Positions 1 through 64,000 of a DNA stretch of 64,000 bases are shown here, piece after piece. A program made the translations under genes and the position numbers. Under the pieces are notes generated by a model that saw only the letters and a list, made by a program, of their open reading frames with translations, had not been told where the DNA came from and searched no databases. Origin of the DNA: Citrus sinensis. Taxonomy: Eukaryota > Streptophyta > Magnoliopsida > Sapindales > Rutaceae. Where the stretch lies: assembly GCF_022201045.2 (NCBI RefSeq), contig NC_068564.1, forward strand, positions 33,695,001 through 33,759,000, in the 5' to 3' direction. How positions within the stretch are numbered: position 1 is the stretch's first letter; every line of letters begins with the position of its first letter.

Positions 1-205
1 ACTGATAATTTTCCTTGTCATCAGTTCTTCATCAAAACTGCTATCATACAGTGAACGATCCATTAAACAAATGAAGTGCCAGTCTGATATAATTTTTGCC
101 ACAATTGATGCACATCGATCATGCACCGATAATGATGCTAGGAAAGAACCAAGACATTCATAAAGATTCACTGGAGGGTTAGCAACTACATAAACGTATC
201 GGTTA
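1..205 (-). other. open coding-like stretch at window edge, identity unknown
   Basis: On the minus strand a reading frame stays open from about position 205 to the window edge. The peptide looks protein-like and contains ANPPVNLYECLGSF and later DWHFICLMDRSLYD. It lies just downstream of, and in another frame from, the end of the CPL4-like pseudogene. It could be an exon of the next gene, or 3' UTR that is open by chance. I recognise no family, and no start or splice signal can be fixed because the stretch is cut by the window. Confidence 0.25.
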
Positions 206-3200
206 TTGGTCCTTCGTTTGTTTCGCTTGAAAGTTCTCTTCAGGTTTGGTTTGCTTCACAGGAAACTTCTCTTCGAGTTGCCCTTGCCACAAACAGTTGG
301 CTGCCTCTATCCACCGTGGATCCACCAAAAACTTGGCCTCCTTTGCTGCCCAGTGAGACTTTTTCGTTTGAGCATTTGTTTGAAACCACGTGTGTCACTG
401 ATGGATCAAGTTCTATCGAGCACGTAGCTCCTAACTGCTCCACCACCTTCCACAGATAGTGAATATGTGCTGGAAATTTGCTTGGAAAAGCATGACTGAA
501 GACAAGTTTACACCCCTTTAAGACTTCCCTCTGACCATTTTCAGTACCTGCCAGCAACATGTGATGATCAAAGGTCCTCATAAACGTAGATCTTCCTATT
601 GGAGTTAGCGAGCAAATAAATGGAGTTCTATAACTCAGAAATGACTTCCATAAACCAACATTTGTGCGATGATAAATCAATTTGCAATAATAGAAAACAG
701 ATTCATTGGAATTAGACTAGGTATGAAGACAAAAAAAAAAAAAAAAAGGGTGATGGTAAATATCACTTACAGAAGAATATAAGGACCCAACCGATACTGG
801 TCATGATCACAGTCAATTATTCAACAAATGTCTTACCTGCCTTACATCTCTGCCAGCAAGATCATTTGCAAGTTCCTAAAAAATGATTTCCAGTGAATAG
901 AGTCGAGCACCTAAACAAACAATATCAAATTTTATCAACAACATTTAGGAAGAGAGATGTACCTTGAAGAACATATTGTGGATTCGCTTGAGATCTTTAA
1001 GAATGGATGCAAGTGCACCCTCCAGCTCACATACAACACTCCTTAACTGAGATAAAGATTGACAGTGGTAGCCAAATTGCCGACAACTTGAAGCAAAGAA
1101 ATGATATCTTTCCATTAGTATCAAATTGTCCCCCTGCTATGTCGATGCCTACATAATGGACGTCATCACGAAAAGGATTCAAATGGGCACCATCATTTCA
1201 TTTCAGAAAAGTCCAAGTCCAAAAGGAAATCAACAACTCTTCAGCATTTTGTATATTTTAAACTCCCTTTAATATTTGCAAGAAAAAAAGAATAGCCACG
1301 CAAATAACCCCCAAGAAAATCATAAGGGGAGGGGGGGGGGGAGTTACTAGCTCAACATTAATAGGCTCCCCAAGAATTATTCAGGTGTACATTATAACAA
1401 TTATTATTACTTTATTATGATGATTTATTACTTGTATAGATAGCAGGTATAAAAGTTAGGCGGTTGAAACTTACATTTTCTGTGTCATCAAGAATCAGAA
1501 CGGCACTTTCTTGCCCCAACACCACATCAAGACCCTTCTGATGTCTTTGAGTGCCATCATCTCATGAAATCACTCTAGCGTTGAAGTACTCTCTCCTGGG
1601 ATCAAGCAACTTAGCTGTTTCTAAGGTCGAACAGTACACTTGCTTCTATAAAAAATGTGTGGACAACTGGCCTCAATTTCGTCATGATATTCATAAATGC
1701 CAACATAAAGAGGCTCCCTTTTGAAACATCTACTTGTTTCATAACAAAATGAAAAACATAAAGCAGTAAGAAGCCAATAAAATCCAGATTGTGGAATAAG
1801 ATAATCTGATACAGCAAAACTTATAACCAATAACATGTTGGTGAGCTCATAAAAAACAAACCATGATGAAGTCAAAAGCAAAGTTGATAGCTAAGGTTCT
1901 CAATAAGAGCTTGTATTAATTTTGCACGATTGACTAACATAAAGCATAATGAGGTAGGTTATGACTCATCCTACTTCTTGTGGATTAAAATCCGTCATAC
2001 TCTTCAATTCATCATTGGTCTAAAAGGATCCTACCATAACCTTCATCATATCTGCTCTTCCCTGCACCTAATAAGGGTTCTATTTACCCCTCTTGGCCTT
2101 TTTTCAAGCAATAACAAGCTGTCGTCCTTTTCTTTGGATATAAATAGTTGCTTCCATGGTCATACTACCAACATCATTACAATTGCTACCATAGGTAAGA
2201 AAAACTACAAGTATCGAACTTGAGTTTTTGTAACTACTATTCCTCTCATTCTATTCTTATTCGAAAGAGTTTTATTTGTTAAGCCTTTTACTTTTAGATT
2301 AGCCTATTCTTCTGAATAAAAAATCAAAATTTAGAATTAAACCAATGATGCAAAACAATGAATAAAATGATCAAATTAAACCAATAATGTGAAACAAGAA
2401 AAAAGTGCCTAACATACCAATTATGGAATCATATATTAAGCTACTACTATCTACCTTGCAGAGACTCTACTTGGCTCTTCAAGTAATCCTCCTCTGGAGT
2501 CAAATGGAGAAGCAAAGTCCAGTTAAGTAGAGTGTGATCAAGCTCAAGTATTAAGTAAAGCTTTCTATGACGTAGCAAATGCTTCATATCTGTGTTCCGC
2601 AAACGATCAATTTTATCATTTCCAACCCTTAGGCCCTACAAGTAAAGTAGTTCCTATAAGTCATTAATTAATCAAGTCAAAAGTAATAGATAGCATATTA
2701 CACATTGCTAGTATAATCATGTTTTCATATACTTGATATGAATACCCTGGAAGATAAAGTGAAAAGAGAAAACAGAGTCTACAATCAGGGTTCATGATTC
2801 TACAAGTACTTGTTGGTGATCTCTGAAAAGGTATACCTTATATGCGTAACTGAATGTTACACCGCATTCCTCTTCCAACCTTTTCCCACAACACATGCCC
2901 CCAAGAGATCCTGGATGTAGACAGTTATCCATTTCTAAGGACACTTCTGCACAATACAACATGTCTGCTACAATTTAATCCAGCCAATAGAGTGTTTGCA
3001 TTAATAAAAGTAAGCCTAAAATGAATGAGTGCATGATGTACTAAGACATTATATCTTGCCATTCCAATAAGAGTGGTTTCTAAGTGAGATAACAAGGCAC
3101 ACATTTATTGGATGGCTTAAAGATTAAGGCAGTGAGACACAGAAAAAAACCAATTACTACTTGGATTAGTCTATTACCAATAGTTCAAAACTCAACCAGC

Positions 3201-4563
3201 TGGACATGTTGATTGAGGTTTACGACTCCTTTGAAGTCCCATATATCCCACTTCTTCAAGACAAAATGTTTTCTCATATCCCTAAGCATCTATCAAGTTC
3301 AATAGTTTACATATACCACCTGAGGATACCGAAATAATGAATACAGATCACACGATTTCATGATTTATCTCCTGCGGGTTGTGCATCCAAAACCGTTCAG
3401 GGTATTACACCATTAATTAGGCAGCTTTCCAGCATTCATCCACTGGGTAAAAACAGATCACATACATGGAAACAGATTACCTGTCTTCTCTTCAAAAATT
3501 CCAAGCGAGGTTGATCCCTGATGCTCCAGTATGATTTCAACTATCTGCCTCTTGTGCCTTTTTGTCCTGTGAGTTAATTCATATAAGCAATGATTGAAGA
3601 AAATAACAGGGAAAAAGGAAAAAAGAAAATGAATACATTTCTTCCCTTTGACTTTTATAACCAGTGCAAGTAAATATGTATCTAGATATATACATATATC
3701 CCAATGAAAGGTAATATTATCATAAGATTATTTGACACCACAACCAATCTTCCTCTCCCTACCATGTCCAAATAGTCAAATAGCTTACCATTGTGCTCTC
3801 AAAATAAAAAAATTAAAGCAACCTTAGAATCTATCCTATTCAAAATGAATTCAAGTGCATGTGATAGCAGTTATGAAGGAGAGTAGGATTCAACTAAAAT
3901 ATGTTAGATATGTAAACTCAACAGAAAATGATCAAATGGAAGATCAAAATTTGGACAGGCACATCATATATTAGTGCAGTTGGTTAAAATTTCCACAAAA
4001 ACTGAAAAGACAACAAATATCAATTAGAATTGACAAACCCTGATGAATTACACCATTCATATGAATGAGAAAAAGCTAAAATAAAAAAGAAAGAAGCAGC
4101 AACAAAATTTACAGTAAAATTCCAAGTAAAAGAGTAATCATGTTGCAATAATGGCAATACAACTAGTATGCACATGCAAAAGGATGTCATATTGATCTCA
4201 GACCAGAGACAAAATCATGTTGATATGCATAAAACTTCTATCTCACCTTTTATGATTAATGTATATAACCATTAACTCAAACAGCTGGCACACCAACAAA
4301 AAAAGCCCTAATAAAGGGTAATCAGTTAAATTCATTCATATCCCAAAAGGAACTATAAACTACCTAATGCTTTTGAGGTCTTTGTCATCCATGGCTTCCT
4401 CATTCTCAGCTTCCTAATCGATAGACTCTTTGTCGTCATCTTCATCGTCAGCTTCTTTATCTGGTGACAACCGTAACGAATTAGAATCAAGCTCAGCATC
4501 AAGCAATGCAGCAAAGTCATCACTGCTGGGTGAGTGTACTGGAGAATCGGTCGCGACACTCAT
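203..4563 (-). pseudogene. CPL4-like RNA polymerase II CTD phosphatase pseudogene
   Basis: Intron-bearing but broken copy of a plant FCP1-type phosphatase (CPL4 family), whose members dephosphorylate the RNA polymerase II C-terminal repeat in the nucleus. Recognisable exons on the minus strand, in coding order: N-terminus MSVATDSPVHSPSSDDF (near 4390-4563); about 3480-3567; HPGSLGGMCCGKRLEEE (2837-2952); catalytic-motif exon (2459-2640); DVSKGSLFMLAFMN (1630-1750); DGTQRHQKGLDVVLGQESA (1480-1600); ERYHFFASSCRQFGYHC (964-1117); BRCT-like VLKGCKLVF...LGATCS (about 240-560), ending in AKQTKDQ. Damage: a stop in the first exon after KESID; DxDxT now reads ELDHT, so the nucleophilic aspartate is glutamate; the segment between EAS and AKLLDP is deleted; a stop sits where ISRDDG is expected; one-base shifts lie before REVLKG and before the final KEAKFLVDPRW block. 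Retained introns indicate a duplicated gene, not a retrocopy. Confidence 0.85.
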
Positions 4564-7240
4564 CTGAATTATTCATCAAAGACAACACTGTAATCTAAAT
4601 GTTGAAATATTAAAGTTCAAGAACAAAAGCTTCAAACTACAAACTATAACACACACAGCAGGCAGGAAAAAAAAAATTGATGCATACATTTTTCAATTAT
4701 CAAGGTATTTCTTTCAATTATTAATATTCAAGTTTTTTTTTTTTTAAAGATAAAAGAATGGCATTATTTTTCTTTAACCTTGACCCTAAGTTTCACTCAA
4801 GAAAGATGAACATTTTCATTTTCATGTCAATTAAACGGTGGTAAACGGAAAGCTCATGCGAAAAACATTAATTTTTTTTTTTAAGAATAAAGTTAATATT
4901 GTTAACGTAAAGGGCCTTACTTGCCTGACGGCGTGGCGGCTCAGCTGAGAGACACGAGAGGGTTTGATCGATTTGGCTTCTTTGGCGGTCGATTTTGGGA
5001 GGACAAAGGCGAGAGAGAGAAGAGAGACTGTAAACCTGCAAAGGTTAATATATTTGGATTTTACAGGCTGCGGCGGTTTAATCATGATCCAAGGACTTGA
5101 CTGTAGAGCTCTCCAATTGTTTGCCGCCACCTCGCATAAAAAAAAATCATAAAATTAAGTGAAATGCCTGTCATTGTAAACATCATTTAACAGACAACGT
5201 AGAAAAGCTAAAACTCAATACGAAAATTCATAAATACTGATTTCAACTTTGAAATCAGCATTACGTGTCATCAGTCAACGACATAGATCAGAGCTGAAAT
5301 GGAAATAAATTAATTACGACATATTTCAGCAAAATGCAGTAAAAGCGGCTCACTATCGGAAGCCATGAATCGCCGGAACCATAAGAAATCTTGACGAGTC
5401 TTCTGAGAATTGACTGTAAAGTTCAACAAATGAACTCGTTACTCATCTTCCTTTGTCTTTAGATACCAAGCCTCCAGTCCAGTTCCGTAACAGAATTCAA
5501 TTCAAGCCTAAATCCAGGAAATGTAATCAAATTCAAGTTCTTTCTAAACATAACACTCGTAACTTTTTTTTTTTTTTAAATAAAAAATAAAATAATGATT
5601 ATTTATTTGTCAAATTGCCTTATTGGGGCTTGTTAGTTGATATTTGATCATGATTAATAATGCCCTTAGCAAAATAAATTTACAATGAATGAAGAAACAA
5701 ATGTCTGTATATAAAAAAATTAGTTGTGGGCAAATCTGGTCTCGTTCGAGTTGTTCGGATTTTGGCTTGGGTTCTAATATGTTTGGATTAGAGAATTCAA
5801 ACTCAATTAGGTTTAAAGCTCAAATTCAAATCGAACCCAATTTAAAATACAGTTTGGTTCAAATTGAAATTTCAAATGTAAATTTCGATTTGGATTTGAA
5901 TTCGAATTTGAACTTAGTATCAGCAGCATTGAATTTTTTTTCTAATTTTTAATTTGTTATAAAATTATATAAAGAAATAAGATGTCTTATTTTTTATTTG
6001 AACAATTTCATCATTTAGCGTTAAACTTTCAATATTTATCATAAATATAATTAAAAAATTAAAAAAATAAATTTATTTAATATACTATATAAATAACTAA
6101 TAAAAAATTATTTTAAATTAAATAATTATATTTATAATTAGATTCTATTTAAAAGGTTTATTAATACAATTTTATTTTGTAATTAATTTAATTTATTTGT
6201 TTCTAAATAAATTTTGACATAATATAAATAATGTTTTAATTAATGTAATTTAAAATTTTATTTGAAAAACCAAAAAGGAAGCAAAGTTGCCACTGTTGCC
6301 GTATTGTATCATCTCATTTAAACTTGAGAATTATATGAAAATGATCAGAAATTCACAATCCATAAATCAAATCAACTTATTTTGATGAAGTGCTTGATGT
6401 TTGTCTGGATCTAGGAAGGTTAAAAAGTTTTTAAACTTTTTAACTGAATTTGAAGAAAATAAATCTATTTTTTGGTCTCTATGACAATTTAATGGCATTG
6501 CTCGTTGGCCGGTGGGTCCAACGGTACCAACGGTGATGTCCCACGTGCTAGCATCAACGGCGGCAGTCCGATGGCAGTAGCAACGACTTTCTGACGACTG
6601 TTAAATTTATATTTTTTATTTTTACAAATTAATTAATTAAATAAAGTGATTTTATTAAATTATTTAAATAGTTACTTTAACTTTTGTTAATATAAAATTA
6701 ATTATCTAAAATTTTAAATTGTAAATAATAATAATTTGATAACATAAAACAAGTTAATAAAAAAATTGAAGGGGTAATTTTGGATGCTTTTGCTTACAAT
6801 AAAATAGGAATTTGAATTTATCACTCTTTGGTTTGGAAAATTCCATATTATGATGTATCTATTACATTTTAATAGAAATTAAATTCTTATAAAATGAAAA
6901 AAGAATTTAAATTATTTTTCTCACCTTCCTCTTTTTCAGAGTTACAATCAAATACTACTTAAAAGTTAGGCTGAACCGAACCAAATAGAAAATAATCTAA
7001 AATCAGAAAATACACCAAAGTAACGATGGAAACGCACTACTACAGTCACTTGGATCATAGGTATAGGAGCTGCAGCAAAATTAATTTCATGGCGATTGCT
7101 TCAATCGGCACAATTATGCTGGCACTTCACCTTCAAAATTGTTATTAGCCAACATAAGGTAGCTCAATGGAGAAAACCTTTCAATCCGACCTGGAATGCC
7201 ATTTAAGCAAATTATAGTTAAGATCTAATATCACCATGGA
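4564..7240. other. intergenic, AT-rich
   Basis: No convincing gene. The first 500 bases would be the promoter/5' UTR of the dead CPL4-like gene. About 5720-5940 is a low-complexity stretch of repeated AAATTCAAATC/AATTCGAATTTG-like words, probably decayed repeat DNA. From about 5950 to 6960 the sequence is very AT-rich, with a short GC-richer island near 6480-6600. Short open frames here look like chance. Confidence 0.6.
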
Positions 7241-7640
7241 AGAGCTATTATAGAATATGCTGTCTTTTAGCAGTCCTTCTAACATATTTTTTGGACAAGT
7301 GAACTTGTGTGATAGCTAAAAGATTGAAACAAAGATGGTAAAAATCTGAGATATTTCCTTCTCTGAAATGTCCGAATTTAAGTTGACAAAATTCCATTGG
7401 AATTGGACCTGAGAGATGATTGTTAGGCATAAAAATTTCAACAAAATCTGTTAAATTCCCCAACCATCGAGGATCCTTACCAGACAGATGGTTATCACTA
7501 AGATAAATTCCTTTTAATCAGGGACAATTAGACAAGCTTTTCGAGATCTCTGCAATGAAATTATAGCCATCCCCTGTAACCATTGGAATCACAGAATTTC
7601 ATAGGAGATTATCTATGGATAGTAGTAGTAGGAAGGTAAA
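7240..7640 (-). pseudogene. leucine-rich-repeat receptor-like protein fragment
   Basis: Minus-strand relic of an extracellular LRR array of the plant receptor-like protein type. The peptide reads GIYLSDNHLSG, then RWLGNLTDFVEIF, then MPNNHLSGPIPMEFCQLK, which are typical 24-residue LxxNxLxGxIP repeats, followed by CFNLLAITQVHLSKK. There is a stop in the NCPxLKG repeat and no signal peptide, transmembrane segment or gene-length frame around it. It is an isolated scrap of about three to four repeats. Confidence 0.75.
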
Positions 7641-9000
7641 ATTAGAAAAATCGCCCAGGAGCACAATTTTGTAACACATTGTAATGCTGATGTAGAAGAC
7701 GCCCCCATGTCAATGCAAACGACATGACCTGCTGCTAACGATGCAAATTACTGAACATTATGTTTTCCCTTTAACATCTCCATAATTAAACATTGTACTT
7801 CTTTTAAGCATAATTAAACTTTGTACTTCTTTTAAGCATAATCAAACTGTGATATCTTGACCTCAAAAAAGAGTCCCAGAACGTAATTATGGAGTTTTTG
7901 AATAGGAGATATCGAGTCTATTACAGTCTAAAATTTGAATGATGGTATGCAACACTTACTGAATCTTTAATACAAAGAAAGCAGATCCATATCTAGTTGT
8001 ATGCAATGGTAGATAATTACATTAAAATAAATACGTATTATTTACTTCACTAAAAATAACTCCAATACGTTGATCCTAATAATGATACCGCTATGCTACG
8101 TACTTAAAGAAGGTCCTTGGCCTTCAAATTTGTGTATGAATGAAGAAAATAGATTTCAATCAGTCATTTTGACTCTGGCTGTTTTCGTGTTCATTCGGTC
8201 GGTCGGCAGCTATCTCCATATAATAAAAAACTATCATGAGAAAATTCTCCTTCTTAGTAAAACATGGACCAAGACTCGGTATTTTTTGTTTCCCAAACAA
8301 CCAAGACTCTTGGTTTCATGCTAACTTGTTGATACAACTTTTGCAGTCCCGTGTGAACTGGAAAGTACTAGCAGGGTCTCTTTCTCTTCCTCTCTCCAAT
8401 AATTCAAAATTAAAATAACGAAGGAAGAATCAAGAAGCAAGAAGAATGACTATTGATCCAAGTTAGTGGTGTGGTACAAGAGATCTAGATTACGAACCCC
8501 ACTCGTTTACAGTGGAGAGAGAGGATGCAATTCCTGTTGATGTGTATGTATTATATAGAGTTCAATTCTTATCTCAAGTTCTCTTGGCTGCCGTGCCTTT
8601 TCACACGAAATTGTATTTGCTTGATTTAATTCAATAAAAATCTCGTGGTAAATTATTTAGATGGTGACTGTAAAGAAGTGCCCAATTCAGGTGGAAATTA
8701 TAAATCATCAAAAGCCATCAAGATGCCACATAATGTTGTCTCCTAGCAGATGAAGTGACGGTTAGTTAAATCAAAACGTGCTTTTCTTTCTCTTCCTCTC
8801 TCTTACAAGTCAACATTGAAGTTAGGGAGTTTCATCCCCGTGAAAGCAACTTATTTAGAAGGCCCATTGGTACAACATAAAAGAGGAAAAAGTGTACCAT
8901 TTTCTCACGAACTCTAAATAAAGTCGGTAGAGGTATTTCCCGTCTTGCTAAAAGTGCTTTCACATTTCCTGCTGAAAAAGCTTTGAGCTTCCTTCCTTGA
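7641..9000. other. intergenic and promoter region of the first GH18 receptor kinase
   Basis: No gene seen. A short direct repeat lies at about 7785-7850 (unit about 28 bases, containing TGTACTTCTTTTAAGCATAA). The last few hundred bases before 9001 should hold the promoter of the downstream receptor kinase. A W-box-like core (TTGAC on the minus strand) lies near 8810. Confidence 0.5.
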
Positions 9001-12000
9001 ATGGCTTGCAAAACCATGATCCTCTTCCTTCTCCTTCTTTTTTGTCTACCCCTCAATTTGCACTGCACAAGCTCGACAAGTTGGATTAAAGGAGGCTACT
9101 GGACTTCTCGAAGTGAACTCCCCGTTTCTCAAATAAATTCTGGTCTTTTCACTCACCTTACGTGTGCTTTTGCATATCTTAACTCCTCCACCTTCACTCT
9201 CTATATCAATTCGACATATGAAAAATCCTTCTCTAGCTTCACCAACACAGTGAAACGCAAAAACCCATCAGTTGTAACGCTTTTGTCCATCCGGGGTGGT
9301 ACGGCAATCTTTTCTTCAATGGTAAATCAATCTTCTAACAGAAAGTCTTTTATCGAATCCTCCATAGAAACAGCTAGGCTTTATGGCTTTCAAGGCCTAG
9401 ACCTTTCTGGTGTGCTGCCAAGTAAAAGCACCAACATGACCAATTTAGGTATCCTATTTGATGAGTGGAGGGCTGAAGTAACTTCGGAGGCAAGAAACTC
9501 AGGCAATTCTCAGCTGTTATTAGTAATGAAAAGTCATCACTTGCCGGCTATCGATTCAGTGACTTATCCTATAGATTCTATGCTCAGAAACTTGGATTGG
9601 GTACACGTTAGAGCCTATGACTACTATTTGCCTTCAAGGGATAACTTCACAGGAGCTCATTCTGCTCTATATAGCTCTTCAAGTTGGTTTAATACAAATG
9701 ATAGTATAAGAGAATGGTTAAAAACAGGATTTCCAGCTAACAAGCTTGTTCTGGGGCTGCCTTATCATGGCTATGCGTGGCAACTTGTTAATCCTAATGA
9801 GAATGCAGTTGGTGCCCCGGCTGCAGGTCCGGCTATCACCATGGATGGCTCCATGGGGTACAAGTCCATCAAAGCATTCATTCGAGATTATGGCTATGGG
9901 GTTGCCTCATTGTATAATGATTCTTATGACGTGAATTTCTTCAGCAGTGGAAAAAATTGGATCAATTTTGATGGTGCAGAGGCTATTACAGCAAAGGTTT
10001 CTTTTGCAAAAGAGAAAGGACTACTTGGTTACAATGCATTTCAGCTATCCAATGATGATAAATGGGAGCTTTCTTTAGCTGGTATGCAGTTGTTAATTAC
10101 TTATAACTCTTACGATCAATCTTTCTCAACCAAGAGGAGTTTTGAATTATAAATTTTGTGACATATTCTGATTAGCTTAACAAACAATTTTCCCAGCTCA
10201 AGGACAAGGTCAAGATCAGAAAAACAAAGCAAGGTTATTGGTCATTATTTTGGTCACAGTAGCCACAATTATTTTTCTTCTGAGCATCATGATTTGTTAC
10301 TTGCAAAGACGAAGGAGATTACTCAAGCCAGGAGGTAACTTCTAATTATAAGTACAATAGTATGGCTCTTCTCCATTGTCAACTTTAATAAAACAGAGGA
10401 CAACAATTCTCTGTACAAAAGTTGTTAAAAAAACAAACAACTTTCTGTGCAAGGAGTTCATAGTCTGCATTTTAGAAGATCTGATGAAATAAAAGGGAGC
10501 ACCATTTTGGACTAACATTTGCTTTTCTCATTCGTTTTTGGTTTAGGACTTGTGGTCACTGCAAGAAGATCAATATCCAAGCTGAAACACAAAATATCAA
10601 CTATCGAAAACCTTAATTATGATGCCAATAATCTGCGAGTATTCACTTTTACAGCTATTCAAGAGGCTACAGATAACTTTTCAAGTGAGAATAAGCTTGG
10701 TGAGGGTGGATATGGACCTGTGTATAAGGTAATATTTTTCTCATTGGTTATTTCTGTTGTGGGACTCCTGGGTTGATTCTGTATACCAAATGTTTGACAA
10801 ATAATCTCACTGGTTGTTACTGCAACAGCCGGAATATAATGTTCAAACAGTTGAGAAAATGATAAGTTTTAAACACTATGGTATGCCATCTGTTATTGTC
10901 AGCAGTCATTTTCAAATTATCATTATTACATGAGTGTGGCCATTTGCCAGGGGAGATTACCAAATGGACAGGAAATGGCTGTAAAGAGACTTTCCAGAAC
11001 TTCTCATCAAGGACTTGAGGAGTTCGAAAATGAAGTTAAGCTTACTGCAAGGCTTCAACATGTGAATCTATTACCAGTTTTGGGAATTTGCACACAGAGG
11101 GAAGAAAAGATGCTGATTTATGACTACATGCCGAATAAAAGCTTGGATTTCTACATCTTTGGTAAGCGGACTTTATGGTTGCAAGTGAATAGCATAGTAT
11201 ATTATGCATGCTTAATTGGCCTAACATTTAAGCTTTAAACAAGCAGAGGTAGACCCAGTTAAGAATTCAAACTTTTAAAAACTTGAGATGTCTAAAATCT
11301 TCCTTTTTCCCTTTTAATTAAAGTGAGATGAGTCTGATTTTATGCAGATCTGCGAAGGCGTTATCTCTTAGATTGGAGAAAACGTGTTCATATTATCGAA
11401 GGGATTACTCAAGGACTTCTATATCTCCAAGAATACTCAAACTTAACAATAGTTCATAGAGATTTGAAGGCAAGCAATATTTTACTTGACCACGAGATGA
11501 ACCCCAAGATATCAGATTTTGGTATGGCTAGAGCTTTTACAAAAGATGAATGTGAAGCAAACACAGGTCGGATAGTTGGAACATAGTGAGTATACTGCCC
11601 GCGTGTTATTTGATAGGACATGTTTACATCCCTTCCCTGTTGAATAATTGACAATGTTTTCTTTGATATACACATTGCAGTGGCTATGTTCCCCCTGAAT
11701 ATGTAAAAAAGGGTATCTACTCCATGAAATATGATGTTTATAGTTATGGAGTTCTTCTTCTACAAATCTTAGGTGGTAAAAGAACTTCATGCTATTATGG
11801 CCCGAACGAAAGTCTGAACCTTTTAGAATATGTAAGTTGCCATTTCTTCCATAACTGAATACATAATTATGATTTATATTTTATTGTGCATTATGAATTA
11901 CTTTAAAATACAAAGCTGAGTAAAAATTATTTTTTTCCAGGCATATGGATTGTGGAAAAATGGTGAAGGAATGGAGTTTATTGATTCATCACTTGATGAT

Positions 12001-12249
12001 TCCTCTTCAGCATGGAAACTCATGAGATGCATGCAAGTAGCTTTGCTCTGTGTCCAAGAAAATGCTGCAGATAGACCAACCATGCTTGAAATTCTTGTGA
12101 TGCTCAAAAGCGAAACTGCAGACATAAAAACTCCGAAGAAGCCTGCTTTTTCAGTTAAAAGAGACAACGATGAGATAAGTGAATGCATGTTGGAGGCTAA
12201 CATTTATTCTGTTGATGATGCAACAATTACACAGCCGGTACCTCGATAA
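9001..12249 (+). CDS. chitinase-related receptor-like kinase (GH18 ectodomain, TM, Ser/Thr kinase)
   Basis: Seven exons: 9001-10081, 10197-10334, 10547-10728, 10951-11161, 11348-11585, 11681-11831, 11941-12249. They sum to 769 codons plus stop. Order: signal peptide (residues 1-22), GH18 class V chitinase-like ectodomain (about 27-360) with many N-glycosylation sites, one transmembrane helix in exon 2 (about 373-395) followed by a basic stop-transfer, then a kinase with P-loop GEGGYG (about 458), AVKRL lysine (about 479), HRDLKASN (about 573) and DFG (about 594). The tail ends ITQPVPR, like S-domain (SD1) receptor kinases. The GH18 motif DxxDxDxE is degenerate: Q131, D134, S136, V138 in [10 protein letters not shown]. 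The catalytic acid is lost, so the ectodomain is probably a ligand binder. The family resembles tobacco CHRK1, a plasma-membrane receptor kinase with an inactive chitinase-like ectodomain. The kinase looks active. The ligand is not known from sequence; chitin fragments are an inference. Confidence 0.93.
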
Positions 12250-12529
12250 CCGCATACACTTTCATGTTACAAGATTGGAGAAGATATTGAAAGTATTTTC
12301 ATTTCCCCAATTACGAATGGCACTCAATCATTAAGGTACATGTTTTTGGTCTCAATCTGGTAACTTCAAGCAATATCGGGGGGATTTCAGATTGCTCTGC
12401 GTCCTTTGAGATCATTGAACCCGCTTGAAGAGTCGGGAACAATCAGACAACTTGCATATATATTTCCTCAGGGTTCTTTCATTTCACTGTTAATAGAAAA
12501 TAGTTATACTACTGATTCTTTAGCATCTT

Positions 12530-12795
12530 GTTAAGATAGTCAAATTGATTAGTCACGTGCTAGTTAATATAGTTAGTTAAATAGAATCTGTTATACATGA
12601 TGACGTGGCTGCTTATGTGGCAAATTAGTTTTAGTTACTAGCTCAGCTGATTTGCATGTAAACAGAATGAAGAATATTCCAGATTGTAGTATATAAACAT
12701 GTGTAACTAATCAAACGATTCAATGAATAAGATTCAAGTTCTTTCTTCTCTGCTTCTCTGATTTTTCCTTTTCATTTTCTTAGTAAACAAACAAA
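12530..12795 (+). mobile_element. possible Copia-type solo LTR fossil
   Basis: The stretch begins TGTTAAGATAG and contains a TATA-like element (GTATATAAACATG) followed by ATTCAATGAATAAG and a pyrimidine-rich run. This is the layout of the promoter/polyadenylation part of many plant Copia LTRs. It ends near AGTAAACA in an AAAC simple repeat that blurs the right edge, so no clean target duplication could be fixed. No internal coding region follows. Confidence 0.4.
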
Positions 12796-13250
12796 CAAAC
12801 TCATCTTTCTTAATTTTATGCAACAGTATAGGTTATTGATTAGCTCACTCTTGCCCCAAGTCCCTTCTGAAGAGGTGAGTTTGATTATTTCTAGGAGAGC
12901 ATAACTTTTTGTTGTGCCAGTATAAATTCTTGGGATTTTTTTGGCTAGTTGGCTATGCCATATAAAAGATGTGGAGAACTATGATTCTGTGTAGATGAAA
13001 GGATATTTTGGAATCTTTTTTTTTCCCTAAAATTTACAGATTTTGAATTGAATAGGTAATAGGTTTCCTAAGTAATGTTAAGAGCCACACTAAGCATGAG
13101 AAGTCAGACACTGAAGCACCTGGTATCAATCAGATAATTCATCATCTTGTACTGCACCCAGGTTGCTTAATACATGTCCACCCATGAATTAGAATGCAAC
13201 AAGGCATGGTCATTCAATAAGCCAGAGACTCCATGAAGCATGTGATGCAT

Positions 13251-13414
13251 GTGGAGTCATTTTTTTTTTGGTATATTAAACTATCTAGTATTCGAATTCG
13301 GTAGGACCATTAGGGCGGCAAAACTCTCCTAACAAGTATTTAATACAACTGTATTTTTAAATCTCGTACCGAAGACCTTGGTTAAATTAGAACAGCCTCG
13401 CGTGGAGTCATTTT
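13251..13414 (-). mobile_element. SINE-like retroposon with target-site duplication
   Basis: An element of about 135 bases is flanked by a direct repeat GTGGAGTCATTTT (13251-13263 and 13402-13414). On the minus strand it ends in an A-run (T-run at about 13261-13269 on the plus strand) just inside the left repeat, as expected for a poly(A)-tailed retroposon inserted in minus orientation. It has no coding capacity. A tRNA-like head with clear A and B boxes is not obvious, so it may be 5'-truncated. Confidence 0.7.
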
Positions 13415-14363
13415 AATTTACTACTAATCCAACTTCCTAGAAAGAGAGGAGGCCAAAAAGTCCATGACAAATTTAAATATAAGCCAGGTTTTGGATATGG
13501 GGCCTTGTCGATACTAGCTACTAAGACGATTTCTTTGGTTGAATTTGACTTCTGACTATGTTATAGAAAAACCTTCATTTAGTTGAATCCAAGGCGTCAT
13601 TTCGAATTGAGCTTGTTTCTATTTTTTTGACTTGAGCTCGTTTTTGTTTTTGTTTCCATTCAACCGGGACCCATGTCTACGTGAAAGACCCTTTGTAAAT
13701 TTTTCTATCCTTCTCTCGAGTCTCAACTTATAAAGGAAAATCCCAAATATTACCTGAGAAAATATGAACACGTATGATCGATAATTAACGAGAGATAAAA
13801 TAACCATCGGCTCTCTTTCGCTCTTTCTATTATAGGTCAACAAAGAAAAAAGTCGTGGACTTGTAAACAAAATAAGAAGCCAAAGTCTTAGATTCTACAG
13901 GTTCACAAATTTACTTTTATCTCACGTTAAGTGATTCTTTATTTGACATATATTACCAGCTAATAGTTGCAATGCAGATATTATCGATATATCACGGCAC
14001 TACAAAAACTAAAAAAGTATTGGTGAGGCGTAAAATTCTGAAATTCATATGGAAATAGTGGAAGTGTCCAGAACGTGTTGAGGATCGGAAGCTGAATCAA
14101 AATGACATGCAGTGTTGTCTCCAATTTCCCAGCCTTTTGCAGGTCATTTGTTCAAAGTTCAATAAAAGAGCCCTATATGTCTCCTGCTTGCAGGAAGCAC
14201 TTTTATGTTCTCTCTATTAAAAGTCAGCTTAAAAGGTCGCCATGCTGTTTCATTCTTTCTTTCCCATAAGAAACGAAACATCTCATATTCCTTATTTAGA
14301 TATACATCTTTTCTTCCTTAAGATGAATAATTAAAAGTGATTTCACGTATGCTAAGTGCTTTG

Positions 14364-17000
14364 ATGGCCTACAAAATCGTGACCCTCTTCCTTCTCCTTA
14401 CCCTTTCTCTCCCCCTCAATTTGCAATGCACAAGATCGCCAAATTGGATTAGAGGAGGCTACTGGCATGCTCACAGTGAACTCCCCATTGCAGAAATACA
14501 TTCTGCTCTTTTCAGTCACCTTATGTGTGCTTTTGCTTTTATAAACTCCTCCACCTACAATATTTTCATCAACTCCACCTCTGAACAATTCTTTGTAATC
14601 TTCACCAACACTGTAAAACACAGAAACCCATCGGTTGTAACACTTCTATCAATCTGGGGTGGTGCAATCTTTTCTTCAATGATAAACCAATCTTCTAACA
14701 GAAAGTCTTTCATCAAATCCTCCGTAGAAATGGCTCGGTTTAACGGATTTCATGGCCTAGATCTTCATGGTGTTCTGCCAGACAAAGGTACCAATATTAC
14801 CAAATTAGGGACCCTATTTGATGAATGGAGGGCTGAAGTAACTTCTGAGTCAGAAAATCGGGCAAGTCTCAACTATTATTGGTAATGACAAGTCATCACT
14901 TGCCAGCTCTTGAATCAGTGAGTTACCCTTTAGATTCTATGCAGAGAAACTTGGACTGGATACATGTTTTAAACTTTGACTACTATTTGCCTACGAGGGA
15001 TAACTTCACAGGTGCTCATTCTGCTCTATACAGCTCTTCAAGATGGTTCAATACAAATGATAGTATAACAGAATGGTTAAAAAGAGGATTTCAAGCTAAG
15101 AAGCTGTTTTGGGGCTGCCTTATCATGGCTACGCATGGACACTCGTTAATCCTGATGAAAATCCTGTTGGTTCTCCGGCTACAGGTCCAGCCATCACGAT
15201 AGATGGCTCCGTAGGCTTCAAGTTCATTAAAGGATTCATTCGAGATTATGGTTATGGGGCTGCTTCGGTGTACAATCATTCTTATGTTATGAATTTCTTC
15301 AGTGCGAAAACAACTTGGGTCAATTTTGATGGCGTTGAGACAATTAGATCAAAAGTTTCTTTTGCAAAAGAGAAAGGGCTGCTGGGTTATCATGCGTTTC
15401 AACTTTCCAATGATGATAAATGGGAGCTTTATTCAGCTGGTATGCAATTGTTGATTACTTATGAATCGAAAAAAATTTGAATTATAAGCTTTTTGAGACA
15501 TTCAGATTAACTGAACAAAAACCATTTTCACAGCTCAAGAAGTGGGTAATGATCAGAAAAACAGCCCGCGGATGTTGGTAATTATAGGGAGATCAGGAGT
15601 TCAGGACATGCGGTGTAAAAGATTGTGGAGTTTTTCTTCAAAATATATCAATATGTTTTTCTAGAAATATGGCAAGCCTTCTGTTATGAGTGGTCGTCAT
15701 TATCAAATACCAAATTTACATGGGCATCCATGTCCTTTTGACAGGGGATATTAGCCAAGGGACAGGAAATAGCTGTGAAAAGACTTTCCAAAACTTCACA
15801 ACAAGGGCTTCAGGAGTTTGAAAATGAAGTTAAGCTTACTGCAAGACTTCAACATGTAAATCTAGTTCCGGTTGTGGGAATTTGTACAAAGGGGAGAAAA
15901 GATGCTGATTTACGAGTATATGCCAAACAAGAGCTTGGATTACTACATTTTTGGTAAGAAGACACTGCGGTCCTAGGGACAATGATTTCGTACTCCACGC
16001 TCTTAATTCGATCACATTTAAGCTTTACAGAAAGCATTCAGTCTTAAGCGGTCTGAAATGTTTCTTTCTAGCTTTTGCGATTGAAGTAATACTTTATGAG
16101 TCTGATTTTATGCAGATCCTCACAGGCGGCATCTCTTAGATTGGAGGCAACGCGTGCATATCATTGAAGGGGTTACTCAAGCACTTCTATATGTCCAAGA
16201 GTACTCAAATTTCACAATTGTTCGTAGAGATTTAAAGGCTAGTAACATTCTGCTGGACAAAGAGATGAAGCCCAAGATATCTGATTTCGGAATGGCTAGA
16301 GCTTTTACAAAGGATGCATGTGAAGCAAACACAGGCCGGATAGTCGGAACATAGTAAGCACATTTCCTACATGGTATTTGGCAAAAATATTGATTTTTGA
16401 TCTTTTCTTTGTTGAACACAATTGATAATAGATATTTTCTTTATAACACATTCCCCCTGAACATAAGAAAAGGTATATACTCCATGAAATACGATGTTTA
16501 TAGTTATGGGGTTCTTCCTCTACAAATCATAAGTGGCAAGAGGACATCACGCTATTATGGCCGCAATGAAGATTTGAACCTTTTAGAATTTGTAAGTTAC
16601 CTTTTCTTTCCTGTTTAAACTCATAATTCAGATTTTTTCCTGCATGTACATCTTGAGTTAGTTTAAGTTACAAAGCTCGATAACAAGTAAGTTTTTCCAG
16701 GCATATGAGTTGCGGAAAAATGGAGAAGGTACGGAGTTTTTTGATCCATCACTTGACGATTCATCTTCGGCATGGAAACTCATGAGATGCATGCAAATAG
16801 CTTTACTATGCGTCCAAGAAAATGCTGCAGATAGACCAGCCGTACTAGAAATTCTCACGATGCTCAATAATGAAACTGCAAACATAAAGGTTCCTAGGAA
16901 ACCTGCTTTTTCGGTTAAAAGCGATGAAGATGAATGCATACCAGAGGTGAAAATTTGTTCTGTCAATGATGCATCTATTACACAACTGATACCACGGTGA
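14364..17000 (+). pseudogene. broken GH18 receptor-like kinase copy
   Basis: Closest relative of the gene at 9001-12249, in the same order and orientation. It starts at MAYK, aligned with MACK of the intact copy; an upstream in-frame ATG at 14337 is less likely. The ectodomain motif reads GFHGLDLHGV, also lacking the catalytic glutamate. One-base deletions shift the frame near 14850 and near 15105. The transmembrane exon (from about 15535) stops homology after MLVII; the rest of that exon and the whole exon carrying the P-loop are missing. The next kinase exon (from about 15745) has another one-base loss near 15893, so CTKGE...MLIYEY is out of frame. The HRD motif reads RRD at about 16220. 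The splice acceptor and first codons of the PPEY exon (about 16445) are lost. The last exon (about 16701-17000) is intact. It cannot make a full receptor. An ectodomain-only product would also be frameshifted. Confidence 0.9.
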
Positions 17001-17997
17001 CCGCATAGACTTTCATGGTACATAATTGGAGAAGATATTGAAGTATTTGTATTTCCCCGTTTAAGTATTCTACTCAACCATTTTATACCTTGTTTTTGGT
17101 CTCATCTCAATTTGGTCATATACTCAGTTAATGCTTACTGCATCCTGACCGTGAAAACTACCTTAGAACTATTTTGCTCTTTGAGCACTCAGTATGGCTT
17201 CTTCCAGTCACTCATGTTTTACGCTCTGATCAATATTATTGGAACTATATCTGCTACAGTTGTATCTGGCCCCTTATTTCCTGAAAAATGAATTGTCTTT
17301 AGAAGGAAACAGAAAAAAGTGATCACAACACAAAGCTAGCAATGGTAGAATTAATGCAACTATTTACAGCTGCTCGATGGTATAATTTTTTTGGGGTTTC
17401 TTACTTAGTTGGCAATGTAAAGTTAGGAGACTATGATTCTGGATGTATGAGTGGAATTCTAGAAGAAATTATTTTCCACAAATTTAAAAAATTTGTAACG
17501 ACACTAGCTGGCTTGGTAGTTCGTGGGTCACACTCGTCCGGAGATATACTATTGCCTAAATTAGAAGTGTGCTAGTTGACAGAAGAAATCTAATTTCCCG
17601 CAGAGATTGCTTACCTTATTAGTTACATAAATTATTCTAATTTTAAATTATTTAAATAATTAGTTAAGAAAATTTACATTAAAAGTTAAAATAAAATAAA
17701 GATAAAAGCAGTAACAGAAATCACCAAAAAATTAAGACACTAAAACATCCGACCTTAACCAATCTAATTAATCCTCTATCTACATTATCAAAAATTTATT
17801 ACCCTGTTGATGGTTGAATAACCCTAATCCCTTTGATATACTTTCTTGAGCAATATCAAATATAATCTCATATACTATTATACTATATCTCCATTTGCAT
17901 TACAATATATGAAAACTCATTAATATCTATGGTATTATTGGATTAAGTATTAATTATATGAATCAAATTAGTACATCTTTGTCTCCCATGTAATTGA
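17001..17997. other. intergenic, AT-rich
   Basis: 3' flank of the broken receptor kinase copy and AT-rich sequence up to the LTR fossil. The 77-codon open frame at 17342-17575 has no recognisable homology and I regard it as chance. Confidence 0.5.
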
Positions 17998-19655
17998 TGT
18001 AGGACAAATCTAGTCATAGTAGGTCTGTAAATGTAATTTCCTTTTTTTTAGTTTAATTAGGATTTATCTTATATTTTCTTGTTTAAGTCATATTCCTTTT
18101 CTTATAAGGAAGTATAATTTTATTAGGAATAGAATAATCCTAACTAGTATAAATATGATTGTAATGCTCATTTCTTTACACAAGTTTCTCATCAATAATA
18201 TTCAGTATTTCTCAATTGAGATATTTTTTTCTTTTGTGAGAGTTTTCTTCTTGAGTTTTCAAGAACGTACGCTAGAACGAAATCTAGTATTGCTTCTGCG
18301 CTGCATTAAGTGGTATCAGAGTCTTTTTCTATGCCAAGAAGAGCTTTCCTACCCATCAACCACCCTTTATACACAATTTCTTCCTCTACCATCCATTAAT
18401 TCCATCAAGTCAAAAAAACAAAAAAAAACTCGAGCCATCTTAACAACCACCGCATGCGGCTTCTGCCGCCACCATTTTTTTTGTCTTTTGGTTGATCTTA
18501 TCTACCATCATAACCAGAAGAAACCGGCCATCAAAACCCGACCCATCTCACCGCCATCCACCATGGTCACTGGAAAATGCACCAAACAGCCGCACCAACC
18601 GCCGGTCAATCCGCGGAACTTGATAGCCAACACCACTACCAATCCGCCCACCATTATCGGCCCTTTCTTTCCAACCTACTCCCACTGCCATCCGTCAGCT
18701 GGTTCACTGGAAACCGAAACCAACCTCTTCCACAACTTTGATTCAACTTTTCGGTCAATCCACAACGAATTTAGTCAAACCACCACCTTCATCACACTCA
18801 CCACCATTACATCTTCTAGATCCACCTATCTTAGTCCAATTTTCTGATCGATTGTTGCCGACAACACAAACTTTTTCTTATTTATAATTTTTTCCCATTA
18901 ATTTTTCTTAAATTATATTATTGCCCTATAATTTTATGTTTTCTTTAAAAAACCAAAAAGCCAAAAAAAAAGAAATTAAAAAAAGAAGAAGATTGGTATA
19001 GTGAGATATAAAGAAGATGATGATGATCATTTCTATTATGATGGATTTACTAATTCTAAGGATATTTTCGATTGGATCTTCAAAATTGAAGATACTCTTG
19101 AAGATATTCTAGAGGATAAACATGTCGAGTACGTGTCTTCTAAATTAATGGGACATTCGTCACAATGGTGAACAAACTTACAAGCAACACGAATTGGACA
19201 CGAAAGATACAAGATTCAAACTTGGCATATATAGTATGCACAAGAAAATGAAAGCTTATTTTATTCCTCCTAAATATTTTCGGACGATCCATCGTAAATT
19301 TGATTAGTGTCAACAAGGTACAAATTATGTTCGATTCTATGAATCTCAACTTCAGAACCATTGTTGTTGTGTGAATCTTTTTAAAGATGATGAAAATACA
19401 ATTTCAAGATTTGTGAAAGGATTACGTGTTGATATAAGTCATATTCCTTTTCTTATAAGTAACTATAATTTTATTAGGAATAAGATAAGCTTAACTAGTA
19501 TAAATAAGCTTGTTATGATTGTTTCTTTACACAAACTTCTCATCAATAATATTCAGTATTTCTCAATTGAGATATTTTCTCCTTTGTGAGAGTTTTTTTT
19601 ATTGAGTTTCAAGAACGTACACTAGAACAAAATCTAGTATCGCTTCCTCACTACA
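17998..19655 (+). mobile_element. LTR retrotransposon fossil, gag region only
   Basis: A 5' LTR of about 308 bases (17998-18305, TG...CA) is followed after five bases by a primer-binding site TGGTATCAGAGTC complementary to initiator methionine tRNA. A second, shorter LTR copy occupies about 19430-19655 and shares the blocks CATATTCCTTTTCTTATAAG, CAATAATATTCAGTATTTCT and AAGAACGTAC. The internal region is only about 1.1 kb and carries a gag-like relic (DGFTNSKDIFDW; later ISRFVKGLRVDI). No protease, integrase or reverse transcriptase is seen. The element is clearly broken, with several breaks and a shortened 3' LTR; the two LTRs have diverged, so it is not recent. No clear target duplication was found. 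Confidence 0.8.
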
Positions 19656-21425
19656 TCATTAATTCATAGCATCCATTACAGAGAACAAAGTGCGTAAATC
19701 TCTTATTGGTCTCATTATGTATTCTTAAATCATTTAAATATTGATTAAATATTTAAAAGTCTTAAGTATAATAATAAACAATTAATCATAGAATAATAAA
19801 ATAAAAGTAATACAAAATTATAGAATTAAATTTCCATTGTTAGGCTATATCGTAACCCTATTAAAATAAATTTAGTTCATGATATAAAGAGAATCCATAA
19901 AATTAATTAGCAACATTCAACCAAAGTAATTAAGAGAAGAATTAAAAAGTTTAGCCGTTGGACTGTGGTGAAATCTTCTTCTCCATGGCTTATCTTTAGT
20001 TCTCATGCCTCTCGACTTCTTCTAATTTCAGTTGCAGCTCCTATTCAATATTCTTTCAATCTCATTCTTTTAAGCAAATGTGCTCCCTAATCTCCAATGT
20101 ATTAATGATTTATTCCCAAAATATACCTATAATAAAAAAATAAAAAATTTAAGATAAAATCTTGAATAAAGAATAATAAAAAGGCATAATTTAAGTTAGA
20201 TAAACATTAAAATCATTTATATGTTATAAGCACATCATATACCACCTTCAACTAGGGATGGCACAATAACTCAAACTTGGATAATCTGGATGATTTAGGT
20301 TGGGTCTAACCCGCATTTGATCAAAATAATATATAGAATCAGGTATTAGTGTTCTTAAATCGGGCGTATTCGGGTCTAGAACCAAAAATGCTGAAACTAG
20401 ATATCTAAAACCTAGAGGATAGATTTTACTTTTCAAATACAAATATAGAAGGAAAAAATCAAGAAGACTATCACCCCCATTATCAATTGGACTATGGTAT
20501 GGTTTTACATTAATAATATCTGCTGGTGTATTATCTATGTCATTAATGAGATCATCATTGTAGTGGAATAAAAAGTAAAGATGTTGCAGCGATGTCGTCA
20601 ATGGTAACACCTTTTCTTTGACATCTACTAGTGTAATGTCATTCTCATCAATGAGATCATCTTTACAGTATATTAGAGAGTAATGTTGTTGCACTGATGT
20701 CATTGTTGGCAACACCTCTTCTCAAATATAAGAAACGAAGATGCTTGCCGTATAGGAAGTTTGAGTTTCCCGCATCATGGGCTCCTAAATTAGAATTTTA
20801 GGGGTAACAAAAATAAGAAGAAAATGGTCTTTTAATGCTCTTATATATATATTTTTAAACTTTGTAGGATAAAATAGTTTTTTAATTCATTTAGGGTAAA
20901 ATGATTATTTTTATTTAAATTCTTCCATAGAATTTAATTCTACCAATGTTAAAGTGGTTGATTAAATGCAAATATACAAAATAGAGGGTGCTGCTAAGTT
21001 ACATTAGCTGTAACTTACAGCTCACCTAAAATTAATTTTCCATAACCCCTGAATTATTTGAGTAGTTACAATTAGAGGTTTAAAGAAATTAGTTTTTAGG
21101 TGGTTGTATGTTACAACCAATGTAACATAGTAAGTTCCCTAACTAATACGTAAGAGACGAAGTTGTCCATCATACACGTCAGATGTGACATGCAAAATTG
21201 AATTTTCTTGGCTTTCCATTCAAGTTGGTTAAATTAACATAAATATCGACATTTATTATTTTGCCAACCGTCGAAGATTTTTTGGCTTTAGCTCTTGACC
21301 TTTTTCTAGTAGAATCTGCGGTGAATAGTAGCTTTCACATGTGAAAGTCTTGAAGCAAATCACCAAGCAAGCATGTGCCATAGCGCACTGTACCTTGACT
21401 GGGTATCGACCGCTACCTTTCTCTC
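19656..21425. other. intergenic between LTR fossil and third cluster member
   Basis: AT-rich. It contains a diverged tandem repeat (about 20516-20725) and, at 20253, a TAGGGATGGCA terminus resembling hAT ends. About 21240-21425 is the promoter of the next receptor kinase, with W-box cores (TTGAC) near 21296 and 21394. A 155-codon minus-strand open frame (20248-20715) spans the repeat and looks non-genic. Confidence 0.5.
20516..20725. repeat. two-unit diverged tandem repeat, period about 105
   Basis: ATGAGATCATCA near 20546 and ATGAGATCATCT near 20651, with flanking similarity (CTGCTGGTGTA versus CTACTAGTGTA, and GGTAACACCTTTT versus GGCAACACCTCTT), define two copies about 105 bases apart. 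In the minus-strand frame both copies read as related acidic peptides, but I see no gene. Confidence 0.7.
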
Positions 21426-24391
21426 ATGGCAATAAAAAGTATTCGTGTCCTCTTCTTTATCTTTCTTTCTTCTTTTCAGTTAGAGTTTTCAGATGCACAG
21501 ACCTGGATCAAAGCTGGTTACTGGCTAGCTGGCCGTGAGTTTCCGTTGTCTGACATAAATTCTGCCTTGTTTACTCACCTTATATGTGCTTTCGCTGAAG
21601 TTGATTCTTCCACCTACCAGCTTTCCATTTCCTCTGCCAATCAGCAATACTTCTCAATCTTCGCTAACAGCGTTAGGCGAAAAAACCCATCAATCAAGAC
21701 TCTTCTGTCAATCTGGAATGGACAGAATTCAACGTATCAATCCATTTTGGGCAACAAAAATATTAACCCTTCAGTTTTATCTTCAATGGTTGGCGACTCT
21801 TCTCACAGGAAGTCTTTCATTGAATCTTCAATAAGAACTGCAAGGCTTTATGGATTTCAAGGCATTGACTTGTTCTGGCTCTGGCCTAACAGTACGGACT
21901 TGAATAGTCTGGGAATTCTTTTAGATGAATGGAAAGCTTCTGCAAGTGATCAGCCAGAGTTGACGTTGTCAATGGCTGTTCGTTATTCGCCAACTCATGA
22001 AACCGTGAGTTATCCTATTGATTCAATGAAGAAGAACTTGAATTGGGCACATTTAGTGGCATACGACTATCATATGCCTTCGAAGGAAAATGTTACAGGT
22101 ATCCATGCTGCTTTATACAATCCTTCAAGCAATATTAGTACTGATTTCGGCATAAGAGAATGGTTAAGAAGAGGGTTCCCTGCAAACAAATTGGTTCTTG
22201 GTTTGCCATTTCATGGCTATGCATGGACATTAGTGAATCCCAATGACAACGACGTAGGCGCCAGGGCTTCGGGCCCCGGAATAACCATCGATGGTTCAAT
22301 GGGCTACAAATTCATCAGAGCATTTATTCAGAACTATGGTTATGGAGCTGCTCCGGTTTACAATGCTTCTTATGTAGTAAACTTATTCACCAGTGGAGCA
22401 ACTTGGATCAATTTTGATGGAGTGGAGACTATAAAAGCGAAGATTTCTTATGCCAAGGAGAAGAATTTACTGGGTTACAAGGCTTTTCAACTTTCTAATG
22501 ATGACAATTGGGCACTTTCTCGAGCAGGTATGTAATTACACAAATAATATAGGAATTTTAGCAGTACGTTTTGCCTAAACGTATTCAAATTTTGGCCATA
22601 GAATGTTATTTATAAGGAAACCTACATTCTATATTGGCAGCTCAAATAGAAGAAAATAATGATAAAGACAAGCAGAGGTTACTGCTACTAATTTTGCTTC
22701 CAATTGGTCTGGTTCTTATCCTAATAGCCTCCCTGATATGTTACTTCCGAAGAACTGCAATCAAGTCGAAAGGTAATATATATGCACTCTGAGTGATATA
22801 ATGACCCTTTTTTTAAAAAAATTTTGTTACTCCTTATAGTGAAATGCTCCATTTGCATTTCAGTGATGATAATTCTAGGCAGAAGAAACTTGCGTACCCC
22901 AGGAACTAGTACACCAGCTGCCGAATATTTTGACAGCGATACTCCTAATCTACAAGTATTCAGTTTTTCCGACATCAAGGCGGCTACAAATAATTTTTCC
23001 AGTGCAAACAAGCTTGGAGAGGGTGGATTTGGCCCCGTTTATAAGGTAAAATATACCCACACATACGGCTTTCCATGGAATTTTATCTCTATGTATGAGT
23101 GGTAAAACGTTGAGTTTATTTGCAGCTCGGAAGAGAAAATGGTAACCGAATGGAATCCCCTTTTTGCAGGGTAACTTGCCAAGAGGCCAGGAATTTGCAG
23201 TGAAGAGATTATCAGCAACATCTACTCAAGGACTTGAGGAGTTCAAGAATGAGGTTTCTCTGACTGCAAGACTTCAACATGTAAATCTACTTAGGGTTTT
23301 GGGATACTGCACTGAGAGAGATGAAAATATGCTGATATACGAATACTTGCCCAACAAAAGCTTGGATCTCTATCTCTTTGGTTATTACCTATATCTTTGG
23401 ATTCTGCCATTTGCTTAACTCCTATGTGTATCTGTAATTTTTATGAAATGTGATTGATGATCATTGATCAATGTTATGTTTTCAGACCCAATTAGACGAT
23501 ATGTTTTGGATTGGCAAAAGAGAGTGAACATCATTGAAGGGGTTACTCAAGGGCTTCTATATCTTCAAGAGTACTCTAATTTCAGAGTCATTCACAGAGA
23601 TTTAAAAGCCAGCAACATTTTATTGGACAATGAATTGAACCCCAAGATTTCAGATTTCGGAATGGCTAAACTTTTCAGAAAAGATGTAGACGAAGCTAAC
23701 ACAGGGAGGATTGTTGGAACATAGTAAGCAATCAAATTTAGCATCTCTGTCTTTCTTTCTTTTTCCTTTTTCAAATACTTAAAAAAATCTTATTGATATA
23801 TGCATATGCAGTGGCTATGTTCCTCCTGAATATGTTAAAAAAGGAATCTACTCCATGAAATATGATGTCTACAGCTTTGGAGTTCTGCTTCTGCAGATCA
23901 TAAGTAGCAAGAGGAACACCCGTTATTATGGCACGAGTGAAAACTTGAATTTTCTTGAATATGCAAGTCTTTCTCTTTTCTCGTTTTAGTTTTCTATTTG
24001 ATTTTGACAAGAATATATAATTAATGAATATGACTTTTAAGAAAGAACAATTAGTTACGTTCACGCATTTGCTTAGATGCAGGCATTTGAGCAATGGAAA
24101 GACAGCAAAGGTAAGGAATTTATCGATCCATCACTTGATGACTCATCTTCACCATGTAAGCTCTTGAACTGTATGCAAGTGGCTCTGTTATGTGTACAAG
24201 AAAATCCTGAGGACAGGCCATCAATGTTAGAAGTTTCATCCATGCTGAAAGATGATTCAATGGCCATTGCTGCTCCAAAAAGGCCTGCATTTTCAGCAAA
24301 GGGTGATGAAAATGCAGAAACCAGCTCCACATCGCGGCAAGAAATTTATTCATTCAATGATCCTGAACTTTCACAGTTAGAACCCAGATGA
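21426..24391 (+). CDS. chitinase-related receptor-like kinase (GH18 ectodomain, TM, Ser/Thr kinase)
   Basis: Seven exons: 21426-22527, 22641-22772, 22864-23045, 23170-23380, 23486-23723, 23812-23962, 24083-24391. They total 774 codons plus stop. Exons 3 to 7 have exactly the lengths of the first receptor kinase in this cluster (182, 211, 238, 151, 309). Signal peptide to about residue 24 (...EFSDAQ), GH18-like ectodomain, transmembrane helix in exon 2 ([19 protein letters not shown]), kinase with [25 protein letters not shown], and tail LSQLEPR. The GH18 motif is [12 protein letters not shown]145, D148, F150 and L152 replace the catalytic pattern, so hydrolysis is not expected. The ectodomain has an 11-13 residue insertion after LSIWNGQN relative to its neighbours. 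The sixth intron uses a GC donor (AT|GCAAGT at 23963), and the fourth has a weak GTTATT donor. Likely a plasma-membrane receptor; ligand unknown. Confidence 0.92.
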
Positions 24392-25125
24392 GATTTTAGT
24401 AAATTGTTTGATGTTACAAATTTTAACGCAACTTCGTGTGAAATTAGCTAGCATGGCTTCTGAATTCCACGTGTCACCTCACTTTCACAAGAATTCATCA
24501 ACGAAAGACAAATGAATAGCCCACAAAGTAAAATTAGATGTAAGATGCATATAATAATTAATTATTTGTTCTTTTGAATCACTCTGTTGTTTATTCCCTT
24601 GTGATTCACGCGATTGATGTTAATTACTTTGACAATTTTATGTCTTATCCTGAACTTTGTAATTGTTCATTACGGAGAAAACAACTTTGTTAAAACAGTA
24701 AACAAAAAACTAATGTTACAATCTTTCCCAATCGGTTACCAAATTTTATATGCTCAATAAATTAATTCCCCGACAATGTGTAAGCTTAATTTTTTCTCCG
24801 AAATCGCCTTTTGAATGGGTCACCATAAGCGAATTTCTCTGGAGGCACTTGTATACTAATCAACTTAATTAAACTAGCCATCGAGACAACATGTAGCTGT
24901 CTTCTATTAAAAGACAAATGAACCAAAATTGCCGAATTATATAACACTTGGAAGTTGGAACATTGATTTTTAGCTCAAGAATCTAAACCCCATGTGCTTT
25001 GGGTAAACACAAACATCCAAAACCATGCGTAATGCATTATAATAATTGCCACTTAGAAAGGCAGTTTGATATATAAACTCATGCAAGCCTAGCCAGCTCA
25101 TTAATTACATTTGTGAAAGAGATCG
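24392..25125. other. intergenic, 3' flank and chitinase promoter
   Basis: No gene seen. The final part before 25126 should contain the promoter and 5' UTR of the downstream chitinase. Confidence 0.55.
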
Positions 25126-26368
25126 ATGGCATCTCTCCACTATGTTTGCTCGTTACTTTCTATACTTGTTTGCTTGATAACCATCGCTGCCACCGGACCT
25201 ATTACGGCGTCACCTCCGCCCGTTAAAGCAGCTTATTGGCCTTCATGGGCTGAGAGTTTTCCTCCATCGGCCATAAACACGAATTTGTTCACGCACATTT
25301 ACTATGCTTTTCTCATGCCAAATAACGTCACATACAAATTCAACATCGACAATTCGACGGCCATTCAACTCTCCAACTTCACCACCACCCTCCATCACAA
25401 AAACCCGCCGGTAAAGACACTTTTCTCCATCGGTGGTGCCGGTGCAGATACTTCAATCTTTGTTGACATGGCTTCTCATCCCAGGTCCCGTCAAGCTTTC
25501 ATACACTCATCTATTCAGGTTGCACGTAAATTTGGATTTGATGGGCTGGACCTTGATTGGGAGTTCCCTCAAAACCCAAAAGAGATGCATGACTTGGGCC
25601 TCTTGTTGGATGAATGGCGGCTCGCCCTCGAGAGGGAAGCCAAGGCCACGTGTCAACCTCCTCTGCTGTTTACTGCCGCCGTGTACTTCTCCGTCGACTT
25701 TTTCGTAGCCGACGTCTACAGAAAGTATCCAGTAGGCTCAATTAATCGGAATTTGGATTGGATTAATGCAATGTGTTTCGATTATCATGGAGGCTGGGAT
25801 AATACGACAACGGGAGCCCATGCGGCATTATACGACCCTAAGAGTAACTTGAGCACCAGCTACGGGCTCAAGTCTTGGCTCAGGGCCGGGGTGCCCAGAA
25901 GCAAACTGGTTATGGGCTTTGCCGCTGTATGGGAGGTCGTGGAAACTCAAGGACCCAAATTCACATGAGATTGGATCACCGGCGGTTGACGTGGGCCCAG
26001 GAGATAAAGGGTTAATGCAGTTTGTGCAAGTGGGGGAATTTAATAGGATGAATGGTGCCACTGTGGTGTATGACGTGGGAAGTGTATCCACATATTCTTT
26101 TGCGGGCGCAACGTGGATTGGGTATGATGATGAAATTTCAGCCACAATCAAGGTTGGGTTTGCTCAAGCCCTTGGGCTTCGAGGGTATTTCTTTTGGGCC
26201 TTGAGTTATGACGACGAATGGAAAATTTCAACCCAAGGTAGTCAAATTTTCCATTAAAAGTTGTATTATTTTATTAGTTTGGATTTGGTTAATTTGGCAC
26301 TACAAAAGCTCATATTTTTTTATTGTATTTTTTTTGCAGTTGCCCGGGCATGGATTCTCAATGATTGA
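25126..26368 (+). pseudogene. class V chitinase (GH18), intact catalytic motif but frameshifted
   Basis: Secreted GH18 chitinase, which would hydrolyse beta-1,4-GlcNAc polymers in the apoplast or vacuole. Signal peptide about 1-28 (hydrophobic to TGPITASPPP), then the GH18 barrel with SIGGAG and the full catalytic motif GFDGLDLDWEFP (D139, D142, D144, E146), and later YDYHG-like FDYHGGWDN. The frame breaks at 25918-25920, where GGCTTTGCCG has one T too many. The expected LPLYGRSWKLKDP continues in the other frame to about 26237. A short second exon (26340-26368, VARAWILND) follows a phase-1 intron 26238-26339. With one base fewer the gene would be 379 codons, the usual family length. As written the product stops after about 280 residues, losing the last third of the barrel. 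A sequencing or assembly error in the T-run, or a null allele, are both possible. Confidence 0.85.
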
Positions 26369-28678
26369 GATATATATAGAACTTGAATTAAATTAATTTC
26401 TTATGAATCATGATAATACATGCATGGCACCGCAGTAATTAGCTACTAGCTAGTGTGTTGGAAATTGCTTTGGTTGGCAGAAAGTTTTTGGGAGCTTGGT
26501 TTTCTTTAACATGCATGACTAGTTTGTTTTTATTGTTTCTTGTCCTCGCTAACGTTGGAGGAATGCAAGTTTTATTGATAAGCAATGCTTATAATGTCTC
26601 CTTTAGTAAGAGTTTCTTTTGTCTTCATTTTTATTCAATACAAAACCTCCTATGTCTTGCAATTTATCGATACTGATGGCTGGATTTGATCATAAACTTG
26701 GAGGTTTTTCCTTTAGGCTTGCTACAGAAAATTTGTGCCCTTATTTGAATGCCAAACTATTTAATCAGTACTGTCCTAAAAGCCAGATTGTGTAGCTTCT
26801 CATATGCCAGCCTGTCTCTCAATTTAGATTAAGATAGTTTCGGATTTGTCAAAGATTCCTTCGTGTCGGGAATCTGAAGTTAACATTAAAGTCCAAAATG
26901 AAAGTGACAACCACAGGTCAAGAAGATTTGTATTGAATGTAGTACAAAGGTAACAGACGAAAGCATAGAGCTATTTGGGCATTTGTGGCGGTTAGTTTCC
27001 AATACCTCTGAAAGGAAATTGTAAGTTGAGGCCAATTTACGTTAGCACCACTTTAGTAACTAATATCATAGCATGACTCATGCTTATGGTCGAGGAAGCA
27101 CCATAACGAGGGTTCGAACCCTCAGGTGGTCAGGTTTTTATGTAACTTTCATACAAGAAACTTGGATTCCTAATTCCTAAAATAAGAAATGGGCAATATC
27201 TAGCGGTATATTTATTATACTGAAATTTGAACAGGTCAAAAAAGCCTACATAAGAATAGAACCAATAAAGAATGGTCTTGGTCCATCTTCTTTAAAATAA
27301 TATTTAAGTCTACTCTGTAATATTTTCAAATGAAACACAAAAACGACGAGTTTTTGATAAAACAATAAAAGTATAATCTTATAAAAAATAATTTAGGTCC
27401 ATTCTCTATAAATAAAGACCTAGGTCCATTTTCTAATATTTTAAAATGAAACATCTAAAAGGTCAGTTTTCGATAAAATGCTAAAAGCGTGATCTTACAA
27501 AAAATAATCTAGGTCAATTTTCTACAAAGAAAGACCTAAACTCGTTCTCTAATATTTCTAAATGAAATTTGTAAATATCGATTTTTCAATAAAACAACAA
27601 AGGAGTAATAATACAAAGAATGACCTAAATTCATTCTTTAATATTTTTAAGTAAAATGCTTAAAGGTTGAGTTTTCGAAAAAAAGTGTGAAAAATATGCT
27701 TCTACAAAGAGTGACTTAGGTTTATTTTTTTATAAAGAAATACTTAAGCCAATTTCTAAATAAAACACCCAAAGGGTAAATCTTCAATAAAACGCCAAAG
27801 GAATGACTCTACAATAATGAATTATGTGCTTAGAAAAAAAAAATTAATTTTTTACGAGTAAGATCCTACAAAAAAAACACTTGTAGGCAAAATGTCGTAA
27901 AATTAATTCTCTTTATGAGGAACCAACATAAAAGCTGAAGTCAAGCTCAAACCTATTAAAGGTTGAAAGCCAAAAAGTCATGACAAGTATTTATAAAACA
28001 CTTGTCATGAACAAGTCTTGACACATGTTGATAGTTGTCCTTATAAACAGGAATTACAAACTCTTGTCACAATGACAATACTACATATCATGATAGCTCC
28101 TCCACCTCATGTTTCAAGTTACTTATGTAAAGGCCAGTATACATTTGAAGATAGGACGTAAGATGAATGCAAAATGCTATCCCTCTCCCTCTAGACTCCT
28201 TTCCTCTTTCGAAATTAAATATAAAAGGTTAATTTGGGCGTTAGAAGGCTATCGCCCGCAATCCTGACACCCTTTGACAATTTATTTTTTCTTTTATAGA
28301 GCCTTTAACCACACAAATGCAAATGATCTAAAACCCACGTCTCAAGGAGGAATGGACCATAAAGCTTGACATAGAAGAATATTTGAGATAAAAAATTAAT
28401 TACTGCATGTTGAGATAAATTTTGCATCAACAAAACTGTCTCTCTATTAAAAAAAACACTATCTCTCTTAAACTAAAGCCGTTTTACAAAAACAAAACAA
28501 AGAAACAGTACTGTCTTATTTCTTCAGAATCATAAACCAAAACAAGAAACAACAAAACAAATACAAAACGTTCAGAATCATAACAATGGCAGCTAGTAAA
28601 CCAAACAAAAACAATAATAACAATAATGCAGAAGTTAGTTAATGCATGATCCTCTGCGGCGTTAAGAATGTAAATAAT
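26369..28678. other. repeat-rich intergenic DNA
   Basis: No gene. It includes a short tRNA-like B box (GGGTTCGAACCC near 27110), the degenerate tandem repeat at about 27290-27830, and a stretch around 28150-28300 whose layout recalls the promoter/R region of a Ty3-type LTR, without a definable element. Confidence 0.5.
27290..27830. repeat. degenerate tandem repeat, unit about 110-130 bases
   Basis: At least four diverged units. Recurrent blocks in each are TCTAATATTTT, AAATGAAAC, GATAAAAC and TACAAAGAAAGACCTA-like words (for example starting near 27310, 27430, 27550 and 27640). Unit length drifts. No coding potential is seen; it may be the repeated interior of an old LTR. Confidence 0.65.
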
Positions 28679-28903
28679 CTAATTGCGGGGGTGGGTGTTT
28701 TCAGGACGAGCGACACCAGCAGTGACCTTGGCAACGTCAAGAGCAGAAGCTTCAGGTTTTTTCTTGGAGTACAAAACAAAGTAACCAATAATGCCAGCAA
28801 AAGCAAAACCAGTTAAGGCCATTTTCAGTGGACATTGTCCCAGACTTTTGCGCTGGTGAAGAACCTCTGTTGAATGCTGTGCCGCTTGATCTGGCCCTGC
28901 CAT
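28679..28903 (-). CDS. small single-helix membrane protein, function unknown
   Basis: Single-exon frame of 74 codons. It is hydrophilic at the start (MAGPDQAAQHSTEVLHQRK), has one hydrophobic segment in the middle (about residues 28-46: MALTGFAFAGIIGYFVLYS), then a basic KKKP and a polar C-terminus ending ARPENTHPRN. The segment is markedly GC-richer than its surroundings and has a usable ATG, supporting a real gene. The layout fits a small organelle- or ER-anchored protein conserved in plants, but I cannot name a characterised family. No introns are needed. Confidence 0.7.
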   Translation of the reverse strand: MAGPDQAAQHSTEVLHQRKSLGQCPLKMALTGFAFAGIIGYFVLYSKKKPEASALDVAKVTAGVARPENTHPRN

Positions 28904-30638
28904 TTCTTTGTTAATTTTTGTTTTTTTTATTCTCTTTATGAATCTTCTGTAATAACTTGAATTATATATGGTGTTGTTCTGCTGGATTAATAATAATCTG
29001 AAAGCTGAAAACTGAGTGAGAAATATTGTTAATATAGATGATTAAAAAAAAAAGAATTGGATGTGTTCAACCAGCTTGTGGAGTTGAAGAATTCATGGCC
29101 TGGCCTAGAAATTTACTTGGTGATTAATCGCGTGGCAACCATTTTTTCAGGGTCTAGTTTTACTTATTTCCTGTCGAAATTTATGGGGAGTAACGAGTCC
29201 AAAATTGAATCTTTAAAACAGTAAAATATTTGCGAGAATGATCGCTGACTATGAAAATATTTTTTACATCACCGTATATATTTATACTAAATTTATCAAT
29301 TCTAAAAGAAATGATGAACTTTTTATTTATAACAAATTTATCGTGTATATATATTAATATTATTAATTTTCTTTAACCTACTAAAAAGAATATTTTTCAT
29401 TCTAATTAACGAGATTCATAAATGATACATCTAAGACAATACACTTAAATATTGTATTGTGATATGTATAATTAATTTAATATATCTATCCCTTACATAT
29501 TAATTTTTTAAAATAAATGAACGCATAGTATAACATCATTTTTTTTGTTATATGGCTAACATGGTACTCCCAATATATTCTCGAATCACTTCGCCATTTA
29601 AATCTTCAACCCTAACAATTTTTTGACTTCACAAAATAATGATGATGAAGATGATGACTCTTCTAAAACCTTTCTAATCAAAATTTTTTTTTTTTTGTTC
29701 ACATCCTTATATCATTATTTAAAATTAGTCAAAGGTAAGAAGGTGTTTTTACACTCACTAGTTAGGCATATAGTAAAACATTGTGACGTTCATTCAAATA
29801 ACGCGTGACAATAGAATCTAATCTTTTATTTTCCTATTCATTTCGTGATTCTGCTGCCCCTATTTATTACATGCTACAAAATAAAATATAATAGAATCCA
29901 CCATTATTTATGTTGTATCATAATATATAATTCAACATTTCTTTACTTGAAGGAACCTTCAATCGTTGTCAAGATTGACGAAAACTTAATTAGTTTTGTC
30001 GTTCCGTTCAAATTATATCCCGCAAGGGCCACAACTTCAGGAATTTTCATTTTCCCCTTATTAACAATTGAATCAAACTTTAATTGCCAACTTTGACATT
30101 ATTTTTGAGATTTTGAATGGAACTTATGATTACCGGGAAATATTAAAAAAAAAAAAAAAAGAAAAGAAAGGCACGAAGTGAGTAAAAAAAAAAAAAAAAA
30201 AAAAACAGCTTAAAAATCAGAATAAATATTTAGCCCTTTTAAATATTGATTCTCTACTTATGCGAAGCAATTGACTCTTAAATTTGAGTTAAACCAGTCA
30301 GTAAAATGAATCAACAATACATTAAAAAAATAAAAATAATATAGTTGTTGCGGGAGGGGAAAAAAAAAAAGCCGGTCAAAAGAATGTCGAAGGGTCTTCT
30401 TGCAGTTTCGCATCGAGTGAGAGAAAATTCCAGCTTTATTGCCCGGGACATATTTTGTTAAATAGCAGCATCACTAGGGTTAGGGATTCTGCAGAGGCAT
30501 ACCAATTAAAATGACCATTTAGAATACTTTTTCTCTCTTTCACTCTGAAACACTGAAATATCACATGAAGCCGTTACCTTGCGGAAATAAGCATGCTGCC
30601 ATAAAGTGGCTATCCATAACGCTAAAATGGCGCCAAAA
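28904..30638. other. intergenic, AT-rich with A-runs
   Basis: No gene seen. Long A-runs occur near 30146 and 30187. Short open frames at 29623-29808 and 29845-30096 lack any recognisable signature. Confidence 0.55.
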
Positions 30639-33043
30639 CTATCTATGGTTCTCTCTCAACCAATCGACAAAATTGTCGAGGATCAAGGGCCAAGCTTGAG
30701 TTTCGTCATAGTTTTCAAGATCTGGAAAGCTTATCTGCAGCAAACCCAAAATCAAATGACTCAACAATCTCCAAATTGAAGGCCAAATAATGTTCCAAAT
30801 CATCCTGTGAACTTAATTGAAATGCCCCCCCCACCCTGTCCCCCCCCCCCCCCAACCCAAAAACAAAGAGCAAAAAGTAATTGCTTACCTCATTACAAAA
30901 TCGAAAAATACCCAGCCACTGGTCCAGGTTTATTACCTTGTAGTTGCTTTGAACCTGACAAAATCAAATCCAATCATATTCAAACACAAAGTTGAGAAGT
31001 ATACAAAAGACATAGTGTATCCTTATCTACAAACCCATCAGTAATCACTAGAGTTTCAATAGAGAAATGTGAAATAAATGGCATATTGGCCACTTACCTT
31101 TAGATAATCAATCAGTAAATCAACTTGACGACGGAATTGGGGTCCCAAAACAAGATTTAGCAATTCACAGATGGTCTCAATATCTATGTTCTTTTGCTTC
31201 TCTTCTGCAGCAGTTAAAACAATGTACGGGCATATTCAAAAGATAGTTTAATGTCACAAAGAACTCTTCATCACACAAAAAAGGTCCCATATATTTAAAA
31301 CCACAATATTGACTATTGTAAACTCACCTGTCAAGTGGTAGCGAAATGCAAAAGAATAGAAGTCTGCAAAGTTTGGTGGTGTCCTCACCTATTCAGGATA
31401 CAAAAGACGAAGTAATATCACTCAATTGTCAGTTTGTAGGAAGCATAAAATATCAGAAGTATGATACAACATAAATAATAATATTCAACATGATTCCACT
31501 AACTACACCAGAACTCCATAAGAATGGAAATACCTCTTTCTCCAGTTCTGAAATAGCTTTTTTCAGTTTGCTTAGGTTATTGACCTGCAGTGTTTTCAGA
31601 CCCGTTTCCCACTCATCCTGTAAAACATTGGGTCAGTTACCAATACTTATAAAAACTAGTCATGCTAACAGAAGTCAATGTTATGTTTTACCTGAGTGAA
31701 GTAGCCCAACTTTACAGCTTTCAACTTCCTGAGATATGCAGACATGAATGTTATAAGATTAGCTTAAAAACAAAATCAGAACGAAATGCAACGCCAATAA
31801 TATTTCACAGCATAAGACATACCAAGCAAGCATCAGAATCCTGACATCAGTGTACTCCAGTTCTAGGTCCTTGCAAAGAGTCACTATACCATCTGGGCTG
31901 CTCAAGCAGACATAAAAATAAAAAATAAAACATCAACAAACTATACAAGAAAAATACGTGCTTCATTATATGTAACTCAATCCAAATCCATTTGTGCATC
32001 AATAAGATTTCAGTAAACTACCATCCACATCAAAATTGACAACCACATATATCAACCAATGAAAAAGATAGCTGTTTTTCTTTTTAATAAACATATAATT
32101 AACTTATATTATAGTAATTGGGGGGGGGGGGGGGGGAGGAAGAGGCCCTGTTGGTGGATAAGATAGAGAATATAGAGAGTTAAAAAGAAATAAAACTAGG
32201 TGGAATGAAATCACACATCATACAAGCAAGATATAATAATAAATGAATGAAACTGTCGGCAACATGAAAAATTTAGACAGTATATGCTTACTCGATTATT
32301 CCTCCATTCGCATATTTATCAAAAAAGTTCTCTATCTCCTTCGCTTTAGCTTTTCCTGCTTTACCAGATGTGGGAGAAACAAATACCACATGGTTAGAAC
32401 GTGACAAAACAAAGGAAAATTCAGTGCACATCCAAAAAAATCCTATTGTCTTTAAATAATTCAAAAGTCTCCCACCCCACACTCCCTGTTGCGGAATCAC
32501 CACATTGCCTATATATATATATAACGGAACCTTACAAGTAACAAGCACTAATAGCAGCAATTTTAAATTGGGGAATTAGCTAAATCATGAGAAAAGCATA
32601 AATCAAAACCAGAAACGTGAAACCAAAACATCCTCTTGAAAAGAAAAAAGCACAGCTATCCACTCCCTAATCACAGTTCATAACTGATTACATTAATACC
32701 TAATATAATGGAATTTCAAGTTCTAATAACACCCGGAAAAGAAAAACTTTATGACTAAAAAACAAAACAAAAAATTGACCTTTTGAACTTAATTTTCTCA
32801 GTTAAAAAAAAAATTGATAATGTATTGCTTAAAGTTTCAAACTTTCGTTGCAAGCATTGTCTAATATTATTTTCTTCCCGCGCTTTCACGGGAATCAAAC
32901 AGAGTCAAATTTTTAAAAAAAAAAAATCACAAAAAATAACAATAAAAAAGGTGGGTTGACGTACCGGAACGAGCATTAGAGGATTTGACGGCCGGCGGAT
33001 TTTGTGGGGCCGATGATTTCCGCTTTGATGATGCACGGGGCAT
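30639..33043 (-). CDS. DCN1-like protein (cullin neddylation co-E3)
   Basis: Nine exons on the minus strand, 5' to 3': 33043-32965, 32355-32292, 31897-31823, 31728-31692, 31617-31534, 31388-31328, 31204-31098, 30954-30889, 30734-30639. They sum to 222 codons plus stop. DCN1/DCUN1 proteins bring the NEDD8 E2 to cullins and promote cullin-RING ligase activation. Visible markers: basic N-terminus MPRASSKRKSSAPQNPP, KEIENFFDKYANGG, EF-hand-like DPDGIVTLCKDL, DVRILMLAWKLKAVKLGYF, FADFYSFAFRYHLTEEKQK, and the C-terminal PONY domain with ETQAWPLILDNFVDWL. There is no UBA domain, as in the plant short forms. The exon 2 acceptor is ambiguous by one codon. G- and C-runs lie in introns near 32121 and 30829. 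Orthologue assignment is by memory. Confidence 0.92.
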
Positions 33044-34230
33044 TTTTACCGGTGAATTTCCTATGTTGAAAAGCTTCTAATTGAAAATAGTTGAATCAAT
33101 CTTAAAAAAATAATAATAATAATAACAACTTATAATATTCAAATCAAACCCTAAATTAATCTAAAATTATTAATTTGATTTCCTTGGATTAAGATTTAGA
33201 TAATAACGGAAGAGAAAATTAATGGGAGATTTTAGAGATCGTAAGAGAAGAGAGAGTCTGTGGGCGACTTGGAATTGGAGGGGAGGGAGTAAAGGTTTTG
33301 CTTATTATTTATAGATAGAAGCGGCGATTTGTTTGTCAATCACGATTCCTGAGGCGCGTGGGGAATCGTTTCCGGGTCGGAACAGAAATCCGAAATCCAC
33401 AAGTGAGTCACCTCCAAATTCCAATATAATTCCGCAGTACTTAACTATAGTGTTTTAAACTTAATTTCCGAAAGGCTCCACCATCTTCATTTTAAAAATC
33501 AAATTCAATAGAATTAAAAATTTAAAAATAAGTCCATATTCAATAATAACAAACTAATAATAATAAAACTATATAATACTAAGTTAGACTCTGCAGTATT
33601 AAATTTTCTTTTAATAATTAACAACAACAACAACGACAACAAAAATAATAAATTTTTCTTAAGTCTTAACTTAATTACTAACTTGGAATTACATAAATTT
33701 ATAAATTATAGTCCATAATAACATTGATGTATATTTATAATTTTATTTATTAAAATCATGATGTCAGTTATTAATCTAATAAATTATAAACATAAATCAA
33801 TTAGAGTATTTTTTTTAAACTAAGAATTAAATGAATTTTAAAAACTTGCACTAATAAAATATATTAAAAAGTTTCAATTTCAAGTTATTTATACAATCAT
33901 AAAATTTTAAGTTTACTTCTATTAAAAAATGACATGTGCTAATTGCGGACCTTTTTCATGTGTCATGCTTTAGCCCATCTCTAACCGTGCCGTGCTTTTA
34001 AGAACTGCGTGCCTAAAACTCTAAGCCCAGCCCAACTTGCGTGGGTGTAGTACTGTGCCGTATGCCCCACTGAAGCATGCTCGTGCCGTGCTATAAGAAA
34101 ACGTGTTGTGCTCGTGTCATGCCATGTGTCGCCTGACTCATTGGCCATCTCTATTTAGGGGTAAAAAGGTTTTGTAGAGTCAAAGTGATTGATTGATACA
34201 AGTTTAAAAACAAAATTGGTGCAAAGAATA
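33044..34230. other. DCN1-like promoter and AT-rich intergenic DNA
   Basis: Promoter/5' UTR of the DCN1-like gene up to about 33400. Around 33930-34150 is a GC-richer stretch with repeated GTGCCGTGC-like words, reminiscent of non-autonomous DNA transposon ends, without a definable element. Confidence 0.5.
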
Positions 34231-36083
34231 TGTAATATCCCAAATCTCATAAGGGTATTTAAATCTTTTTAATTTTTAATGATCATTTTTACCCTAGTAT
34301 AAATAGAACAAGATGTCTTTTTCATTATAAGAGAGAGAGGAAAAGAGAGATCAGTTGAAAAAGAGAGATGGAGAGACAAGAGAGAAAAGAAAAGAAAAAA
34401 AGAGAAGAAGAAAGTCTTCTTCTTCTTCTTAGTTTTTGCCATAGACAACACATGGGATCAAGTTGTTATTGTTGGGAGAAGTTTGGAGGTACGTTTTAAT
34501 TATTGGTTTCTATTAAATTATTGTGGAGAAGCATGATTGTAATAGAAGTAGAAATCAAAGATTTTACATAAATATGCCGACAGTGAATTATTATGGAAAT
34601 CATAGAATTTGTTTTGATTCTGATTTTTGGGTATGTTAAACTAGACATCGTCTAGAATGTTTTGAAACTTATTTCAAGTTAATCGGATAAGATTTCAATT
34701 AATTATGATTTTTCAAATTCAAGTCTGAAAACCTGGAAATTTATGATTTCAGTGAATAACGTGAATTACGAAATTATTTTTACCATAGTTAGACTTCTTA
34801 AAAAATTATGAAATTTGGACCAATGATTTTTATATATGTCTAGTATGATTATGGAAATTTTCATGATTTTATGATAAAGCAATAAATTGTTTTGTATTTG
34901 TAAAGCAAGTGTGTTCAAAACAGAAAACTGTTTGACAGTATTGATGATGTCTGAAACGTGAATTATTTTCAATAGTTTTTTAAGGAATTATGTTATGAAA
35001 TTTTTATCAATGAACTTTCAATGTGTCAGCATATGGTCTGTAAAATTTGAGATTCTGCCAATAAGAGAATAATTTATTAAAAATCAGAGTAATATGGACT
35101 GTTATGTTTTGAGAGCCGGTTATTGAGGACATTTGAGGTTGAGCTTAGGAGTTGTTTAAATTGAGATATTTGAGGACATTAGAGTTTATGATTGAGATTT
35201 GATTATGTCTTATAAGCCGTTATTGATGATTTTAGGTTGATGGTATCAATACACATTTGTTACATGAGGATGCCAAGAGGTAAGTAAACTAGACTTTAAA
35301 ACGAATCACACTAAACAATATATATGTTTGACTTGTGTGAAAAGCCTATTTTGATATATAAACGGATATGGATTTAGATGTCTTTGCCCATGTGTTTATG
35401 TGATGTGTTGGCATGTGTTGAGCGTGATTATGTACATGGGCATATGTATGTGTGATGGTTCATTGGCATGAGCACGAAAATGCATTGAGTTTTCTATAAA
35501 TGAGAAAGTGGATTTTAGCAAACGGAATTTCTGTTTTATGAGATTTTACATTGGGGGCCACCTCTTGAAGTTGTGTGGGGGCCACCTCTTGGGACTATGC
35601 AGGGGCCACCTCTTAAGGGCCAAAGCGCCGCAAAGTGCCACGCATGGTGCAAAGTGCCACGAACAGCACAAAGTGCCACATTGCAGGATACGTATTTCAT
35701 CGAAAGAAAATGAGAAAGTTTGAAAGCGACAGAAAGAGATTTTCATGAATTTATTTTACAGTATTTCCAAAAGATCATTGCATATCAACCATTGCGTTAT
35801 GTATAAGTATGTATGTATTTTCCGTATAAGAAAAACTAGTTTGCTTACTGGGTTTTGTACTCATTATAGTTTATTGTGATTCAGTTTTCAGAAGTCAGGA
35901 TTAATTCGTGATGAGTGAGAAGATGGATTTGAATTGAGGATAGTAGATGGATTGGTTAAGTTTTTAAGTTATTCCGCTGGCTTTTGTATTTAAGGCTCGA
36001 ATTTTATCAGTTGTAAAGAGTTATTTAAATCATATGTGAGTTGTGGACATATTTGCCCTTGGATTTCGGATTGGGGTGTTACA
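34231..36083 (+). mobile_element. solo LTR, Ty3/gypsy-like, 1.85 kb
   Basis: It begins TGTAATATCC and ends GGTGTTACA, an inverted terminal pair typical of plant Ty3-type LTRs, and is bounded by a perfect 5-base target duplication GAATA (34226-34230 and 36084-36088). No internal coding region is present, so it is a solo LTR left by recombination. A TATA-like CTAGTATAAATAG lies near 34293. Inside, near 35550-35690, are short tandem GGGGCCACCTCTT and AAAGTGCCAC repeats. The intact ends and duplication suggest moderate age. Confidence 0.85.
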
Positions 36084-36337
36084 GAATATGTCAAAATTTT
36101 GTTGTGGTTAGATATACATTTGACGAAACAAAAGTGGTGTATAAATAATTTTCTTTTTCAAAAACAAAACAAAACTTCTTCAAATTTAATAATTATGACA
36201 AAACCCATATTTAATTTTGAGTGTATTGGTCAAATGTTATTAGATGAGTTTTTAGATGAGAATAATAGATATTCTAAATAGGATAATGATAAACATTGTG
36301 GTATTTAATACGTCATTCACTAAATAGTTAATGATTT

Positions 36338-36486
36338 GGCAACGGCTACCTTAGATCAACTCCAAGGTAGAGCAGTCACCACAGCCATTGGATACACTCT
36401 GTCATAATTGTTCCAAGTTTAAGTACATGTATCCAATGACTGTGGTGGCTGCTCTACTTTGGAGCTGATCCAAGGTAGCCAAACCC
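36338..36486. mobile_element. Mutator-type MITE forming a long hairpin
   Basis: Terminal inverted repeats of about 50 bases (36345-36398 and 36427-36480; outer ends GGCTACCTTAGATCA and the complement of TGATCCAAGGTAGCC) surround a loop of about 28 bases. The element is flanked by a perfect 9-base direct repeat TAATGATTT (36329-36337 and 36487-36495), the target-duplication length of Mutator-like elements. It has no coding capacity. The hairpin arms differ at only a few positions. Confidence 0.85.
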
Positions 36487-37064
36487 TAATGATTTTAATA
36501 TATTTTAAGTAAATTAATTACATTATCTCATCAATCAGTAAATGAATTTAATTAATTAATTTGGATATAATTAATTACATTATCATTTGTAATAGAATTT
36601 TGAAATGTGTAGCCCACTACTCTTTTCAATTAGCTATGAATTACTTGTGAAATTTGCTTATATATATTTTAGGTGCAAATAGGTAAAACCCGTTGCATAT
36701 CACCCAAATTCTTTTGCCTTTCTTGTCAAAACGAGCTGTTTAAATTAATGTTCATGAAAAAGGTCTAATCATCCTAACAAGTTCGAATTTTAAGCTTTAT
36801 GAATGTATTTATGATACTTGATCGAAGCTGACTCAGATACAAATCCTGTCAAATCGACGTATTTGAGTTCAAAATTATAGACATATGAATTTATTTATTA
36901 TATAATTAATAATTGCATCTAGTATATTAACTGAGTTTATTACTTGGATGTTAATTTTAGAATCTCACCAATAAACACGTTAATGTAACGTCAAAATTCA
37001 AATCACATGCACAATTAAATGATCCTGCATGCTTACGGCCTAACCTGACGCATTCAGTTGGAAG

Positions 37065-38051
37065 TAGGGATGGTAAAAATCCCCACGGGGACGGGTATCC
37101 TCGGGGATTTTTCCCATTCGGGGAGGGTACGGGGATAATTTTATACCCAATTTTTTTTTCGGGGAGGGGATGGGGAAAATTTTTTACCTAATTTTTTATT
37201 CGGGGAGGGGACGGGGATGAGGTGGAATCCCCATCCCCTACCCATTTCCCCATTTTAATTTTTAATTTTATTTTTATTTTTAAAATTACTAATAAATAAA
37301 TAACAAAATTATAAATATTGTTAAAAATAATAAATATCAAAATAGTTGTATGTTGGGAAAGTGGTCACCCTTTGTCGGGAATTAGTTGAAGAGTATTAAT
37401 TGAAGTTTTCACCAACTGTTTATTGCTTTGATTATACTGGTAATAGTTCTTCTACTAGATCTACATGGGATTCTTATAAGAAAGCAACCAAATGGATGAT
37501 AAGTTTTGATGATTATGTAAACAATGGAGATTGTGCAGTTGTTGCAGATGAATTAGATTCATATTTGGATGAGAAAGTTATACCTCGAATGGAAGATTTT
37601 AATATTTTGAGTTGGTGGAAGACAAATGCTAATATGTATCCTACATTAGCTCGAATTGCTAGAGATATTTTGGCAATTCCAATTACAACAGTTGCTTCTG
37701 AATCAGCTTTTAACACTAGTGGTAGAGTTGTGAGCCCATACCATAACAAACTTCATCCAAGCACATTGGAGGCCTTAATGTGCTGTCAAAGTTGGTTACG
37801 AGCTTACAATAGCGGTATGAATTTATTTTAATATGATTAATTTAAAATCAAAAATAAAAAAATGTATTAGACTATTAGTTATTCGGGGACCGAGGACCCT
37901 CGGGAATCCCCTGTTATTATTCGGGGAGGAGATGAGAATTCTCTCAAGTAATTCTGACGAGAACGGGGAGGAGATGGGGACATATGTAAAATATCGGGGA
38001 TGAATATGGGGAGATTGGTCCCCTCCCCTCTCCTCCCCATTGCCATCCCTA
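37065..38051 (+). mobile_element. hAT (Ac-like) deletion derivative with transposase C-terminus
   Basis: 987-base element with terminal inverted repeats TAGGGATGGTAA / TTGCCATCCCTA and a perfect 8-base target duplication GTTGGAAG (37057-37064 and 38052-38059). Subterminal regions are dense in CGGGGA-type repeats on both sides. The interior encodes 143 codons (37400-37831) ending in the hAT dimerisation domain: DELDSYLDE, FNILSWWK, YPTLARIARDILAIPITTVA, SESAFNTSGR. The zinc finger and catalytic part of the transposase are absent, so it cannot move itself. The intact ends suggest a fairly recent insertion driven by a full-length relative elsewhere. Confidence 0.93.
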
Positions 38052-38331
38052 GTTGGAAGAAACCAAAGCCAATTTATTATTATTAATTTTTTTTACTGAA
38101 TTTGGAGAATCCAACACATTTTACACTTAACATATAATATGTACGGCCCAAAATTAATATAAAAGGCCCAGCTGGACCCAAATTAATTCAGCACACAGCT
38201 TCCTTGACTGTTCTATAAAATGAATCTTACATGGCTGAAACTAGGTTAATTTTTTTCTCCTTTTTTTTTTATCGACGGAGCGTCAGCAGCGGCAGCTCGA
38301 ATCTCTGGTCGCCGAAGCCCTAATCGCCAAA

Positions 38332-38685
38332 ATGGTAAAAATCCTTCTCATATTCAATCTCCAAGTTACTGGGTCCATCTTGTTTTCGTTCTCCGAGGCC
38401 TAAGTGTGTTTTTGCACTTGTATGTGTAGCCATCACACAAGACTTTCATGATTAAGAAGAAGCTGGCGAAGAAGATGAGACAGAACAGGCCAATCCCTCA
38501 CTGGATCCGTATGCGAACTGACAACACTATCAGGCATCATTTCTATATGTTTATATATTTGTTTGACTTTTAGAGCTTGAAAGCTTTTAAACTTTTTTAT
38601 TTATGGATTTTTTTGTTTTGTTTTGTGTTTGTTCAGGTATAATGCAAAGCGTAGACACTGGCGCCGCACCAAGTTAGGATTTTAA
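38332..38685 (+). CDS. RPL39: 60S ribosomal protein eL39
   Basis: Three exons: the ATG alone (38332-38334), 38430-38533, 38637-38685. They total 51 codons plus stop, the normal length of this protein. The peptide starts [16 protein letters not shown], continues with [18 protein letters not shown] and ends [11 protein letters not shown]. It is a small, highly basic large-subunit protein lining the nascent-chain exit tunnel. The first intron immediately after the start codon is common in ribosomal protein genes. The second intron has a GC donor (ATCAG|GCATCA at 38534) with a normal TTCAG acceptor. A pyrimidine-rich tract lies just upstream (about 38251-38270). Confidence 0.96.
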
Positions 38686-41554
38686 GATGGATGAATTGAG
38701 TTTGAGCTTTTGTTTAAGAGCTTTTACTTTGCAAGACTTGAAATTTGGGATTTTTTTTTTCAATTTTCGGAGCTAATGAGAGGCTCTTGGTTTGAAATTT
38801 GTAGTATGTTCTTATGTTTCAACTTAATTAGCTTTGTTTGAGATGTTTAAGTTCCCATTTTTAATCCTTCCTTGATTTCGTTACTGGTTAACCTGCTCAT
38901 TTTTTCTGCTTCTGTTTTTTTAACCCTTTTGTTTATTTATTTGTACATTCTTTTTTTTTTTTTTTTGGTGGGGTGGATTGATTTTAGGTTTCTGTTTTCT
39001 GAAGAGTACAGACTCTGTTGTCTGTGGAATATTTATGTGAAAGTGAACTTGGGTTAGAAGCTGATATAAACAATATGATAAGAAGTGATTAGCAAAGAGT
39101 GCAGAAAGAGTTAATCGAATTTGGTAACTACATGTTTTCCTCTTGAAAGAACCAATTCATTTAGATAAACTTGGAATCATTATAGCAAGTCAACTCTGCT
39201 GTTATTAGAAAGCTGAGAATGTTCAAGCAGTTGGTAAAATGGATTAATGGAATCTATGTGACTGTGTTAGATGGTAATCATTGATAGTCTATGGTGGAAA
39301 GAACTTTTATGCTATAGGATTATATACTGGGTGTACCTGCTTAACTAGATTTTACTGAACTATGGAATGTAGGATTATATTTTGGGTGTACCTGCTTAAA
39401 TAGATTTTACTGAACTATAGAATATGCTCATGCTGGGAAACTGAGTGGTTTCCATTGAGATTGAGATAAGGGAGGTGTTAGGAAAATCTGTTTGATTTTG
39501 TGCTTAACAATTAGATTCTTTAATGTGATTTCCGATACTAACTAACTATTTTAAAAGATAGTTTATGTTCTTAGTTGATTTGCGAATCAATTGTTTTGTG
39601 CATTTCAGAGGGTGTAATCATTGAATCATTGATAGAGCAAGCCTTTGCTGAAGTTATGGGTCATTTCCAACCCATGACAAGATGGAGATCATATCTTGTG
39701 TGGCATATTTGAATTTTAATCATTACTGCCAAAGATGCCCAAGTACCTTCTTTTTCTTTCTTTCTTTGTTGTTTTTTTAATCATTCTAATTTTCAGTTCC
39801 ATTTTGACTTGCATGGTCATGTCTTATGTTTGAATTTCTTCATCCCCTGTTTTCTTCACAATTTCAACATTACCTTTGCTCAAGGTATTAGTGTTGTATG
39901 GAACTTAGTTGTGCATCAGATGGCTGATGCATTATCAGAGAAAGATTAATTTGATTGGTTTTTCGTTTCTAGTGTCTTTTTATTCATGAGAAGCATGAGC
40001 ATACACGAGACATTGATGGAAACGTGTAATATATTTTCCTTATCCTTATGTTGTTATATTGTAAAGCTATTTAAATGTGAGTTCACTTCTAATCAAGATT
40101 CCTAACTTTAATTTGATAAAATAAAAGATGGAAAAATATAGATTCTAATATATTATAAAAAAAAATTGAATAAAAATGTGTATGTTTCTTGATTTTTAAT
40201 TTTTGTCTTTACTTTTATTGAAGTTAGAATCTTTGATTGGAAGAATATTCACTTTAACGGTTAATCTCTTTTCACAACTTTAACTATGACAAAATAACAA
40301 ACTACTAAAGGAAGGATAACAGTTTATTATATTATGTCCATGAAAACAATCACATTTTTACTATATTTCGGTTACAACCTTTAATTTACTAGACTTATAA
40401 AATACTGAAGTTATCCTTGTTAATAACTCAAAATATAACAAGGACAAGCAGGGGTTTTTGACAATTTTTTCAAACAGTCCTAAAAGTTCAAAAAATATGA
40501 CAAGATAGCAGTTCACACAATGCATTATGTTCCAGAGTGTTAATTTTTAGCTGATCAAACTCCACCCATCTTCAAACGAGGCAAATTATTCACTTTAATT
40601 TTTATTTCTAGAATTCATGTTGAAAACAAAAGGTTAAATATAAAATTTTAAAAATAAATTCAATTTTTAATAAGTTCATGCAAAGACAAATTTTTAGATA
40701 TTGTTCCTTAAAAAATCAATTTTACAGTCAAATCCCAAAGGATGGTCAAGGTAAACCAGGTTAGCAGGTAGCCCGTTACCAAAGCTTTCAAGTTTTCCAA
40801 CTACTTCCGTTGGACTGGAATAATTTGAATCAAATGGTTGATCCGAACAATTTTGGGATCTGTTGCAAAAAATATATATTTACCTTCACATAGTAAATAC
40901 TAATGGAATGAAGACCATCACATCAATTTAAGTTATAATTAGAGGATACTGCGCCAAATGGGACGCATGTGGCTTAAATCTGTGGTGTACACCTCAATCC
41001 AGACCGTTTTGCTTTACGGACATTGTTGAATGGTTAAAAATTTGACGCTAAAGAGATGTAAAACATTACATTGCACAATTTGCCAATTGTGAGGCAACCG
41101 CAGATAACTTGTGTTGTAAAAAATTTACAAAGAAATAAAAGGGAAAAAATAACCATTCAAAGCAGCAACAAGGCCGTAGACTTTGGTAAACCACAAAGGC
41201 TAAACAGAAGTCACCCGCATTGCTCTCATTCCCTCTATTCAGTATTACAAAAGTTGGTTATAAAACGAGGGAGAATTTGCAGGCAAAGCTTGCTCGTCTT
41301 CAAAGACACTTGTGCGTTAACTAATTCAAGACAGCAAATCTCATTCTCTCCCTCCCTTCGTCACATTTGTTTTATTAGGAGGAGTATGGACGAAGAAGAG
41401 GCTTCTTGAATTGGAGTTGCCTCGCACAGAAGTTGAAGAAAGTTGAGGGCTTATCTGAAACCTGACCGAAGCTCTCTTCTTTCTTCTTTGAAAACACCTC
41501 GATCGGTCTTCTTTTAATTTTTTTAATTCTTTGATACTGCATCAACCGTTAACC
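38686..41554. other. intergenic, with short tandem duplication
   Basis: 3' flank of the eL39 gene, then no recognisable gene. Contains a 55-base direct duplication (39316-39425). About 41200-41554 is the likely 5' UTR/promoter of the proton ATPase; an open frame at 41071-41409 is not supported as a gene. Confidence 0.55.
39316..39425. repeat. 55-base tandem duplication
   Basis: Two adjacent copies beginning TAGGATTATAT and sharing GGGTGTACCTGCTTAA and AGATTTTACTGAACTAT, with a few mismatches. Confidence 0.85.
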
Positions 41555-44500
41555 ATGGGGGACATTTCTTTGGAGGAGATAAAAAATGAAAATGTTGATC
41601 TTGTAAGTATAAGATGTCCATGTTTTTCTCATCACCCGAATGGAGGCAATGTCAATGTGATCAATGTGTGTATGTGATGTGCTTATGTTAATGGCTACTT
41701 GTCTCTGTGTGTGTTTGTGCAGGAGAGGATCCCCGTGGCTGAAGTCTTTGAACAACTAAAATGTACCCCGAAGGGACTGACTACAGCGGAAGGAGAGAAG
41801 AGGCTGCAGATATTTGGCTACAACAAACTTGAAGAGAAAAAAGAGAGTAAATTACTCAAATTCTTGGGATTTATGTGGAATCCTTTATCATGGGTTATGG
41901 AAGCTGCAGCAATCATGGCCATTGTTTTGGCCAATGGTGGCGGCAAGCCCCCGGATTGGCCAGACTTCGTTGGTATTGTCGTGTTGCTCTTTATCAACTC
42001 TACTATTAGCTTCATTGAAGAAAATAATGCTGGCAATGCCGCTGCTGCTTTGATGGCTGGTCTTGCTCCCAAAACCAAGGTAATGATAACTCATTATCTA
42101 TTCACACGTCCATAGCTTCTTTTTTTTTTTTTTTTTCCCCATCTCTTTTCTTCCAGAATTTGGTTCATTGTGTATATGTTTTTTGCTTTTAGGTGTTGAG
42201 GGATGAGAAATGGAGTGAACAAGAGGCCGAGATTTTGGTACCAGGGGATATAATTAGCATCAAGTTGGGAGATATTGTCCCGGCTGATGCACGACTTTTG
42301 GAAGGAGATCCTCTGAAGATTGATCAAGCTGCTCTTACTGGTGAATCTCTCCCTGTCACGAAGAATCCAGGTGATGAAGTATTTTCTGGTTCAACTTGCA
42401 AACAAGGTGAGATTGAAGCTGTTGTTATCGCGACTGGTGTGCATACCTTCTTTGGCAAGGCTGCCCACCTTGTCGACAGCACCAACCAAGTTGGCCACTT
42501 CCAAAAGGTAATGCCTGGCATTTTTATCACTCGTGATCCGACTTTCATCACATTAAGATTATGTGCTGATCAACTGTTTCGTGTGTTCTTGATTGATTAG
42601 GTGTTGACAGCAATAGGTAACTTCTGTATCTGCTCAATTGCGGTGGGAATGTTCATTGAGATCATTGTCATGTGGGCGATTCAGAGAAGGAGCTACAGAG
42701 ATGGTATTGACAATCTATTGGTGCTCCTCATTGGAGGAATCCCGATTGCCATGCCTACAGTCTTGTCCGTGACAATGGCTATTGGCTCTCACCGCCTTTC
42801 GCAGCAAGGTGCAATCACCAAGAGGATGACAGCCATTGAAGAAATGGCTGGCATGGATGTTCTCTGCAGTGACAAGACTGGTACTCTCACCCTCAACAAG
42901 CTTTCAGTGGACAAAAGCCTTATTGAGGTGTGTGACTTAAAAGCAAATAACAAATACTGGGCCATGAGAAAAACGTTAGTACTGTATAACCTTTGGTTGT
43001 ATTTGCAAATGTAGGTATTTGTCAAAGGTACGGACAGCGATGGTCTTTTATTGGCAGCGGCCAGGGCTTCCAGGGTTGAAAACCAGGATGCTATTGATGC
43101 TTCAATTGTAGGGATGTTGGCAGACCCCAAAGAGGTATAAAATTCGATCAATATATCATAAAAATTGGTTGCTCATGTTAGTCCAATTTCTGCAACGCTG
43201 AAGTGAGGCAATGAATATTCAGGCAAGAGCGGGAATCACTGAGGTCCACTTCCTTCCATTTAACCCAGTTGACAAGCGCACTGCAATCACCTACATCGAC
43301 AGCAATGGAGACTGGCACAGAACCAGCAAGGGTGCCCCTGAACAGGTAGAGGGATTCCCCAGCTTTTGCACAATCAGTGGTATTTCATTTGCAATTTTGC
43401 AGAATCTTACCGTCATTTGTCTACCAGATCATTGATCTATGTGGACTCAAAGGTGAGATGAGGAGAAAAGCCCATCAAATTATTGACAACTTTGCCGAGC
43501 GCGGTCTCCGTGCTCTGGGAGTTGCCAGACAGGTAAATTATCCTGACTGCGCGCTACTTGTTCATGACAACTTCTGAATGGTTATTATCAGCTATGGCGA
43601 GCTTCTAAGCAAATTTAATTTGACCATCTACTCTCTCTATTTCCAGACGGTACCGGAAAAGACCAAGGAGAGTGAAGGATCACCATGGGAGTTTGTGGGT
43701 CTTTTGCCTCTATTTGACCCTCCCAGGCACGACAGTGCAGAAACTATTCGCCGTGCTCTTGACCTTGGAGTCAACGTTAAAATGATCACTGGTGATCAGC
43801 TAGCCATTGGCAAGGAAACTGGTCGCAGACTCGGCATGGGCACAAACATGTATCCCTCATCCTCTCTTCTTGGTCAATCCAAGGATGAGTCCATTGCTTC
43901 AATGCCAGTTGAAGAACTTATTGAAAAGGCTGATGGCTTTGCAGGAGTCTTCCCTGGTAAATTCATTCTTTCTGTAACTCAACTAAAGACAAACTAGAAA
44001 ATATATTTGCATTTGAGCGGTTTAACTAAGCTAGTTTTGGGTAAACATGCAGAGCACAAGTATGAGATCGTTAAGAAGCTTCAAGAGAGGAAGCATATTT
44101 GCGGCATGACAGGAGATGGTGTTAATGATGCTCCAGCTCTTAAGAGGGCTGACATTGGCATTGCTGTTGCTGATGCAACTGACGCAGCTAGAAGCGCTTC
44201 AGACATTGTTTTGACAGAGCCGGGATTGAGTGTCATTGTGAGTGCCGTGTTGACAAGCAGAGCCATCTTCCAGAGGATGAAGAATTACACAATCTATGCA
44301 GTTTCCATCACCATTCGTATTGTGCTTGGATTCTTGCTTGTTGCCCTCCTCTGGAAGTTCGACTTCCCACCGTTCATGATCTTGATCATTGCCATTCTCA
44401 ATGACGGAACCATTATGACTATCTCCAAAGATAGAGTCAAGCCCTCTCCTATGCCTGATTCATGGAAGCTCAAGGAAATTTTCGGCACTGGCGTTGTCCT

Positions 44501-45669
44501 TGGAACTTACATGGCTCTTGTTACTGCATTTTTCTTCTGGCTTATTCATGATACTCGTTTCTTCACTGTGAGTGAACGAATCAAGATCCTCGATAAAACT
44601 AATAATAATACTAAAGCAGAAGCTGATGCTAATACTCTTAAAATTGCAGAATACTTTTAATTTGAAGGAAATCCACGAAAAACCAGATATGCTTTCGGCA
44701 GCCCTGTATCTCCAAGTGAGCATCATCAGTCAAGCACTCATCTTTGTGACAAGGTCAAGGAGCTGGTCCTTCGTTGAACGTCCTGGTGTCATGCTCGTTG
44801 GTGCATTTCTTGTTGCACAGTTGGTCAGTATCAAACCTCATTTAGTTGGTTTCGTATGCTATAGAGATGATTGCATTGCTTGTTCTAACTTTTTGACACT
44901 TGGTCAATCAAGCTTGCCACCATTATCGCGGTGTATGCAAAATGGGAATTTGCTAGGATTGAAGGCATTGGCTGGGGATGGGCGGGAGCCATCTGGATTT
45001 TCAGCATCATTACTTACCTCCCTCTGGATCCTCTCAAGTTCGTGATCCGCTATGCTCAGAGTGGAAAGGCCTGGGATAACCTTCTTCAGAACAAGGTATC
45101 AAACTAACAACAATTGAGAAAACAACTTTTAATTAAGCTCCTTTTACCAGAAAATCCTATTACTACTCATTTTATTCATTCTTTTCTTTATTTTTTTTTA
45201 AATATTTTAAATTTTTTATGCTATGTAGACTGCATTCACAACCAAGAAAGATTACGGAAAAGGAGAAAGAGAGGCACAATGGGCAATGGCTCAACGCACA
45301 ATGCATGGTCTTCAAACTTCAGAATCTACGGTAAATGAAAAGAATAGCAACCGTGAATTGACTGAGCTTGCCGAGCAGGCCAAGAGGCGTGCCGAAGTTG
45401 CAAGGTTAGGTACAAGAGGGAAGATAACACTGTCATGCTTTGAAACATGACACTGCTTCTCTCAATAACCCAATTTAAGAATTCTACAAAAAGAGCTCTT
45501 AGCATTCATAATGTTCATACACATAAGAACAAAACTCTTAGAAATTCCTTTTTTTTTTTTTTTTTTTGGCAGGCTGAGAGAACTTCACACGCTGAAAGGG
45601 CATGTTGAATCAGTGGTCAAGCTGAAGGGATTGGACATTGAAACCATCCAACAACACTACACTGTGTAA
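41555..45669 (+). CDS. plasma-membrane H+-ATPase (P-type, P3A)
   Basis: Thirteen exons: 41555-41602, 41723-42079, 42193-42507, 42601-42927, 43015-43134, 43223-43345, 43428-43532, 43647-43956, 44053-44567, 44650-44823, 44913-45095, 45229-45404, 45573-45669. They give 949 codons plus stop. The enzyme pumps protons out of the cell using ATP. Visible: actuator TGES, phosphorylation motif [11 protein letters not shown] (aspartate about 331), nucleotide-binding KGAPEQ, hinge [18 protein letters not shown], transmembrane segments around [16 protein letters not shown] and [15 protein letters not shown], and the autoinhibitory C-terminus ending IQQHYTV, whose penultimate threonine is the 14-3-3 binding site when phosphorylated. 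Residues such as [17 protein letters not shown] and the QHYTV end look closest to the AHA6/8/9 (pollen-type) subgroup; this is a memory-based judgement. A short intron (44568-44649) interrupts the variable TM7-TM8 loop. Confidence 0.96.
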
Positions 45670-46423
45670 CCAAGACACAGAAACAAATGCAACATTAATG
45701 AACTCATCAAAGATGTTTGTTCAAGGATGGAGAATTTTCATAGGCAACTAAGCTAATTAAAGAAGGGACTGAGAGGGGGAAAAAAGATTAATCTTTTTAT
45801 CTTTTGCTTTCTTTTTTTAAATTTTTTTTTATTGTTTTAGAGGAGGAATAATCAACTGAATGAGATTTGATTGGGTTGTTACTTTTTAGCTTAAAAAAAA
45901 AAACATATGAAGATGGATGTATTGAACAAGAACTGAAGGCACTATTATTTATAACATCTTTGTGTGTTCTTTTTTGTCTTTCAGTTCCAATTTCCTTTTA
46001 ATTCTGATTATGTAGCAATTGGCAATTGAATTTTGCACTAATCATAATAAAAATAACAATACTAAAAATAATGGATCATTGGTGATGATCAAAATAACTT
46101 AAATTTGTATTAAGAATCCCATTAGGTATTTCTAAAATGGAAATGAGTAAACTTGAGAACAATTTCTTTTTTCTTTAATTATAAATCATTAATAATAATT
46201 ACAGTGGCCTGCAACGTGCCACGTGGCCACTTTAACATTTTCTCCCGCCAATTAAAATTTCCCGCCCACTCCGCCAATTATGTTGTTTTTATACAGCCCC
46301 AGTCCCCAGCGGCGTTAGTAAAGACTCTTCAGTTCATAATCCGAAAACTTAAAGCCGAGGAAAAAAAAAAAAACCCCTCCAAAATAATCTCTCTCTCTCT
46401 TTCTCTGAAGAATCCGTGTTCCA
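45670..46423. other. intergenic between H+-ATPase and WD40 gene
   Basis: 3' UTR of the proton ATPase, then AT-rich DNA, then the WD40 gene promoter with E2F-type sites (see the separate entry). No other gene. Confidence 0.6.
46218..46267 (+). promoter_or_regulatory. G-box plus paired E2F-like sites upstream of WD40 gene
   Basis: CCACGTGGCC (a CACGTG G-box core) at about 46219-46228, TCTCCCGCCAA at 46241-46251 and TTTCCCGCCC at 46258-46267. The latter two match the E2F consensus (TTTSSCGC family; reverse complements contain GGCGGGAG and GGCGGGAAA). They lie 157-183 bases before the start codon. Confidence 0.7.
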
Positions 46424-49074
46424 ATGGCGCCTGAAAAACTAACAGAGTATGAGCGAAAACGACTTGAAAACATTAAGCGAAACGAGGAGATGCTGGCGGC
46501 TCTCAAAGTACACGCTAAGGCCTCCGATCTCTCAGCCGCTTCAAAACGCCAAAGGTATATGTCTCTCTCTCTCTCTGTGTTTGTGAGCAAGCGAGTTTTG
46601 AAATGCAATACCCAGTTTTATTTTTGTAATTTATGCTTATCCAGTATAAATATACCCATATAAAGTTTATGTGTAAAATGAATAACCCATGTTTATTTTT
46701 GAAGATTTCATAATATTTTATTTGTGTATTGATGTAAATGGGAATGATTTGAATATTTGTGCTATTCATTTCCTTTTACTAGTTTTTTTCTTAATTTTTT
46801 AATGCATTAATAGATAGATAAAAGTTTTTTCTTTTTGGGCGAAAAGTCATTTTTTGCTTGGAAGATTTATTTTTGTATTGAGGTGATTTTATGTTTGTTT
46901 GATGGCAGGGTTGAGATTAAGGCATATAAAGTGAGTCCACAGAAGAAATATAAACCCGAGACCCCGATTGTGCTCAGGCGTTCTTTAAGAACCCAAGGAA
47001 TGCAGCCGGATTCGAAGGGTTTGAGTGATCATTCGGTTGCTTCTGATCCTAAAACCTCGAAATCTGTTAGTCCAAAGAAGTCCTCTGCTATGACAGGTCC
47101 TCTGAGCTTTAAAAACGCTTATGTTGAAACTGGGACTTTTGTATCACTTGTTGATGCCTTTTTGAGTGTTGCAAAGAAACCCCATTTTGGTGAAATTAAA
47201 GAAGAATTCAATGCAAGTTTGGATTATGAGATGAAACCTAAAGTGGGGGTTATAGTTCCAGTTAAAGAAGATGAAGTTAGGGCTTGTAAGGACGAGAACT
47301 TGGGTTTTGTAATTAAGGACGAATTTAATGGATTTAAAACTTGCAAAGATGAGGGTTTGAGTGTGGGTTCTTGTGATTTAATTAAGGGTGTGGTTAAAAC
47401 AGAGAAGATTGAAGTTGGGAGTTGTGTTGATATAGGATCATTAACTCTGAAGCCAGAGAATATAGCGCGAATTATGCCAGGAAGAATAACGCAGATGAAG
47501 TTTCTTCCTTGTAGTGATGTGAGAATGGTTGTGGCTGGAAGCAAGCTGGGAAATATTACATTTTGGAATTTGGATTCTCAGCAAGATGAAGACAATGGGA
47601 TATATTTGTTTCGCACGCATTTAGGTCCTATATCAGGGATTGTAACTCAACAATATTGCTTGTCTAAGGTACTTTTTGTTTGGAATTTCTTGGCTTTTAT
47701 AATTATTTGCATGAAATCTTAACCAATTTTCATTACATGTATTAAATGTAGCTCTTTACCAGTTGCTCTGATGGTTTGATTTGCATGAAATCTTAACTTA
47801 TTTTCATTAGTCGTGATTAAAATGTAGATCTTCACCAGTTGCTATGATGGTTTAATTCGATTAATGGATGCTGAGAAGGAGGTATTCGATCTAGTTTACT
47901 CCAGCGAGTATGCTGTATTTTCACTTTCGCAACAGCCAAACAATGTGAACACTTTATATTTCGGTGAAGGTCAAGGGGGATTGAATATCTGGGATGTGAG
48001 AAGTAGAAAATCCGCAACTGAATGGCTTCTGCACGAAGCCAGGATCAACACCATTGATTTTAATCCACGAAACCCCAATATCATGGCTACTAGTTCCACG
48101 GATGGGACTGCTTGTATTTGGGATTTGAGAAGTATGGCAACAGATAAACCAGAACCTACGAAGGTGTTGAGTCATAAGAGGGCAGTGCATTCTGCTTACT
48201 TCTCACCCTCTGGGAGCTCCCTTGCAACGACAAGGTATGTTATGTTGCTTTGACCTCATTCTGCATTTGCTTGATTTTTAGCTTTTGAGTTAATGTTGTT
48301 AGAGCCTTTCCAGAGATATTTTTATTAGTTATTTGTAAACCAATATCTCCACTTGAATTAGCTATCGTATTCTGATCCAATTTAATCACTGAATTTGATT
48401 TCCTTCTTACGTAAATCCTGTGTTATTTATCACTTCTCATTATTATTCTAATCCAATTTAATCACTGATTGTGATTCCTTCTTACGTAAATCCTGTGTTA
48501 TTTATCACTTCTCAGTATTAATGCTTCTTATAACAGTAGAAGTTTATCCAAGTCAAAGCATCTTCTATGTTACAGGCAACTTGAGAAAATATTTGTTAAT
48601 GTAATTCTTGTATGAGGACCAGTTTCTGATTTGATTATGTAGTTTTGATGATACTATCGGTATATGGAGTGGGGTCAACTTTGAAAATACTGCGATGATA
48701 CACCACAATAATCAAACTGGAAGGTGGATATCGTCTTTCAGGTATTCCTTGTGATTGATATGGTGTGGTTACAGCAAACATTTTCTGCATCCCCTGCATG
48801 TGTTATTTTTCTTAGTCACTCGATATGCTGAAGGCCAATTTCTATTTTTTGGTGGAGCAGAGCAATATGGGGTTGGGATGATTCATGCATTTTCATTGGC
48901 AACATGACAAGAACAGTTGAAGTCATCTCTCCTGCTCAAAGAAGAAGTGTAGCAACTTTGCAGAGCCCATATATCTCTGCAATTCCTTGCAGATTTCATG
49001 CTCACCCTCATCAGGTTGGGACGCTAGCAGGAGCTACAGGTGGTGGCCAGGTTTATGTTTGGACATCAGATTAA
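46424..49074 (+). CDS. WDR76/CMR1-like WD40-repeat protein
   Basis: Five exons: 46424-46554, 46909-47668, 47828-48234, 48643-48741, 48861-49074; 536 codons plus stop. N-terminus MAPEKLTEYERKRLENIK is a charged helix, followed by RRSLRTQG and a lysine/serine-rich low-complexity region, then a WD40 propeller: MKFLPCSDVRMVVAGSK, GNITFWNLD, FTSCYDGLIRLMD, GGLNIWDVRS, NIMATSSTDGTACIWDLRS, SFDDTIGIWS, GGGQVYVWTSD. The layout (Y/E-rich start, RRS motif, C-terminal propeller) matches the WDR76/yeast Cmr1 family, nuclear proteins linked to DNA damage response and replication; DDB2 is a more distant relative. Paired E2F-like promoter sites support S-phase expression. Intron 2 contains a 74-base duplication of the acceptor and first bases of exon 3. 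Confidence 0.88.
47707..47858 (+). repeat. 74-base tandem duplication with decoy splice acceptor
   Basis: TTGCATGAAATCTTAAC occurs at 47707 and 47781. The copies continue through AATGTAG and the start of exon 3 (CTCTTTACCAGTTGCTCTGATGG versus ATCTTCACCAGTTGCTATGATGG). The first copy thus carries an acceptor at about 47750 and a partial exon copy that soon meets a stop (CMKS then stop). Confidence 0.85.
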
Positions 49075-49610
49075 GAATCTGCGGGAGAATTGTGTAATTG
49101 TTGTTAAACGACATGTAGCTGCCTTTGTCAAGCCAATTGCAAAGAAATTAATAGCTTTTAGGATTTTTGTAACTTGATAACTGAATCACGGGTCATTCTG
49201 GTGTACCAGAGTTTTGGAATACTGTGGTTGTTAAGGATCATTCGCAACGATTACATTGCCCATGTTCAGGGATCCATAAAATTTGAGTATCTCGATCCAT
49301 GGAATATGGTAGAAGTTTTTCCAATTACAAGAAAATGTCAGTATCGATGTAAAAATGCACTGGTAAATATCGTACATAACTATCAATGACTGCATACATC
49401 GGGGCTTCGGAATAAACTTACTGAACCAGCATGAGTTTAGATTGATTTTTAGTCCTGTCAAGGTTCTTTGGATAAATAATTGATTCAGTCCACACCATGG
49501 CTTATTTGAAATTGGCTGACCTCTTACTCCTAAATGCTGATACATCTTAAACCTATCATCCTTTCACACACACAGTCGAAATCTATGATCAAATAATGTA
49601 TGTTAGTTAA
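49075..49610. other. convergent 3' region
   Basis: The 3' UTRs of the WD40 gene (+) and the FAD oxidoreductase (-) face each other here. No gene. Confidence 0.6.
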
Positions 49611-52400
49611 TTAAGTATTTACATTCTTCCATGAAGTTACTTCAGATGGAATTATATTTTCACTACAGGCAAGCACAGCCTGTGCCACCAATTTCCCAAA
49701 CCAACCATGATATAACAAACCCCTAGAGCCAAGTCCCCCAAATAACCAGTATTTACATGCATGAGTTGTACCTACAAGATTATCAACACAACCTAGCAGC
49801 GGAGGTGAGCCGTTGGGAGTCATTGGTGGCAATGCCCTCAAGCCAGCCCTAGCTCCAGTGAAAGACCAATTTTTCATGCCTGGATATATGGCAGATGCCT
49901 TTGGCAGAAGCTCTTCTAGGGCTTTTGAAGCTTCATCCGCTGAGACAATTGGTGATGAATTTCTGGATTTCCATTCCTTTGTTGAGCCCATAAGTAAACT
50001 GCGACTTCCCTGAACGGCTAGCCATGCATCTGACAGTATGGACGGGCCATGGTCTGGATAATATTCCCTGAAATACAGCATTCCAGATATAGTGTCTTAC
50101 AAATGGAGAAAAATATTTTGATATTAACTGGACATTTGAGCCATTATTCCCCACAAAAATTTCCATACTAGTAATTGTACCCCAAAACGAAAAGGAAGAA
50201 GAGAGACAGAGCAGAAAATGGATGATAAGCATTGGATGGCTTTGCTTAGCGCTTATTTGCATTTGAATCATGGTTTGGAATCTGAAATCTTGTTATTAGC
50301 TTGGGGCATCTTTCATGGGTTCTCATATTTAAAGAAAACTGGATTTCAAGGCCCTCATCCTATAGAAACAAAGATAGCATTTTGTAAGTTGCATAGTAAT
50401 GAATTTTCCCTATCCATTGGCAACCTTGAATAAAAGAAGAATTATTTGTTTACGGAAGGAATTCAAAATGCCAAACTGCAGATCCTCTGGCTTGACATTT
50501 TATAGAAAGCAAATGATAGCTTTTACCCTATAAAATCAGGCAGTTGCATATGAGCAATCACCCCTCGGCATGTCCTCAAAGGAAGCTTCCCAGAGAGTTC
50601 TGGAAGCATGTCTGCTTTGGCACCTACACATATGATTACTGCATCGTATTCCCCTAAAGACCATAAAGCACAAGTCAAGTCTATGACAGAAAGATTCTGA
50701 AGTCAAGGAATACATAATCTTCACAACTCTGATAAATAGGGCATGAGTTAAGCATGTTTAAGGTGAGATATTCTCCCAGACTCTCTCAGTTGGCATGAGA
50801 ATTTCAAGTGTAAAACCAGATTATACAAACAAACTAGGCGGACAGGACCTTGTAGTCTAAAACATCTCTTCACTGTAGTGTCTGGCATTGTAATGCAGCA
50901 GAGAATAAGGCTCTGAAACAACAGAATGAGAAATTACCTTCTAATTCAAGAAGACTAGTAATCGATTTTTGGTGGAGACACAACTCTTTCCCTCCAAAAC
51001 CAGAGGCCGACAATTCCTTCACTAGGTTTTTACATGCTAAGAAGAGTCCCTAGTTAATAACCATGGAGCAAAGAACACTTATGAAAGGAAAAGAAAAATT
51101 ATTGTAATAAATATCAGCGAGTTCATTCTTTGTACCTGAAGATAGTGTGGAGGATGCACGGTCACAGCATCAGGCATATAAAAGGCTGTGTTCAGAGGTA
51201 GACAGATATCTGGGACAAGACCTTGGGCAGTATCCCTACCAATAGTCTCTATTCTGCAACTGGAAAGGCTATTCTGAGCATTCTAGTTGCACGAAGGCAG
51301 AAACACTATTACTATGGGAAAACGATGTATCAATGAAAAAGTATCCACTTTCTATTGAGGAGGTGAAAAGTAAGTACATGATTCAGTGCATCCAAGGTCC
51401 TGACATTCGTTGCAGGTCTCAAGATGCCCCTGGAAGGAACATAAGCATGGCAGTGTTTATGAGCCAATTGATTCAGAGAAATATAAGAAAAAAAAAAAGG
51501 ATAAATCAGCACTACTTGACATAAAGAGCAGCTGAAATACAAGCAGGACGAATCACTTGCTCTAAAAAATGTCTGCGATGCAACTACAAGACTTTATTTA
51601 CCACACTTGTTCGAAAAGGAAATATTGTATTAAAAGGAAGGAAGGAAACCTTCTCCTGACTACAAAGTTACTAAACTTTTGAGCAGGGTCCCCAATTTCT
51701 GAGTTTGGCTCTCCAAAAGCAAGTGCTGCTGTTTCTGCAATGCTTAAAAGTTTTAAACACTCATTCCAACACTCAGCACCCTGCCAAAGAAGCTTAACTG
51801 CAAGATTCAAGAACAAAAAGTAAACCCATTTAAAAAGAAAGATAGAGAAAAAAAAAAGAAGGCATGTTAGGCGAAGAGAAGGCATTATTATTACAGTTAG
51901 AGAGAGGAAGAATGGAAGATTAGCTAGCAACAGCATGCGGCCAAGTTAAAGTAAAGATATGAAAATGATGGAAGGAAACCTTTAGGGGAGTAAGGGTGAA
52001 GGAGGCCTCCTGAAACTCCAGATGCACCGCCCCCAATGCCAACCTCATCATACAAGTCAATGCTTAGATTCAACTCTTTCGGACTGTGCTGCGGCACGCG
52101 CACACACACGATAACATGGATAGCAGTAAACAGTAAGTACAGTACAATAGTTATTAATTAAACATTACAACAGCAACATCAGCAACAGCGCAGAGTAATT
52201 AATTTTACCTTCAACAAATGCCAGACCACGGAGAGGCCAGCAAAACCAGCACCAAGCACTGCGTACCTGAGAGGACGACTCTGGGATTGGGCGAGAGAAG
52301 AAGAGGGACAAACTCGGGAAGCGCTTCCTCTACCTCTGTGAGTCTGACCCACCGCCCCGGGACACCTCCAAATCCAATCACTTCTAATAATAAAACTCAT
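49611..52400 (-). CDS. FAD-dependent oxidoreductase (DAO family)
   Basis: Eight exons on the minus strand, 5' to 3': 52400-52209, 52088-51980, 51797-51650, 51429-51378, 51273-51136, 51049-50938, 50653-50527, 50067-49611; 444 codons plus stop. After a basic, serine/arginine-containing leader of about 45 residues that could be an organelle transit peptide comes the dinucleotide-binding motif YAVLGAGFAGLSVVWHLL (GxGxxG) and then IDLYDEVGIGGGASGVSGGLLHPY. Later blocks are AECWNECLKLL, GILRPATNVRTLDALN, VTVHPPHYLQ, YDAVIICVGAKADMLPEL, and the FAD-closing GVIAHMQLP / ARAGLRALPPM / FGGLGSRGLLYHGW. This is the D-amino-acid oxidase / glycine-oxidase-like fold, also found in the oxidase half of MnmC. 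The substrate cannot be told from sequence. An upstream in-frame ATG at 52577 is disfavoured because the intervening peptide lacks plausible leader character. Confidence 0.88.
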
Positions 52401-53117
52401 GCCGCCCGCTTCCTTTCGTGTTTGATGAATGATGATATGATTAGTTAAGTTGGATTCGGGGGACAGGAATGGATACCTCCATCTGCAGACTGCAGTTGTA
52501 TAATAATATCTGCCTGCGTTGGTCTGGAGAGCTGAAATGTCAAAATGAATTGAACGCTTTAGATAATGTGCCTTCAATTGCGGGGGCTATTTTTTTGCAG
52601 TTAAAGAAAACAACTCTTGTTCATATCCAATATTATTCAATCTCATTTGTGTGTTTGTATCCGTATAATTAATTTTACTTGCCTTTCTTACTTTTCACTA
52701 GTAGTAAGTATACGTACATTATTTAGCGTTCGTAATGTTACATCACTCCTTCACCATAACGGTTGGGTCCTGTGGTTTTAAGAATTGCGGGTAGTAAAGT
52801 ACAATTGCCGTCCGCAAGCTTCATATACAAAACAAAATGAACCAACTGAAATTGAAATTTTTGGCACAAAAATAATCTTCTGCCTTTCAAGTATTATACT
52901 ACTACTACTACTACTACTACTAATGCTCCTTTCGTTTCAGCGGGAGAAAAAAAAAGAAAATAAAAAAAAGGGGTGGTACTACTACAACAGTACTACTACT
53001 GCTGGCTATGGTACGCTGATTACAACTAGAGCTTTTTAATTGCCATAAAAATGGGAGTCACAATTTTTTGATTCATTTGAGCTGCCCCCGTGATTTTGCC
53101 GACAAACAAGTAGTGGA
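52401..53117. other. FAD gene promoter and MCM5 3' flank, with microsatellites
   Basis: No gene. Two ACT/TAC trinucleotide runs (52898-52922 and about 52976-53000) lie here. Confidence 0.6.
52898..53000. repeat. (ACT)n microsatellites
   Basis: About eight ACT units at 52898-52922 and shorter interrupted TAC runs at 52976-53000. Confidence 0.85.
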
Positions 53118-58335
<5,218 letters not shown>

Positions 58336-58460
58336 TGTTTTAGCCGGCTTCCTTTCTCTGTCTTTCGTTCTTTATTTCAATCTCTGCACGAACAGCGATC
58401 GCTCTTCTCTTTCTCTTTCTCTCTCCTTCAAAAATGGCGCGCGCATGCAGTGTCAACTTG

Positions 58461-58486
58461 TTTTTGGCGGGAATTATTTGGCGGGA
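58461..58486 (-). promoter_or_regulatory. paired E2F sites upstream of MCM5
   Basis: TTTTTGGCGGGAA (58461-58473) and TTTGGCGGGA (58477-58486) on the plus strand, 126-151 bases upstream of the MCM5 start codon. Both match the canonical plant E2F element found in MCM and PCNA promoters. Confidence 0.8.
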
Positions 58487-58830
58487 GGATGACGGTGACG
58501 TGGCTTGAGGCATGTGGGCTTTGGGTCCAATATGCAATTTCCATTAACATTCGTTAAACAAATTTGATAAATTGATAAATTTATCCAATAAACAATTTCC
58601 GTAGTTGCTTGTGCAACAAAGTAACAAAAGAATTACCGTACTGTAACTCTTGATCTTGAACATCAAACTCTATTCAAAGTGGTGCAAACTGTAAGTGTAT
58701 GGTGAATGAACATCAAAAGATGAGCCAACCCTCCAAAAATTTGTCCACAAAAACACCATTCATTGCATGGAACAAATATGAAACATTCTCATCATTATAT
58801 CTAAAAACAAGTGGCAGAGTCGATACTTAG

Positions 58831-59236
58831 GTAACGTTTGTTTTTTTTGTTTAAAATCTAAATGGATCTGAATTTTTCTAAAGTCTAAATGGTCTGATTA
58901 CGAAAATCTAAATAACATGTTTATTTTTTTTTAAATATCTGAATATAAGTGACATCTTGTTTGTTTTTACAATAAAAAACATCTTAAACTTGATTATTTA
59001 ACATTTATGTCCTTATAAATTAAATAAAAAAATTAAATTTTATAATTTAAAAAATAAATTATTTTACAAAGATATTTTCAGAATATAATATTTACTTATT
59101 ATTCAGACTTTTTTCTATTCAGATATAAATATCTGAAAATCAGACATAAATATCTGAAAATTAGACATAAATTTCAAAAAACAAACAAACATATTTAAAA
59201 AAAAGTATGACTTCAGACATTAACAAACAGCCTCTT
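58831..59236. mobile_element. MITE-like AT-rich element
   Basis: The left end GTAACGTTTGTTTTTTTTG and the right end CAGACATTAACAAACAGCC are imperfect inverted repeats (GTTTGTT / AACAAAC) around about 400 AT-rich bases with internal CAGACATAAATATCTGAAAA repeats. The pattern is common among hAT-type MITEs of dicots. No clear target duplication was found. Confidence 0.5.
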
Positions 59237-59497
59237 ATATTAAGCAGTCAACTTCGGATATAACGTTCCGTGCATATGGTTGGTTAGGTGCCCCCAGTAG
59301 GCTCTATTTATACCTTGGATTCAATAGATGTAACATGACAGCTAGTAGCTACCGGCTTTACATATACTCGACAAAAGCCAACGACTTCCCTGGAGTAAGA
59401 AACTATAGCAACTTTCATCTATAGCTATATCAATACAATCACAATAATACATCTATAAGTCCTATGCTGGTAAACAGTTATATGCAGGCTGATTCTT

Positions 59498-62400
59498 CTA
59501 GTACAAGTAACCTTCACGTTCCAAACACCAGAGCATCCCTTCTGCTGCATGTTCAGCTGCACCTTTCTTTTTTGCCTGAGGTTCCCCAATGCACTCTATA
59601 ATTTTTTCAGGGGCTTCTATTTCCACTATAACTCTGAAAGTGAACCTGCAAAAGATTTGAGTTTTGGAATTTGGTTCAAGTTTTAGTTCTGATCAAATAG
59701 TTCTTCTAATTAAAATGAATGGCCTTTTTTTTTTTTTTCTGGCCACAGATAATGGACTTACAATTTCAAATGGCTGAGACCTTCCTCTTTACAACAATCA
59801 AAAGTCGGAGGTTTCCAACAATTAGCAGCACAAAGTTCATACAAGCGTGATCTTGCTGATCTATTCTGCAACCCGCCTGAAAAATCTTTCGAGTCAGAAA
59901 GTGTGATAATTGCTGCATAGTTACCTAGAATTTGATTTTACCACGCATACCTGTGGTCAGACTTGGAGACCCAATGTCACAACTAGAACCTGCAATGATC
60001 TCACTTGGCTGTACTCTTACATCTTTAGAGGGGAATGATGAGCGTATATTGAGTGGTGTAATGCTTGGAGAAGAACTAGCCACCACACTATCAGAATACA
60101 TGGTAGAGTTATAATTACCGCCTTGAGGTTCACTGATCTTCAACTTTTCAAACACATTGTCATCTGCAGCAACTACATTTATAGGTGTTTCATCATATCC
60201 AATCAGTCTGGCTTCCGACTTGGGGCTGGACTTCAAAATACTCTCCAGTGATTTAGTCTTCGGCACATAGCCTGCAGCCTGCAAATACAAAGTCAATGAG
60301 CTTCAAAAAATAATACATGAGAAAACAGGATTGTTATGTGGCACAATGTGTTAGCAAAGAAAGTCAATGGCTAATAAAAAAGATACAAATGTGTGTCTCG
60401 CAGCCTGACTGGTTAAGCTAACAGGCATAAACAACCATTGCTGGAGTCAAAATACTGAAATACAGGCATATTATCAAACTGCAATGTTGATGATTTTACT
60501 TTGGCAGGAAGCACACAAATATGCTGCAATATCACGGCGTGAAACAGAATATAATAAAAGATCAATATCAGCATATAATTTTTACCTTCAACTTCGAGAA
60601 TAATTGTTGCGAAGCAATCCTAATAGCTTCTTTTCTGCTCAGGTTTGTTGCACAAGCAGATATAAAAACATCTTTATCTTTCACAGCTACTTTCGCTTCA
60701 GCTAAAAATTTTCCACCCTTCTTTAAGCTAGGAAACTGCAAATCCAAGTCATAAGAGTTGCAAAGTTCCAGTAGCTCCCTAATTGGATTAAGCTGCAAGT
60801 TTGAAAATTTCAAGATTGGATCCAAAAAGGATAACATTATTTTCCACACAGTATTCAAATTAAACCCCGAATCAAGCAGGATGGCTCCCAAAGAAGACTC
60901 TACCAAGTCACCAAGAACCTGGATCAATAGATGAACTGAATTTAGAACCAATTATAAATGTGAAACAGAAAGGAAAACTACGGCAAAATTTTACATTCAA
61001 CCTTTGGACATCTTGGCCCTTCTTTCACTTCCCTTGTTGATGAAGGTGTTATCATATAGTCCACATAATTGTTTATAGTCTCAGATAGGACATTGGAATC
61101 AAAGATAAGAAATTTGTAGAAGGATTGATCAACTGCAACATTGGCAAAGGCTTGATTATTCACTAACATTGACCTCAAATCTGTCAACTGACCAGGCTTT
61201 AACTTTGGATAGACTGAATATAGATATGAAGTGATCAAGTAATCCAGCACAGCATCTCCTAGGAATTCCAATCTCTGGCAAAGACCATTAAAATATCAAA
61301 TGCATCAATCAACAGCCGCTGGCAAGAAAATTAAATTTAAGTTGAGAAAGCATTCAAGGCAAATTCTTGAAAGGGAGAAGTGAAAAAAAAAAAAAATATA
61401 TATATATATATATATACCTGATAGCAGCCTCCAAGCCTGTTGAAAGACGGATGCACAAAAGCCTGCAAGAGCAAACCTCTATGGAGAAATTGATGCCCTA
61501 ACAAAATTTCAAGGGTGGCCATATCCAAGGAAGCACTCAGTGGCAAGAAGCTCTTGCTCGATATGCATATATTAGTAACTTGTGAAGCTTCAAATTCCAC
61601 TTGTATGCCAATCCATTTAAGAAATGCAGTAGCAGCTTTGAAGCCACTATCATCAATAAATGCTCCGACAAGGGCTTCAACCACATCAGCTATAGTTTTC
61701 TTATGTAACCAGTGGTGACCTTTACTACATCTGACTTCAGCATTTAGGTCATCTGGAGCACGACCATCATATTGAGAATGAATAGTTCTTTCTGTTTCCT
61801 TGCTACATATTCTAGGGCAACGACGGCCCAAAGCAAAGAATTGGCAGGGATCAAATGGTTGATCACGTATGTAAACCTGAAATAGAACCTTACATCAATT
61901 ACACATAATTCAAAACAAAATTGCATACGGGATACCGAGTATTAGTTCCTAGTCGAAGTGTTCAATTCAATGCTGAATAACTATAGAATTCTAGCACATT
62001 CTCCAATAAAAATATTCAAACTCCATCATGTCTCCTACATGCATGGTTGAGTTCAATCAACAGGTTTGTTATCTGGATGCAAACATAGGCTGACTTGGCT
62101 TTTTATTATGATCCAAACATAGAGATAAGAGTACATTGTCCCATAATCATATTTTAACTCATAACACAATTCAGAGTTACAGGCACGTCCAACACCAATT
62201 ATCAGGACCTGGGTACTTTATCATGTGCTTTGGTGTCAAAGGTACCCTCAGAAGCATGTTCCATCTAAAAGTATTGTTAAGATAGCCATAGCAATTAAGA
62301 AAATTAATGTAGAATAATTATGTTGTATCAAGTTAAAAGTTGGAAAAAGAACATGCTACACTATTGCATCAAAGTTAGAAAACTGTAGATAAAACCACAA

Positions 62401-62887
62401 TTACTAGATAAAGATCAAATCCTACAATTTAATTCTACCTGTAAATTGTTCCTAGCTGCTAGCTTGAGCAAATTGGAATTGTTTACAGCATTTGAGCGCC
62501 TTCGAGTGAGCTCTCCCTCATCAACAGTATCGTGCAAAAGAAAAAGGTGTCGCCCAACAGCATATTTGAGGAATGCATCACCAAGTATTTCAAGCCTTTC
62601 AAGGGAAAAGCGCTCCTGGCACTTCTCTGTGGTGAGTGCCTTCAGAAGCTAAAATGCAGCCACATTCATTAGTTTCAGACAAGGTTGATCTCTACATTTT
62701 ATTTTTTTCAGGAAAAAAGAGCATGGTGCAGAGGTGGAAGGGTGGCGGCGTTGGTGGTGTGTGAAGGGGGTTTACAAGTTCACATTTAATATATATATAT
62801 ATACATTTTATTTTTTTGGGAAAAAAGAGCGTGGTGCGGAGGTGGAAGGGTGGTGGTGTATGAAGGGGGTGTATAAGTTGACATTTA

Positions 62888-62921
<34 letters not shown>

Positions 62922-64000
62922 GTATGTACGTACGTACGTATGTATGTGTGTATATATATTTTCAGAGGCTCAATGAAGCCAATACTGGAGAGGCAAAAAA
63001 TATTGTAATGAGGGCTTACCATCTCAGCACTAACTTCAGCTCCCTCAGGGAAAGAGGCAGATAGTAAGTGCTTCAGTTCTATGGCCACAAGCAAGTTTTC
63101 CAGTCGGTGCATGATTGACGGCAACAAAGATAGTGAACTCCCAATATCTTTAGAGAAGCCGATTATCTTTAATTGACAAAGCTCAGGAGGCAAATCGTCA
63201 AAGTACTCATCTAGTTCATGTGATTCTGTTCAACAGTATCGTTAGGGAAACACTCTGTGAATAATTCAGATAGTTTACTTTCTCACTGTGAGTGATGATT
63301 GCATGATGTATGAACAGCACTGATTAACCACCTCAAACATCCTATTTGGTTTGAGGTCAAATTGTCTAGCAGACATTGCAATTTCAATCCAACATAATAT
63401 ACCAATGAAATGAAAGGAAAAGAAAAGCTAAAGCAAATCAAATGGGAGGAAATAAATACCTGAGTCCTCCAGCTTTCTGTTATGTAGCAAGTTGCGTAAG
63501 CGAAAAAGCGGTTTTGCACGCAAAAGAGGTTGTTTAGGATGTTTAAGGTGAATGCCATAACTGTTTTGCAACATTGAATAAAAAAATATTCAATAAATAA
63601 TAATTATTTATGGAAAGAATTTTAGTGAAATACAGAAGCTTTCAAGAAGAAATAATAATGATTACAATTATTACAGTCAATTGCAATGATTCTTTATCAT
63701 TAATACTACTCAGTTTCTTATCAATAAAGGGAAAAAAATGTTACAGTCAAGAAGTAAATAGTAGAAAGGCTTACCTGCTAATTAAGTGATCCACATGGCT
63801 TAAAGAATCCGAATCTTTATATGGGCTGTAGCCATTCTTTTCAAAAACAATGTTTGTAACAAAGTAAAACCACTTCTTGTGTGTGGCATACACTAAGCTA
63901 TTCTCAACATCACTTTCACTGCTCCAACCATTATGAAGTTGCAATGGCCCATGAGAAGGCAAACTTTTTCTGTCTACAGAACCTCCTGGAGTCCCGAAAA
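59498..64000 (-). CDS. DCL4: Dicer-like 4 (partial, C-terminal half)
   Basis: Endoribonuclease that cuts long dsRNA into 21-nt siRNAs (trans-acting siRNA and antiviral pathways, nucleus). The stop is at 59498; the N-terminal helicase part lies beyond the window. In coding order: 64000-63775 ([14 protein letters not shown]...), about 63560-63450 ([23 protein letters not shown]), about 63230-63020, about 62650-62440 (RNase IIIa: [16 protein letters not shown]), about 61876-61418 (including [12 protein letters not shown], then the start of RNase IIIb), about 61277-60996 ([13 protein letters not shown]), about 60920-60585 ([13 protein letters not shown] and first dsRBD), about 60280-59949 (linker with [13 protein letters not shown]), about 59880-59761 and 59645-59498 (second dsRBD, ending EREGYLY). 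Acidic catalytic residues of both RNase III domains are present. The assignment to DCL4 rests on the two dsRBDs and the linker sequence. Confidence 0.93.
62694..62955. repeat. 109-base intronic tandem duplication plus (TA)n/(TGTA)n run
   Basis: Inside a DCL4 intron. Two copies starting ACATTTTATTTTTTT (62694 and 62803) share GGTGC(A/G)GAGGTGGAAGGGTGG and GTGTATGAAGGGGGT-like sequence, each ending in a TA run. The second copy is followed by (TGTA)n and (CGTA)n units to about 62945. Confidence 0.85.

Follow-up and report, generated by a model that had tools for sequence, protein, structure and literature searches.

Introduction

Tobacco CHRK1 is a receptor kinase in which a class V chitinase-related extracellular domain is joined to a kinase. 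It shows no chitinase activity, and its catalytic Glu is wanting (PMC10573068). According to the same source, chitinase-type receptor kinases are less studied than other classes, and its accessible text mentions no multi-copy cluster with a diversifying cleft. A 2017 review counted 91 plant sequences with an extracellular GH18 domain and an intracellular kinase and, as far as its accessible text goes, took the ectodomain to be enzymatically active (PMC5485988). In soybean, one CRA homologue carries transmembrane and kinase domains (PMC6272470), and GmGH18-20, GmGH18-18 and GmGH18-32 comprise one class V member with a kinase domain and two GH18 proteins that carry motifs of both PAN/apple and kinase type (PMC11855358).

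The same fold is found in proteins with other tasks. RobpsCRA (PDB 4URI), a chitinase-related agglutinin, uses the class V chitinase fold for binding; it retains DxDxE and was solved as a chain lacking a kinase. Two chitinases with the motif GFHGLDLDWEYP, NtChiV (3ALF) and AtChiC (3AQU), were likewise solved as chains without a kinase. In MtNFH1, a Nod-factor hydrolase of Medicago and a class V relative, specificity is set by loops A and B (PMC4967823). Positively selected sites were found with model M8 in class V chitinases of tomato, Arabidopsis and rice, in a paper whose accessible text does not contain the word "kinase" (PMC6473868), and selection in plant chitinases was described by Bishop in 2000 (cited in PMC3506478). 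In the titles and abstract beginnings of the open-licence literature, we found no study of positive selection in GH18 receptor-like kinases, and this literature yielded nothing that joins chitinase-domain receptor-like kinases, tandem arrays and Citrus.

Here, we analyzed a window of 64,000 nt of Citrus sinensis contig NC_068564.1; all coordinates are positions in this window.

Results

Two intact GH18 receptor-like kinases in the window

Two spliced gene models, A and B, were obtained:

9001..12249, + strand: gene A, GH18 receptor-like kinase, 7 exons, 769 aa (spliced model; Pfam GH18 and kinase)
9001..10081, + strand: gene A exon 1, GH18 ectodomain with a hydrophobic, signal-like N-terminus
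10197..10334, + strand: gene A transmembrane exon, hydropathy 3.11
10547..12249, + strand: gene A exons 3-7, kinase and juxtamembrane part, with a DUF3403-like tail under the family cut-off
21426..24391, + strand: gene B, GH18 receptor-like kinase, 7 exons, 774 aa (spliced model; Pfam)
21426..22527, + strand: gene B exon 1, GH18 ectodomain with a signal-peptide-like N-terminus, hydropathy under threshold
22641..22772, + strand: gene B transmembrane exon, hydropathy 3.15
22864..24391, + strand: gene B exons 3-7, kinase and juxtamembrane part

Neither model contains an internal stop, and 11 of the 12 introns are GT-AG, the remaining one, in gene B, being GC-AG. In both genes, a class V chitinase-type GH18 domain is confined to one exon and exceeds the Pfam cut-off with 178.4 bits (A) and 184.4 bits (B). 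NtChiV and AtChiC were the best solved matches, and since the ectodomains matched the Arabidopsis enzyme with E=5.8e-88 (A) and 6.9e-87 (B), the GH18 resemblance is not due to chance. Gene A also matched RobpsCRA (E=1.6e-69). The top kinase models, PF07714 for A (143.7 bits) and PF00069 for B (147.2 bits), likewise exceeded their cut-offs, and Lys (AVK), HRD and DFG are all kept in the spliced models. Assessed by hydropathy and by eye, the N-terminus reached 2.08 in A and stayed below the threshold of 1.6 in B. Both genes thus combine a class V GH18 ectodomain with a single transmembrane segment and a Ser/Thr-type kinase. A first-pass annotation of this DNA had proposed a kept GH18 fold, intact kinase residues and a CHRK1-like architecture with a chitinase-like ectodomain, and all three proposals held.

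No families other than GH18 and protein kinase passed the Pfam cut-off in A and B; there was no B_lectin domain and, unlike in the GH18-PAN/apple-kinase proteins of soybean, no PAN domain. For DUF3403, the tail that goes with kinases of the bulb-lectin receptor clade, A scored 17.7 bits against a cut-off of 28.9, and B gave no match to this family. Two further GH18 loci lie in the window:

14349..16997, + strand: GH18 receptor-kinase pseudogene, closest to A, motif GFHGLDLHGVLP
25126..26257, + strand: fourth GH18 gene of the array, a contrast case without a kinase and with an intact motif, GFDGLDLDWEFP

In the pseudogene, the GH18 part is spread over three frames, one kinase exon is broken between frames, and tblastn found no juxtamembrane exon. 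The fourth gene has a single frameshift at about 25.9 kb, and no kinase exon was found when we looked downstream of it.

The catalytic site of A and B is degenerate

The catalytic motifs were aligned to the solved class V chitinases, and the letters and coordinates given for both genes by the first-pass annotation were correct:

9385..9420, + strand: gene A degenerate catalytic motif, Glu to Val and third-position Asp to Ser (aligned to 3AQU and 3ALG)
21852..21887, + strand: gene B degenerate catalytic motif, Glu to Leu and third-position Asp to Phe
10039..10041, + strand: gene A strand-8 Phe replacing the Trp of the -1 subsite (alignment)
22485..22487, + strand: gene B strand-8 Phe replacing the Trp of the -1 subsite (alignment)

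It had been claimed that the Glu and two Asp of DxxDxDxE were gone, in different ways in the two genes. This applies to the Glu and the third-position Asp. The middle Asp is retained in both genes, and the first position is Gln in both, so that no difference exists there. Moreover, the first D is already H in the active tobacco and Arabidopsis class V enzymes; therefore, it does not represent a receptor-specific loss, and we rejected it as such. As judged by alignment, the receptor-specific motif losses in A and B are only those of the third-position Asp and the Glu.

At the -1 subsite, two residues that contact the sugar are also changed in both genes, the strand-8 Trp (to Phe) and a strand-7 Tyr (to His). 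Both substitutions were absent from the first-pass annotation. The strand-6 Tyr-Asp is retained. Neither the DxDxE motif with its catalytic Glu nor the strand-8 Trp of an active class V chitinase was thus found in A or B, whereas NtChiV and AtChiC, whose solved chains lack a kinase, keep the motif. The Trp is required for activity in legume enzymes, where the mutants W364A and W361A were non-functional (PMC4967823). From their sequences, the ectodomains of A and B would not be expected to have chitinase activity.

A and B belong to a larger receptor family

The view that only A and B are relevant was rejected: the same genome contains 11 further open GH18 exons of the A/B clade, clustered on contig C8, another chromosome. 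With its two intact genes in the window and 11 open GH18 exons on C8, this genome differs from soybean, where no tandem duplication of CRA genes was detected according to the accessible text (PMC6272470). The catalytic Glu and the third-position Asp are each missing in all 13 open receptor-type ectodomains (A, B and 11 on C8), in contrast to the active ectodomain assumed in the 2017 review. The Tyr of MxYD, a -1 subsite sugar contact other than the two altered in A and B, is changed in 11/11 C8 copies, and the strand-8 Trp is retained in 10 of them.

In a tree with three intact-motif GH18 proteins, a phylogeny that the first-pass annotation had suggested as a check, the 13 receptor ectodomains formed one clade with support of 98/96, and of 96/94 when the motif was masked; the three chitinase-type rows were flagged as long branches in these trees. 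The absence of the Glu from all 13 members of a single clade suggests that it was probably lost once, in the ancestor of the family. Within this larger receptor family, A and B seem to form a conserved branch.

A and B are conserved, including the cleft

Between A and B, omega was 0.14 in the ectodomain and 0.10 in the kinase. A dN/dS analysis of the binding cleft had been proposed as a check on "diverging receptors", a term that fits this pair poorly: pN/pS was 0.26 in the cleft set (defined below) versus 0.32 outside it, and the observed difference was reached by 257 of 500 random column sets. We therefore rejected the idea that the cleft is where the two genes diverge fastest. The pair is old and under purifying selection, with no excess of change in the cleft; a diversifying cleft was found only on C8.

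C8 ectodomains are under positive selection

Selection was tested with an in-house program on paralogs of one genome. For the C8 ectodomains, M1a versus M2a gave a 2dlnL of 58.97 (p=1.6e-13) with seven genes, 19.0 (p=7.5e-5) with four and 55.94 (p=7.1e-13) with 11, and M8a/M8 agreed. The C8 kinases gave no significant result with M1a/M2a (2dlnL 2.30, 0.31 and 0.49 for 5, 4 and 10 genes) and were borderline with M8a/M8 (p=0.056 with 5 genes, 0.061 with 10). High M2a posteriors appeared at many sites of the four-gene kinase set; they were set aside because the test was not significant (p=0.85).

Controls for the ectodomains comprised an own tree for each third, four random topologies and a star tree. 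The middle third on its own tree gave p=8.7e-13, and the first third had no selection signal. The maximum of 21 null simulations, run without recombination, was 4.2.

AlphaFold models of the A and B ectodomains, built from two-row alignments, had pLDDT values of 31.9 and 33.1 and were unusable. For this reason, we compiled the cleft set from published work, namely the sugar contacts of the insect enzyme OfChtI (PMC3975886) and loops A and B of a homology model of MtNFH1 (PMC4967823), and mapped it by motif and HMMER alignments. OfChtI Phe309 was unmappable and left out. Trp223 corresponds to column 231 or 232, and both were tried; the seven-gene result was unchanged, and the four-gene and eleven-gene enrichments were weaker at column 232. 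With this set, which was chosen once the selected sites had been seen, four of the five sites with a posterior above 0.8 in the seven-gene clade fell inside the cleft (26 of 342 columns; p=1.3e-4), and its cleft pN excess was reached by none of 500 random column sets. When sugar contacts alone were counted, the enrichment was weaker, with p between 0.015 and 0.15 for the seven-gene clade and as high as 0.39 for the four-gene clade. At posteriors above 0.5, 3/7, 7/12 and 9/18 selected sites lay outside the cleft set, even when it was widened by one.

Among the selected sites are the former Glu position, the one next to it and columns of loops A and B of MtNFH1, itself an active hydrolase; further ones are situated outside the cleft. 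In the Glu codon and the codon that follows, all six bases differ among six copies, and the 29 bases flanking them are identical. In summary, the C8 ectodomains are under positive selection, with enrichment in the cleft set.

The kinase resembles that of bulb-lectin receptor kinases

Of the non-GH18 kinase exons of the genome that were scored, the closest belong to bulb-lectin (S-domain) receptor kinases and have the same exon blocks. A first search scored 129 of 2022 candidates exon by exon, and this way of scoring placed intron-poor kinases of 36-41% identity at the top. A one-exon kinase search, with 150 of 1126 candidates scored, gave a fairer ranking. All six kinases examined (the four best and two others) are preceded by a B_lectin ectodomain, together with PAN_2 in three and S_locus_glycop in two, whereas A and B carry GH18 and no B_lectin by Pfam. 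This likeness suggests that a GH18 ectodomain may have been swapped onto a bulb-lectin receptor kinase.

Discussion

We consider it probable (about 0.7) that A and B are CHRK1-type receptors in which dead chitinase folds are reused as ectodomains, with one branch of the family conserved and one diversifying. A class V chitinase fold would have lost catalysis, probably in a single event in the family's common ancestor, and would have been fused to transmembrane and kinase portions taken from a bulb-lectin (S-domain) receptor kinase. The ectodomain would act as a ligand-binding module, presumably through the cleft, such that a ligand outside turns on the kinase inside. The old, conserved pair in the window would fit a fixed, perhaps endogenous, ligand. 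The recent, expanded C8 cluster, in which the former active-site cleft diversifies, would fit receptors tracking a variable, probably non-self ligand.

As to the nature of the ligand, a protein such as a secreted microbial hydrolase or inhibitor, bound by the variable rim of the cleft, is possible but rather unlikely. On C8, selection touches loops A and B as well as residues that do not contact the sugar directly, and the substitutions shift charge and size freely, which suits a protein partner more than one sugar. Yet the variation extends to the deep former Glu position, and no partner protein is known.

Slightly less probable still is the reading, suggested by the first-pass annotation, in which A and B act as genuine receptors of chitin oligomers and hold chitin uncut in the old cleft. 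Their strong GH18 match and the retained strand-6 Tyr-Asp would allow it, and a Glu-to-Ala mutant of OfChtI still held (GlcNAc)2 (PMC3975886). However, both genes have Phe instead of the Trp stacking below the -1 sugar and His instead of the strand-7 Tyr contact, and they have lost the third-position Asp; moreover, the class V homologue RobpsCRA binds high-mannose N-glycans instead (PMC6272470). Chitin as a ligand would seem somewhat disfavoured.

On C8, decay of copies, gene conversion or a relaxation of constraint could mimic selection. Tandem recombination has occurred, as C8_45673 combines the ectodomain of one clade with the kinase of the other and has an internal stop; C8_128264 has scattered kinase exons, YRD replaces HRD in one kinase, and the null simulations were modelled without recombination. 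Nevertheless, the site omega is about 10, not 1 (M8 versus M8a, p=8.8e-15), and the signal persists without C8_45673 and C8_128264 (2dlnL 45.86, p=1.1e-10, 5 genes) and in the middle third on its own tree, which makes an origin without selection improbable. Residual catalytic or transglycosylating activity on another substrate is the least credible reading: one C8 copy has a Glu shifted one place past the usual position (GLDLSWTE), and the related MtCHIT5b gained Nod-factor hydrolysis through a single change (PMC4967823), but the Glu position is non-Glu and the third-position Asp missing in 13/13 ectodomains.

Returning to the reuse of dead chitinase folds, we give even odds to a more specific proposal for C8, namely that the dead active site has turned into a hypervariable pocket for recognition while the former Glu position and the specificity loops diversify under positive selection and the kinase remains constrained. 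Such a family of plant cell-surface receptors, probably acting in immunity, would have the cleft of a (beta/alpha)8 barrel, not leucine-rich repeats, as its variable part. If the dead active site is indeed a fast-evolving pocket, every copy would be a natural binding variant, and the search for the ligand would have a ready set of paralogs that differ strongly at few cleft positions. If true, this would show how an enzyme fold can become a recognition module after catalysis is lost.

Two intact receptor kinase genes in the array

The genome surveyed comprised 300 Mb in 11 contigs. In the window (C9:33695001-33759000), the GH18 genes are arranged as follows:

9001-12249: gene A, intact GH18 receptor-like kinase gene
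about 14349-16997: broken GH18 receptor-kinase copy, between A and B
21426-24391: gene B, intact GH18 receptor-like kinase gene
25126-26257: GH18 gene without kinase, downstream of B, with an intact GFDGLDLDWEFP motif and one frameshift

Genes A and B each have seven exons with matching phases and no internal stops, and their splice sites are standard, except for one GC donor in B. Exon 1 encodes a signal-like N-terminus (judged from hydropathy only, with B under the threshold used) and the entire GH18 domain, exon 2 a strongly hydrophobic transmembrane span (hydropathy 3.11 in A, 3.15 in B), and exons 3-7 the juxtamembrane part and the kinase. GH18 and kinase are both well over the Pfam cut-off in each gene, and the receptor architecture described in the first-pass annotation was confirmed. 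In the broken copy, GH18 is spread over three frames and one kinase exon is split between frames; its juxtamembrane exon was searched for and not found.

The motif-intact gene at 25126-26257 adjoins catalytically dead receptors. Its closest relative among the genes read is a solo GH18 gene on contig C1 (51% identity over 235 columns of the readable part). A solo class V chitinase-type gene with an intact motif (HGLDIDWEYP) lies at C9:33541497-33542441, about 160 kb from the array, and no kinase exon was found in the 10 kb read around it. By eye, open frames in the window resemble a plasma-membrane proton ATPase (43998-44660), a WD-repeat protein (46814-47722) and an RNase III/Dicer-like protein (61337-61894).

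The catalytic Glu and an Asp are missing from all open receptor copies read

In the solved class V chitinases of tobacco and Arabidopsis, the DxxDxDxE site reads GFHGLDLDWEYP. Both A and B lack the catalytic Glu and the Asp two residues before it (the third position), and retain the middle Asp. The loss of Glu and two Asp had been noted earlier; the Glu and the third-position Asp are indeed gone, but Gln at the first position does not represent a lost Asp, because active plant enzymes have His there. Moreover, the strand-8 Trp is replaced by Phe and a strand-7 Tyr by His in both genes, while the strand-6 Tyr-Asp is preserved. In legume class V chitinases, mutating the equivalent strand-8 Trp was reported to give a non-functional protein (PMC4967823, in part). 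Taken together, the motif losses, the Phe and His changes and the legume mutants make chitinase activity of A and B very unlikely.

A Pfam search gave 36 GH18 matches genome-wide. We read those in the window, all of C8:25955001-26145000 and, among the weaker matches elsewhere, chiefly the solo genes of contigs C9 and C1. Besides fragments, the 190-kb C8 region holds a tandem array of 11 open GH18 exons of receptor type, every one of them on the minus strand. Kinase exons 3-7 were matched close behind GH18, in order, in 10 of the 11 copies; in C8_128264 the matches are scattered. A pattern search, which can miss others, found a transmembrane segment in 8 of 11. The copy C8_45673 (about 25.997-26.001 Mb) has an internal stop in the kinase and combines the ectodomain of one subclade with the kinase of the other, so that ectodomain and kinase appear to have been reshuffled inside the cluster. 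The kinase of C8_89092 (about 26.041-26.042 Mb) has YRD in place of HRD, so any signalling by this copy may proceed without normal kinase activity.

All 13 open receptor copies read (A, B and 11 on C8) lack both the Glu and the Asp of the third position. In a tree that also included three GH18 proteins with the motif intact, these 13 ectodomains formed one clade (98/96; 96/94 with motif columns masked), with a long-branch warning on the three chitinase-type rows in both trees. Within it, A and B (99/99) and the C8 copies (100/99) form subclades. Since the dead ectodomains are a single clade, one ancestral loss explains the missing residues most simply.

Positive selection acts on the C8 ectodomains

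Codon-site models (M0, M1a, M2a, M7, M8, M8a; simple posteriors) were fitted with a purpose-written program.

Tests for positive selection in the C8 cluster (2dlnL)
Ectodomains, seven-gene clade: 58.97, p=1.6e-13; omega 10.6 at 2.7% of sites
Ectodomains, same clade minus C8_45673 and C8_128264 (5 genes): 45.86, p=1.1e-10
Ectodomains, four-gene clade: 19.0, p=7.5e-5
Ectodomains, all eleven genes: 55.94, p=7.1e-13
Kinases, not significant: 2.30 (5 genes), 0.31 (4), 0.49 (10)

For the kinases, M8a/M8 was borderline (p=0.056 with 5 genes, 0.061 with 10). M0 omega was 0.57-0.72 in ectodomains and 0.21-0.29 in kinases. The ectodomain signal remained significant under each of four random topologies and under a star tree, and null simulations (n=21, simulated without recombination) reached a maximum of 4.2. 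When each third of the alignment was given its own tree, the seven-gene clade showed a strong signal in the middle third (p=8.7e-13), a weak one in the last (p=0.017) and none in the first (p=0.36); all eleven genes gave p=0.18, 5.8e-9 and 2.8e-5 for the first, second and last third.

Counting alignment columns from 0, the catalytic Glu position is 154. At columns 154-155, the seven genes read SQ, TE, YL, PH, NS, SW and SW between otherwise invariant neighbours. Six copies share all 29 fixed bases of a 35-base pattern and all differ in its six free bases; a broken C8 copy (one mismatch) and a C7 fragment (three) carry further variants. This C7 fragment, of GH18 type and at C7:24608207-24608614, contains stops and has similar motif flanks with another residue pair at the former Glu position. 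In the seven-gene clade, posteriors also exceeded 0.9 at column 229 in the strand-6 loop and at one column each of loop A (202) and loop B (302), and column 370, adjoining the strand-8 Trp, was selected in the eleven-gene set.

We compared these sites with a cleft set of sugar contacts and loops A and B, based on the sugar-touching residues of insect OfChtI (PMC3975886, in part) and on MtCHIT5b, which according to the portion of PMC4967823 available cleaves Nod factors after single or double changes in loops A and B. With this set (26 of 342 columns, assigned by motif and alignment and drawn from papers once the selected sites were known), 4 of 5 sites >0.8 in the seven-gene clade fell within the set (p=1.3e-4), as did 4 of 7 sites >0.5 (p=8e-4), and none of 500 random sets matched the cleft pN excess. 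For the four-gene clade, the set took in 3 or 4 of the 9 sites >0.8, with one uncertain column deciding between p=0.019 and p=0.0018, and 1 of 500 random sets matched the pN excess. Of the 18 eleven-gene sites >0.5, 6 or 7 lay in the set (p=0.0011 or 0.00012), and 9 stayed outside even when it was widened by one column. Sugar contacts alone gave p from 0.0039 to 0.39 across the sets and thresholds tried.

The A/B pair is constrained

Between A and B, ectodomain omega was 0.14 (dN 0.253, dS 1.81) and kinase omega 0.10, values that are rough because dS is high. The proposed dN/dS check on the ectodomain cleft gave pN/pS of 0.26 in the cleft set versus 0.32 outside, a difference reached by 257 of 500 random column sets. 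A and B are thus under constraint, with no hypervariability in the cleft, and the earlier description of them as diverging receptors agrees poorly with this.

The kinase resembles lectin-type receptor kinases

One kinase exon of gene A served as query, and 150 of 1126 candidates were scored. Among these, the top ranks were copies of the two GH18 clusters, and of the best four matches beyond them (69-73% identity) three lay on C7 and one on C2. At these four loci and two more distant ones, no GH18 was found; the ectodomains carry B_lectin (6 of 6), PAN_2 (3) and S_locus_glycop (2). Together with an end-to-end alignment of the kinase exon blocks in most of the six cases, this suggests that a GH18 exon replaced a lectin-type ectodomain exon. 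Among the 150 scored, the bulb-lectin receptor kinase cluster at C7:9.33-9.41 Mb has the closest kinase exons beyond the GH18 clusters, and is a possible donor lineage. S-domain kinases can carry a DUF3403 tail; the match in gene A was below the Pfam cut-off. In soybean, two GH18 proteins are reported to contain both PAN/apple motifs and kinase motifs (PMC11855358, in part), which would fit a link to lectin-type kinases.

A dead chitinase cleft as a probable receptor site

Neither the architecture nor the absence of the Glu is new. A 2017 review counted 91 plant GH18-kinase sequences (PMC5485988, in part), and tobacco CHRK1 is reported to be inactive because it has no catalytic Glu (PMC10573068, in part). 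In the open-licence literature, searched through listings and selected passages, we found no report of a multi-gene GH18 receptor cluster with a positively selected former active site.

The evidence is best read as a receptor kinase in which the dead chitinase cleft would bind a ligand. Chitin is possible, but different -1 subsite residues were lost in A/B and in C8, and high-mannose N-glycans are what one class V homologue binds (PMC6272470, in part). A protein as ligand would fit about as well. Under the reading of a ligand-binding dead cleft, A and B have the look of a fixed branch and the C8 genes that of a diversifying one, as expected where the ligand varies. CHRK1 responds to fungal and viral infection and affects development and cytokinin balance, according to the available part of PMC10573068; these roles would fit a family on two courses.
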